NCBI GenBank assembly: GCA_030522415.1
Contig: CM060112.1
Coordinates: 14,121,227 to 14,185,226, forward strand
Origin: Channallabes apus
Taxonomy: Eukaryota > Chordata > Actinopteri > Siluriformes > Clariidae
Direction: 5' to 3'
Length of the DNA: 64,000 nucleotides
Positions 1-64,000 of the stretch are shown here, piece by piece. Made by a program: the position numbers and the translations under genes. Within the stretch, counting starts at the first letter, position 1; every line of letters starts with the position of its first letter. The notes beneath the pieces were generated by a model. The model was given only the letters and a program-made list of their open reading frames with translations. It had not been told where the DNA came from and searched no databases.

Positions 1-429
1 TCATGCCTGTCGGTGCCAATTTTTTGTATTCAAGTTTTCTGCGGTTTGCATTTTCAATCCAAAATGGTGGCAGCGCTGCCGCAGCGCCTCCTAATGGTTG
101 TTATAAAAAATAAAAAAAAAACACCAGAGTTTCGACTCTTGGCTGCTTCTAGGTTTAGCTGCAAAACAACTCTTCAGAAAAACACATGGGTGACGTCACG
201 GAGGGCTTGTCCGCGGCTTATTATACAGTGCATGACTGCACCGCTGCCCACTGAGTCTGCAATGGAACGCGACCTGTTAGCTGTCATTTCTGGGCAACGT
301 AAGAAATCTGGCTGAGCGTCTGCCATCTAGTGTGTATGCTCGTATTTACCCATAGTGCATTGCTTTCGCCAAGCAAAACACTTCGCCATTTTAAGCGATT
401 TGGGATCTCTGCCGACTGGATCAGCAAAG

Positions 430-639
430 TAAATAGGTCACGAGATCTCAGAGGGGAAAATAAAGGAACAACCTCCACCAGGACGACGGATATAACTCAC
501 CGGTATAAGTGCTACGAATCCCCCGACTGAGAGCCAATGATCGGAATCAGCCTGCCCGCTCGCATGAAGTATTCAGCCGCAGGCCCGGGCTGATGTGATT
601 ACTGATCGCTTCTCTAACTGCGACTTAAACAAACATCAG
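430..639 (+). promoter_or_regulatory. fbxl3: Possible fbxl3 promoter / non-coding first exon
   Basis: The first coding exon of fbxl3 begins with a splice acceptor one base before its ATG, so a non-coding 5' exon must lie upstream. A good donor (CAG|GTAGGA) at 639/640 ends a fairly GC-rich stretch. This is a positional inference only; the start coordinate is arbitrary, and no TATA box or initiator was found that settles it. Confidence 0.25.
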
Positions 640-685
640 GTAGGAGGAATGCAGAGCTTCTGCGACACACTAAAAACGATTATCC

Positions 686-691
686 ATCTAC

Positions 692-725
<34 letters not shown>
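686..725. repeat. (TTA)n microsatellite
   Basis: About a dozen ATT/TTA units in a row. Confidence 0.9.
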
Positions 726-1112
726 GAAAGCCGGGGATTATGATTATACATTTATTATACGCAGTAATTGGCAAGTATGTTGCTGTACTATGCGGTTATT
801 TCTGACAGAACGTCACTGACAAAACTGCACACATAAACTGTCTCGGTTCTTTTTGATTGACGATTATATTCATGCCAAGATCGACGCTACGGGGGTGTGT
901 GGTGGAGTGGGCGTGGTCTGGGGGCGTGGTCGTCAGTGGTATGACTACAGTCTGCTTCTCAAGTTGTTTGCTGCATTAAATTGACTCCAAGTGAACTTGT
1001 AATTTTGTCGTAGCTTGTCAGCATTAATGATAATATATCTGAAAATCAGAACCCATTTGATGACATTGGTAACAAACTATTTAGATTTTTTTTTTAAAGT
1101 CAGAATTACATA

Positions 1113-1688
1113 CAGTGGCTTGCAAAAGTATTCGGCCCCCTTGAACTTTTCCATATTTTGTCACATTACAGCCACAAACATGAATCAATTTTATTGGAAT
1201 TCCACGTCTATTACCTGTTTATTTTAGTATGATCATTACATATAAATAAACAATAAAAAATAGGCAATAATAATAAAAAAAATTGCATTTCTCTAGGGAA
1301 ATGTTATATCACAAGAAATATCGTTATCGCAGTATTCAACAACAATATCGCATATTTTCCTAATATCGTGCAGCCCTAATTTGTACTGACATTAGATTAC
1401 ACACAGGTGCACTCTATTTAGTCATTAGCACTCATCAGGCAATGTCTATGGCCAACTGACTGCACTCAGACCAAAGGGGGCTGAATAATTACGCACACCC
1501 CACTTTGCAGTTATTTATTTGTAAAAATTGTTTGGAATCATGTATGATTTTCGTTCCACTTCTCACATGTACACCACTTTGTATTGGTCTTTCACGTGGA
1601 ATTCCAATAAAATTGATTCATGTTTGTGGCTGTAATGTGACAAAATGTGGAAAAGTTCAACGGGGCCAAATACTTTTGCAAGCCACTG
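1113..1688. mobile_element. Tc1/mariner-type MITE with ~94-bp inverted repeats
   Basis: Long terminal inverted repeats start with CAGTGGCTTGCAAAAGTATT on the left and end with its near-perfect complement on the right. The inverted match runs about 94 bp (1113-1203 against 1600-1688). A TA dinucleotide flanks both sides (1111-1112 and 1689-1690), as expected for Tc1/mariner insertion. No transposase frame remains, so it is non-autonomous. A piece of a hAT-like element interrupts it at about 1204-1379. Confidence 0.8.
1204..1379 (+). mobile_element. Right-half fragment of a hAT-like element
   Basis: This stretch is closely similar to the right end of the hAT-like element at 57947-59044, ending in the same CGTGCAGCCCTA terminus. 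The left end is missing and no 8-bp duplication is visible, so it is a truncated copy inside the Tc1-type MITE. Confidence 0.65.
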
Positions 1689-1693
1689 TAACA

Positions 1694-1962
1694 AAGGCAG
1701 TAAGGTGGCTCCAGGTTCCACCTCCAGGGTCCGGGTTCGATTCTCACCTCGGGTCTGTGTACATGCAGTCTGCATATTCTCGGTTTTCCTCACACAGTCC
1801 AGACATGCAGGTTAGCATGTGAATGTGTGTATGAGTGTTTGCCCTGTGATGGATTGGTGTAGGGTGTACCCCACCTCATGCCTTAAGTATCCTGGGATAG
1901 GCTCCAAACCCCCCCTCACCCTGTTTACAGGATAAAGTGGTACAGATGATGAGTGAGTGAGT
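1694..1962 (+). mobile_element. tRNA-derived SINE, degenerate copy (family 1)
   Basis: Contains a pol III B-box-like GGTTCGATTCTC near 1733, then the family body seen at 17575, 18864, 40083 and 46094 and the terminal GGATAAAGTGGTACAGATGATGAGTGAG. The A-box region is badly mutated. This is the oldest of the five copies. Confidence 0.7.
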
Positions 1963-3290
1963 ACATAAGATTACTTGTTTTATTTTACTCTGTTCAGGAT
2001 AGATTTTAAATCTGTGCATAGAGATTTCTGTCTTAACCTTTTGCTGTTTTCTTGCTCAGGAATCAGCCATTTTTAGATCCTAAAAGATTTTTTAAAAAGT
2101 GCCGTTCAGTGGCAACTGAATTCGTGTGTAGTTTTTGAAGACTTTTTATGCCTCATAGCGTACCACCTGGCCTTTATTTGTGTCATTAGTGTTGCCTAAG
2201 TCAAAGTATGAACGACTATGAAACCACCTTAAGGGAGATGAAAGAACTGCATTGGGGAGTGGTTGATAAATGATGTCTTATGCCACCTAGTGTTGAGAGA
2301 CAGTTGTTCCAATTTTACATAGATGGCTCTTTTTACTGCTTTTTATGTCCGCCACTTTTGTATCCAGAACATGGACATTGCAGTCTTTCAGAAGACTTTC
2401 AAAGAGTGTTTTAAATTGCAATTTTACTGCTGGGTCTTTTCTTGAGGAGCTGGCACTGGTTGTTTGGGTTCTCCAGTGGACAAATCTGTTCATCTGTTCC
2501 TCTGTTCCTCTGTGCATTGGACTGCATATAATATGTCGCTCTGCTTATCCCTGGTGTTATGTCTTTGGGGAGGATCCAATTCTGTCTGTGTGTTGCTGGG
2601 ACTTTATCATAAAAAGCCAGAACCGGATCATCAATCTGTTAAGCAAACACTTAATAATACACTTTGTGTTTCAGACAAGAACTCAACAGGAGACTCCTTG
2701 GAGCAGATTTTCAGAGCATTTGAAAGTGAAAATTTATTTAAATATGAAACTAAAACTAAATGCAAAAAAAATCTTTTTAAAGCTTTAACCACTGAAGTAA
2801 ATGATTCTTAAGCCACTATGCTACCCTATTTATGGGAGTACTGTATAGTAGAATATAGTTTAAAAAAACACATTGAAGCACTTGGTTTCTTTTTCATTCC
2901 TAGGGTTCATGTTACAGTAAATGATCAATACATGAGCCTTCATCAGAGACATACAGTTTATATTAGAATTCAAAGATTTCATGTTACAATATGTCCCTGA
3001 CATTATTTTGTACATTGTTTTGTGTCGCAGAAAGATGCAATGTTGTGTGCAGAATTTTCTCCCTATAAAAATATATAGATTTTTCTATACAAACTGTTAA
3101 TATAAGCATAGTGGTACAGTACAAGGCATGAAATGTACCAGTGCGGTTGTATAAATAGTCAGCACTTTTGAAATGCTGCTTGCCCAGAAAAATTAGTGAA
3201 CTGGTACTTACTATAGTATAAAATTATGTTGAAAAAGGTTATTGCCCTCTATTATCAGCCTTATTCATCATCTACCTGCTCTTTTCCTAG
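1963..3290. other. Probable fbxl3 5' intron, no feature seen
   Basis: AT-rich sequence with only short, unrecognisable open frames, ending at the splice acceptor (CTTTTCCTAG) of the first coding exon. If the non-coding first exon lies near 430-639, this is intronic. Confidence 0.4.
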
Positions 3291-3291
3291 A

Positions 3292-3684
3292 ATGAAAAGA
3301 GGGCAGAAGAGAGGAGATCAGCAGGAGGATGGAGGAAGTCCAAGTCCTGGGTTCTCTGAACCCTGCAAAAAGCTTTGTAGAGAGCTTTCAGAGAAACCGG
3401 TGCAGGGGCTGGAGACCTACAATCCAGAGAGCACAGTAGACTGGGGCTGCCTTCCACAGGAGATCCTGCTGCAGATTTTCCAGTATCTGCCCTTGCTGGA
3501 TCGGGCGTTTGCCTCACAGGTGTGCAGGGGCTGGAACCAAGCTTTCCACATGCCTGAGCTCTGGAGATGCTTCGAATTTGAGCTCAATCAGCCTGCCAGC
3601 TCTTACTTGAAGGCCACACACCCAGACCTGATCAAGCAAATCATAAAGAGGCACTCCAACCACCTTCAGTATGTCAGCTTTAAG
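3292..3684 (+). CDS. fbxl3: fbxl3 coding exon 1 (F-box exon)
   Basis: Start of F-box and leucine-rich-repeat protein 3, the substrate adaptor of an SCF ubiquitin ligase that targets cryptochromes (CRY1/CRY2) in the circadian clock; acts mainly in the nucleus. This exon gives 131 codons: a lysine/arginine-rich N-terminus ([10 protein letters not shown]...) followed by the F-box (about residues 52-90, including [20 protein letters not shown]) that binds Skp1. The rest matches the vertebrate protein almost without gaps. The ATG follows a splice acceptor (CTAG|a) at 3290 and is the initiator equivalent to that of mammals. The exon ends in phase 0 at AAG|GTAAGA. The N-terminal tail is roughly 15 residues longer than the mammalian form as I know it. 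Which teleost fbxl3 paralogue this is cannot be told from the window. Confidence 0.95.
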
Positions 3685-4092
3685 GTAAGAGCTTGTGTAG
3701 GGTAGTTACTACCTCCTTAGTATTGTTGTCACAAAAACTTTTGGCAGTACGTCTGAGGCGATAGAATTTGTTAGGCTTAGAACTAATATGACGATTAATT
3801 TATCAGAGGACAGAGAGTTATTTAGTTCGTAATTTGTAGTACTGTTCAAAAGTCTTCCACCACCCCTCATTTCTTCATATTAAATAAAAATTAATTATGT
3901 AAATAAAATAAAAGAAGTGCTTAACGATACAATTTGAAAATTGGTTGTTTAAGCAACCTCATTTCCCCATCTTGTCTGTTCTAACCATTCAGCATCAGCT
4001 GTATACTGATCACTGGCCTGATCATCTGTCATCATCTGCACCTGTTTCTCACTGGTTCACGCCTTAAGGGTTTTTTATTTATTTATTTAAAT

Positions 4093-5320
4093 GTCCTAAT
4101 TTTGGAAAAATTCTGGAGGGATGTCCTTCAAACCCTGTCTTACATACTAAATAGCAATCTTGAACCAGGGGCCCTTATTGCTCTTTTTGGCAGTACTGGA
4201 GAGGATGATAAGCGTAGCGTCTAATGGCGCTTTTCCACTGCATAGTACGGCACGACACGGTTCAGTTCAACTCACTTTTGGGGGGTTTTCCACTGGGAAC
4301 AGTACCTGGTACCGGGTCCTTTTTTTAGTACCACCTCAGCCGAGGTTCCAAGCGCACCGAACCGTTACCAAAACGTGACGTGTAAACTCTGCTGGTCGCT
4401 GATTGGCCGGAGAAAATCGTCATTACTGCGTCACTGAACTTGCGACACGAGACACAACAGAACCGCTATATTTAGAAACAGCCAGAGAAGGATCGGACGC
4501 ACCTTTTTGTATTAACCAAACATTTTCTTTGGCTGCCATCAGCCTCTTTTGAAACAAACTCCTTCGTCTCGCTGTTAAAAACATCCACATGCCGAGAATG
4601 AAGAACACCATGCCGTCGATATGCTCCATTGTTGTGTGTTTGTTTGTGGCGTGTTTATGATGATGTCACGGCAGTAGCGGCGCCGCAACTAAAACGACAT
4701 GTGAGTAATCCCGCCCACTCTAAAGCGTTACTAAACTGCAAAACTGGAAGCGCAAACCGACCCGAACTGAGCCGAACTGAAGTGAGTTGAACTGAACCGT
4801 GTCGTGCCGTACTATGCAGTGGAAAAGAGGCATAGCTGCAGCTAAACGTTGATTATTGCCTTTTGCATCCCTTCTGGCCAGGCATTCTCTTTTTTTTTAA
4901 CTGTAAGTGGTAGGATGCCACCTCACCCACTCAGGCCTATTATGTCTTGTTTTTCCGTATAGAAAATTCTTTACTTAATTAGTCGAAATAAATTTTTTTC
5001 ATATAAATTTATAATTTAATCCACTTCTTATTTAATTGGTTGGTTTTTCACCTGTGTATGTTTTTTTTTTTTTTTTTTCTTTCCATTCTTCTCTTTTTTT
5101 TCCTCTCTCTTTTGCACACAAAACCCAGATTTCCAGCTCCATGTTTTTCTTTCTTTCTTTTTCTTCTTTAAATATGCATAGTGTCTAGACTTTCTTAGAC
5201 ATGTAAGGTTGTCATGGAGTTATAGAGGGTTTATAAGGGGTTTATAAATATAGATTGTACAAGTGAGCCTTGAAACACACACTACATGTTTACTTTATGT
5301 CTCTGTTGTTCTCAATTCAG
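4093..5320 (+). mobile_element. L1/Tx1-like LINE, 3' fragment (interrupted)
   Basis: The sequence aligns with the 3' end of the LINE at 19.6-25.8 kb: the ORF2 stretch around GAAAAATTCTGGAGGGATGT, the GGCCAGGCATTCTCTT segment, then the 3'UTR with its GGTTTATAAGGGG motif. It is 5'-truncated, heavily mutated and split by the Harbinger-like MITE at 4225-4832. It is older than the two longer copies. Confidence 0.8.
4225..4832 (-). mobile_element. PIF/Harbinger-like MITE, copy 1
   Basis: 608 bp with long terminal inverted repeats (TGGCGCTTTTCCACTGCATA at the left, complement at the right) carrying a GTACGGCACGACACGGTTCA block. It sits inside a LINE fragment, so the empty site is known from other LINE copies: TAA precedes it (4222-4224) and TAG follows (4833-4835), consistent with a 3-bp TAA duplication with one later mutation, the PIF/Harbinger signature. 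A 68-codon minus-strand frame (4629-4423, MEHIDGMVFFILGMW...) is shared with the copy at 54 kb and may be a remnant of the parent transposon's coding part. Confidence 0.75.
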
Positions 5321-5446
5321 TACCAGTTATTTATTTGCTAGTTATCTTTGCTTGATTTCGTGCAATGATTTTGGTCCTTCTGAAACACAGGCAGTGAGTG
5401 TATTAGTGTGAGCTGTGGTGATTTGTGCATGTTTTGGCCCTTTCAG

Positions 5447-5569
5447 GTGGACAGTAGCACCGAGTCTGCAGAAGCAGCCTGCGATATCCTGTCTCAACTA
5501 GTGAACTGCTCACTCAAAACCTTGGGGCTTATATCCACAGCTCGACCCAGCTTCATGGAGTTGCCTAAG
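5447..5569 (+). CDS. fbxl3: fbxl3 coding exon 2
   Basis: 41 codons in phase 0, beginning [18 protein letters not shown] and ending SFMELPK, between TTTCAG and GTAAAC splice sites. It encodes early leucine-rich repeats that form the cryptochrome-binding arc. It differs from the mammalian protein at only a few residues. Confidence 0.95.
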
Positions 5570-6282
5570 GTAAACAAGACTACCTGTACATCTTTCAGGC
5601 GGAGGCAGATATAACCTGGCAGGTGTAGATGAAAGCAGTGTCTCAGTAAACAAGCTCAGTCTGCAGAAGTGCCAACATTACACATTAGCTGCGTGATTTT
5701 TTTTACCACGTTCTGTCAGGAGACCTGAAACCTTTCTGGCTGTTTAGCTCGCAGACTGAAATACACAACCAGGTCACTGATCGGGAAGGTTACAGGACAT
5801 GTAAAACATGTTGTTTACAGCAGCTACTTTTTTACTGACAATATCCAGGCGAACTTTGACCTGTGCATTCATGCATCTTTGTCTTGTGAGCCAATATAAA
5901 ACAAGAAGGTCTGTGTATGATCTGATTTCCTTGTAAAAAAAACAAAAAAAAAACAGTGGCGCTACTAATACAGAGTTTCCCCAATATTCTTTTCTCAGGC
6001 ATGACGATAGTAGAGGTTTTATGTTTCAATTTGTGTGTTGTATTGATTTCCAGAACCAAATGGGAGGTTTCACAACTGTAATAAAGGCCATTGTGTATTT
6101 TCCCATTACTGTACTACAGAGTAGTTTTGATTTTAAGAGGCTATCCCCTACATTTAATAAATGTATTATTCATCAGTATTTACTGTATAATATTATGTCA
6201 GTCACTGATGGTAAACAATTTTAAGTTCTAATAACTTGCACATTCAAAATAACAGTTTTAAATGTACTATTTAAAATATTTA

Positions 6283-7845
6283 CACTGCGTTCCAAATTAT
6301 TATGCAAATTGGATGTAAGTGTCATAAACGTTAAATGTTTAGTTTTTAAATTAAACTCATGGATGGTGTTGTGTCTCAGGTCTGTTTGGATCACGGAACT
6401 GAATCTCAGACACGTGTGATAATTAGTTTGTCAGATAAGCCAAATTAAAGGAAAAGTACTGAAGGTTGTTCCACATTATTAAGCAGGCCACAGGTTTCAA
6501 GCAATATGAGAAAGAAAAAGGATCTCTCTGCTGCCGAAAAGCGTCAAATATCGCAATGCCTTGGACAAGGTATAAAAACATTAGATATTTCAAGAAAACT
6601 TAAGCGTGATCATCGTACTGTGAAGACATTCGTGGCTGATTCAGAGCACAGACAGGTTCGTGCAGATGAAGGTAGAATGAAGAAGGTTTCTGCAAGATAA
6701 ATTCATCGGATTAAGAGAGCAGCTGCTGAAACGCCATTACAAAGCAGCAAACCGGTATTTGAAGCTGCTGGTGCCCCTGGAGTCCCGCGAACCTCAAGGT
6801 GTAGGATCCTTTAGAGGCTTGCAGTTGTGCATAAACCTACTATTCGGCCACCCCTAATCAATGCTCACAAGCAGAAACGGTTGCAGTGGGTCCAGGCATA
6901 CATGAAGACAAGTTTTCAAACCGTCTTGTTTACTGATGAGTGTCGTGCAACCCAGGATGTTCCAGATGGATGGAGTAGTGGATGGTTGGTGGATGGCCAC
7001 CATGTCCCAACAAGGCTGCGATGTCAACAAGGAGGTGCCGGAGTCATGTTTTGGGTAAGAATCATGGAGAGAGAGCTGGTAGGCCGCTTTAGGGTCCCTG
7101 AAGGTGTGAAAATGACCTCTGCAAAGTATATTGACTGACCACTTTCTTCCATGGTACAAAAAGAAGAAAAGTGCCTTCCGTAGCGAAATAATCTTCATGC
7201 ATGACAAATCACCATCTCATGCTGTAAAGAATAACTCTGTGTCATTGGCTGCTATGGGAATAAAAGATGAGAAACTCATGGTGTGGCCATCATCCTCCCC
7301 TGACCTCAACCCCATTGAGAACCTTGGAGAATCTTCAAAAGATCTATGAGGGTGGGAGGCAGTTTGATTCAAAACAGCAGCTCTGGCAGGCTATACTGAC
7401 ATCCCGCAAAGAAATTCAAGCAGAAACTGTCCAAAAACTCACAAGTTCAATGGATGCAAGAATTGTGAAGGTGAGATCAAAGAAGGGGTCCTATGTTAAG
7501 ATGTAACATGCCCTGTTAGGATGTTTTTGATTGAAATAGTTTTTGATTTCTTTAAATATTTGAATTCTTTAAACCTCCCAATGCTTCAAATTCAACAAAA
7601 GCCTATTTTCAGTTTTACAACCTATAAAATGTTTTAACTCTGTTGTGCATAATACTTTGAAACAGTGCATTTTCAGTTTTTTTTTTATTTTTAAAATAAA
7701 TATGATCATTAGGAGGTTTGTTCAATAAAATTCAAATTATACCCTAATAGTTGATGACTAGAAAATTATACTGACTGTCATTTGCATTTACTAATTATGA
7801 AAATCAGAGAAAGATATAATTTGCATAATAATTTGGAACGCAGTG
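6283..7845 (+). mobile_element. Tc1-like DNA transposon, full length but dead
   Basis: 1563 bp flanked by TA (6281-6282 and 7846-7847). The terminal inverted repeats match perfectly over 28 bp, beginning CACTGCGTTCCAAATTATTA. The inside holds one broken transposase gene on the + strand. Perfect inverted repeats with a damaged gene fit a moderately old copy of an autonomous family. Confidence 0.9.
6506..7506 (+). pseudogene. Tc1-like transposase pseudogene
   Basis: DDE/D transposase of the Tc1 family, the enzyme that cuts and pastes the element. The N-terminal helix-turn-helix is recognisable (SAAEKRQISQCLG, RKLKRDHRTVK). The catalytic core keeps VLFTDECRA (first D), IIFMHDKSPSHA (second D) and SSPDLNPIENL (third acidic residue). 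It is broken by a stop at 6698-6700, a second stop at 6812-6814 and frameshifts near 7135 and near 7335. Laid end to end the pieces cover essentially the whole protein of about 330 residues up to the C-terminal KKGSYVKM. No function is expected from this copy. Confidence 0.92.
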
Positions 7846-8026
7846 TATATATTAAATAAAAAAATAATTATATATTTGACATGCTGATGGACTGCAAATG
7901 TCTAATAAAACAAAGGAATTCTGTATTTTTCTCTGGCCTTTTTTTAAACTCACTATGATAATACATTTTGTTAGACACAAACATAGTTATAGTCAACCCT
8001 TTTGCCATCCATTTCCTAATTTAGTT

Positions 8027-8027
<1 letters not shown>

Positions 8028-8061
<34 letters not shown>
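8028..8061. repeat. (AT)n microsatellite
   Basis: Uninterrupted AT run inside fbxl3 intron 2. Confidence 0.85.
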
Positions 8062-8066
<5 letters not shown>

Positions 8067-8224
8067 TTATTTTATTTATTTATTTATTTTTTTATTATTC
8101 TGTATAGCTGCAGTTCCACAAGGTTGTGTTTTTTGCGAGGTGAATGATGGGGCCTTGAAGCATTCAGCAGCCTCAGTGCAGATTGTCCTTGGTATGCATC
8201 AGTCTGAGGCTAGTTTTAGGGGGA

Positions 8225-8345
8225 TAGTTGTTGTCCTGCTCCAGGGGCGCTATATCATGGCTGACCCTGCGCTCTGACCCCAGTTATGCTGGTATATGCG
8301 AAGAAAGAATTTCTCTGTGCAGTTATGTATATGAGACAAATGAAG
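8225..8345 (+). mobile_element. SINE 3' part (family 2)
   Basis: Carries the block CCAGGGGCGCTATATCATGG, then GCTGACCCTGCGCTCTGACC and a GCGAAGAAAGAATTTCTCTG tail, which I recognise from a widespread teleost tRNA-derived SINE. A related copy with its 5' part lies at 18425-18645. Confidence 0.6.
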
Positions 8346-8763
8346 GTTTGGTTTACGTTAGGTTAAATCAATAGAAATAGTAACAGCATTTGTGAACAGC
8401 ATTTGTCCCATCTTGTCCAGGACGGGAAAAGCTGCAATGATTTGTGCTTGCCTGTCACACTGTATTGTTTTGTTCCACCATGCCGTGTGCTCACTGTTGG
8501 GTCCTGATATTTGTCATGCTGACAAAAGTGCCGCTGTCCTTTTCATAATCACAGCAGCTGTCGTGTGAGGAGCATTAGATTTGTCTGTCAGGGAGGAAGG
8601 CTTGAACAAAAAAAGTTATTGTGTAATCTGTTAATTATTTAAAATTAAGGAAAATTGTTTTATTTTATTTTAGATGACACCTTAAAATGCTTCTTTTCTA
8701 TTACCAAGTTTGTGTAATGGTTCCAGCATCCTGAGGGAGTGGTATGGTTTAATTTCATATACG

Positions 8764-8803
8764 CGCGTGTGTGTGTGTGTATGTATGTATGTATGTATGT
8801 ATG

Positions 8804-8872
<69 letters not shown>

Positions 8873-8894
8873 GTATATATATGTATATATATAT
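8764..8894. repeat. Compound (GT)n(ATGT)n(AT)n microsatellite
   Basis: Runs from GT through ATGT repeats into a long AT stretch with occasional G. Likely length-polymorphic. Confidence 0.9.
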
Positions 8895-9153
8895 AGAAAC
8901 ATCTAAATATCACCTGTTCAGAGGAGATTAATGCATTTTTTTGGACGCCTTCAGCAAAACTTTACAATGTAGAAAGAAATAAAAATCAGGAACCATCATG
9001 GAGTTAGAAAGTGATCTAAAACTTTTGAACAGTAGTGTATTCTTTTTTTTTTTTTTTTTTTTACACGGAAAGATGAAGTCAGATTAGTCATTAGTATTTA
9101 TTTACCTTTTATAGAGTTTTTAATTGTTTTGTCGTTTTTTGTCTTTTCCATAG

Positions 9154-9325
9154 TCTCATTTCATCTCAGCCTTGACGGTGGTTTTTGTAAACTCCAAGTC
9201 CCTGTCCTCCCTGAAGATTGATGACACACCAGTAGATGACCCGTCACTCAAAGTTCTTGTGGCCAACAACAGCGACACCCTCAAGCTCCTGAAAATGAGC
9301 AGCTGCCCTCATGTGTCACCTGCAG
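9154..9325 (+). CDS. fbxl3: fbxl3 coding exon 3
   Basis: 172 bp: 57 codons plus one base, from [16 protein letters not shown] to HVSPA with the first base of the next glycine, between TAG and GTAGGA splice sites. The reading frame joins exon 2 in phase 0 and exon 4 in phase 1. It encodes further leucine-rich repeats ([32 protein letters not shown]) and is near-identical to the vertebrate protein. Confidence 0.95.
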
Positions 9326-11349
9326 GTAGGAGTGAAGTAGAGACACAGCATGAAACTCATTAAAAATGCAAGCAGCATGATTAATCTCCAAGAGTTGCAT
9401 ATCATGCTGCCATGATCAAATCACCTGGTTGATTCATGACGTCATAACATAAAAACAATGTCACTTTGAGTGTTGACAAGTGCTGGGTTTGTGCAAGAAC
9501 CAGAGAAGAGGGAGCAAGGAAGGAAGTGATGCGCAGGAGAGACCGGTAGAGGGAAGGTGAGAGAGGGATATTATGCTGATTGGAGCACTTGCAGTTTTTG
9601 TTGAATAAAAAAAAAAAAAAGTCATTAAACATATACCAAGCTGTAGAATATGTTTTTAACTAGAAGGTGTGATGTGCATTTCATTAACTGAGTTGTAGAG
9701 TAGTACACAATGACACAGAGGGCTATATCAAAGTAGCTACCTGTACCCGTTTCTTTACAAGCGTGTATTCTGTAACTATACAAACATGACTGAGCAAAAA
9801 AAAAAAGATTTACGCGATTTAAAAATAGTGATAAATACTACGACATACAGTAGCAGAAAACCCAAATGCAAAATATGTCTCCCTCGTCAAGCATCGGGCA
9901 GGACTTCCATGTAAGCATTTTTTGTTTTCGTTTATTTAATTGGTCATTAACCAAAGCAGTGTTGCTGGAATGGATCCGTGCCACTGGAGTTTTAAGGATG
10001 AATCCTCCTGGGTTATTTTTAAAGAAGAGCCCGCTCACCTTGCAAAACTGTTTTTTGCAGAGTATGTGTCACCATCAGTGTCCCCTTCTTCTTTTTCACT
10101 TTTTTTTTTTATGCCAGTTGGCATCCGCTGCATGTACTGCCTCTCAACACACCGCTGTCGTGGTAGCAGAATATACAGGTTTATATATACAGAACAAGAC
10201 CGGCTTTGCAAGAGGGAACTGTCCGCTACTAGCTACTCAATTGCAGATGGCATCATTATTATGGATTTTTATAAAGGATAAACAAATATACTTGAGTGGC
10301 TGTCAATATACTTAGGCACAAGTTCAAGTAAACACTATGTGTGGGAAACACTGCATATTGACTTATTCAAAAAAGACAAATATTTAACCCATTGTCTGGT
10401 AAATCAGTAGATTTGTGTAAGCTTAGGTGTGTTATCCATTAGCGAGTCACAGTTGTAAGCAGTGTCCTATGATTTAGGAGGTTCTAGGGGCCAAGCTATT
10501 TAAAATAAAAAAGGAAATTCTTAACATCATTAAAATAAAATTAGCATTGATCAGAAAATGCTACCAGATTAATGGCGCTTTTCCACTGCATAGTACGGCA
10601 CGACACGGTTCAGTTCTACTCACTTTTGGGGGGTTTTCCACTGGGAACAGTACCTGGTACCTGGTCCTATTTTTAGTACCACCTCAGCCGAGGTTCCAAG
10701 CGCGCCGAACCGTTACCAAAACGTGACGTGTAAACTCTGCTGGTCACTGATTGCCCGGAGAAAATCGTCATTACTGCGTCACCGAACTTGCGACACGAGA
10801 CACAACAGAACCGCTATATTTAGAAACAGCCAGAGAAGGATCGCATGCACCTTTTTGTATTAACCGTCGGCCTCTTTTGAAACAAACTCCTTCGTCTCGC
10901 TGTTAAAAACATCCACATGCCGAGAATGAAGAACACCATGCTGTCGATACGCTCCATTGTTGTGTGTTTGTTTGTGGCACGTTTACGATGATGTCACGGC
11001 AGTAGCGGCGCCGCGACTAAACGACATGTGAGTAATCCCGCCCACTCTAAAGCGCAAACCGAGCCGAACTGCGCCGAACCGAAGTGAGTTGAACTGAACC
11101 GTGTCGTGCCGTTCTATGCAGTGGAAAAGAGGCATCAGTGTTATTCTATTATTTTGTTTAGTGGTTCACTCTACCAACTGCTTGTTGGCGCGTACCTCAA
11201 TGTCCCTTCATTGTGGAGCTTTGGCAACCATTTTAGTCACCATCTGGAGCCCTGAAAACCTGTGTGTGACCTCTGATTTCATAACATTTGTTCGGGTATT
11301 TCTAAACTGCCTTGTGTTTTTGCTCGTTTTCCTTTCCTGACTTCTTTAG
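9326..11349 (+). other. fbxl3: fbxl3 intron 3
   Basis: GTAGGA donor and TTCTTTAG acceptor. Holds Harbinger-like MITE copy 2 (10573-11134). Bases 9326-10570 show no identifiable repeat or exon; overlapping open frames at 9866-10315 are not recognisable. Confidence 0.85.
10573..11134 (-). mobile_element. PIF/Harbinger-like MITE, copy 2
   Basis: 562 bp, same family as 4225-4832 with the same ends and orientation. TAA precedes it (10570-10572) and TCA follows (11135-11137), compatible with a mutated TAA duplication. It lacks part of the segment that carries the small shared open frame. Confidence 0.75.
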
Positions 11350-11993
11350 GCATTCTGTGTGTGGCTGACCAGTGCCATGGCCTCCGTGAGCTAGCACTTA
11401 ACTACCATCTCCTGAGTGACGAGCTGTTGCTGGCGTTATCATCTGAGCGCCACGTGCACCTGGAGCACCTACGGATTGATGTGGTGAGTGAGAACCCAGG
11501 ACAAATGCAGTTCCATACCATCAAGCGCAGCAGCTGGGAGGCCATGGTCCGCCACTCACCCAAGTTCAGCCTCGTCATGTACTTCTTTCTGTATGAGGAT
11601 GAGTTTGGGCCATTCTTCTGTGATGAGGTGCCTGTAACCCATCTCTACTTTGGCCGCTCTGTAAGCAAGGAAGTGCTGGGCCGCGTGGGTATGACATGCC
11701 CTCGTTTGATTGAGCTAGTGGTGTGTGCCAACGGCCTGCAGCCTCTAGATGGGGAGCTGATCCGCATTGCTGAGCGCTGTCAGCATCTGTCAGCCATCGG
11801 CTTAGGGGAGTGTGAAGTCTCCTGCAGTGCATTCGTGGAGTTTGTTAAAATGTGCGGCCGTCGCCTCACTCAGCTCTCTATAATGGAGGAGGTGCTGGTA
11901 CCCGACCAAAAATATGGCCTCGACGACATCCACTGGGAGGTGTCAAAGTACCTGGGCCGAGTCTGGTTCCCTGATATGATGCCCACGTGGTAG
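11350..11993 (+). CDS. fbxl3: fbxl3 coding exon 4 (last)
   Basis: 644 bp: two bases completing a glycine, 213 codons and the stop TAG (11991-11993). It encodes the C-terminal half of the leucine-rich-repeat domain, from [20 protein letters not shown] through [18 protein letters not shown], ending [13 protein letters not shown]. That conserved C-terminal tail ends in a tryptophan, which in the known mammalian FBXL3-CRY2 structure enters the cryptochrome FAD pocket. With exons 1-3 this gives an intact 443-residue protein with no lesion. The 3'UTR follows, but no polyadenylation site can be assigned with certainty. Confidence 0.96.
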
Positions 11994-12584
11994 GATATAC
12001 TGTAGACAAGGATATCCCCTTCTGGAATTCAAGCCTTGTCCTACCCCTGACTTATTGACCTCACAAAGACATAAAATTGCACATATTTCACTTAAATAGC
12101 AGTATTGCCTAGAGGCTATTAGTTGCGATTTTAGAAACACTGCAGCTTTAACCAACTGTCACTACAAATAACACTCAGCTAACTGGATTAGTGCAAACTA
12201 CACAGCAAGTGTTAAATATTTTAATTTTAAAGTCTTGATTTTAGCTTTTGTAAAATATGTCATTATGAATAGGTAGTATTTCTGTCTACATGACTTTTTC
12301 AACCACATAGACATGAAATGACAGGAAATCCCCACCATTTAAACACTTAACCTCTATACTTTGTTTTAAAACAGGGCAGGTGTGCTATTTTTATATACAG
12401 CTGATGGGTGGGCGGGGAAACACCCACCTCAGAGATGGTTATTTCAATTAAAAAAATAGCTGGCCTTCTTTTACCCCCCAATATCTGTGTCTAGAATATG
12501 TAAATTATCCTTAAAAGGGTGTCTTTTATCTTATCCTTCAGTTCGAGGTAAACAGCAGAGTGGGTAGCATTAACACCTGTGGCA
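11994..12584 (+). other. fbxl3: fbxl3 3'UTR / downstream
   Basis: AT-rich sequence straight after the stop codon, presumably 3'UTR at least at its start. No AATAAA occurs close to the stop; the nearest candidates I saw are near 13084 and 13254, beyond an L2 fragment. Confidence 0.4.
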
Positions 12585-12860
12585 TTATTGTCAATTCAAT
12601 CCCATCCAGTCCAATTGTATTTATATATTGTTTTTGACAATGGTCATTGTCACAAAGCAGCTTTACAGAATCAAAAGAAAATTCGATAAATGATTATTAG
12701 ATATACTTACTGTATGAGGAAAATATGGTAACATCAAAATGATCAAAAACTCCCTGATGAGCAAGCTGAGGACGAGGATGGGAAGGAAAAACCCCCTGAG
12801 ATGGCCATAAGAGGAAACCTTGAGAGGATTTGTTTTGAGCTTTGTTTTTAGTTTTGCATG
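12585..12860 (-). mobile_element. L2 LINE 3'-tail fragment
   Basis: Read on the minus strand it matches the tail of the L2 element at 40650-43330: the GTTTTTCCTTCCCATCC-type block followed by the AAAGCTGCTTTGTGACAATG-like end. Only the 3'UTR remains. Confidence 0.65.
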
Positions 12861-13358
12861 TTCGTCCTATGTTCATATAGATTTCCACCAGGTTCTTTGT
12901 TTTTCTCCCACTGTCTAAAAACATGCAGGTACTGTACAGTAAGTGTTGATGCAAAACCTGTGTGTAAAACGCATGTACGAACAAATGTCCATCATTACAT
13001 TCCATCTATTATGACGGATATCCAGTTGGACAGTTTTTGTTGGAAAAGATGCATGCTAAAGATTTAATTTAAAAAAAAATTTTAATAAAAAAAAAATTCT
13101 CAATAGTTTTATCTTTTAAATGTTTCCTTCCATTCTACTTTATATCCCTCTACAACCCTTTAATAGCCTTCTGTTTATAAGGAAACAGCAAAAAAATATG
13201 GATAAAGCTGTCAGTGTTTCCACTCTCAAAATATTACCAAAGATTTGACCAAAGAAAATAAAGCATGTAGTTTTTCAGAGCTGTTTCACTATACAAAAAA
13301 AGCAAGTGCATGCATGTGTAGGTGTTCCAAACTTTATAATGAGTTTAGATGTTTGTTT

Positions 13359-14227
13359 CACTGCACGGCCAAAAATTGATTCACGTTTAGCTTTTATTAT
13401 GTTGCACGTTCGCTTTGGCATTGTTTAGGCAACTTTATGCCATTTTTTTCTGTTAATGGTGTGCTTCTGTTAGGTTAATTATTGGCCAAGATCTTGTATT
13501 GATGACACGAAAGTCGAGCTACTCATTAAAATCTTCTCCAGTATATTACAAAATGAAAATGATTCCTTATGCACCCAGAACCACTCTTTCAAAATTTTAG
13601 CCCAATGAATCTCAACATTGTCATCCTGGAATATGCTCATGTCTTCAGGAAAGAAAAGAATTCTTTGATCAGGTAACCAGGCCATTTTTTTTCATTCACA
13701 TGATCATTTATTCATTTTATTGCGACATAATGATTAATCTAGGAAGCAACCCCAGATCATAACACTGCCTCCAGAGGCTTGTACAGTACAGTAGGCATTA
13801 TTTTTCAGTAGTTCATGATCAGTGTTGTTCAGTTCGCCTGTCGGTGGTGTTGGCATTATGGCTGATCAGTGTACAGGAAGTGATCTTTAGTTTAAAAGTT
13901 TTCATATGCAAAGTTGTCAGTTCACTAGTATACTTCCAGGTTTGAATAATGCATTGAACAGTTTTTAACCCAATTCCTGTAATTTCATTTCTTTAGATGT
14001 ATTGTTCGCCTGCAGTCCAATAATATCACCTTTTTAAAAAAACAGTAACATCTTTTCCACAAGGATGAGTTATGTCTCTCTACATGGTTGTATAAGAACC
14101 AAGAGGCTACTCAATACATCAGTTAAAGTTGAATGATATTAATCGGAAATAAATATCCATCATGGCAATAAAGGCTCTTAAGTATTTGCTTTAAATAAAA
14201 AAGATGACTTTTTTTGACCAGGCAGTG
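13359..14227. mobile_element. Old Tc1-like element
   Basis: Imperfect terminal inverted repeats (CACTGCACGGCCAAAAATTG at the left; TTTTTTGACCAGGCAGTG at the right) with TA after the right end. The interior keeps phrases such as AGGAAGCAACCCCAGATCAT typical of decayed Tc1 copies. No transposase frame survives. Confidence 0.6.
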
Positions 14228-14750
14228 TATGTTTCCTGTCCAGAGATCAGTTTTGCCAGTGTCCCTGACATTGTTAATAATTAATTAACTATTTAAAACT
14301 TGGATAAATATTAGCTAGTGAGTAGTAACCAGATTCTGATATTTTTCCTCTGCTGTGATGACATGGCCTTTATGTGACCATGTATTGTATATACCCGACC
14401 CTGTTCCTTTCTTTGCCTCTCTTGGCGTGGCTGCTGCAATACCCTGCTTAAACACACTGGCTGCAGCCCACCCACATCCAAAGCCAGATGTTCTAGGAAA
14501 ATGATATATTGCACACCACTTCACAAGCCTACATTGCACCAAGTATTACCGGGAAAGGCTCCAGGTTGAGTATAACCCTAATCAGCAAAAAATGTTTAAT
14601 GGAACTGAGTTTGAGATTGTACAGTACATGTGTGTTTTGTTTTGTACAATTGTTTTGTGTGTTTAATACAGTGATTAAGCTTCTTGTAGCTATTTTGATA
14701 AAAGCTAAATTTTCATGTTCTGTCAAGGTTTTGCACTATTCATCACTGTA

Positions 14751-14786
<36 letters not shown>

Positions 14787-16757
14787 CCCTTTTGCTATTT
14801 TTACTGGTATTGTTTTTCAGTGTGATGTCAAATTGCAAATACTGACTTATATGAGTTGATTTACTATAATCATTCTCTTTTTTTATGTACTGCAGAGCAT
14901 GTTTAGTGTTATGTTTACCTTCTTGTGTAAACTTAAGAGCATATTGACATGATATGTCCCTTTGCAGAGGCGTAAATCACAGTGATTAAATAGTGGGGAA
15001 TTTTTCTAGTCATCAAGATTTACTATTTTGAAACATTCATCATAACCTGTAAGACTGAAAAACTTTTGGATAATAGTCTATTTATGTATAAATGTAAATT
15101 TCATTCTGCTCACATTGTGTGTCTGCTTCTTTTCAGCTAAAACCATAAATGCTAAATATAAATTATTCTCCATATGAAGAGGAGGCTTTCTGATAAACCT
15201 TATCTATTGGTATTTCAGGATTGCTTTTTTTGTTGCTTTTGATTTGATTTAATAAATGTTTGTAAAAAAGACAATTTTCTATTGGGCCGAGAATAGTACA
15301 GAAATTAATGGTAAGGTTTGGAGAGTAGAAATGAATAATTGAATTATGAAGTATATTCTGCTTTTATAGTGTAGGTATAATATAGTACATTTGAAATAAT
15401 GTTAATTGGTCAATATGAGTAAAACAATCAGTCAGATGTTTCATCACACATTTATTAATTATAGACACACTTTAAGCTAAAACACTGTTTTGAGAGGACA
15501 GCATGCTTCCAATTGATAAAAAGGCTAGAATTGTTTGTTATAACAAATATGATTCAAATATGGCCTGATTATCATTTGCTATAATTAGTTATCTTATATT
15601 TGGCAAAAGGCAAAGGAGAGAGCATGAATTCTATTAACATGCAACATTTTTATAAAAACAGATTAGTATGATATTAGAAAATTTGCTAATTTGATTATTA
15701 TACTGTATTTTCACCAGGGGTATTGTTGCTCCATTAGTTTATGTAATAGTAAACTAAAATTTTATTCAATCCTATTCATTCATTCTAATATAATTTGAAT
15801 CTGTTACCATTAGGACCAAATTGGAGGTTAGAGGCCAAAAATTAATTATAGCATTAATTATACATTAACCATGTAAGCTTAATCTAAGCAATATTAAGTA
15901 ATAGTGAGAAATCCACCAGGCTGCAGTCATGAAATGTAATTTTCATATTAAAAAAAACTATACAAAGTGTAGGATTATGATTTGTTACAGACTACCATGG
16001 AATACAGCAACATGTGACCAAACAGAATGGCTGTTTGTAGATTGACAACTAAATTTATTTTATAACTAAAGAGTTACCTAAAGGTTTATTTGATGACTAA
16101 AGAGGTATGAACGAGTGTGTAAATGTACATAAATGTGTTCATGAAGTGGATTGGATTCCTGCATGAATTCCACTGTACCTGGAATTGGCTCTAGATCCAC
16201 TGCAACCCTGGCCAGGATAAAGCACTTACTGAAGATGAATAAATGATGAATTGAGAATTAAATGAGAACTTATGTAATTGCATTTTTAAATATGACTGTC
16301 AATAGATCTTGTCACTGTTAAATGTGTGACTGCATCTTGACCTGAAACCAATATATAAGTAACCTCACAGATTCAGTCAAACAGCTAAGCACCTTGTATC
16401 AAGACAACACAGAATATACTACTACTTTAATACGTGGGGTTTTTTCTCCAGAGCCTAAATTGTGTCAGTCGCCCAACCTGCTGATGGTTTCCTATCTGAA
16501 AATGACTGATGTGAGAGAGCTGGAGCATAAAATACCTTCATTACCTGGCAGAGCAAACACCAGTGATTATTTGTAACTTGTGGTGGTGTTTGTGGGTGAT
16601 GGATTTAAGGCAGTTACCAACTGAAAGGAAAATCCTGCAAATGGCAGTTTCTTACCAATTTATGAATAGTTAATAAACAGTTGGGGGGGCAGTATGCTCA
16701 ATAGAGATATCAACATGTATTGTAATGCTGTCTGATCAACACTGTCGTTCTGCACTT
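14228..16757. other. AT-rich intergenic DNA
   Basis: About 2.5 kb without a recognisable gene or repeat, apart from a poly-T run at about 14753-14780. Confidence 0.6.
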
Positions 16758-17482
16758 TAACCCTCTGAGGTCCGAGGTGATTTTGGGGCCCTTGAGATGT
16801 TTGGACATGCTCTGATATTTGTGCTTTTTTCAGCTATTTATAATATATTATTGACCAACCTGTATTTTTCTTGTAATCAGCACAAACTGTTCTACAATAA
16901 TACGTGACCATAATTAATGTATGTGTTTGCATTTTTTAGGAAAAAAAATATTATGCGTGGTTAGTAAGTTTTGTGAAAAAAAAAGTATCTGAAATAAGGC
17001 CATGAAACTCAATTTGACAATTTGTTCACAAGACATTGTTTCACGAGGGCTGGTGGACTTGTGTTTTTGCTTCAAAATGATGTGAAAATGATCTTGTTTA
17101 CTTGCTCACAGAAAACAATATAGTGATTAACACTTTTTAAGTCACTTTTTGAGTGTAAAGGGTCTATGCGAGAAGGCGTGATCTATCATTACTAATGCAG
17201 TGATTGACACCTGAGAAGACAAAGGCCTGCATACTGATCTGCATAATGAGCCATCAGACAGGTATGTGACTGAGACAGGAGAGTTACAAGAAAGAATCTG
17301 AGGATAAAATAAGTTTATATATTTTCAGTTTCAGGTTATTTGAGAATGTATTTGACACACAAAAAAACATGAGATTCATTTGTGAGTTCAGTTAAACAGT
17401 TTATTAGGAACAATCAAAGTTGACTTTTTAGCAGCATTACTGCAGCCACTATAACAGAAAATATAGCTAACAATAATATATT

Positions 17483-17485
<3 letters not shown>

Positions 17486-17530
<45 letters not shown>
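17486..17530. repeat. (TA)n microsatellite
   Basis: Uninterrupted TA run directly left of a SINE. Confidence 0.85.
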
Positions 17531-17535
<5 letters not shown>

Positions 17536-17574
17536 TTATATATATATTATAATATAGAAAACAACAACAGCTCT

Positions 17575-17926
17575 GGGCGGCGTGGTGGTGTAGTGATTAG
17601 CACTGTCGCCTTGCACCTCCAGGGTCAGGGTTCGATTTCCGGCCAGGCTCGATTCCCGTCTCTGTGTGCATGGAGTTTGCATGTTCTCCCCGTGCTTGGT
17701 GGGTTTCCTCCGGGTACTCCGGTTTCCTCCCACAGACCAAAGATATGCAGATTAGGCTAATTGGTGTTCCCAAATTGACCATAGTGTGTGTGTGCTCTGC
17801 GATTGATTGGCACGCTGTCCAGGGTGTACCCTGCCTTGTGCCCTGAGTCTCCTGGTATAGGCTCCAGGTCCCTGCGACCCTAAATACAGGATAAAGCGGT
17901 ATAGAAGATGAATGAATGAATGAATG
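17575..17926 (+). mobile_element. tRNA-derived SINE (family 1)
   Basis: Starts GGGCGGCGTGGTGGTGTAGT with A-box-like GTGTAGTGATTAGCA and B-box-like GGTTCGATTTCC, and ends in GAATGAATGAATG repeats. A 12-bp duplication AACAACAGCTCT flanks it (17563-17574 and 17927-17938), showing target-primed retroposition. Confidence 0.85.
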
Positions 17927-18424
17927 AACAACAGCTCTTTGTAATTACCAGAACAAATGACTTTACCAATACTGTACTACATTTTTTCTGTTTATCTAAC
18001 ATCTATGATATACTGAATGTGCACTTACAGTACTTGTGGTTCTACAGTGAACACGAAAATGAACGACACTTGCGTGTCTTTCTTGTGCACAGTGCCGGTG
18101 ATGCAGTCACGGTCCAAAACAAAAATTGAAACTTGAAGAATGGATGCGCATACAATCATTCGCAAACAACAGCGGGTGAACAATTTGACCATTTGAAACA
18201 TGGTATAAACAATACAAAACACGTATATATAAACAAAATAAATAAGGATCATGGCCACCAAAGGAGCATTGCAGCATAATACTAGAATTTTTATATATTT
18301 TATGTCATGGTACTGTATGTATTGTTCTGTTTACTGTTCTACAGTATTATACTGCTTACTGTCTGACCTTTTATTGATGTTTTTTATTGTTTTCCTGATA
18401 ATGTAATGAAACAACAATACCCAG

Positions 18425-18645
18425 CATGCCAGGGGCAGTAATGACTCAAATGTTTAAGGTTCTGGGTTAATTCAAGCCCCAGCACTGCCAATTTGCCACT
18501 GTTGAGCCCTTGAGCAAGGCTCTTAAACGTGTCTTCTCTACGGGCACTGTATCCTGGGTGACCCTTTGCTCTGACCCTGACTTCCTAACTGAAACTAGCT
18601 AAAATAATTTAATCTTAATGCTTATGTACATATGTAATTCACCCA
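18425..18645 (+). mobile_element. tRNA-derived SINE (family 2), degenerate
   Basis: Has TTAATTCAAGCCCCAGCACT (decayed B-box region), then GCCACTGTTGAGCCCTTGAG and a GGGTGACCCTTTGCTCTGAC block. It shares its body with 8225-8345 and its head with 39066-39270. Confidence 0.6.
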
Positions 18646-18863
18646 TTAGTATTCCCTATCCTGATCAACCAGACTGGGAATTTCATGGAGACACATCACA
18701 CTGACATTCCTAAAATAAGAATAATCTGTCTCGGTTATGAAAACATTAAGCCAGAATTTGTTTTATAAAAGGTCCTGTTGTGCTGTTGGGTGTTCATAAA
18801 TATATTTGTTTTAACAAAGCATTTTTAACAAAGCATGACTGTATCAAAAGAGCATAATTTTAT

Positions 18864-19229
18864 AATTCATTCAGTCATTTTCTATACCGCTTAATCCTGT
18901 GTTCAGGGTCGCGGGGGACCTGGAGCCTATCCCAGGAGACTTCGGGCACTAGGCAGGGTACACCCTGGACAGGGTGCCAATCCACCACAGGGCACACACA
19001 CATACACACACTCACACACTCACACACTACGGGCAATTTAGGAACGCCAATTAGCCTAACCTGCATATCTTTGGACTGTGGGAGGAAACCGGAATACCCG
19101 GAGGAAACCCACCAAGCACGGGGAGAACATGCAAACTCCATGCACACAGAGACGGGAATCGAGCCTGGCCGAACCCAGACCCTGGAGGTGCAAGGCGACA
19201 GTGCTAACCACTACACCACCGCGCCGCCC
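18864..19229 (-). mobile_element. tRNA-derived SINE (family 1)
   Basis: Reverse-oriented copy with head at 19229 and GAATGA-like tail at 18864. A 10-bp duplication ATAATTTTAT flanks it (18854-18863 and 19230-19239). It is well preserved. Confidence 0.85.
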
Positions 19230-19599
19230 ATAATTTTATCAACTTTCAGTAATTGCAGTACATGCATGCATGTCTTGAGGCTCTTTTAAAATGTTTTTTC
19301 TTTGGTTGCCACCATGAAATTCCCACTTATCTACTTTTGGCCGACCCACATTTTGTATCTATTAATGTGGAATCAGATGAGGTAGGCTGGAAATTGGTCC
19401 CTGTGGCCTAGGGTGCCCATGACCCTGTTCTTTTCAAATCTTTCTGCCATGCACTTTATTGAAAGTTGTTTTGCTTACATGTACATAATTGTGATGAAAT
19501 GATTTGAATAGTTTTTACTTCATTCTTTTTCTTGATAGTAATTGTGGTAATTAATATGTAAATACTGTACCCCACGGTTATATATTTTTTTCATTTATA

Positions 19600-20395
19600 A
19601 TGGCTACCAGGAGTGTTAAAGCCGTGAAAAAAGACGACACTGCGACCCCTCTAACAGTCGAGGCTATCTCAGCGCTGTTAGATAAACGCGTACGCGTTAG
19701 CGGCTGAGTTTAAATCCTCGCTTAGTTTGCTAGAAAGTAAACTGGACCAAATTCAGGCCCAAGTAGAGGACCATGGATAGTGATTACCATCACTAGAACT
19801 CGCCACAGATGACCTGAACCGGTGTGTGATTGAGTTGGAGAATATCTGCTCCGGACTCCGGGAAAGTAACTCGAAGTTAACGTCCAAAGTCGTGGACCTA
19901 GAAGACCGGAGCAGGCAACAAAACCGGCGTGTCCTGGGTCTTCCAGAAGGTACTGAAGGTGGACTCCCTACCGAGTTCTTCTCCAAGTTTCTGTGCGAGG
20001 TGTTTGGGAGTGAAACGCTGCCATCCCCGCCGGAGATTGACCGAGCTCACCGAATACCTGCATCCAAACCCGCTTCAGGACAGAGACCTCGGCCCGTCAT
20101 TCTCCGTGTACACCGGTACCAGGTGAAGGACCTTCTGATTCGGGAGGCTTGGCGGAGAGGGAAGCTGGAATACCGCAGTCAGCAGCTTCGCATAGTGGAA
20201 GACTACGCTCCCGAAGTTTTAAACCAGCGAGCAGAGTATAGAGGAGTAATGACCGAGTTATACAACCGTGGACTCCGACCTTCACTCCTGTATCCAGCGC
20301 GGCTCCGGATCACTCTGTCTACCGGACAGAAGAAGTGGCTCCGCTCGGTAGAAGAGGCGCAGAAACACATAGACAGTCTGCCGAAAACTACGTAG
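19600..20395 (+). pseudogene. LINE ORF1 (RNA-binding chaperone), N-terminus frameshifted
   Basis: L1-type ORF1 proteins coat the element's RNA as trimers. A start at 19600 (MATRSVKAVKK) runs only about 30 codons before the frame is lost near 19690. From 19826 a 189-codon frame continues in another phase: a coiled-coil-like stretch (LENICSGLRESNSKLTSKV) followed by the transposase_22/L1 RRM and C-terminal region (RPVILRVHRYQVKDLLIREA, RPSLLYPARLRI). The stop is at 20393-20395. The frameshift makes it a probable pseudogene. Confidence 0.75.
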
Positions 20396-21017
20396 TGCAC
20401 TATATTATTATTATTTTAATACGCAATACTATATTTCTCAGGAAAGCACCCTTTTTAAACTAAAAATCTGGCCATGTTTACGTCTTTCCCGGTAAGAGTG
20501 TTGTGTTAAACTTGTGAAGGTGTTATTATTATTTTTCTATTACTATTTTTTCTATTTTTAACCACGTGTGATTTACATGTTTGTGTGTTTAGAGTTACAA
20601 TGTGACGTGGGGGGAGGGGTGGTGGTGTGTTTTTCTCTCATTAAGAGATTTCAGTATTGGAGTGTTGAAATGTTTTATTTATATATTTAATTATTAGTTT
20701 CTGTAAATGGAGTCGGAGCAGAAGATGGGGTGGTTAGCGGCAGGAGGATTTGTTGGGTGGAAAATGGAAGGATGGAGGAGCTTGCTGCTGTGTTTGTTAG
20801 CAGCTATCTTTGTTTGTTGGGGGTAGTGGGGTGTGTGGGGGAGGTGTGTGGGGGAGGGGTGTGTGGGGCAGGGGTGGGGGATCTCCAAAGCCAGTACTGT
20901 GTTAGTTCTTTGTACACTGTATTTTTAACACGTTGTTCTGTGTTTTACACTTTAAGGCTGACGTTAGGCATCTCAGTGTTATTAATTTTTATCTACCTGC
21001 ATTTTCTCTCAGGGAGA

Positions 21018-24000
21018 ATGAATAGTTCTTTAAACTTTGTGAGCTGGAATGTTAAGGGTTTAAACCATCCGGTGAAGAGAAGGAAGGTGCTCTCACACCT
21101 TAAACAACTTAACACTGCAATCGCATTTTTACAAGAAACTCACATTCGCAGTTCTGATAATTCTCGCCTTATGTCACGTTGGGGTGGGCAGCACTACCAC
21201 TCGACCTTTCAGGCCAAAGCTAGGGGTGTCTCGATTCTCATTAACCCAAACATCTCTTTTGAGCATCATAATGTTATTACGGATATACAAGGTCGTTATA
21301 TCATTGTTTCAGGGAAGTTATTTAATACTAATGTAGTGTAGGCTAATTTATATGCCCCTAATTATGACAATGTCTCCTTCTTTGAACATTTTTTTCTCTT
21401 CTACCAGATCTGAGCTCATACTCTCTCATATTAGGGGGAGACTTTAACTGCTGCTTAGATCCATCACTTGACAGGTCATCTCCCAATCCTATACCTCTGA
21501 GTAAATCCGCCACGCTACTTCAGTCCTATTTCTGCAGCTTTGGTATCTCTGACATATAAATCCTTAATAAAAAAAAGAGAGAATACTCCTTTTTCTCACA
21601 TGTTCATCATACTTTCCCCAGAATTTATTATTTCTTTATAGATAATCAACTGATCCCAATGGTTACTTCTTGTGCTTATCAGAGCATTGTGATATCAGAT
21701 CATGCTCCAGTTGTTATGTCTATAAAACTCCCCGATCTCCCTCAAATTAATAAGCATTGGCGCTTTAATTCATCGTCCTCTGATATAGGACGGTTTTGTA
21801 AAATGTATGGATGACCAGATAGTTTTTTTCTTAAACATAAAGGAAACACCTGAAGTGTCACGTTTAATTGTTTGGGATTGTAACAGGCGGTTGCCTGGTT
21901 ACGGGCTCCCTGTGGGAGCTAATTAAGCAACTCCCATAAAAGGGGAAGAGAGGCTGGGCCAGGTAACAGCAGCCATAACACAGCCTATGCTAAATGCTTA
22001 ATGCTAAAGTTTAATGCTAAAAGCTAATATATTAGAAACCTGAATGCGGGATATGTCTGTCCAACACGCATGTGAGTACTGTACATGGATTTTAATGTTT
22101 GTTGTGCAAGGCCCGTCGTGGCCATTATATGTGCTTACTGTGCACTGATTGCATCCCTCTTGCTGTGCTTATGCAGGAGGGTTTTTTGTTCTATGTTTGG
22201 TGTGTGTTCTCCTGGGTGTTGAGGCGTGTCTCTGCTGTCCCCCCACCCCCCCGGGAAACCACGCTAGCGGCTGTTGCATGCGGGGCTGAACCATCGGCTA
22301 CACCCGCGTCACCCTCAGAGGGACGTCGCTCACAGTAAGGACGTCTGGCTTGGAGCAGGGCGGCGCCTGGCTTTGATTATTGACTTATGGACTTGGGTTG
22401 AGAGAGAAAGGGCTCTGTATGAGCGCGAACATGGACTGTATGAATGTGGTATGAGTGGCCGGCGAGTGAGTGGTAATTGGTACAGCACTTCATTAAATGT
22501 ATATACACTTTGAATATATATCCTTGATATCTCTGGTGGTCCTTATCCTACCCTGATTTCTGCTAACGGCAAGTTACTGTCTTCAACAATAGTAGCGAGT
22601 TTGTTACAGGATGCTCTGAAAGCCTATCTCAGGGGACAGACAATTTCATACACTGCAAATATGAAAAGGAAGGCATATAAAGAACGAAAAGATTTGACCA
22701 ACCAAATTAAAGAAATTGACGAGCAGTGTGCTCTATTTAAAAACCCTGATCTCTATAAAAAACGTGTAGAATTGCAAACTAAGTTTGAACTTATTTCAAC
22801 GCATGTAATTGAACGTCAATTATTAAAGAGTAGGAGCCAATTTTACATTCATGGTGACAAATCTGGTAAACTTTTAGCTAATCAGTTAAGAGGATTTAGA
22901 GCACAGCAACAAATTACAAAAATTCGGATGGAGGATGGTACCATCACTACGGACCATTCTAAAATTAATGATGCATTCAAGACTTCTTATTCTCGATTAT
23001 ATACTTCTGAGTTCCCAAAGGACCATAGTTCAGTTGAGAATTTCTTGATTGAACTAGATATCTCAACACTGTCCCCAGATTCTAGATTAAGATTAGAAGA
23101 GCCCATATCACAAGAGGAAATCAGTTCAGCTATCTTCTCGTTGCAATCTGGTAAGTCCCCGGGTCCTGACGGGTTCCCTGCAGAGTTTTTTAAATCATTC
23201 TCCTCATACCTTGCACCACAACTAGCTTTGGTTCTATCTGAATCTTTTAAGCAAGGTAAGATGCCTGCGTCATTTAATGAGGCTCGCATCACCCTCATAG
23301 CAAAGAAGGATAAGGACCCAACAGAGTGCTCTTCATATAGACCAATCTCTCTTCTTAATGTGGATGTTAAAATCCTTGCTAAAGTCTTGGCTCGTAGATT
23401 AGAGAATGTTCTACCCTCAATTATATCTGAGGACCAGACTGGTTTTGTTAAAAATCGTTATTCTTACTTTAACATTCGACGCCTTATGGATATCTTGTAC
23501 ACACCATCAGAGGAGACCCCTGGGTGTGTCCTTTCTTTGGATGCTGAAAAGGTTTTTGATCGTGTGGAATGGGAGTATTTATTTAGGGCTTTAGAAAAAT
23601 TCAATTTTGGTCCAAGTTTTATCACTTGGGTTAAATTATTATATTCAAGCCCTACTGCCTCAGTTCTGACAAATGCTCAGCAGTCTCAACCATTCAGTCT
23701 TCAGCGGGGAACTCGTCAGGGGTGTCCCCTTAGCCCACTGCTCTTTAACCTTGCCATTGAGCCACTAGCAATTGCATTCCGTAGTTGTAGAAATATATCT
23801 GGGATTTGGAGGCAGGGAGAATAACATAAAGTTTCCCTTTATGCAGATGACCTTCTACTTTTTTTTATCAAATCCAGTCTCCTCTCTGCCACCTGTGCTG
23901 TCATTGCTCAGGGAATTTAGCTATTTTTCAGGATATAAATTAAATTTGCACAAAAGTGAACTTTTTCTGCTAGATAATACTGCAGTAACAACTGGTATGC

Positions 24001-25488
24001 ACAATTTTCCATTCAACAAAAATCAGTTTACCTATCTTGGTATTACAATTACAAGGAAACATAAACACCTTTTTAAAGAAAATTTTATTAGGTTGTTGAA
24101 CCAAACAAGAAAGGGCTTGGGACGATGGTCACCACTGTCCATGTCCCTGGTGGGCCGCATTAATGCCATTAAAATGAGTATTCTTCCTAAATTTTTATAT
24201 CTCTTTCAGTCTGTACCTGTTTTTATTCCCAAATCTTACTTTGGTGCTTTAGACTCAATTATATCTTCTTACCTTTGGAAAGGTAAACATCCTCGATTGA
24301 AGAAGTCCCTACTTCAAAGATCTAAAAGTGACCGTGGCATGGCTCTACCTAACTTTCGTTTCTACTACTGGGCAGCAAACATTCGATCTGTCATCTTTCG
24401 GTCATATTTTCATAACCAACCTAATCGGCCTGGTTGGGTGGAAATGGAGATAAAGTCTGTCAAAAACCTCTCTCTCTGCACTCCTTGGATCTGCTCTCCC
24501 CATCCCCTCAATTAAATTAATCAATAACTCAGTTGTTAGGCATACACTGAGAGTATGGGCTCAGTTCAGAAAGCACAGCGGTCTTCTGGGCTTTTCTCTG
24601 TCCAGTCCTATCGTCTCTAACCATCTCTTCCAACCTTCTTTACAGGAATGGTACGATAAGGACATCAAGCTTTGCAAAGATCTGTTTGTTGACCATAAAT
24701 TGGCATCGTTTGAACAGCTTTCCGAAAGGTTTAACCTACCCAATTCTCATTTGGGTAAGACACTTCATTCGCCCTTTAATACCAAAAAGGCTCCTGCAGC
24801 AAACATTCCAGATAAACTCCTCTGTTTGTCCCCGCTGCATAAAGGCCTAATATCCACTGTTTATGGTGGATTGATGGCTTCGAGTCACACCCCTTTGGGT
24901 AAAATTAAAACTGCTTGGGAGAAGGATTTAAATTTGTCACTATCAGATGATACTTGGAATTCAATTCTTAAACTTGTCAAATCTACCTCCTTATGTGCCC
25001 GCCACTCTTTATTACACTTTAAGGTTGTACACAGGGCTCATCTCTCCAAACTTAAACTTTCCCGTTTCTACCCAGACATTGATCCTTGTTGTAATGAATG
25101 TTAAAGCGGAGAGGCGTCTCTTATTCATATGTACTGGACATGTCCGAATTTTGAAAAATTCTGGAGGGATGTTTTTAAGACCTTGTCGTATGTATTGAAA
25201 TGCAATCTTGAACCAGACCCTCTGATTGCTCTTTTTGGTGTCACTGGAGAGGAAGATAAGAGTCTAACTCCAGCTAAAAAGCGTTTGTTATCTTGTGCGA
25301 CACTCCTGGCCAGGCGTTCTCTTTTATTCAAGTGGAAGGATGCCACGTCACCCACTCACGCCCAGTGGCTCAGAGATATCATGTCCTGTTTGTCCCTGGA
25401 GAAGATTCACTACACAATTCGTTATTCAGACTTGAAATTTCAACAGGTGTGGGGGCCCTTCCTTCACTTTATTCATATACATTTATAG
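21018..25488 (+). pseudogene. LINE ORF2 pseudogene (endonuclease + reverse transcriptase)
   Basis: Starts MNSSLNFVSWNVKGLN with the APE-type endonuclease (catalytic N; LQETH). It stops at a TAG at 21339-21341 where the copy at 64 kb has a sense codon. Further frameshifts follow around 21400-21850, then the solo LTR at 21879-22608. The reverse transcriptase resumes at 22609 (SPGPDGFPAEFF, SYRPISLLNVDVK, RGTRQGCPLSPLLFNLAIEP) and runs to a stop at 23822. Later frames carry LNLHKSELFLLDN and the C-terminal region up to HFIHIHL. The YADD-bearing segment near 23840 lies in a shifted frame. It cannot encode a working enzyme. Confidence 0.9.
21879..22608 (+). mobile_element. Solo LTR (730 bp) inside LINE ORF2
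   Basis: Begins TGTAACAGGCGG and ends TTGTTACA (TG...CA ends), flanked by a 4-bp duplication GGAT (21875-21878 and 22609-22612). The uninterrupted site is known from the LINE copy at 64 kb, so the boundaries are exact. A TATA-like CATAAAAGG (near 21953) and an ATTAAA signal (near 22493) suggest + orientation. No internal retroviral-type genes remain; recombination between two LTRs would leave this. Confidence 0.85.
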
Positions 25489-25797
25489 TTTGATTCCTTT
25501 CTTATTTAATTACTTGTTTGTTTGTTTTCTTTCCCCTTTTTATTCCTTTTTATTTTTTGCACATAGAACCAAAAAAACTTCCAGCTCCATATTCTTTTTT
25601 TTTCTTCTTTTTGTTCTCTCTCAATGCCTGGCATCTAGCCTTTCTTATGCATGTAAAACTGGCTTGGAGTCAGGGAGGGACGGGGTGGGTGTTATAGGGT
25701 TTATAAGGGGGTTATAAAACCTGTATTAAAACATTGCATGTTTACCCTGTTATATCCCTGTTAAAAATCAATAAAAATATTGTTGATTAAAACATGC

Positions 25798-25992
25798 TGT
25801 AACGGTACGGCAAGTCACGCCCTCTGCTCGAGCCAAGTCATGATCTCCAGCGATTCCTTTCCACATTCCATCCCGTTGCCTCCGTTTTACCGCCCCATTC
25901 ATTCATGCTCGAGCATACCTGTGCCTCATCTCATTCATCACATCGACTCAATATAACTCCTCCTCAGACAGCGAACTCTTGCCGAATTATTC
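25798..25992 (+). repeat. Inverted U3 stub attached outside the 3' LTR of element A
   Basis: Reads TGTAACGGTACGGCAAG... in the + direction, the reverse of the adjoining LTR. It comprises a full U3 (25798-25980, 183 bp, the same length as the U3 at 32255-32073, one mismatch seen), then GCCGAATTATT (25981-25991) and one C (25992), and joins the LTR end TGTCACGG at 25993. The junction is identical to the complement of the 5' LTR/primer-site junction at 31246-31265. Confidence 0.9.
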
Positions 25993-26989
25993 TGTCACGG
26001 GCTGGACCGTGTGAGGCAGGCTTAGGGAACCCAAAAGCAGACAAAACAGACTTTGTTCAGTATAACTGATTTTAATGCAAAATATGAAAGTCAAACAGAA
26101 GGAGAATTATAATAAAAGGAAAGTTACTTTATTTCAAAATCACTGATCTTAATGCAAAATATGAGAGTCAAACAGAAGGAGAATTATAATAAAAGGAAAG
26201 TTACTTTATTTCAAAATCACTGATCTTAATGCAAAATATGAGAGTCAAACAGAAGGAGAGTTATAATAAAAAGGAAAGTTACTTTCTTGGTTTCAGTACT
26301 ATGGATTCTAACTCTGGATAAGAAAGTGAAACAGAGAATGGAAAAACAAAAACATTACTTGAGACGACCTGTGGCGTGGCTTGGCCGAGGCTGTGAACAG
26401 GAGCCAAGGAGTGAGTGACACAGAGCATGCGCAGTGTCCTGCAGAGCGGGCGCAACTGAGAACGCGCAGGTAGAGCGAAGGCAGGAGCAGAGCGAGCACA
26501 GCTGTGTGGAGAGCTGAAGTCCGTTGAGCGCGCGCTGAATCCGACGCGCCGGCAGAGAGAGCGCAGCAGCAGAGTGAGATACGACCTGCAGCAATCCTAT
26601 GGGTGTTAACAGAGTCAAAGTCGAGAGTGAAAGCAAAGATTCAAAGCCGGGTAATCAGTCAACGTAGCAAACAGTTCCGATTCGTGAAGCAAAGACGTAA
26701 CTAGAGGTGAAAAAAGGGTCAACAACGTGAGAGGAAAAAACGGTATTACTTGGCAAAAATACTAGGCACAAAAAAACACTTGGCTTGGAGCACGCAATAA
26801 TTCGGCAAGAGTTCGCTGTCTGAGGAGGAGTTATATTGAGTCGATGTGATGAATGAGATGAGGCACAGGTGTGCTCGAGCATGAATGAATGGGGCGGTAA
26901 AACGGAGGCAACGGGATGGAATGTGGAAAGGAATCGCTGGAGATCATGACTTGGCTTGAGCAGAGGGCGTGACTTGCCGTACCGTTACA
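25993..26989 (-). repeat. 3' LTR of element A (997 bp)
   Basis: On the minus strand it begins TGTAACGGTACGG (26989) and ends CCGTGACA (25993). It contains about 2.7 units of a 77-bp tandem repeat near 26070-26275. Pol ends inside it at 26944. Confidence 0.93.
26070..26275. repeat. 77-bp tandem repeat inside the LTR
   Basis: The motif containing AGTCAAACAGAAGGAGA recurs at spacings of 77 bp (starts near 26081, 26158, 26235). The same array is present in the other LTR near 31350-31540. Confidence 0.85.
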
Positions 26990-27010
26990 GTACCCCCCCT
27001 CCTATGGGCG
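26990..27010 (-). other. Polypurine tract of element A
   Basis: On the minus strand a purine-rich AGGAGGGGGGGTAC directly precedes the 3' LTR (TGTAACGG), as expected for the plus-strand primer. It overlaps the pol reading frame. Confidence 0.8.
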
Positions 27011-30000
27011 CCACCGGGCGTCCTAACTGGTGCCTCTGGGTGCTGCCGGTGGAAGTCTGAGATTAGAGTTGGGTCGACAATGAACCTGGCAGGAACCCAA
27101 CTTCTCTCTTCTGGCCCATAACCCTCCCAGTCGACGAGGTACTGTAGGCCTTTGCCTCGGCGTCGGGCTCTTAGCAGCTTGCGTACTGCAAAAACCTCAT
27201 CTCCGTCAATGAGTTGAGGAGGAGGGGGAGGGCGGGTGGGTTGGGATAGAGGGCAGGGGACCAGTCGCCTGAGTTGCGAAACGTGAAATGTTGGGTTGAT
27301 GCGGCGCATAGCTAGAGGTAAGGAAAGCCTGACGGCAACGGGGTTAATTACCTTGGTGATGGTGAATGGTCCGATGAACCTGGGGGACAATTTGGGGGTG
27401 GTTGTTTTGATGGGAATGTCTCGGGTGGACAGCATCACCCTCTGACCCACTCTGTACCTGGGGGCTGCTGAGCGGCGTCGGTCAGCTTGCCGCTTGAAGG
27501 TACTGATGGTGCGTAGGAGACGGGTTCTGGCCTGGGACCACACTCTCCTGCAGCGGCGCACGAAAGACAGAGCTGACGGTGCTGTTGCTTCCTCTTCTTG
27601 GGATGGGAACAGTGGAGGCTGATAGCCCAAGCAGCACTGGAATGGAGAGAGGCCTGTAGCAGAGGTTGGCAGAGAGTTGTGCGCATACTCTATCCAGGGG
27701 AGTGTCCTGCTCCATGTGGTTGGGTCCCTTGAGGCCATGCACCTTAAGGCCTTCTCTAGCTCCTGGTTCAATCTCTCTGTCTGTCCATTTGACTGAGGGT
27801 GATAACCAGAGGATAGGCTGGGTGTTGCTCTGATTAGTCTGCAAAATGTCTTCCAGAACTCTGCTGAGAACTGGGGGCCACGGTCAGAGACAATGTCAGA
27901 GGGGAGACCATGCAGACGGAAGGCGTGGAGGACCATCAGCTCGGCCGTTTCCTTGGCTGACGGGAGCTTTGGCAAAGGAACGAAATGGGCAGCCTTTGAG
28001 AAGCGATCAACTATGGTCAGTATACAGGTGTTGCCCTCAGAATTGGGGAAGCCGGTAATGAAGTCCAGAGCGATATGAGACCAGGGGCGGCGAGGGGCTG
28101 GGAGGGGATTCAGGAACCCAGCAGGGGGTTTGTTGGTTGACTTGTTCCTGATGCAAGTGTCACAGGCTGTCACAAACCCCTGAACATCAGTCTTCATAGA
28201 AGGCCACCAGAACCGTTGTTGAAGGAGGGATAGGGTGCGGGCTCTCCCCGGATGACAGGCAATTCGAGAGCTGTGTCCCCATTCCAGCACCCGAGATCGG
28301 ACAGACACTGGGACAAAGAGAAGGCCTGGGGGAACGTTGCTGGGGCCTGGCTCCCGATTGAGCGCATTCTTCACCAGCGATTCAATATCCAGGACTGCGG
28401 CCGCCACAAGGCAACGAGGAGGCAGGATTGTCTCGGCCGGCACTGGTTCATGGGGAGTGGAGAACTGCCGAGATAGGGCGTCAGGCTTCCCATTTTTGGA
28501 GCCCGGGCGATATGAGAGCGAGAAATCAAAACGGGAGAAAAATAGGCTCCACCTGGCCTGACGGGCATTGAGCCTCCTGGCTGACCTGAGGTACTCCAGG
28601 TTTTTGTGGTCGGTCCAGACCAGGAATGGAGAGGAAGTTCCCTCTAACCAGTGTCTCCACTCTTCTAGGGCAAGTTTGACCGCCAACAGCTCCCGATCTC
28701 CTATGTCATAGTTCCTTTCAGCAGAGGAGAGACAGCGGGAGAAAAAGGAGCAGGGGTGCAACTTATTATCCTTGAGTGACCTTTGAGACAAGACGGCCCC
28801 AACTCCTGACTCGGAGGCGTCCACCTCCACCACAAACTGGAGAGACGGGTCCGGGATGATCAGAATGGGTGCAGATGTGAACCTAAGTTTTAGGTTGGTG
28901 AATGCCTCTTCAGCCTGCAGGTTCCAGAGAAAGGGAACCTTGGTGGAGGTTAGCATGGTGAGAGGTGCTGCCACTGAGCTGTAATTTCTGATGAAGCGCC
29001 TATAAAAATTGGCAAAGCCCAAGAATCGCTGGAGCTCTTGTCTTGTGGTGGGTGTGGGCCAGTCTGTAACAGCAGTTAGCTTGGATGGCTCCATCTGCAG
29101 GCTGGAAGGGGCAATAATAAAACCAAGGAATGACACAGATTCTCTGTGGAATTCACACTTCTCTGCTTTAACAAAAAGTTTATTCTCGAGGAGTCTTTGC
29201 AAGACCTGTCTGACGTGCAACTTGTGCTCCTTCAGAGAACGAGAAAAAATCTAAATGTCGTCCAGGTAAACAAAAACGGATATATTTAGAAAGTCCCTTA
29301 GGACGTCATTCACCAGGGCTTGAAAAACGGCAGGAGCGTTGGTCAGTCCGAAGGGAACCACTAGGTACTCGTAGTGGCCTGTGGGTGTATTGAATGCAGT
29401 CTTCCATTCGTCCCCCTCCCTTACTCTTACCAGGTGATATGCGTTTCGCAAGTCCAGTTTGGTGAACACACTAGCCCCTTGCAGCAGTTCGAACGCAGAG
29501 GACATGAGGGGAAGGGGATAGCGATTCTTGACAGTGATAGCATTTAGACCACGGTAATCAATACAGGGGCGAAGGGACTTGTCCTTCTTATCCACAAAAA
29601 AGAAACCAGCTCCGGCCGGCGAGGATGAGGGTCGGATGATCCCTGCTGCCAGTGACTCAGTGATGTACTTATCCATGGCTTCTCTCTCCGGAGCCGAAAG
29701 GGAATACAAGCGGCCTCTTGGGGGGGTGGTATCTGGGAACAGATCAATGGAGCAATCATATGGTCTGTGGGGTGGTAAAGAGAGGGCACGTGACTTGCTA
29801 AACACTTGCCGGAGGTCGCGGTACTCAGGCGGAACACTGGACAGATCAGAAACATCATCGTTGACAACACCGGGTGGTGAATGAACTCTAGCGGAGTGAA
29901 GGCACGAAGACATACAGGAAGGGCTCCAATCAAGAATGGTGTTCTTGGCCCAATCAATGTTGGGGTTATGTCTGACCAGCCATGGATTCCCAAGGACGAC

Positions 30001-30335
30001 TGGGGCATGAGAGCTCTTCATAATGAAAAAGGAGATAATCTCTATATGGTTACCTGAGGTTCTAAGAGTGACAGGGTGCGTGCGATGGGTGATGGGAGAT
30101 AGAGAGCTGCCGTCAAGGGCCTGGACAGACAGGGGGTTGTCTAGGGGCAGAAAAGGGATTCCCAGCTTCCTTGCGGTAACGGCACAGATCAGGTCTTGGT
30201 CGGATCCAGAGTCAATGAGGGCCTTGAGTGGTTGCGCTTGGTTGTTCCAGACGATCATGACTGGTAATAAGGATCGTTTACCTGAGAGGTTTCCTTGAGA
30301 GTGGCCCTCCAAGACTCCCAGTCTCATTGGGGGGC

Positions 30336-31241
30336 CTATCTTTTTAACGGGCACTGAAGGCGGAAATGACCTACTTGGCCACAGTAGAAGCAGGCTTCTT
30401 TCTCCCGCCGACGTTGGCGCTCTTCGGGGGAGATTCGGGTCCGGTCAACCTGCATAGGCTCAGCCAGCGGATCAGTAGCTTGTGGAGGGGTGATTGGTCT
30501 GACTCTTATGAGGGGTTGTGTGTGTTCACGGCGCCTAAGTCGGAGGCGCGCATCGACGCGGCCAGCTAAGTCCATGAGTTCCTCCAGGTTCGCTGGCTGC
30601 TCCCGAGAGATCAACTCATCCTTGATGGCCTCACTCAGCCCGTGAAAAAACACGTCATACATGGCACAGTCGTTCCATCCACAAGAAGCTGCCAGGGTGC
30701 GGAACTCAATGGCATAATCATAGGCTGAACATGTTCCTTGACGGAGTCTCAACATCTGCCCCGCTGCTTCTCGGCCAGAGAGTGAACGATCAAAGACTCT
30801 CCTCATCTCCTGAGTGAATGTCTCGTAGTTGGTGCAACGGGGATCATCAGCGTCCCAAAGCGCTGTTCCCCATTCACGAGCCTTTCCAGAGAGGAGGGTG
30901 ATGATGTAAGCTATCTTGGAACGTTCAGTGGGGAATGTTGAGGTTTGTAATTCAAGAGACAATGAGCATTGGGAAAGAAAAGATCGGCAGGTGCCAGGTT
31001 CTCCGCTGTAGGACTGGGGAGGCGGCAGACGAGGCTCTCGGATCTGAGGTGGTGGGGACAGCACTGGAGGTGGGGGTGGTGCAGCCTGAAGATGTTCGAT
31101 CCGAGAGGTCAATGCAGAGAGTGTGTCTGCCATAAGCTTAAGGCTCTGGTTGACCTGCAGAATTTCCCCTTGGTGTGCGCCGAGGAGGGTGCCCTGGGCC
31201 TCCAAGGCGGTTCTGAGCTGTCCTAGGTCTGCTGGGTCCAT
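30336..31241 (-). CDS. Element A gag
   Basis: 301 codons, intact, starting 16 bases inside the 5' LTR end ([17 protein letters not shown]). Gag forms the particle that packages element RNA. It has an N-terminal coiled-coil-like region, a retrotransposon-gag core (about residues 75-220: [33 protein letters not shown]) and one zinc knuckle [14 protein letters not shown] (residues 284-297) just before the stop. The pol frame lies at -1 relative to gag and overlaps its end, with a GTTAAAA heptamer at 30348-30342. Confidence 0.93.
30342..30348 (-). promoter_or_regulatory. Candidate -1 frameshift site between gag and pol
   Basis: On the minus strand the last gag codons read CCG TTA AAA AGA TAG. 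G TTA AAA resembles known slippery heptamers of the GTTAAAC type. A slip of one base back enters the pol frame (AAG ATA GGC). The distance to the gag stop is short, as expected. No downstream structure was evaluated. Confidence 0.5.
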
Positions 31242-31245
31242 GTTG

Positions 31246-31257
31246 GCCGAATTATTC
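31246..31257 (-). other. Self-priming primer-binding site of element A
   Basis: Directly after the 5' LTR end (minus strand) comes G, then AATAATTCGGC. It does not start TGG, so it does not look like a tRNA 3'-end site. The 11 nt are exactly complementary to GCCGAATTATT inside the LTR at 32072-32062, the inferred RNA 5' end. Confidence 0.75.
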
Positions 31258-32255
31258 TGTCACGGGCTGGACCGTGTGAGGCAGGCTTAGGGAACCCAAA
31301 AGCAGACAAAACAGACTTTGTTCAGTATAACTGATTTTAATGCAAAATATGAAAGTCAAACAGAAGGAGAATTATAATAAAAGGAAAGTTACTTTATTTC
31401 AAAATCACTGATCTTAATGCAAAATATGAGAGTCAAACAGAAGGAGAATTATAATAAAAGGAAAGTTACTTTATTTCAAAATCACTGATCTTAATGCAAA
31501 ATATGAGAGTCAAACAGAAGGAGAGTTATAATAAAAAGGAAAGTTACTTTCTTGGTTTCAGTACTATGGATTCTAACTCTGGATAAGAAAGTGAAACAGA
31601 GAATGGAAAAACAAAAACATTACTTGAGACGACCTGTGGCGGTGGCTTGGCCGAGGCTGTGAACAGGAGCCAAGGAGTGAGTGACACAGAGCATGCGCAG
31701 TGTCCTGCAGAGCGGGCGCGACTGAGAACGCGCAGGTAGAGCGAAGGCAGGAGCAGAGCGAGCGCAGCTGTGTGGAGAGCTGAAGTCCGTTGAGCGCGCG
31801 CTGAATCCGACGCGCCGGCAGAGAGAGCGCAGCAGCAGAGTGAGATACGACCTGCAGCAATCCTATGGGTGTTAACAGAGTCAAAGTCGAGAGTGAAAGC
31901 AAAGATTCAAAGCCGGGTAATCAGTCAACGTAGCAAACAGTTCCGATTCGTGAAGCAAAGACGTAACTAGAGGTGAAAAAAGGGTCAACAACGTGAGAGG
32001 AAAAAACGGTATTACTTGGCAAAAATACTAGGCACAAAAAAACACTTGGCTTGGAGCACGCAATAATTCGGCAAGAGTTCGCTGTCTGAGGAGGAGTTAT
32101 ATTGAGTCGATGTGATGAATGAGATGAGGCACAGGTGTGCTCGAGCATGAATGAATGGGGCGGTAAAACGGAGGCAACGGGATGGAATGTGGAAAGGAAT
32201 CGCTGGAGATCATGACTTGGCTCGAGCAGAGGGCGTGACTTGCCGTACCGTTACA
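31258..32255 (-). repeat. 5' LTR of element A (998 bp)
   Basis: Same sequence as 25993-26989 with one extra base and about three substitutions. U3 is 32255-32073 and the R start is placed at 32072. It carries the promoter and the 77-bp repeats. Confidence 0.93.
32062..32102 (-). promoter_or_regulatory. Element A LTR core promoter (TATA and start site)
   Basis: Minus-strand ATATAAC at 32102-32096 is followed about 30 nt later by GCCGAATTATT at 32072-32062. The spacing is standard for TATA-directed initiation, and the 11 nt equal the complement of the primer site, so both lines of evidence point to a start at 32072. Confidence 0.7.
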
Positions 32256-32487
32256 CATGCACAAATATAGTACTGATGAAACTGAGTCACAATTTATTGC
32301 AATTCTAAACTTTATCCCCCTTTTAAATATAAATGTTCTTCTTAGCAAATGTACTGAACAACACAATGCTATACCATTGACATCGATTCCACATGGAATT
32401 CCTGTTCCATTTTTCATAAAACTATGTCTGATGCCTGGAAAACTTTCATCACCTTGCATTTGAGTATGGATTTTTGTGACTTCCCTG

Positions 32488-32698
32488 ACAAAAGCCCGAT
32501 TCGGACGGGACTAGTTTTACAGGGGGTCATTAGAGAAATTTCTGTTTCACAGATGTACTTTGTCATTTTAATCCCGTCCGAATCTGCCATGTCTGTCTTT
32601 CTCTCACACGACCTCTGTAAAAATTCCAGAGCAAATTATCTACTGTTTTTCAGCAAACTCGTCGGTCCTCTGAGAAATCTAATCCCGTCCTAATGCGA
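32488..32698. mobile_element. Small inverted-repeat element (possible MITE)
   Basis: CGATTCGGACGGGACTAG at the left end and CTAATCCCGTCCTAATGCG at the right form imperfect inverted repeats about 210 bp apart, with a third related block near 32571. No coding content. The family is not identified. Confidence 0.45.
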
Positions 32699-32699
32699 A

Positions 32700-32960
32700 T
32701 GTCTGTGATTGCCGAAATTTTTTTTTTTTCCAAAACGCGTTTTCTTTTGTATTTTGGTCAACGTGAGCTACCGTACTATCTCTAGCGCGCCGGTATTCAA
32801 GTTTGCACACCAATAATGGATGTAGATGTGGACATGTGGTCTTGTGCAACGCCCACATGTAAAACACAGACACTCCTACCTCCGTATTTAGGTAATTATG
32901 CAACAACAGCAACTCTGAGTTCTTATTTTAAGGCACAGAGGTCAGCCTTTCTGGAATAGT
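32700..32960. other. No feature seen
   Basis: Includes a poly-T run near 32718-32730. No exon or repeat recognised. Confidence 0.5.
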
Positions 32961-32969
32961 TCTTGCACG

Positions 32970-33180
32970 AACAGTATTGTCAGGTGCATTTGCGAAACCC
33001 ATCAAGCACCATGATCAAACTGGCTCTCATGAAGACCTTCCAAGGAAAGCAAGACCAAAACTTACCTCTGCTGCAGAGGAGAAGTTCATTTAGTTACCAG
33101 CCTCGAAAATTACCAGTTAACATCTTGGAGGGTCTGGCTCGCAATCTCTGTTCCAGTCTGTTGCCACAAAGTTTATAGCA
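32970..33180 (+). pseudogene. Tc1-like transposase N-terminal fragment
   Basis: The DNA phrases CTCATGAAGACCTTCCAAGG and CTCTGCTGCAGAGGAGAAG correspond to the linker between the two helix-turn-helix domains of Tc1 transposases. The frame is disrupted and no inverted repeats are visible. Confidence 0.55.
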
Positions 33181-33544
33181 TAACATTGTCATACACCAAA
33201 TGAATATCAGATCTGCGCTGGCAACACAGCACAGGTGAATGTCATATACAGTATATACAAATATATGTGCTTATTTGGAAGCCTTGCAGTGTGTGTTAAC
33301 GGGGATGCTTCAGACATCAAACTGTTAAATTGAGCTTTCAGGTAGAACGTTATTTTTTCTTTTATAACGTGTAAAGTTTACCACTACCGGGATATGGGAA
33401 TGATGTTGCAAAAATGTCAAACTCGAATAATGAGCTTTTTTTTTTTTGTTTGTTTCAAGGGCTACAGGGACCAAGCACTTTCTCTCCCCACTCCTAAGCT
33501 GGATTTAGAGGCAAAAGCTCAAGCTGCTGTTGATAGGTGAAGTA
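33181..33544. other. No feature seen
   Basis: AT-rich spacer between a Tc1 fragment and the truncated end of Gypsy element B. Confidence 0.5.
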
Positions 33545-34607
33545 GTGAAGGGTTTTATTGGGATGTATGGAATATTAGATTGATCCGGCGCCCCGCAGGC
33601 AGCTGGAGCCGTTCGGTGACAGGGTTGATCCGTAGAGTGATGCGGTATGGGCCGATGAACTTTCATGTGAAAGTTTATGTGATTCTGTGTGTAGACGTAG
33701 GTTTTTTGTTGATAGCCATACCTTGTCACCTATTTTGTACAACCGTCCCCGAGGGTGTCGACGACGATGCTGGTCGATGTAATTGGTGTTGGCACGTTGG
33801 ATGGCGATGTTGGCCTGGTCCCACAGCTGTCAATACCTACGGACCAACTGTTGGGCCGATGGTACATCAACCTCCAGTTCTTGATGGTTGAACATCGGAG
33901 GTGGCATACCTCAAATGGGCTTAAGTTAATGGCGGAGGAAACGTGGAGGTTATGAGATGTGAGGTAGCGGGCCCAGGAGCGCTGGCGATCGGCAACAAAA
34001 CATCTCAGGTAGCGCTCCAGCTGTTGGTTGGTCCGTTCCGTCTGACCATTAGTCTGGGGGTGGTATCCGGAGGTGGAATTGATCAGACAGGTGGAATTGA
34101 TCAGACGACAGAAGGCCTTCCATAACCGGGCGGTGAACTGAGGCCCCCTGTCTGAGACGATGTCTTTTGGGAACCCATACAGGTGGACTACGTGTTCTAA
34201 GATCAGCGCTGCTATGTTTTTTGCTGATGGGAGTCCGGTGAGGGCCACCAAGTGCGCTGCCTTGGAGAACCAGTCGGCGATCGGTGGTGTTCTTTCCTTC
34301 GGAAACCGGCAGGCCCGTGATGAAATCTAGGGCAATGTGCATCCAGGGCTGTCGAGGAACAGGAAGTGGTTGGAGTTCTCCTGGCGTTGGTTGGTTGATG
34401 TCCTTGGCCCTGGCGCACACTGGGCACGCCTGAACGAACTCGTTGACATCCTTCATCATAGAGGGCCAGCAGAAAACACGTCTGATGATGATGAACTGAA
34501 GGGTGCGATGGGTCCCGGGATGTCCTGCAATGGGCGAGAAGTGGCGCCAGAGGATGACCTCTGAACTTATGGCCTGGGGCACGTAGAATCGTCCAGGCGG
34601 GACACAC
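33545..34607 (-). pseudogene. Element B integrase region
   Basis: Minus-strand frames carry the integrase zinc region (HFSPIAGHPGTHRTL, CPVCARAK), the core ([48 protein letters not shown]) and downstream a GPY module (KFIGPYRITLRINP near 33560-33660). The frame changes several times, for example near 34250, and there is a local duplication in the RLINSTCLINSTSGYH segment (near 34075-34105). Confidence 0.85.
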
Positions 34608-34736
34608 CTGTCAGCCCGGCCTCCGCAGCCTGTGCCTGGCGAACCCTCGTCTCCAAGTCACAATGGAGGGGTGCTATGATCCGGGTGGTGGGATGACAGG
34701 CACGGGGTCCGCCCAGGGGACGTCTTCCTCATATTG

Positions 34737-35875
34737 TCAAGAGAGGGCGTCAGCCTTGGTGTTCTTGGATCCCGGGCGGTATGACAGATGGAAATCATAC
34801 TGTTCGATGAACAGTGCCCACCACGCCTGCTGTGGGTTGAGTTGTTTGAGGTTACGGATGGTTATTAGGTTCTGGTGATTGGTCCAGACAATGAACTGCT
34901 CGCTGGCGCCCTGGAGCCAGTGACGCCATTCCTCCAAGGCCCATTTTATGCCCAGCAGCTCGTGGTCCCCTACCCCGTATCGCTGCTGAGTGGAGAAGAA
35001 GCTCCAGGGGTGTAGCTTCTGGTCTGGGCCTCACTGGGAGAGAACTGCGCCGGCGCCCACATCCGACGCGTCCACCTCCACAACGAATGGTTTGCTGGCA
35101 TCTGGATGGAGAAGGATGGGAGCGGTGGTGAAACGGCGACAGAGTTCTCGAAAGGCAGAGATGGCGGCTGGATTGAGGTGGAAGGGATGAGATGATGGTC
35201 GTGTCAGTGTGGTTAAAGGTGCTGCAACTGTACTGTAGCCCCGGATAAAGCGGCGATAGAAGTTCACAAACCCGAGAAACCATTGAAGCTGCTTGAGGGT
35301 CTTGGGTAGGGGCCAATGACTTCTAGCTTCTGCGGGTCCATCGCCAAACCCTGGGACGAGATAACAAAACCCAGGAAAGTGGTGGAATGCTTGTGCAAAG
35401 CACATTTCTCCAGCTTACAGTACAGTTGGTGGGCGAGCAATCTCTTGAGAACCACCCGGACGTGTTGGATGTGTTCTTTGGTGGTTTGAGATTATATAAG
35501 AATGTCATCTAAATAGACGAACACCCATGAGCCTAGCATGTCTCTCAGAACATCATTGATGAATTGTTGGAAGGCCAAGGGTGCGTTACAAAGTCCAAAG
35601 GGGATGACCAAGCTCTCGTAATGTCCGGTGGGGGTGATGAAAGCCGTCTTCCACTCATCGCCCTCTCTGATACGCACCAAGTTGTAGGCGCTCCGGAGGT
35701 CCAACTTTGTGAAAAACGGTGGCACCAGAGAGGGTTGTCCAGGGCTGAGTTGGTGAGCGGCAACAGGTGTCGGTTCTTAACGGTGATCTTGTTGAGCTCC
35801 CGATGGTCGACACACAGGCGAAGTTCGCCTCCTTTCTTCTTCACAAAGAAGAACCCCGTGGCGCAAAGCGAGTAG
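34737..35875 (-). pseudogene. Element B reverse transcriptase / RNase H region
   Basis: Frames include [72 protein letters not shown]-type RNase H start ([17 protein letters not shown]) and WTNHQNLITI. The RT active-site YLDD is preserved, but frameshifts split the gene near 35480, 35270 and 35030, among others. Confidence 0.88.
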
Positions 35876-36440
35876 GGTTGTTCCGATTCCAATACTGGTA
35901 TCGGAAATGCTGCCGATACCACAAAAAAAGCTGGCATCGGAATCGGCGAGTACTTGAGTCCACTTACCGATCCGATACCATTTTCCTAAACATAACCTAT
36001 TTATGCCCGCTAGCTTTGCTAGCTTAGCTTACTTACAGAGTGTCACGGCGTGCACCTGTGATGGGCGTGCGTCCAAATTGATATCGCTCCTCGCTCACTA
36101 GTTAGGCGGCCTCCCCCCTCTTTAGGTAGGTGAAGGAACAGGGCCGCAGAATCAGGCAACGGCCCATGAGCTATCGCCGCTAATGATCCCGGCGCTATAA
36201 AACACAGCGGGGAGTGTAGCTCGGGGTCTGACTGTTGGGAAGCTGGACTTTGCGACGCGGTGGATTTTATGAGAGACAGTGGCACAAGAGCGGGGCGATG
36301 TGATGCGCCCCAGAGACTTTAAAAAGGGGGGGCGCCTTTGATCTCCGCGAGAGGAGCGCATGAATGAGCTGTGCACCTTCACTTCCGCGTCGAGCCCGCC
36401 TTCGCATCCCTGCCGCCGAAGGGGAAAAGACCGCATAGAA
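35875..36440. mobile_element. Foreign segment between element B protease and RT
   Basis: The element B protein similarity stops at about 36440 and resumes at about 35875, so this stretch replaces part of pol. The left half (GGGTTGTTCCGATTCCAATA...GTATCGG) looks like the end of a DNA transposon. From 36042 (TGTCACGGCGTGCACC), with a CTATAAAAC box near 36196, it resembles an LTR start in + orientation. No complete element or duplication could be defined. Confidence 0.4.
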
Positions 36441-38005
36441 CCTTGAGTTTGGTGGGTGATGGGGCTAGAAGAAAGACCGTCGACAGATGTAATTCGAACG
36501 GTCTGGGATAACGCCTCGATTTTTACCCCCACTTCTTTGGCATAGGTAGAGACAATGAAGTTTCCTGCTCCACCAGAATCGATGAACGCAGTACTTCTGA
36601 CCCGTTTGTGGCCAAATTGGAGGGATACCTGAACGGTGAGACGAGGGATCGTGTTGGCCGTCGAGGTGGAGAGTTGGGGAGGGCCCAATGAGTTTCTCTC
36701 CTCTCTCACCAGGTCTGAGCGTTTCCCGGCTGGAGAGGGCAAACCCTCAGAAGTGTGCCCCGACCCGCAATAAGCACACAGTCCCTCTCGGAAGCGGCGT
36801 TCGCGTTCTGCCACGATTAGGGAGGTGCGTTCTAATTGCATGGGTTCCCCGACTCCGGGGTCAACCACGACAGGAGGTGGAGATCCGACATGTCCGGTGG
36901 TAGTGGTGAAGGAGGTCGGTGGTCAAGGTGCTGTTTAGGAAAACGTGGGCGTTCGTGACAGGGTCCTCGGAGCTGGCTTCGGACGAGAGAGTAGGCGTTG
37001 ATCTATGCGGTGGGCAAGCTAAATCAGCCCTTCCAGTGTGGCGGGAAGCTCTCATCCGGCAAGTTCGTCCTTAATTCGAGAAGCCAGTCCCTCGTAGTAG
37101 GATGTCCGGCGCGCTGCGTCTCCCCAGGAGGTCTGCACATCGAGAGTGCGGAAGTCGGCTGTGTAGCGACTCATGGACAATCCTCCCTGCCGCAGGTGGT
37201 ACAGTTTTGTGTCGGTCTCCACCTCGCCCACAGGGTGTTCAAAGGTGAGTTTTAATTGGCGGGTGAATTCGCTGTATGAATGGGCGGTATCTGAATCTGA
37301 ATGAAGAACTGCCGTGGCCCACTCAGCTGCCTGCCCGTATAGCAACGAAACAAGGTGTCACGGGTGAACTAACCTGAAGGACCAGAAGACGTAGCTTTAG
37401 CGGTTAGCCCAATGTAGCGTGGATGGTGAACCCAAACGCGGAGAGAAGCGAGTAGGTAGGATATCCCCGCGATTTAGTATAAGGACTCTCACAAAGGGTG
37501 AGCGAGGGAAAAACACAAATTTAACCCGGGTCCTATAAATGCACACACAAATAGCAGAAAGCAATAACCCAAAAGACTGGTGAGTACTCACGGTTTGGAA
37601 GATCGCAGCATGAACCGACATGGGCCGAACTCAATGACTGAGCGCTCTGCTATGGTTTATTTACTCCTTTTATACTTCCTGATTTACGACCGCTCTACTT
37701 CCGGGTCCTAGTGCCGGTCGTGGATTGAGTGTGCATGACACAAGGAGAGAAATGCGCAACCGATCAGTGGAGTATTTGGTGGAATTAAACTCAAACACCA
37801 GATCTAATGCAGTTAGAAAAACACTACACTTCCCGTCCGTGCCATCCCATTTATCAGGTAAAGAAAGGAAAACATCAGAAGGTGGGGGGGAGGGCCGCGC
37901 TCTCCTGCTGAATCTCCGGCGAAGAGTCGCGATCTCTCCGGTTAGCTTATCGATTAGCTCGGCATGCTGGTTCACCATGAGTGATCCGCTGGGTGCACCG
38001 CTCAA
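36440..38005 (-). pseudogene. Element B gag and protease, split by a solo LTR
   Basis: The gag N-terminal part (38005-37741; AELIDKLTGEIATLRRRF, DVFLSLPDKWDGTDGKC) continues beyond the solo LTR as LLYGQAAEWATAVLHSDSD... (37345-37052), then a damaged zinc knuckle (CAYCGSGH near 36770) and protease with AFIDSGGAGNFI (near 36570). Several frameshifts. Similarity ends near 36440. Confidence 0.8.
37356..37740 (-). mobile_element. Solo LTR of family B inserted in element B gag
   Basis: TGTCACGGGTG...GTGCATGACA on the + strand, 385 bp, flanked by a perfect 5-bp duplication CAAGG (37351-37355 and 37741-37745). It interrupts the gag frame. On the minus strand it has TATAAAAGG (37674) and, about 31 nt later, GCTCAGTCATT (37643-37633), complementary to element B's primer site. 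Confidence 0.88.
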
Positions 38006-38006
38006 G

Positions 38007-38018
38007 GCTCAGTCATTC
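38007..38018 (-). other. Self-priming primer-binding site of element B
   Basis: Directly after the 5' LTR on the minus strand: G then AATGACTGAGC. It is exactly complementary to GCTCAGTCATT in the family LTR at 37643-37633. It does not start with TGG, so tRNA priming is unlikely. Confidence 0.65.
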
Positions 38019-38371
38019 TGTCAGGAACCAACCGGGGTTGACCCGAAGACGTAGCAGTTAGCACTCTGTATTGTGGATGGTAAACTCAAGTAGAGTAGGC
38101 AGGATAACCACGCGAGTTATTTTAAGACCTCTCTCGGATGGGGAGCAAGGGAAAAACACAATTTAACCCACGTCCCATTGACACACTCAATCTGGAAGTA
38201 AACCCAAGAAAGTTAATACTCACGAAAAAGCTGGCGAAGCGTCAGAAACGACATGGGCGAACTCAGTAACTAAGCGATGTGTCGCGCCATCTTGTCACCT
38301 TTTATGCTTCCTGATTTGCGACCATATTAATTCGGGTCCTAGTGCCGGTCGCGGACCGAGTATGCATGACA
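38019..38371 (-). repeat. 5' LTR of element B (353 bp)
   Basis: Starts TGTCAGGAACC and ends GTATGCATGACA on the + strand. Clearly related to 37356-37740 and 58163-58496 but diverged; its start-site 11-mer has mutated from the family form. Confidence 0.85.
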
Positions 38372-38449
38372 GTTCCCTTGCATCTTCAGGATGCGGGTTC
38401 GATTGTCCAGGATGGTTGTTTCTATAAAGATTCATCAAGTGGAATGCTC

Positions 38450-38690
38450 TCAGGAAAAAAAATGGCTTGGTTTGATCACCAAAGGTATTCTATTTTTTGA
38501 GGACAATGCACAACCGCATACTGCCACATCCCCTGTAGAATTTACTGGGAAGCCAGGGTTCCGGCAGTGATGATGTCATGAAGCAGGCAATCCGATCATG
38601 GCACTGGCATACTGAGAACATTTTCTACCTTGATGCACTAGTGAAATGCTGGGATAAGTGCATTATGCATACCAGGGTATTATATTGACC
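38450..38690 (+). pseudogene. Mariner-like transposase fragment
   Basis: One frame gives GILFFEDNAQPHTATSPVEF, matching the catalytic HDNARPH-type motif of mariner transposases. After stops, another frame gives KQAIRSWHW...FYLDALVKCWDKCI, the typical mariner C-terminus. Only the last third is present. The ends are not defined. Confidence 0.65.
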
Positions 38691-38731
38691 TCAGGTCTGT
38701 GTTTCCTTCTGGCTCTCACTTTTAGTTATGC

Positions 38732-39651
38732 TGTCACAGTTAGTCTGGCCGAAGTACCTGCCTGCACTGCACTTATACATTACGTGACTGTAACCATGTA
38801 ACATCGGTACCACCACGGTCCGGGGAAATGAGATCTGGGTCTCTGGACTACTGAGCTGACGCTTTGTCCCCACCTAGTGTGTCAATGTTGGTATGTCACC
38901 CCAATCACGAGATCACCTACACCTGTGTCCTATCCCCGTGTGTCTCTATTTATGCCGGTCGAGCCCGTAGCTTCTCGTCCGTTCACTGTTGTGTTTGTGT
39001 GTGTCACCGTGTGTGTGTCTCCCTCTCCGCTAAGTGCTCTCGTCTCTCCCCTTCAGCATTAAGCCAGGGGGCCAGGGGTAGCTCAGTGGTTAAGGCATTG
39101 GACTACGGTTCGGAAGATCCCAGGTTCAAACCCCACAACTACCAAGTTGCCACTGTTGGGCCCTTGAGCAAGGCCCTTAACCCTCAACTGCTCAGATGTA
39201 TAATGAGATAAAAATGTAAGTCGCTCTGGATAAGAGCGTCTGCCAAATGCCTAAATGTAAATGTAAATGTAAGCCAGCAGGGCCAAGGAAAAAGGTGAAA
39301 AGACTGAGTCCAGTTCTGTATTGTAGCTCAACGAAGTAAACGTGCCCTCCTGGAAGGAGGCACCTGTCAAGCACCGTGGGACGTGCACCTGGATGCTATC
39401 CAGGCATTTCAAGGAGCTGGCCTGCTGCATCGTAACAGGGGAGACTGATGGGGGTAACCCGCACGGGAGCATTGTGATTGTTTGTGTTGAGTTTTTTTCA
39501 GTAGAGACGAGTTAAAGTCACTTCTTCAGAAGGAGACTTTTTATTTGAGTTAACCTAACGAAAACAGAGTCTGATTAATAAAAAAGGCGAGTTATAACGT
39601 TCTCCTGCGTCTGTGTCCGCATTTTCTACACTCACCAGAGGGATCATGACA
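38732..39651 (+). mobile_element. Possible solo LTR with nested SINE
   Basis: Bounded by TGTCACAGTTAG and GGGATCATGACA. It has a TATA-like CTATTTATG (near 38946) and AATAAAAAAG (near 39573) followed by a pyrimidine/GC-rich U5-like end. No target duplication is visible, so the call is tentative. Confidence 0.42.
39066..39270 (+). mobile_element. tRNA-derived SINE (family 2/L2-tailed)
   Basis: The head is strikingly tRNA-like: GGGGTAGCTCAGTGGTTAAG (A box) and GGTTCAAACCCC (B box). Then comes GCCACTGTTGGGCCCTTGAG and a tail AAGTCGCTCTGGATAAGAGC of L2-LINE type with TAAATG repeats. A reverse copy of head and tail lies at 49143-49258. Confidence 0.85.
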
Positions 39652-39689
39652 AACCATACCTAATTGTTACAGTATCTCGCCTTCTCTTC

Positions 39690-40080
39690 TCTTCCCTGTC
39701 ACTCTCTGTTGGGCTACATATGCCACTCCTGAGCTGAAAATGATGCAGACCCCCCCTGCCCTCTAGATCTGTGCGACTCGTCCTGGTTTCCTGCTTCTGG
39801 TTGGAGATATTGTCGTATCAATGCTCTGCGTGGTCTGCTTAGGATACGTGTGGTAACTGGAGACATGGAGACTTTACCATGAAGACAGTCCTAACCTCGG
39901 CTGATGCAGACAGCTGTTCTCTGAGGACTTGGAACTGCAGTCGCTCAGTAGTTCAGGACTGAAATTTCCTACAGTCTACCTGAGCCTCCAATAACAAACT
40001 GGAGTTATCTCACCGAGTTTTTGCTTGCCACCATCGGCCTCGGTTTGCTCATCAAGACAATTTCATAATTTTGATTCATA
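39690..40080 (+). mobile_element. L2 LINE 3'UTR fragment
   Basis: Matches, in the opposite orientation, the long 3'UTR of the L2 element (41250-40800): CTCTGTTGGGCTACATATG, TTCTGGTTGGAG, CTCTGAGGAC, GAGTTTTTGCTTGCCACCAT. A SINE lies directly to its right. Confidence 0.75.
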
Positions 40081-40082
40081 CA

Positions 40083-40456
40083 CTCACTCACTCACTCACT
40101 CATCTTCTATACCGCTTTATCCTGTATTCAGTGTCACAGGGACCTGGAGCCTATCCCAGGAGGCTTACGGGACGAGGCAGGGTACACCCTGGACAGCGTG
40201 CCAATCCATCGCTGTGCACACACACACACACATCCATTCACACACTACGGGCAATTTGGGAATGCCAATTAACCTAACCTGCATATCTTTGGACTGTGGG
40301 AGGAAACCGGAGTACCCGGAGGAAACCCACCAAGCACGGGGAGAACATGCAAACTCCATGCACACAGAGACGGGAATCAAGCCTGGCCGGGGAATCGAAC
40401 CCAGACCCTGGAGGTGCAATGCGACAGTGCTAACCACTACACCACCGTGCTGCCCT
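40083..40456 (-). mobile_element. tRNA-derived SINE (family 1)
   Basis: Reverse copy: head (GGGCAGCACGGTGGTGTAGT on the minus strand) at 40456, tail at 40083 running into CACTCACTCACT. B-box GGGTTCGATTCCC is present. No clear target duplication. Confidence 0.8.
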
Positions 40457-41249
40457 ACAGTACATATTGAACCAGATATTCCTCCCTATCCTCTAAGACA
40501 ATGGCACTCAGGCCTATTTTAGAAGCATCTGTGTTAACCGTGAAGGGCCACTGGAAGTTATGAATCCTCAGTGAAGTTGGCACACCTGATCACAATAGTG
40601 CATTTTCACATCTTTTTAACTTCTGCTCCTGTCTGAAATTGCTCTCAAGACATAATTCAATTCAATTCAGTTTTATTTGTATAGTGCTTTTAACAACTGA
40701 CATTGTCTCAAAACACCTTTACCTTTATTTTTTAAGTTTGTATGGAATGCGAATGTGTATGAATCAAAATGGTCAGATAGTCCCTGGTGAGCAAGCCGCG
40801 GGCGACAGTTGCAAGGAAAAACTCCCTGAGATGGTAATAGGAAGAAACCTTGAGAGGAACCAGACTCAACAGGGAACCCATCCTTATCTGGGTGAAACAG
40901 ATATCAGGAAATGATCTGCATTTATACAGTGTGTTAGGTGGCAGGCAGTTCAGCAGTTCAGGTGGCAGAGTCCAGGTAGTTATTGGAGACTCAGATAGAC
41001 TTGTAGAAAGTTCCAGTCCTGAACTATCGAATTGTCCTCAGAGAAACAGCTGCTAACACCAGTTGAGGCCAGAACCATCTTCTAAGTAGAGAGAATCATC
41101 CCCAGACACCAGACGCATCCCAAAGAGACACACGGGGCATCCATGCGACGAGACCTCCAACCAGAAGCGGGGCACCAGGATGGATCAGACAGGTCCGGAG
41201 GGCAGAGGGAGTCTGGATCACTGGCAGCTCAGGGATGACATATGTAGCT

Positions 41250-41252
<3 letters not shown>

Positions 41253-41288
<36 letters not shown>
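41253..41288. repeat. (GA)n microsatellite
   Basis: About 18 GA units within the L2 3'UTR. Confidence 0.9.
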
Positions 41289-41293
<5 letters not shown>

Positions 41294-41636
41294 TGAGAGG
41301 GGGAGACAGGGGGAGAGAGGAAAGAGAAAGAGGGGGAGAGATGGCAGTTAGGTATGGTCACAGTCACATAATGTATAATGTGAATGTATATTTACTGTAG
41401 AGTGCAAGCAGGGACTCCGGCAGGACTAACTATGACCGCACAACTAAAAGGGAGAACCAGAAGGAAACACAAACATGAGGGCTCCCTGAGATGTAAAGCA
41501 AACAATCACCTCACCGTCAACAAACCTGAGTGATCAAATGAGAGTGAGGAAGACAGCATCTAAACATACCAGTTCACCATAATACTCTACGTCCATGAGT
41601 CCCCCAGATCTGCTCCTTTACCTAAGGCAAACCTAT

Positions 41637-43261
41637 TTATAAAAATACTTGGCTAAATAAATAGGTCTTTAGCCTAGACTTAAACACTGAGACTGTGTCT
41701 GAGTCCCGAACACTATTTGGAAGACTATTCAATAATTTTGGGGCTTTGTAAGAAAAAGCTCTGCCCCCAGCTGTAGTTTTCATAATACGCGGTACTGACA
41801 AGCAGCCTGCATCCTTTGATCGAAGTAGGCATGGTGGATCGTAAGACACTAGCAGTTCGCTCAGATACTGCGGCGCGAGACCATTTAATGCTTTATATGT
41901 CAAGAGTAGTATTTTAAAATCAATGCGAAATTTCACAGGGAGCCAATGCAGTGAAGATAGGATAGGGGTGATGTGCTCATATCTTCTGGTTCTAGTGAGG
42001 ACTCTCGCTGCTGCATTCTGGACTAGCTGAAGCTTGTTTATGCACCTAGCTGAACAACCAGACAGTGAGGCATTACAATAGTCCAACCTAGAAGTGATAA
42101 AAGCATTAACTAGTTTTTCTGCATCGTTTAGCGACAATATATTTCTTATCTTGGCAATATTTCTGAGGTGAAAGAATGCTATCCTGGTAATATTATCTAC
42201 GTGAGCTTCAAATGAAAGACTGGAATCTATAATCACGCCGAGGTCTTTTACTGTTGCACTTGATCGAACAGAAAGGCCATCTAAAGTTACGGTGTGATCT
42301 AAGATTTTACTTCTAGCTGTATGCGGTCCTATGACTAGAACTTCTGTCTTATCCGGATTAAGCAGAAGGAAGTTAATTAGCATCCAATTTCTTATGTCCT
42401 GCACACATTCCTCAACTTTAGTTAGCTGGTTTTTCTCATCAGGTTTTGCTGAGACATATAACTGTGTGTCGTCAGCATAACAATGAAAACTAATACCATG
42501 CTTACGGATTATGTTGCCCAGAGGAAGTATGTAAAGGGAAAAAAGCAGTGGGCCTAAAACTGAACCTTGCCAAACTCCACTGGAGAACATGCAGAATAAT
42601 CACCATTTAAGTCTACATCCTGATAACGATCGGTCAAATAGGATCTGAGCCAGGAGAGGGCTGTACCCTTAATTCCTACTACATTTTCTAATCTGTGAAG
42701 AAGAATAGCATGATCAATGGTGTCAAAAGCTGCACTGAGGTCGAGTAATACAAGCATAGTTACACAACCCTGATCAGAGGCCAATAGGAGGTCATTTACT
42801 ACTTTAATGAGTGCTGTTTCTGTGCTGTGATGAGGCCTAAATCCTGACTGATACAGTTCATGTATGCCATTTCTATGTAGATATGAGCATAGCTGCTCCG
42901 CTACTATCTTTTCCAGAATCTTAGAGATAAAGGGGAGGTTTGATATTGGCCTGTAATTGGACAGCTGACAGGGGTCGAGGTCAGGTTTCTTAATTATTGG
43001 TTTGATAACTGCTAATTTAAAAGATTTTGGAACATAACCAATGCTGAGTGAGGAATTAATTATTCTCTCATTTCTGTTTAAGAAATGTGTCGGTATAGGA
43101 TCTAATATACAGGTTGATGTATTTGCAGAAGAGATGAGTGAAATTAGTTCATTCTCTTCAAGGGGAGTAAAGTATTCTAGGTTCCGATCTGACATGGCTA
43201 GGTTAACATCTGTATCAATTACATTGTTCGGTTTCAAAGCCTCAATTTTAGGGACAAACAT
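41637..43261 (-). pseudogene. L2 reverse transcriptase, single frameshift
   Basis: Upstream frame 43261-42554 carries the RT start (CQLSNYRPISNLPFISKILE, HELYQSGFRPHHSTETAL, LLDLSAAFDTIDHAILL). Downstream frame 42590-41637 carries [28 protein letters not shown] (active site), [13 protein letters not shown] and the C-terminal domain ending [11 protein letters not shown]. The break falls inside the conserved FGVPQGSVLG-type motif (near 42575) and is a small deletion. Otherwise the sequence is remarkably clean, so the copy is probably fairly young. Confidence 0.9.
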
Positions 43262-43334
43262 AAGGACAGTAGTGGGACATAGAAGTGGCAGTAGGTCCCT
43301 GTAGTTCGACTTATCTATTTAGTATTACCTAATG

Positions 43335-43445
43335 AGAATAGGTTTCCTTTAGAGTGTGGTTCCTGTCAGGGTTTTTTTTCCTCATGTCATTTCAGGGAGA
43401 TTTTGCTTGCCACTTCTGCATCCGGCATCCTCACTAAAGTTATAA
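43335..43445 (+). mobile_element. L2-tail-like scrap
   Basis: Resembles the L2 3'UTR phrase CATTTCAGGGAGATTTTGCTT (compare 51235 and 40850) in + orientation, just before the Tc1-like element. Confidence 0.45.
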
Positions 43446-43538
43446 ATATACTCAGCAAAAAAAGAAACATCCTCTGACTTTCAACTGTTTTTACTTTCAG
43501 TAACCTTAATGTGTAAATATTTGTATGAACACTAAGGG

Positions 43539-43812
43539 TGCTTTCACACCTATAGTTCGATTGCTTAGTCCGCACCAGTCAGAAAAATGTTACAATGTAG
43601 TAAACAGACGTGGGTACGGTTTGCTTTCACATATGCAGAGCTCTAAACGAACCAAAATAGACCGCGAAGCCCATCAGCACCGGAAACAGACTATTTTCAG
43701 AAAATCGCGCCACTTTCAATAATCATGGAGGAACAGCTTTGCTTTGCGCTCATGGCGCTGATCCTCGCGCACTACAAATCTTTATTTTCAGATAATTAAT
43801 TGTCGAACACAA
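43539..43812. mobile_element. Fragment of another DNA transposon inside the Tc1-like element
   Basis: Begins GGGTGCTTTCACACCTATAG followed by GTTCGATTGCTTAGTCCG, the look of a hAT/Harbinger-type terminus. The matching right terminus is not seen. Confidence 0.45.
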
Positions 43813-44056
43813 TCAGGTGTGATATTCGGATGTACCCATCCTGTGCAGGTGTTGTTACACGTGGTCTTCCACTGCAAGGATGATCAGCTGTCCTTCCTGT
43901 CTCCCTGTAGCGCTGTCTTAGGCGTCTCACAGTCCGGACATGGCAATTTATTGCCCTAGCCACATCAGCAGTCCTCATGTCTCCCTGCAGCATGCCTAAT
44001 GCACGTTCACGCAGATGAGCAGGGACCCTGGGCATCTTTCTTTGGGTGTTTTTCAC
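43812..44056 (-). pseudogene. Tc1-like transposase N-terminus
   Basis: MPRVPAHLRERALGMLQGDM, then the second helix-turn-helix (INCHVRTVRRLRQRYRETGR) and GRPRVTTPAQDGYIRISHL, after which similarity stops. These are the two DNA-binding domains; the catalytic DDE part is absent. Confidence 0.85.
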
Positions 44057-44393
44057 AGTCGGTAGACAAGTCTCTTTAGTGTCCTGTCTCTTTTTTGGAA
44101 CTGTGACCTTAAATGCTTACTTTCTGTAAGCTGTTAAGGTCTTAACGACCATTCCACACGCGCATGTTAATTAATTGATAATGGTTAATTGAACATGCAT
44201 GGAAAACATTGTTTAAACCCTTTACAATGAAGATCTGTAAAGTTATTTGGATTTTTACAACATTATTGTTGAAATACACAGTCCTGAAAAAGGGGGCTGT
44301 TTCTTTACGCTGAGTATATATAAATAGTTTTAATTTTAGAATTATTATTTCTGTATAGCTACTTTGTAACAGTGCCCATTATGCAAAAGCACT

Positions 44394-44750
44394 TTACAAA
44401 TAAGATTTAGTTAAACTCAATGGAAAGTGGCAGCAGCTTGGCTGGGTGAAAAGCCATGTGGTGAAGATTTCCTCTTTAAGCATGTCATACTTTAAGCTGC
44501 CTTCCTCAGCATGGCAAAATAAGCCGAGTGGGCCTTTCTGGAGAAGGTGTGCTAGAGCATAGACCCAGTCCTCGATTTTCCAGCCCTCTTGCACAATTGT
44601 TCTCTCAAATGTCAGAATAAAATCCTCCACATCATCTTCTTTAGTATGTTTAGAAAGGAGAGGCTGGGTGCCAACCTGCGGTTCGGGGGTGGGATGGTTT
44701 TTCTTAGCTGCTGGTGAGCTAGGAGTTAATTCGTTATGGTCTGGAGTTAG
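44394..44750 (-). pseudogene. SCAN/gag-like fragment
   Basis: A minus-strand frame open from a stop near 44753 to 44394, including TKEDDVEDFILTFERTIVQE, WKIEDWVYALAHLL and YDMLKEEI. Pattern and spacing resemble the capsid (SCAN-like) domain of Gmr1/Gypsy-type gag proteins and genes derived from them. There is no start-codon context, zinc knuckle or flanking pol, so it is most likely a retroelement fragment. A domesticated exon cannot be excluded. Confidence 0.5.
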
Positions 44751-44754
44751 TAGC

Positions 44755-46080
44755 TATTGATTCAGGATCACGTCTTGCAGGGGTATAAGCACGGGGTCCA
44801 TATTGACGAAATGGGTCTAGGTCTGTGTCTGCTACCCTCATTCTTTACTACTTTAGCTACCAGATGCAATGACAAGCAAACACACACAGAGACCCTGACA
44901 GTTTGTGGTGAAAGACAGCGTTTTATTTTCTTTTTGCTAAGGGTCAGTGGATGTGGGGAGGAATGTGCGTGGCATTGTGCAAGGGAGAGCTGTGTCTAGG
45001 TCTATGGTGTGGTGACATGAGGGCTGGGGCTGTCGAAACATCAACAGGGGTAGCACATATCCTTGGAGTGGGTGAAGCTGAGGCCAAGGCCTAAGGGGCA
45101 GAGTCGTTGTTGTTAGTGTCTCCACAAAAGCAAAACATGAGGACAACATTACCGGCTATGTGACTACTTGCCTCTTTGTGATTGCAGATCCTTTTAACTT
45201 TTTCTCTTCTCAAAGTGCTTGATGAGTAATAGTGATCATTGCTTGCTACCTGCACCACATTTCTTCAGCCTGCCCTGTCATGTGCTCTCTTTCTAGTCTG
45301 CACTGAGGTGCTACAGTGGCATTGTCCTTTTATCACCACAGTGGCAAATGTGTGAGAAGCATTAGAAGATTTGCGTGTTCAGTAGGAAGGTTCACAATTA
45401 CAAACACATTAATGTTAACCTACCAAACATATTAGAACTGAAACTTATTTCTGGGCTGTGCTGTTTTATAAAAATGAAAAATGTCTGATTTCATCATGTG
45501 TATACTGTAGTCATCATCCAGTTTTGTTGCATAAAGCATGCCGTAGTCCAGTACAGTTATGTTGTGCATGACTGGCTTCATTTAATTGTCAAATGGGCTT
45601 GTCAAGTGCGCAAGGTCATGCTGTCCCACAAAGCATTAGGATCCTGTAGAATAGAAAGCTGGGCCAAAAACAAACAACAACAACAACAAAAACACATATT
45701 TTTACCTTAAACACATAAGGCTTACCTTGTCTTCTAACACACTCTCTCTCTCTCATGAACACGCACACACACATACACAAAAAGATTTTGGAAGCGCAAA
45801 TCTCTGTTACATCAGTTCTTGTCAATCTCTCAATCCAATGATTCCTCCTGAAGGCATTATATTTGAATATTGCACTTTTTAATCTTATACAGTATGTATG
45901 TTGCACAGAACTGTTAAAAACATCACAAAAAGCATACACACATCATAGGATGGTTAAAAGATTGAAAGATTACATCACATTTCTTTTGACAATTCTAACA
46001 GTTCTGTGTTATGTTACAAATTAAATACAGTATATGTATATTTTAAAAGGATTTTTATCCAATGTGTCATTTTATAAAAT
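44755..46080. other. Intergenic DNA, little seen
   Basis: No gene recognised. Bases 45230-45393 resemble 8430-8605 in fbxl3 intron 2. A short GT/CA-rich stretch occurs near 45735-45780. Confidence 0.5.
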
Positions 46081-46093
46081 AAGTTTTATAAAG

Positions 46094-46435
46094 GGTGGCA
46101 CAGTGGTGTAGTGGTTAGCACTGTCGCCTTGCACCTCCAGGGTTCGATTCCCGTCTCTGTATGCATGGAGTTTGCATGTTCTCCCCGTGCTTGGTGGGTT
46201 TCCTCCGGGTACTCCGGTTTCCTCCCACAGTCCAAAGATATGCAGGTTAGACTAATTGGTGTTCCCAAATTGACCGTAGTGTGTGAATGTGCGTATGAGT
46301 GTGTGCCCTGCGATGGATTGGCACCCTGTCCAGGGTGTACCCCGCCTTGTGCCCTAAGCCTCCTGGGATAGGCTCCAGGTCCCTTGCGACCCCGAATAGA
46401 AGGATAAAGCGGTATAGAAGATGAATGAATGAATG
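46094..46435 (+). mobile_element. tRNA-derived SINE (family 1)
   Basis: GGTGGCACAGTGGTGTAGTG head, GGGTTCGATTCCC B box, GAATGAATGAATG tail. A 13-bp duplication AAGTTTTATAAAG flanks it (46081-46093 and 46436-46448). This is the best-preserved copy. Confidence 0.9.
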
Positions 46436-46579
46436 AAGTTTTATAAAGAAGAAAATAGAAATTATGTGATGTTTTTTTTTGTTGCCATTTTTAATGTTTT
46501 ATAATACATTTTAGCACTTTAGACCACATTAATAACGCCAGAAGAAAAAAATAAACCCTTCCTGACACTCACGGAAAGT

Positions 46580-47558
46580 GATGATCAACTGGCATACGGA
46601 GAGCTCGAGATAACGCTCGTAAGGATTGGCTGTTTTTGTGCAGTTTCAGTTGGCGGAGAAGGGGTGCTTGAGAAACTGCTGGGCGTTTAGCGAGGAGTCG
46701 CGCCCCTATCCGGACATTTTGGCTCAAAGTGTTGTACTTAACGTTTTGAGTTCATCCGGGAATTTCATCGCGTAAAGGCAGCCATGTTGGCTCCTGATTT
46801 TCTAGTTTCGCACATTTCAGAGGGCGGAGCCTTGGGATTTTGGACAGGAGTAGCAGCTTCGGAGCTGCAGAGTGGCACTCAGGGAACGAAGGCCAGGAGA
46901 AAACCGGTATATTTCGGAATTTTTAGTGGAATACGCTGCATCCTGTGGAGCCAGGGCGTGTACTGCAAATTCAGATGGCAATCATGTGTGTCTTAGAGGA
47001 GTAATGTAAGCTGTAACAGGGAATTATGCGGCTAACGGTATAAATCAAGAAACGATATACCTAAGGCTCCGTATCCTATATTCTCTGTCGTTAATTAATC
47101 CGCCTTAGATTGTCAGCCGTTTTCAGGAAGCTGGATGGTTTCTTTCTCACCGACGACATCATATTCGGATCAGCGTTTTAATCGCCGTTCCCGGCACACT
47201 GGTCTGCACGGATCAGCGGATTAGAGAGCCGGGCTGCTAGACGAGGAAGGAGAAGGTGGGGCGGAGGAGTGTCAGCCCCATATAACGCACATCGCAGAGC
47301 GAGCGAGCTGGCTAAGCTAGTTAGCCGGTTTCTGTCATCGCTATTCTTGGGAATAATCATTTGAACAGCGCTTATCCGCAGGAATTGCTGAAAAGCGGCA
47401 CCGTGATTTCCAGCGGCGCATCCCGAGTTTGCATCTCAACGCAGAAGCAAACAAAACTACAGCTGTCGATTTAATTCCTTGTTTCATCCCAGGTTTGTCG
47501 GATTTTCCCGGAGATAACGTTAGCAAGCTAGAATCCCTGATTCTTTCTGGACCAGACC
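46580..47558 (+). promoter_or_regulatory. cask: cask promoter / 5'UTR region
   Basis: Noticeably GC- and CpG-richer than the surroundings (for example 47180-47420) and directly upstream of the cask start codon. No TATA box at an obvious position, as is common for such genes. The transcription start and any upstream non-coding exon cannot be fixed from sequence. A 70-codon open frame at 46784-46996 has no recognisable content. Confidence 0.55.
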
Positions 47559-47617
47559 ATGGCTGACGACGACGTGCTGTTTGAAGATGTGTATGAGCTG
47601 TGTGAGGTGATCGGGAA
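47559..47617 (+). CDS. cask: cask coding exon 1
   Basis: Encodes MADDDVLFEDVYELCEVIG plus two bases (AA) of the next lysine codon, then a strong donor GTGAGTATAG at 47618. This is the exact N-terminus of CASK, the calcium/calmodulin-dependent serine protein kinase of the MAGUK family. The full protein has a CaMK-like kinase domain (beginning in this exon), L27, PDZ, SH3 and guanylate-kinase domains and scaffolds neurexin and Mint/Veli complexes at synapses and epithelial junctions. The exon is intact and in phase 2. The next exon was not found in the remaining 16.4 kb, in line with the very long first intron known for this gene in other vertebrates. Which teleost paralogue (a or b) is unknown. 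Confidence 0.93.
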
Positions 47618-47856
47618 GTGAGTATAGAGAGACACTGACGAGCTGTGCTGATGCTCTGATTGTCTTTTCATGTGTTCAGTGTACAATGGCTTTCCCATGC
47701 GTGCTGGACGAGACGCTGGTGATTCTTAAATGAAAAATTCATTGATGGACACGATGTAGTTGTCATTGATTTTCCCAGCGATGGCAAATGCACCAGTCCA
47801 CCCTTCACCATCAGGATTGTCTTCATCTTCATCCAAAAAAAAAAAAATATATATAT

Positions 47857-48072
<216 letters not shown>

Positions 48073-49142
48073 CGTGATTAAGAATTGTTCCGACAGATTT
48101 TCTAATTCAGATTTTCAGATTTGAGAAATTCTCAATTACAGTTGAGGTGAAAAAGCCCATGAGATCACTGTGTTACTGATTTACCTTTACGCCAGGTCTC
48201 AACCACTTCGATTACAGCTCAATAACTGAACCACCAGTCGGTCCATAGAAGTTCCAGTCTGCATCCACAATCCTGTATCCTCATAGCTACATTTCAACTT
48301 TTATTCTTATCCTTTAACACTTATACAAAGTATTCTTACACCATGAAATAATTTTAATCCATCATTAACATCATCTCAATTAGTGCTTGTTGACATGACC
48401 GTACTTATAAATATAGATTTATACACAAGTACAACTACAGTGGGTGAGCTCATTTTATAATAATCTATTCTTGTCTGCCGTCAAGAACCTAAAACTAGAA
48501 CTCAATATTTTTTTCTCTACATCAGCCTTATATTTCCCCAGTTAATGAGTGGTGTATCCGAATTCATAATTTCTTGATCAGTTTCCTGATTTTACACATC
48601 GATGTAGCGAAACTACAATATCCAGCATGCTTTGTGCATGTACATAATTCAGTAGTCAGTAATCCTTACTGTAATCAATCAGTATTTCCTGCTGTGATCA
48701 ATTCGGGCCAGCTGTGGCTGAAAGGGTCCACAGTCTGCAAATACAGGACATGCAGAAAAAATGCATGCAAATTCAGAAAGTGGATGCCACAAATGACAAT
48801 GGATAACCAGTAGTTACGAAACAGCTGCGATTTGTATGACAAATTCACCAATTTGAGGATACAGAATGCAGGCAGGAAAAGAAATGATTTACTGCAAAAC
48901 TGACGATGTTCCAAGGGATCCATGATGGAAATTACCCAGGTGGATAATACGAAAGCGAGGCACAATATGAGATATAACATTAGCTAAATTACTTGCGTTG
49001 ATCATTGTGTTTGTTTGCCCAAGTCCTTTTACTGTCATTTAGCTTATTTTATTGCATAAAAACAATTTACATGAACAAATGTTATCATGATTGCTATTAC
49101 TATTAATGTAAAAACGGAATAAATTATAATTTAAAACATTTC

Positions 49143-49258
49143 TGGCATTTGGCAGATACCTTTATCCAGAGCAACTTACATTTATTCAATTTATACAACT
49201 GAGAATTTGAGGGTTAAGGCCCTAATCAGACATCCAGTGCCTTAACCACTGGATACCA
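49143..49258 (-). mobile_element. tRNA-derived SINE (L2-tailed), fragment
   Basis: GGCATTTGGCAGATACCTTT at the left is the complement of the tail seen at 39210-39250, and CCTTAACCACTGGATACC at the right is a decayed head. Middle shortened. Confidence 0.65.
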
Positions 49259-49416
49259 CTTAAGTGAACTTGCACGAATCATAACAGAAAGCTGTGTTTA
49301 TCAATATATCTGATTTCCTGCATATTATTCGTTGAGGGAAGGATATCCCAATTAGCACCAGGTTGCTAGGCTAAACAGGCTTTTTTTTAGGCAAACACCA
49401 AAGTGATCAATACACT

Positions 49417-49500
49417 TGGGCTGCACAATTAATCAAATTTGAATCTTGATTTCGATTTTGGCTTCCCACAATTATGATCGACCGATATTGAAAATGCGTG
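49417..49500 (+). mobile_element. hAT-like terminal fragment
   Basis: TTGGGCTGCACAATTAATCA followed by TTGAATCTTGATTTCGATTT and GGCTTCCCAC, the look of a hAT terminus. A reverse-complement relative lies at 57245-57310. Confidence 0.5.
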
Positions 49501-51189
49501 CTCCGCCTATAGAATGCAAAGCAAAAGTATGTGGCTGAATTAATACCCAAATCAGTCAGTCGATAGCTAGACACCACAAGACTGGCCGATAAGCAAATAC
49601 AAGTAAACACTGGTATTGTATTCGAAATGAAAAGTATGAAATGTACGTATAGAATAAAAAGTATTATAACATTTGTAATATAACATATGTAACTAATGAG
49701 TGACCTAGTAAGGTCACTAAGAGAAGGGTAGAAAACGATGTAATATTTTTTGCTAAAATTATGGTTACTGCACATATTGTTGCGTATTTCAGTTATTAGA
49801 CTCAGTCTTATTTTAAAAGCCCAACACTTACTTTAAACTTTCCTCCTGTTGCCTTATTCTCAATGGTGCAAAACAACTATTTATATTCTAGCTCAAGCAT
49901 GTGTGGTTGGATGCAATTTTGCAGCATTAATTAAAAAATATTTGTTGATTCATTTTTGTTGCTTGAATAATCAACTTTTGGAAAGTAATGTTCTTACAGT
50001 ATGTGCATTGAGTAGCCAGCCATTTAACTGTGCTCTGAATTTACTATTAGCTATTGAGTTCCCCCTCATTCCTCCGTCTCCCTGCATTCATCCACCCATA
50101 ACTCGTGAAATCTTTCAAATTTTGCATCCGTCTCCAATATATGTAATTTTGCGGTGACTTTCCCTGTAATCAAACTGGGAAATCTTGTTACAGAGCTTGC
50201 TGTATCATCACTGTAAGAAGCAATAAAAAAAAAAAAAAAAGAGACAAATCTTTCTCTAATTTAGCCCTGGCAAATTCCCATCCATCGTGACAGCTCTTCC
50301 ATATCAAGCAACAGCTACTAACAGAGAGAGAGAGAGAGAGACAGAAATTCTGTGGGCTTGGAAATAATTTAGATCCCTTCACTTTTTTCATGCTATTCTT
50401 TGGGATTCATTTCAGTGATCCAACAAAGCTGTGGTCTTGTTTTTGGTCAGAATGAAGTGCACTGGTCTCCTAATCTGTAGACCAAATACTTGCATCAACA
50501 TCATTAATCATTAATTCCAGTATGATCACAATGGCAGTGTTTTTTTTTTTTTTTATGCTGCCATACTGTTTCAGTACTTTGGATGATTTTGAATGCGTTC
50601 TCTCTGAGCCAGAATAAAAAAAATGATAGAAATGAATTTATCATTGCAGAGGGCCTAATTAGTCCATGAGGTATCAAAACATTTTGATGAGACTGATTAG
50701 ATGTATCATAATTTAGGACTAGGGTATGTAATACTGTAGACTAATGCTTTACAAAAAAAAGAACTGTATGAAGTAGTAAGTAGAATAAAAAAAAAAATTA
50801 AATAGTCAAACCTCTCTGTATAAAATCACATTGGAGACACATGTGCACTAGTTAATTTCTGCTGTGGGTAGTAGAGGGGATGTGAAAAGTCTCGCATTTA
50901 GGTGACCGTCTCAGTGGTATTTGCATATGCACCCATGTGATCTATGTATGAATATGCACTGTATATTACTACTACCAAGAGGCTTTTAGTATGCCACTGT
51001 ATTTCTTTTATGGATATAAAAGGGGAGTGAAGTAAATTAGTCTCTTGCACATATGAAAACCTGAGAACTCTGAGACTTGAGCACATGTATATGAGTTTAG
51101 AGACTAGTTTTCTTGCATGTTAATGAGGGGAATGTGTGCACAGTTTTAAAGCAAATGGGTTTTAAGAGTGTAAAGCCATTAAAGGCGTG

Positions 51190-51425
51190 AGGATGGGTTC
51201 CCTGTTGAGTCTGGTTCCCCTCAAGATTTCTTCCTATTGCCATCTCGGGGAGTTTTTCCTTGCCACCGTTGCCCTTTGCTTGCTCATCAGGGACTATGAT
51301 GATTTAACCATTTTGATTCATATACAATTACATTTTTTACAAACTTCCATCATTTTCTTCTGACTGTGTAAAGCTGCTTTGCTTTACAGTTGTTAAAAGC
51401 TCCATACAAATAAAATGTAATTGAA
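51190..51425 (+). mobile_element. L2 LINE 3'-tail fragment
   Basis: GGATGGGTTCCCTGTTGAGT, GGGGAGTTTTTCCTTGCCAC and a terminal GTTAAAAGCTCCATACAAAT then AAATGTAATTGAATG: the L2 3'UTR and tail in + orientation. Confidence 0.8.
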
Positions 51426-51838
51426 TGAAACTCATGCCACTAGTGCAAAATCACCCTGTCGGTATTGTGTTTAAATCTGTGATCGATTCCTATTGACGAG
51501 ATCAAATACCCTTTCATGTAACAAAAGTACAGATTTTTCCTAATTGCTGGTATTGTTCCATTTTTAGAACTCCAAAGTAGTATTTTTTTTCCGTACCAGT
51601 ATAATTGTGTGACAATAGCAGATATAGACAGATAAAACTTTCAGGAAATTTCTAGTAGCTGGTTCTTATAGCACATATTCTGCTTCTACTCCAAGTGAAA
51701 ATATCAAAATTCTCAATTTTTTACTTAACTTGTTTTTTCCATATAATAATGTAGGGGTGCAATTGCAAAATCCTGGGCGGATACTGATATTTAAAATCAA
51801 AATTTGGCTATTACTGATGTTTTTTGATTGCTTACCGT

Positions 51839-53129
51839 TAGCGCTGGGCCGATAAACGATATCATATCGAATCGCGATTTATTTGATTTTAAAAACGATG
51901 AAAAGCTCTAGACATTTTTTGCTCGATATGGATTAATCTAAGAGCCAATCACACAGCAGAACAACACGACAACAACCAATCAGCGTGCAGCTTGCGCGTG
52001 CCGTGCAGGTCAAAGTTAATTTCCTACCCACTTTGCGAGGCAAACTTGACACCAGGACGACAAAAAAATAAATAAAAAAATGAGTAGAAGCAGCGACGAA
52101 AGTGAATCTAACCTCGAGTTATTATCCAAAGATGTTGAAATTGTCGGCAAAAAAGGTAGCACGAACTCCGTTATATGAACACATCGCCCACACGACCACA
52201 CAGAGCATGAACATGTGACCCGATGCTACTCCGTCAACTAGCAGCGCTAGTAGTGGGGCTGTACCAAAGCAGATATCCATCGTGTCGTCTTTCGTGGCCA
52301 TTACACCTTATGAAAGGTGTTACAAAAGGAGCAGGGATATAACCAGGGCCGTTTCTAACTTTCTAGTGAAAGATATGATGCCCCTAAGCACACGAGGCTG
52401 AAGTTTAGCTCCTTATTCGCAGCTTCCGATTCGTTTGGCTCCTTATTGCGCAGCGTCTCATTCTGCGGCTGAAGTTTAGCTCCTTATTCGCCTCGTTACT
52501 AACGGGAGTGTTCACGCTGGCCAAAGCTGAGCAGTTTATCAATAAAACGTTATTTTCGTGGCTTAAACCATTCTGGCCAAGCAAATATGAACTATACAAC
52601 ACCTAGCAGGTACCCGACTATATAGTAAAAGTAAAATTGTCCTGGCCCCGATTGATAGCTGCATAATTCATTCCATGTTTGTTGTCACTGCATGCTTAAG
52701 CCATTATGTCAGTTTATTGGGGCCGTGTGAAATAGCCTTCATTTAACTCTGAATTGTGGGATAAAGACGGCCCTAGTGTGTGTGGTCTAAATGTTGTTTC
52801 TCATTATTGTTTAAAAATCTCAAAACATTGTAATTTATCATCACAAACAAGTATTTTTTTTTAAATAAAAATCTTTGCCTTGTAAAGATTCTGAGCATGT
52901 GCCTATAATATCTTAATTTTTAAGGCCAAATCTGTCATCTGTTTTTGTTAATAAACTATACTTTCAAATGTAATTTAATGAACCCTTTAATTTTTGTGGC
53001 TTCAGTCATTGTTGGGATTCTCTTTTAAAGCTGGCAGCATTAACAGCTTATATCGAAATATATATCGTTACCGTTCAATATGGGCCAAAAATGATCGAGA
53101 TTACTTTTTTGCCATATCGCCCAGCCCTA
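51839..53129 (+). mobile_element. hAT-like DNA transposon, internally deleted
   Basis: 1291 bp with terminal inverted repeats TAGCGCTGGGCCGATA (left) and complement of TAGGGCTGGGCGATAT (right), flanked by a perfect 8-bp duplication CTTACCGT (51831-51838 and 53130-53137), diagnostic of hAT-type insertion. A short transposase start survives at 52080. Confidence 0.88.
52080..52178 (+). pseudogene. hAT transposase N-terminal remnant
   Basis: 32 codons, MSRSSDESESNLELLSKDVE... VGKKGSTNSVI then TGA. The KKG...SVI pattern followed normally by tryptophan is the entry to the BED zinc finger of hAT transposases; here a stop stands at that point. The catalytic part is deleted. Confidence 0.6.
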
Positions 53130-54166
53130 CTTACCGTTCTTGTGTTTTTCGTACAGAACATGTTCTTGGCCGCATGTTTTAACGATCAAAAGCTTACTAA
53201 GATGGTACTTGTGTGGTAATACCAAATAACGCCACAAGGTGGCACCTATTTATTTATTTTTGTTGTTGTTCTAAGCTAGAGTTGAAGAGTGATGCTGCTG
53301 CTCTAATTAACCTCCACAAGAACATTTTCCTCTGTATTGAATGGTGTGGGAAAAGATTGTTGTATTCTTTACTCTAGTCATGTATGACATAGTGAATGTA
53401 GTGTTGTGGATACTGGATTCGTGTGGGCAATATTTTATTTTCTCGGAATAAAGATACAGTGTGGAAATCCCTTCATAAGTGGTTTTGGCTCTCTGAGCAG
53501 ATCATCTATCCTGGGGCTGTTCCTGAGTACGGGCTCCTGGCTGCATAAATCGCTACATCCCCACAATAAGTCCTTTATTTAGTTTCTTGTATTACGCTGC
53601 TACCAGGTTTAATTTGGAAAGGAGCATTAGATATACAGATATAGGTGTGCAAATTATTGGACAGCATGAACTCCAAGCTACTGTGTCAGCTTAACCGAGC
53701 CAGTGTGAGTTCAGTCACTCTGTTGGCCCTGCACTCAGAGCAGCTTTGCTTGACACTTTTTATTTGAGGTGTTCAGCCCAGTGGTTTTGTTATGTGTGCA
53801 GTATTTTAAAGTAGACTTTAAGCTATTTATAGGCCATTATAGGTTTCTGGTTTAATCACAAATTTCATTTCTTTAAAGGTCCTATATTTTATTAGTTCTT
53901 TAAGAAGTTAACATGGGTCTCAGAGCTGTGCCAAAATGTGACTTCGCATTATTTCACTCCTGCTGAAGACTCCCTTTATTTCCCTCCCCCTCCGGCCTGA
54001 TCGCAATGAAGTTTCAATCGCATTGAGAGTGGAATGATTGTGGGGTAAACCTTTGATAATACATGCAATAGGTAAATATATGCCTTGCAAACACTTGATC
54101 TGATTGATCCCTTCTAGCTACAATAAATATATTTGTTGTGCATATGTTCATCCCACATAGGGGTAA

Positions 54167-54745
54167 CATTACACATTCCACTGCATAGTACAGCTCACTT
54201 CGGTTCGGCTCAGTTCGGCTCGGTTTGCGCTTCCACTGCAGTTTAGTAACGCTTTAGAGTGGGCGGGATTACTCACGTGTCGTTATAGTTGCGGCGCCGC
54301 TACTGCCGTGACATCATCGTAAACGCGCCACAAACAAACACACAGCAATGGAGCATATCGACAGCATGGTGTTCTTCATTCTCGGCATGTGGATGTTTTT
54401 AACAGCGAGACGAAGGAGTTTGTTTCAAAAGAGGCTGATGGCAGCCAAAGAAAATTTTTGGTTAATACAAAAACGATCCTTCTCTGGCTGTTCTAAATAT
54501 AGCGGTTCTGTTGTGTCTCGTGTCTCAAGTTCAGTGACGCAGTAATGACGATTTTCTCCGGCCAACCAGTGACCAGCAGAGTTTACACGTCACGTTTTGG
54601 TAACGGTTCGGCGCGCTTGGAACCTCGGCTGAGGTGGTACTAAAAAAAAGTACCAGGTACCAGGTACTGTTCCCAGTGGAAAACCCTCCCAAAAGTGAGC
54701 TGAACTGAACCGTGTCGTGCCGTACTATGCAGTGGAAAAGCGCCA
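54167..54745 (+). mobile_element. PIF/Harbinger-like MITE, copy 3
   Basis: Same family as 4225-4832 and 10573-11134 but in the opposite orientation. The right end GTGGAAAAGCGCCA is followed by TAA (54746-54748) and the more decayed left end is preceded by TAA (54164-54166), a 3-bp duplication. A 65-codon + strand frame (54348-54545, MEHIDSMVFFILGMW...) is the same as in copy 1. Confidence 0.78.
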
Positions 54746-57244
54746 TAAAATGGTTGCCAATGCGTCTTTTTCCCCCCCAATAGTGACTATCAAAACACAT
54801 CTTTAACGCTGTGATAATCTCTCCTCCTCTCTTGTGAAAGTACAAGAGAACACATAACGTTAGTAGTAAAGCAGGGTTTCATTGGAGAGTGCTTGCAAAC
54901 AGTAGACAGTTCATCAAACTTTGCAAATGTTGTCCATTCATGCATGTTTCACAATCGTGCTCGTTTTTGAACGCAGCCCTGCTGTACTATCATGTGTGCT
55001 CCTTTACTCTTGTGCTCTGTCCACTGTGAAGTGGGCGAAGTGAATTGGTAAACGAGGTCAAAGAGTCATTTAAAATTTAATTTGATAGTATTTTTATTTA
55101 AATTCGTCAATGGCTATTTCCTTTTTTAATCTTGGCAGCATTTGAAACTCGCCCATTGCCGTGCTAAATAGCGGGGTGACGGTTTAGTTGGCTGGTTATT
55201 CAGGGAACATTGACAACTGACAAGAAAACTGAACAGCAAAACGAAAAATCTAATTTATTTTTTTTATTCACTCACTGCTCGTCCAAGGCCTGCCTTGTTT
55301 ACATCAGATGCCATCGATACAGATCGAGCAGGTATAGTCATGCCAGCCAGACTCGGTCAGTATTCCGTCATCGTTATCAGCGTCATCGTTATCAGATAAC
55401 GCGAGAAATGCACAGCTAACTCAGCTTCTTGGACCCACAGCTCCAGTTTAAGTCAGTGTGGCTACATGTACATGATTTTGCCTGGATATGTTATCAGCAG
55501 GGTTAAACTTTGGGTCCTAAAAGTTTTATATGGCTCCTACTGAGTTTTGTCTGGAGCCCTGCGTTAGGTGACACTACGAACTTCCAAGAGGAAAACTGTG
55601 CTTCCCTTCCTGCTCTATAGTAGAGAGAACACCTCTCACCCACCAGTGTTTACTTCAGACGTTCATCCCTTTTCTTTGGCTGCTGAGGGGCACTGATTTA
55701 GTTTGTGTGAAATACAAGTCAAATATCTCACCAGTCATAGATGAGACTAAATATTTGTAGTCAGTCATAACAGGGATTTGTTGGAAAAGATGGCAAACCT
55801 AACATCATAGTTCTAGAAGAATAAACAAAGCAACATTGAGTCATTGAGGTACAGTATGGACGACCCAAGGCCTCTGAACTTGGTTGGTATGGTATCTGGT
55901 ATCAAGATCTTAGCAGATCCGTAAAGTCCTGAGTGTTTCATGATCAGATTGAGAGCTGGAGCCACCTCAATCTTTTTCCATGTTATATTCCACAATGTAT
56001 TTCTAAACAGTTTTTATAGTGTAACAGTAAGAGCTGTGTGGTCTTTTGTTGATCGATTCATTTACAGTAATTGAATCAATAGTCTTTAGTTTCAGAATCG
56101 AAACACTTTTAAATTATCTAGGAAAACTGACAAATATTACATTATGTAACTTGATGGATTTCCTTAATCTAACAAAAAAATATAGCTGCTTGCATCTGCA
56201 GCAAATACTCATGTTTTGCGAGTGTATCGCTTCTTGTTCTTTGGTCAGCATGGAAAGAAAGCTCATCACCTAGTACGACACACATTTAAACACAAGTTGC
56301 ACATTTCATCGTATTCTACTGAAGTTGACAGTATGGACAGTATACCTGCTAGTAGCAGGGTATCTTATCCTAAATTACAAATTTAAGTTAAATTTAAATT
56401 AGCTGAAATGAACTGCCATTAGCGAATACCCTTGCCTTGATGGGATGAACTTGATTATGATTTAATAATACAGCGGTACCATAGCTTTTGAATGTCGCGC
56501 CTTATTTCTTATTTCCACCTTAGGAACAGAAATTTAGCAATAAAGTTGCCTCAGCATACGAACGACCGAAACGAGGCAAGCGCGATTAGAATTGTTACAA
56601 TTCTAAACAAGCTTAGCAGATAAATTTGCACCTAATCCAAAAATCCATTTAGTTTACTTGCGGCAGCTGTCGATTGTTCAGGTCGTCGTTTCATGTGAAA
56701 GAATGACGTTTCTTTTTAGGTTCTTGTTTTTATCTTTCTGTAGTTGTTCTGAGAAAGCTCTCATGTTATTTTGGATGCAGGGACAGTTTATGAAGATCGA
56801 CACCGACGTTAAGAGCACTGAGTAGAGTAGGTTGTGAGTTGGTAATGAGTTATGTATTGACCTTTTGCAGACACATGATTGTCATGCTGTCAATCACAAC
56901 AGTGGACAGCGGAAGTACCATTTATAAGACCAATATATATATTTTAATGGATAATTAGGTTTGAGAAATGACAAAGATTACGTGATGGTTACTTGATTGC
57001 CTGAATCTTTTGCCACACATATAAGAGGTACCTTGCAATTGATTCCTGCTAAAAGGAAAAAGTGAAAAGTCTCCATAAAAATGAGTGTGTACATGGCTGT
57101 TTGATTTGCATGTGCACCTCTTCGAAAACCTCCCAGGCGTACTGTATCTCATTTGCACTCAGTGATTTTGGTATTATTCTAGCGTCATGCTTCTGCTTTG
57201 TGTTCTATTGGTGGAGCTCATATTTTCAGCATTAGTTGATTGTG

Positions 57245-57310
57245 TTTGTTTAATTACGGGAAACCAAAATCGTGATCAAGATTAAAATATAAAAGAAATT
57301 GTGCAATTAC
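57245..57310 (-). mobile_element. hAT-like terminal fragment
   Basis: GGGAAACCAAAATCGTGATC and AAGAAATTGTGCA are the complement of the terminus at 49417-49470. It could be the right end of a decayed element or an independent scrap. Confidence 0.4.
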
Positions 57311-58114
57311 TAGAAAATTGAGTTTCCTGACAAAAATGAAACCGGATTACTCTGCTGGACAAGGACACAAATTTTGTATTTGTATAAAATCACAATGGAT
57401 TTAAAATAAAGTAATGAGTGTATAATTGACTTTCAGCTTTAATCCAAGATATTTAAAATATTTTATTAAGCATTTAGGAATTACATCCCTAGACTTTTAC
57501 ATGCAGTTATGTCACTACCTGTATCTGATGAAAACACCGTGAATGTAATTTGGTGGCTTGTTATCCACTTTTTGTTCATTTATGATGTGAGCACAAACTC
57601 AGAACTCAGGAAATCAGCTGTTAGTCTGTTTTTCCTTTTGGTTTTGAAAAGTGTCTTTCTATTTTTGGTTTTATGTTGAATAAAGAAATGTACAAATGCT
57701 ACATGGATTGTTATTCTTATGTAGGTGAGCAGAATGAGCATTATTGCTCTGCTGCAGTTATTTTTTTTCTGGAATCTAGAAGATACCTAGTTTGTTACTG
57801 GCCTCTAGAGGGACAGCTGACAAGGGTCAGTGTCAGCTTTTTTCAAATCAGTAAATCAGGGTTGTTCTACCATTGTTGCCATTGACCGAATTGTTTCAAT
57901 ACCATCGAAAATTTCTCGTCATTCCGTACCAAATTTATATATGTAATAGGGCTGCATGATATATAGAAAAAATATCGTTATCGCGATAATGGTATACGCG
58001 ATAACAATATCGCAAAGAGTTGCGATAAATACTTTATGTGCCAAGCATTTGTGTGTCCAAATTTGATCAAATCAGATGGGCCCTTACTATGTTTATACCC
58101 ACTTATATCTTTTA

Positions 58115-58116
58115 TT

Positions 58117-58148
<32 letters not shown>

Positions 58149-58162
58149 ATATATATATATTA
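58115..58162. repeat. (TA)n microsatellite
   Basis: TA run at the left edge of the nested LTR; it probably replaced the first bases of that LTR. Confidence 0.8.
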
Positions 58163-58459
58163 TCTTTATACTTAGCGATTAGCCGTTAGCCCTTTGTAGC
58201 ATGGACGGTAAACCCAAACGCGGAAGCAAGCGAGTAGGCAGGATAACCACGCGAATTACTCTAAGGACTCTCACAGAAGGGGAGCAAGGAAAAAACACAA
58301 ATTTAACCCGCGTCCTATAAACACACACTCGAATCAGAAAGTAAACAATCTGAACCGACATGCGCAAACTCAGTGACTATGCTGTATGCGGTTTGTTTAC
58401 TCCTCTTATACTTCCGGGTTCGCGACCGCATTACTTCTGGGTCCTACTGCCGGTCGCGG

Positions 58460-58494
<35 letters not shown>

Positions 58495-58496
58495 CA
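58163..58496 (-). mobile_element. Family-B solo LTR, truncated
   Basis: Closely follows 37356-37740 from TTAGCCGTTAGCCC to GCCGGTCGCGGA, but its left end is lost in a TA run and a (GT)n expansion (58462-58492) precedes the terminal GTGACA. No duplication can be read. Confidence 0.78.
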
Positions 58497-59313
58497 AATA
58501 GTATTTTTTATTATATATAATATTTATTTTTATTTGAAAAAAACAAACAAAACAAAAAAACAGGCAAGCCAAAGAGAATATTTATTTTAAAAGATGCTCT
58601 TGTTTTATTCAAGATTCAAAGAACTTTATTAATCCCAAAGGGAATTTGCTTTAAGACACTATTGATGAGTGTATGGTTACACGTAAATAAACAGTAATGT
58701 TTGAAATTAATTCATATTGTGTTGTCAGGTTTATAGTAACAGCAAACCAGAAATTAGAATATCTGCTGAGGGGTTTAAATCATTCATAGTGTTTTGAAGT
58801 CTAAATATTTGCAACTTCCTTGACATATAGTTTATTTTTAGCCGGAATTAGATTTAATTACATCAGACGAATATCTATTACCTGTTTTCTTTAGTATGAT
58901 CACTACATATAAATAAAAAAAGTAAAAAAAAATAGGCAATAATAATAAATTCATTTCTCTAGGGAAATGTTATTTCGCAAGAAATATCGTTATCGCAGTA
59001 TTCAACAACAGTATCGGATATTTTCCTAATATCGTGCAGCCCTAATATGTAAGCGTTATGAGCATTATTATCAGTGTTAGTTAGCCAGTAAGCACACATC
59101 ATGCTGATTGCAGCACTCCGAGACGAGGCTCACATGGTTGTGTTGTATTTTGAGGCTTTACTACGGTGTGAGTCATTTAGGTGTTAAATTGTCAAAACTA
59201 TCGAAAATGTGACCCATTTTATTATCCTTGGTGATTTTTGTGCATGATGCAATATATACAAAATACACAATAAATGCGAGAGCGGAAAGTTGCTGCGTTT
59301 GAATGCAAGAACA

Positions 59314-59469
59314 ATGGAAAAGAAAAAACACCTACGTTCATCTTCTTCTCATCATTCAAGGTTGCATAACATTGCAAAACATCCTTCTAAATCTCTACAA
59401 GCGTATTTCCCCCTCTCCGGTTTCAGTAATGATGAGGCTGTGACTGGGGTTTTATCAGGTAACGTTTAG
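59314..59469 (+). pseudogene. Small lysine/serine-rich open frame, possible transposon exon
   Basis: 51 codons from ATG (MEKKKHLRSSSSHHSRLHNI ... AYFPLSGFSNDEAVTGVLSGNV) with a donor-like CAG|GTAACG just before the stop. I do not recognise it; the composition suggests the first exon of a DNA-transposon protein. Neighbouring sequence ends near 60024 in a TIR-like CAGCCCTAGTG. Confidence 0.25.
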
Positions 59470-60228
59470 AAACAAACTTTTGATAACTTGAGCAGCTTGT
59501 ACATGGTTATTTACATAAAGTCTAATCTATTAAGTTTGCTGCCGGTGACTTAAACTGGGACCCTAATGTAACTTTAGATATTGTTTAGCTTCTGGACAGA
59601 GAGCCAGAGAAATCAGTTGCTGAACTGTAACTTATTTAATTAGAGCTTCAGGAGCTACAGCAGCTGTCTGGTAATATGAAGCTTCCCAATTCAATTCTGG
59701 CTTTTATACATTTTTATTTATTAATATTAACAGACAATGTTGTGCATGAACATACAACAGTTCTGTTCATTACTAATTCTCCTGGGAAACAGTGAACTGA
59801 GCACTGTTCCGTGCAATAAAAAAAAGTTCGCCAAAGAAAGAAAGAAGGGTGAGGATGTGCAGTGACTTTTTAGTTTTTTTTTTTTTGTTTGTTTTTTTTT
59901 TTTTTTAGTTTTTTTTAGTTTTTTTTGTTTTAATGAGGAAATAAATGATTTCAGTAACCAATGTTGAAGTCAGAGTATTGGTATCGGTACTGGAATGAAA
60001 AGTTTTGAACGTTACTCAGCCCTAGTGTTGTGCTTGTTTTGTAAAAACTTGTATGTTATAAATTTGTTCATTGAAATTAAGCAACAAAAAATGTTGTTAG
60101 TCTTCTAGCTGATCCAGTTGAGAGGTCGCCGCAGCAGACAGACTGACAACACCTTTGGCTATGTTTTACGCCAGGTGCCCTCCCATTTTATCTGGGCTTG
60201 GGACCGGCACTGCATTGACTGGGAATCT

Positions 60229-63200
60229 TCAACAATATTTTTATTGATTTTAACAGGGATAAAACAGGGTAAACATGTAATATTTTAATACAGGTTTTAT
60301 AATCCCCTTATAAACCCTATAACACCCACCCCGTCCCTCCCCGACTCCAAGCCAGTTTTACAAGGATATGAAAGGCTAAACGCCAGGCATTGAGAGAAAC
60401 CAAAAAAGAAAAAAGAATAAAGAATATGGAGCTGGAAGTTTTTTGGTTCTACGTGCAAAAAATAAATAAATAAAGAGGAATAAAAAGGGGAAAGAAAACA
60501 AACAAACAAGTAATTAAATAAGACAGGAATCAAACTATAAATGTATATGAAAAAAGTGAAGGAAGGGCCCCCACACCTGTTGAAATTTAAAGTCTGAGTA
60601 ATGAATTGAGTAGTGAATCTTCTCCAGGGACAGACAGGACATGATATCTCTGAGCCACTGGGCGTGAGTGGGTGACGTGGCATCCTTCCACTTGAATAAA
60701 AGAGAACGCCTGGCCAGGAGTGTCGCAAAAGATAACAATCTCTTTTTGGCTGGACTTAGACTCTTACCCTCTTCTCCAGTGACACCAAAAAGAGCAATCA
60801 GAGGGTCTGGTTCAAGATTGCAATTCAATATGAAGGACAGGGTCTTAAAAACATCCCTCCAGAATTTTTCCAAATTCGGGCATGTCCAGTACATATGAAT
60901 AAGAGACGCCTCTCCACTTTTACATTTATTACAGCAAGGATCAATGTCTGGGTAGAAACGGGAGAGTTTAAGTTTGGAGAAATGAGCCCTGTGTACAACC
61001 TTAAACTGTAATAAAGAGTGGCGGGCACATAAGGAGGTTGAGTTGATAAGTTTAAGAACTGAATTCCAAGTATCATCTGATAGTGACAAATTTAAATCCT
61101 TCTCCCAAGCAGTTTTAATTTTACACAGAGGGGTATGACTCGAAGCCATCAATCCACCATAAATAGTGGATATTAGGCCTTTACGCAGCGGGGACAAACA
61201 GAGGAGATTGTCTAGAATATTTGCAGCAGGAGCCTCAGGGAAATTTGGTATTACAGAGCGAATGAAGTGTCTTACTTGCAGATATCTGAAAAAATGAGAA
61301 TTGGGTAAGTTAAACCTCTCGGAAAGCTGTTCAAATGATGCAAACTTATGGTCAACGAACAGGTCCTTGCAAAGCTTGATGCCCTTATTGTACCATTCCT
61401 GAAACACTGAATCCTGTAAAGAAGGCTGGAAGAGATGGTTAGAGACGATAGGACTGGACAGAGAAAAGCCCAGAAGACCGCAGTGCTTTCTGAACTGAGC
61501 CCATACTCTCAAGGTATGCACCACTACTGAGTTATTGATTAATTTAATTGAGGGGATGGGGAGAGCAGATCCAAGGAGTGCAGAGACAGAGAGATTTTTG
61601 ATAGACTTTATCTCCATTTCCACCCAGGCAGGCCGATTAGGTTGGTTATGAAAATATGACCAAAAAATGACAGAACGAATGTTTGCTGCCCAGTAGTAGA
61701 AACGAAAATTAGGTAGAGCCATGCCACCGTCTCTTTTAGATCTTTGAAGTAGGGACTTATTCAATCGTGGATGTTTACCTTTCCAAAGGTAAGAAGATAT
61801 AATTGAGTCTAACGCGCCAAAGTAAGATTTGGGAATAAAAACAGGTACAGACTGAAAGAGATATAAAAATTTAGGGAGAATCCTCATTTTAATGGCATTA
61901 ATGCGGCCCACCAGGGACATGGACAGTGGTGACCATCGTCCCAAGTCCTTTCTTGTTTGGTTCAACAACCTAATAAAATTTTCTTTAAAGAGGTGTTTAT
62001 GTTTCCTTGTGATTGTAATACCAAGATAGGTAAACTGATTTTTCACTATGTTGAATGGAAAATTGTGCATACCAGTTATTACTGCTGTATTATCTAGCAG
62101 AAAAAGTTCACTTTTGTGCAAATTTAATTTATATCCTGAAAAATAGCTAAATTCCCTGAGCAATGACAGCACATGTGGCAGAGAGGAGACTGGATTCGAT
62201 AAAAAAAGTAGAAGATCATCTGCATAAAGGGAAACTTTATGTTCTTCTCCCTGCCTCCAAATCCCAGATATATTTCTACAGCTTCGGAATGCAATTGCTA
62301 GTGGCTCAATGGCGAGGTTAAAGAGCAATGGGCTGAGGGGACACCCCTGACGAGTTCCCCGCTGAAGACTGAATGGTTGAGACTGTTGAGCATTTGTCAG
62401 AACTGAGGCAGTAGGGCTTGAATATAATAATTTAACCCAAGTGATAAAACTTGGACCAAAATTGAATTTTTCTAAAGCCCTGAATAAATACTCCCATTCC
62501 ACACGATCAAAAGCCTTTTCAGCATCCAAAGAAAGGACACACTCAGGGGTCTCCTCTGACGGTGTGTACAAGATATCCATAAGGCGTCGAATGTTAAAGT
62601 AAGAATAACGATTTTTAACAAAACCGGTCTGGTCCTCAGATATAATTGAGGGAAGAACATTCTCTAATCTACGAGCCAAGACTTTAGCAAGGATTTTAAC
62701 ATCCACATTAAGAAGAGAGATTGGTCTATATGAGGAGCACTCTGTTGGGTCCTTATCCTTCTTTGCTATGAGGGTGATGCGAGCCTCATTAAATGACGCA
62801 GGCATCTTACCTTGCTTGAAAGATTCAGATAGAACCAAAGCTAGTTGTGGTGCAAGGTATGAGGAGAATGATTTAAAAAACTCTGCAGGGAACCCGTCAG
62901 GACCCGGGGACTTACCAGATTGCAATGATGAGATAGCGGAACTGATTTCCTCTTGTGATATGGGCTCTTCTAATCTTAATCTAGAATCAGGGGACAGTGT
63001 TGGGATATTTAGTTGAGTCAAGAAATTTTCAACTGAACTATGGTCCTTTGGGAACTCAGAAGTATATAATCGAGAATAAAAATTCCTGAATGCATCATTA
63101 ATTTTAGAATGGTCGGTAGTGATGGTACCATCCTCCATCCGAATTTTCGTAATTTGTTGTTGTGCTCTAAATCCTTTTAACTGATTAGCTAAAAGTTTCC

Positions 63201-64000
63201 CAGATTTGTCACCATGAATGTAAAATTGGCTCCTACTCTTTAATAATTGCCGTTCAATTACATGCGTTGAAATAAGTTCAAACTTAGTTTGCACTTCTAC
63301 GCGTTTTTTATAGAGATCGGGGTTTTTAAATAGAGCATACTGCTGGTCAATTTCTTTAATTTGGTTGGTCAAATCTTTTCGTTCTTTATATGCCTTCCTT
63401 TTCATATTTGCAGTGTATGAAATTATCTGTCCCCTGAGGTAGGCTTTCAGAGCATCCCAAATAACTAAACGTGACACTTCAGGTGTTTCATTTGTGGTGA
63501 GGAAAAAAACTATCTGGTCTTCCATAAATTTTTCAAAATCGTCCTCCATCAGTAACGATGAATTAAAGCGCCAATGTTTAGTAACCTGAGGGAGATCGGG
63601 GAGTTTTATAGACATAACCACTGGAGCGTGATCTGATATCACAATGCTCTGATAAGCACAAGAAGTAACCATTGGGATCAGTTGATCATCTATAAAGAAA
63701 TAATCAATTCTGGAGAAAGTATGGTGAACATGTGAGAAAAAGGAGTATTCTCTCTTTTTTGGATTAAGGAAGCGCCATATGTCAGAGATACCAAAGCTGC
63801 AGAAATAGGACTGAAGTAGCGTAGCGGATTTACTCAGAGGTATAGGATTGGGAGATGACCTGTCAAGTGATGGATCTAAACAGCAGTTAAAGTCTCCCCC
63901 TAATATGAGAGAGTATGAGCTCAGATCAGGTAGAAGAGAGAAAAAATGTTCAAAGAAGGAGACATCGTCATAATTAGGGGCATATAAATTAGCCAACACT
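60229..64000 (-). mobile_element. L1/Tx1-like LINE, copy 2, runs off the window
   Basis: Same family as 19590-25797, opposite strand. The 3' end TCAATAAAAATATTGTTGA lies at 60229. ORF2 is open from the window edge to 60535. The 5' part (ORF1, start of the endonuclease) is outside. Confidence 0.92.
60535..63999 (-). CDS. LINE ORF2 (endonuclease + reverse transcriptase), partial, undamaged
   Basis: 1154 codons without a stop, open at the 5' side. The enzyme nicks genomic DNA and copies its own RNA at the nick. The visible protein holds the APE endonuclease C-terminal part (GGDFN at 34, SRIDYF at 96, SDHAP at 122), the reverse transcriptase (SPGPDGFPAEFF near 334-346, LDAEKAFDRVEW at 491, RGTRQGCPLSPLLF at 547, active site YADD at 592-595) and a C-terminal CCHC knuckle (C1023-x2-C1026-x8-H1035-x4-C1040) typical of L1-type ORF2 proteins. 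It ends ...FLHFFHIHL. The broken copy at 21-25.5 kb is the same protein with many lesions, so this copy is younger. The first methionine of the open frame is not the true start; upstream codons of the endonuclease lie beyond the window. Confidence 0.93.
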   Translation of the reverse strand: MLANLYAPNYDDVSFFEHFFSLLPDLSSYSLILGGDFNCCLDPSLDRSSPNPIPLSKSATLLQSYFCSFGISDIWRFLNPKKREYSFFSHVHHTFSRIDYFFIDDQLIPMVTSCAYQSIVISDHAPVVMSIKLPDLPQVTKHWRFNSSLLMEDDFEKFMEDQIVFFLTTNETPEVSRLVIWDALKAYLRGQIISYTANMKRKAYKERKDLTNQIKEIDQQYALFKNPDLYKKRVEVQTKFELISTHVIERQLLKSRSQFYIHGDKSGKLLANQLKGFRAQQQITKIRMEDGTITTDHSKINDAFRNFYSRLYTSEFPKDHSSVENFLTQLNIPTLSPDSRLRLEEPISQEEISSAISSLQSGKSPGPDGFPAEFFKSFSSYLAPQLALVLSESFKQGKMPASFNEARITLIAKKDKDPTECSSYRPISLLNVDVKILAKVLARRLENVLPSIISEDQTGFVKNRYSYFNIRRLMDILYTPSEETPECVLSLDAEKAFDRVEWEYLFRALEKFNFGPSFITWVKLLYSSPTASVLTNAQQSQPFSLQRGTRQGCPLSPLLFNLAIEPLAIAFRSCRNISGIWRQGEEHKVSLYADDLLLFLSNPVSSLPHVLSLLREFSYFSGYKLNLHKSELFLLDNTAVITGMHNFPFNIVKNQFTYLGITITRKHKHLFKENFIRLLNQTRKDLGRWSPLSMSLVGRINAIKMRILPKFLYLFQSVPVFIPKSYFGALDSIISSYLWKGKHPRLNKSLLQRSKRDGGMALPNFRFYYWAANIRSVIFWSYFHNQPNRPAWVEMEIKSIKNLSVSALLGSALPIPSIKLINNSVVVHTLRVWAQFRKHCGLLGFSLSSPIVSNHLFQPSLQDSVFQEWYNKGIKLCKDLFVDHKFASFEQLSERFNLPNSHFFRYLQVRHFIRSVIPNFPEAPAANILDNLLCLSPLRKGLISTIYGGLMASSHTPLCKIKTAWEKDLNLSLSDDTWNSVLKLINSTSLCARHSLLQFKVVHRAHFSKLKLSRFYPDIDPCCNKCKSGEASLIHMYWTCPNLEKFWRDVFKTLSFILNCNLEPDPLIALFGVTGEEGKSLSPAKKRLLSFATLLARRSLLFKWKDATSPTHAQWLRDIMSCLSLEKIHYSIHYSDFKFQQVWGPFLHFFHIHL

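Follow-up and report, generated by a model that had tools for sequence, protein, structure and literature searches.

The 64,000-nucleotide stretch of Channallabes apus DNA analyzed here (the window) is part of one contig of an assembly of 1.16 Gb in 93 contigs. It contains a Gypsy retrotransposon, the body of which (25993-32255) has its sense strand on the window minus strand and terminates with CCGTTACA at 32255, followed by CATGC. An extra 195 bp (25798-25992) lies outside the 3' LTR yet inside the CATGC target duplication and is composed of a complete inverted U3 (183 bp), the 11-nt self-primer/primer-binding site (PBS) sequence and one C. As the element sense strand is the window minus strand, these 195 bp sit downstream of the 3' LTR, the end of which facing the extra piece reads TGTCACGGG from 25993 on. 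The features of the locus are as follows.

25793-25797, no strand: left copy of the target-site duplication CATGC, outside the extra piece
25798-25980, plus strand: extra complete U3 of 183 bp, inverted relative to the element and starting at the LTR terminus TGTAACGG
25981-25991, plus strand: 11-nt self-primer/PBS GCCGAATTATT at the junction, which occurs both as the first 11 nt of R and as the PBS complement
25992, plus strand: single C, the normal separator of PBS and LTR end (the same C is found at 31257)
25993-26989, minus strand: 3' LTR of 997 bp, with a U3 of 183 nt as set by the position of the 11-mer
26990-27003, minus strand: putative polypurine tract (sense AGGAGGGGGGG) plus a TAC spacer ahead of U3, assigned a role from its sequence
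26944-29220, minus strand: 3' part of pol, with RNase H, integrase, Tf2-type SH3 and chromodomain, in an open reading frame that extends into U3
29251-30354, minus strand: 5' part of pol, with protease and reverse transcriptase through the YLDD box, then a premature stop
30336-31241, minus strand: gag of 301 aa, with Ty3-type capsid and zinc knuckle
31246-31256, minus strand: normal PBS (sense AATAATTCGGC), complementary to R nt 1-11
31258-32255, minus strand: 5' LTR of 998 bp
32256-32260, no strand: right copy of the target-site duplication CATGC

The normal boundary between 5' LTR and internal region has the identical string GCCGAATTATT-C-TGTCACGG, preceded by the start region of gag. Hence, the 12 nt adjoining the 3' LTR are an unprocessed G-PBS to which U3 is attached, and the C at 25992 would mark an LTR end left untrimmed by integrase on that side. 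The original prediction of a 183-bp inverted U3 within 195 extra bp inside CATGC was correct to the base. When U3 plus the 11-mer were aligned with the 5' LTR, 193 of 194 positions were identical, the sole difference being T versus C at position 119; against the 3' LTR 192 of 194 were identical (differences at 33 and 119). A chance origin is ruled out, since the inverted copy runs for 194 nt and has its limits precisely at the LTR terminus and the PBS. The two LTRs differ from each other by three substitutions and one 1-nt indel, a divergence in 998 bp that at vertebrate rates presumably corresponds to an age well under a million years. Base 98C is common to the extra U3 and both LTRs of the element, the other copies being split between C and T, which argues that the extra U3 and the LTRs derive from one template or from closely related ones.

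Inverted repeats are generally known to cause fold-back artefacts, and a false inverted join of reads during library construction or assembly might be thought to have generated the extra piece. We consider this very unlikely, given that the 119T is private to the extra U3 (the base was C in 31/31 other copies, a set of distinct fetched copies that cover the position, including the element's two LTRs and counting duplicate fetches once) and that the joint matches both the PBS and the target duplication to the base.

The coding regions gave Pfam matches to Ty3-type gag, protease, RVT_1, RT_RNaseH, H2C2, rve, SH3_Tf2-1 and Chromo. Those to RVT_1, RT_RNaseH, rve, SH3_Tf2-1 and Chromo were each above the Pfam cut-off, the order being reverse transcriptase, RNase H and integrase with the chromodomain at the integrase C-terminus, and Ty3 was the nearest PDB match of the reverse transcriptase/RNase H piece. 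The chromodomain together with a self-complementary PBS places the element in the Tf1/sushi group of chromodomain Ty3/Gypsy elements (chromoviruses), as the group is described in the available part of PMC10085805. Its termini also fit the sushi terminal motif TGTYANR/CNTNACA given in the portion of PMC3601003 at hand. Judged from its sequence, the window element is a young Tf1/sushi-type chromodomain Ty3/Gypsy element. A premature stop directly after the YLDD box (29221-29251, minus strand) leaves this copy now unable to make full pol, so its enzymes may have been supplied by another copy or the stop may be of later date.

The PBS copy at 31246-31256 matches the start of R over exactly 11 nt with mismatching neighbours on both sides, and the junction lies, as had been claimed, exactly on the self-primer/PBS. 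Eleven nucleotides is also the length of the Tf1 primer. A TATAA box lies 29 bp upstream of the start of R, from which we infer that the RNA begins at R. The PBS-LTR pattern of the family was found at 34 genome sites with three or fewer mismatches (including the two in the window), all of which were read. The 11-mer of the site itself was present at the R start exactly in 27/34 sites and with one mismatch in 4/34; for the remaining 3/34 it was not found in the stretch fetched. Three of the 34 sites have the PBS GCTGGATTATT, two of which show that change again where R begins, between different flanks, the third being among the three sites without an R-start match in the fetched stretch. In sibling loci (n=30) the final nine nucleotides of the 11-mer are found again in the LTR with one mismatch or none, although the context of one locus (L086) suggests that its recurrence is due to chance, which leaves 29/30; the 11th base of R is unlike the PBS copy in 9/30. 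The 11-nt primer of sibling elements, GCTGGATTATT, is different from that of the window element and is again self-matching (L057, L058, L060 and L076-L145). One locus, L072 (G000:C28:15251073), has a one-base PBS change without a counterpart at the start of R.

Primer and PBS covary in sibling families, so self-priming of the element, which the original prediction had assumed, gained support, and with it the pairing of the PBS with the element's own RNA at its 5' end. With regard to the additional 'pretzel' duplexes that join PBS-adjacent to 5' LTR sequence in the Tf1/sushi group, a single RNA fold paired R nt 17-23 with sequence about 40 nt past the PBS and left nt 1-11 free; the fold alone is no test of self-priming because primer-PBS pairing would be a pseudoknot.

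The body alone has no target duplication, the five bases before TGTCACGG being TATTC with CATGC on the other side, whereas the composite of body plus 195 bp is flanked by a perfect 5-bp duplication, CATGC. As only the composite carries the duplication, it entered the chromosome in one piece, with a U3 terminus at either end, in line with the one-unit, integrase-type insertion proposed earlier. Twenty other copies were tried, of which 17 could be scored (one of them a solo LTR), and their target duplications were 5 bp in 14/17 and 6 bp in 3/17. The insert termini TGTAAC...GTTACA with CATGC have the TG...CA ends and fixed-length duplication of integrase-mediated LTR insertion. Rather than one U3 end and one U5 end, the usual arrangement, both genomic ends are U3 termini (TGTAACGG on the left and the body end at 32255 on the right), which also bears out the prediction. 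The U3 and U5 termini (TGTAACGG and TGTCACGG) differ at only one of eight bases, hence a U3-U3 pair should suit integrase.

That the element landed next to an older stray U3 fragment is hardly credible. We found no point in its favor, and the position of the duplication, which encloses the composite and is lacking from the body alone (TATTC versus CATGC), led us to reject it. Autointegration was likewise rejected, the U5 end having kept an unprocessed G-PBS with no integrase joining there. A paralogous empty site was not seen in the window; the left flank is a repeat that occurs again at 60229-60822, but the likeness ends at 25786, short of the target by 6 bp, and the right flank occurs only once within the window. 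Other repeats are present as well. Window positions 21389-25786 and 60229-63945 are inverted copies of one repeat of about 4 kb, pieces of which are 90-98% alike, and the element target starts 6 bp past the end (25786) of the left copy. At 4222-11021 and 54237-54648 lie further repeats, in direct and inverted copies that are for the most part 95-97% alike.

The inverted-U3 junction is a single case. The original prediction had suggested a genome search for further copies of the junction, and the search returned none: the exact joint, a pattern made up of U3 end, 11-mer, C and LTR end, gave one genome match at three or fewer mismatches, the window itself, and the reversed-pattern control gave 0. 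In the family pattern, gag-start sequence precedes the PBS in 33/34 sites and U3 does so only at the 3' LTR of the window element. The sibling word GGATTATTCTGTCACGG had 635 genome matches at one mismatch or none (reversed control, 4), a number that includes the window family (27/34 of its sites at one mismatch, the odd junction among them, and 3 at none). Beyond the window family 70 of the 635 word matches were read (30 plus the next 40 in listing order bar one read before, all on contigs C1-C6 as the list runs by place), and U3 preceded the PBS in 0/70 of these sibling junctions. At the U5-side LTR ends of other copies a PBS scar was found in 0/19, all of which run straight into flanking DNA (20 ends were fetched and 19 recognized; three share one flank, giving 17 flanks, and one is a solo LTR). 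Three copies of the family, L019, L020 and L021 (G000:C1 42239200-42333234), have identical flanks on the side read, probably owing to chromosomal duplication of a segment carrying the element.

Given these data, we put the probability at roughly 85% that the insert is an aberrant product from reverse transcription of a self-priming Tf1/sushi retrotransposon, by whatever route, including variants not listed here. In normal reverse transcription plus-strand DNA begins at the polypurine tract and its 5' end is the U3 terminus, and in a normal self-primed round the plus strand copies the RNA self-primer, such that its 3' end is G plus AATAATTCGGC, the PBS. Both boundaries of the extra piece are thus natural strand ends, the U3 terminus being the plus-strand 5' end and the PBS end being the plus-strand 3' end, and the C before the LTR end was kept, as in unprocessed cDNA. 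In a self-primed element the 11-nt plus-strand 3' end has two perfect partners, the minus-strand 3' end for which it is intended and, on plus-strand DNA, the first nucleotides of R. The proposed sequence of events is that the particle would contain a sibling plus-strand DNA as well, and that the PBS 3' end would pair with the R start of this sibling and be extended through U3 up to its 5' end. The product, read in the sense direction, would be 5' LTR-internal-3' LTR-G-PBS-inverted U3. Removal of the flap and sealing would then give a double-stranded end, and integrase would join the two identical U3 termini to a target staggered by 5 bp.

We prefer priming of plus-strand DNA on plus-strand DNA because it explains both sharp boundaries by strand ends that are formed in every normal round, and we give the specific route through a sibling strand in the same particle about an even chance of being correct. 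The anatomy, the target duplication, the self-primer covariation and the lone genome match are observed; the pairing order, cutting of the flap and involvement of two templates are inferred. Several points weigh on the other side. The route calls for a second plus strand and for unnamed enzymes to remove the flap and seal the end, and the sequence cannot tell which 3' end was extended. The 0/19 scars indicate that PBS-tailed ends rarely if ever reach the genome. Also counted against the route are the single case, the three sites without a self-primer match in the stretch fetched and the broken pol.

Reverse transcription offers two other routes. The first is that advanced in the original prediction, in which a plus-strand DNA stub consisting of U3 and R nt 1-11 anneals to the PBS of the genomic RNA and primes a minus strand that begins with U3. 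This scheme yields the identical sequence, and a start at the polypurine tract accounts for the exact U3 terminus, but of the two boundaries that is the only one it accounts for. It requires plus-strand synthesis to stop precisely at R nt 11, although the normal template does not end there; we know of nothing in normal reverse transcription that halts plus-strand DNA at that nucleotide. Moreover, the stub must predate the minus strand that it primes, and the later plus strand would end in an inverted U3, making the usual second transfer impossible without a flap cut. We therefore regard the stub scheme as unlikely. A reverse-transcription accident via the 11-nt self-primer survives from the prediction as the best account, whereas its order of events, with a plus-strand stub priming the minus strand, is not required.

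In the second of these routes, the PBS would be paired with the 3' R copy of the 11-mer on the genomic RNA instead of the 5' copy, RNase H would cut after nt 11, and the primer, still linked to U3 RNA, would later be copied. Cleavage of the self-primer by RNase H is known for Tf1, and cleavage of this type would give the exact boundary at R nt 11, the 3' LTR having the same 11-mer. As the RNA continues upstream of U3, a second precise cut would be needed for the exact terminus, and polypurine tract or pol sequence is absent from the extra piece, so the nt-11 boundary is all that is explained. An RNA origin of the primer therefore seems to us distinctly improbable, more so than the DNA stub.

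The main rival outside reverse transcription is template switching on the chromosome after insertion, in which a polymerase of replication or repair leaves the left flank for the inverted U3 at the shared TGT and returns at the 11-nt homology. The LTR ends TGTCACGG and TGTAACGG have TGT/ACGG in common, in inverted order, the LTR termini being near-perfect inverted repeats of each other, and microhomology is present at both joints (3 nt at the outer and 11 nt at the inner). At least two switches would be required, the second to the PBS-LTR junction 5 kb off with subsequent realignment to the 3' LTR, and both breakpoints would fall on reverse-transcription landmarks only by accident. We give such switching a low probability, about that of the RNA-derived primer; like assembly error, it is less likely than an origin in reverse transcription. 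The weights assigned to the rival accounts are rounded and overlap at their edges.

In text searches of the open-licence literature we recognized no case of an integrated element joined through a self-primer to an inverted U3, and we know of no Tf1/sushi insertion that has an inverted U3 fused through the PBS, the feature by which this insert departs from the known insertions of its group. The broader kinds of error, primer-derived sequence at an LTR end and self-priming by strong-stop DNA, are already known. Mules et al. (1998) reportedly found Ty1 reverse transcripts with irregular ends, a likeness that goes as far as the title of that paper; Ty1 is tRNA-primed, whereas the window element is self-primed.

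Self-priming is common to the Tf1/sushi group, including fission yeast Tf1, and the window element resembles the group in having a chromodomain integrase and a PBS just past the LTR that pairs with the 5' end of its own RNA, as far as the accessible text of PMC10085805 goes. Colicelli and Goff (1986) cloned a MMLV circle with tRNA sequence between the LTRs, which, in the account excerpted from PMC12220202, is likewise a case of primer-derived sequence copied and kept at an LTR end; there the sequence was tRNA rather than the element's own U3, the DNA was circular and unintegrated, and a U3 terminus was lacking. Self-priming of HIV-1 minus-strand strong-stop DNA (Guo et al. 1997) is similar in that a strong-stop DNA end primes at the wrong place, but in the part of PMC4668388 available it concerns the minus strand and the TAR structure and gives heterogeneous aberrant DNAs that are unintegrated. 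Aberrant HIV and RSV integrations from altered ends also bring abnormal cDNA ends into a chromosome; in the sections of PMC5041404 at hand, the second end is joined by host enzymes with host rearrangements, in contrast to the clean 5-bp duplication of the window insert. The portion of PMC3832253 available describes HIV-1 mutant tRNA primers and holds no precedent for the window junction.

The insert would now have 183-bp terminal inverted repeats, and its second U3 promoter, which points into the element from the 3' side, could start an antisense RNA at 25981. If the junction is real and arose before integration, the insert preserves a reverse-transcription intermediate of a self-priming element as a natural fossil, and would indicate that PBS/R pairing is not confined to its normal step and that two U3 ends are usable by integrase in vivo. 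On the same condition it predicts a recognizable scar (inverted U3, 11-mer, C and U5 end) that could be looked for in every genome with Tf1/sushi elements, making the order of strand events countable. A wider proposal, to which we give somewhat less than an even chance, is that self-primed retrotransposons have a failure specific to their class: the PBS 3' end being complementary to the R start, strong-stop plus strand would prime on plus-strand DNA to give a terminally inverted cDNA with U3 at both ends that integrase accepts, and the element would gain a second, inward promoter that could drive antisense RNA.
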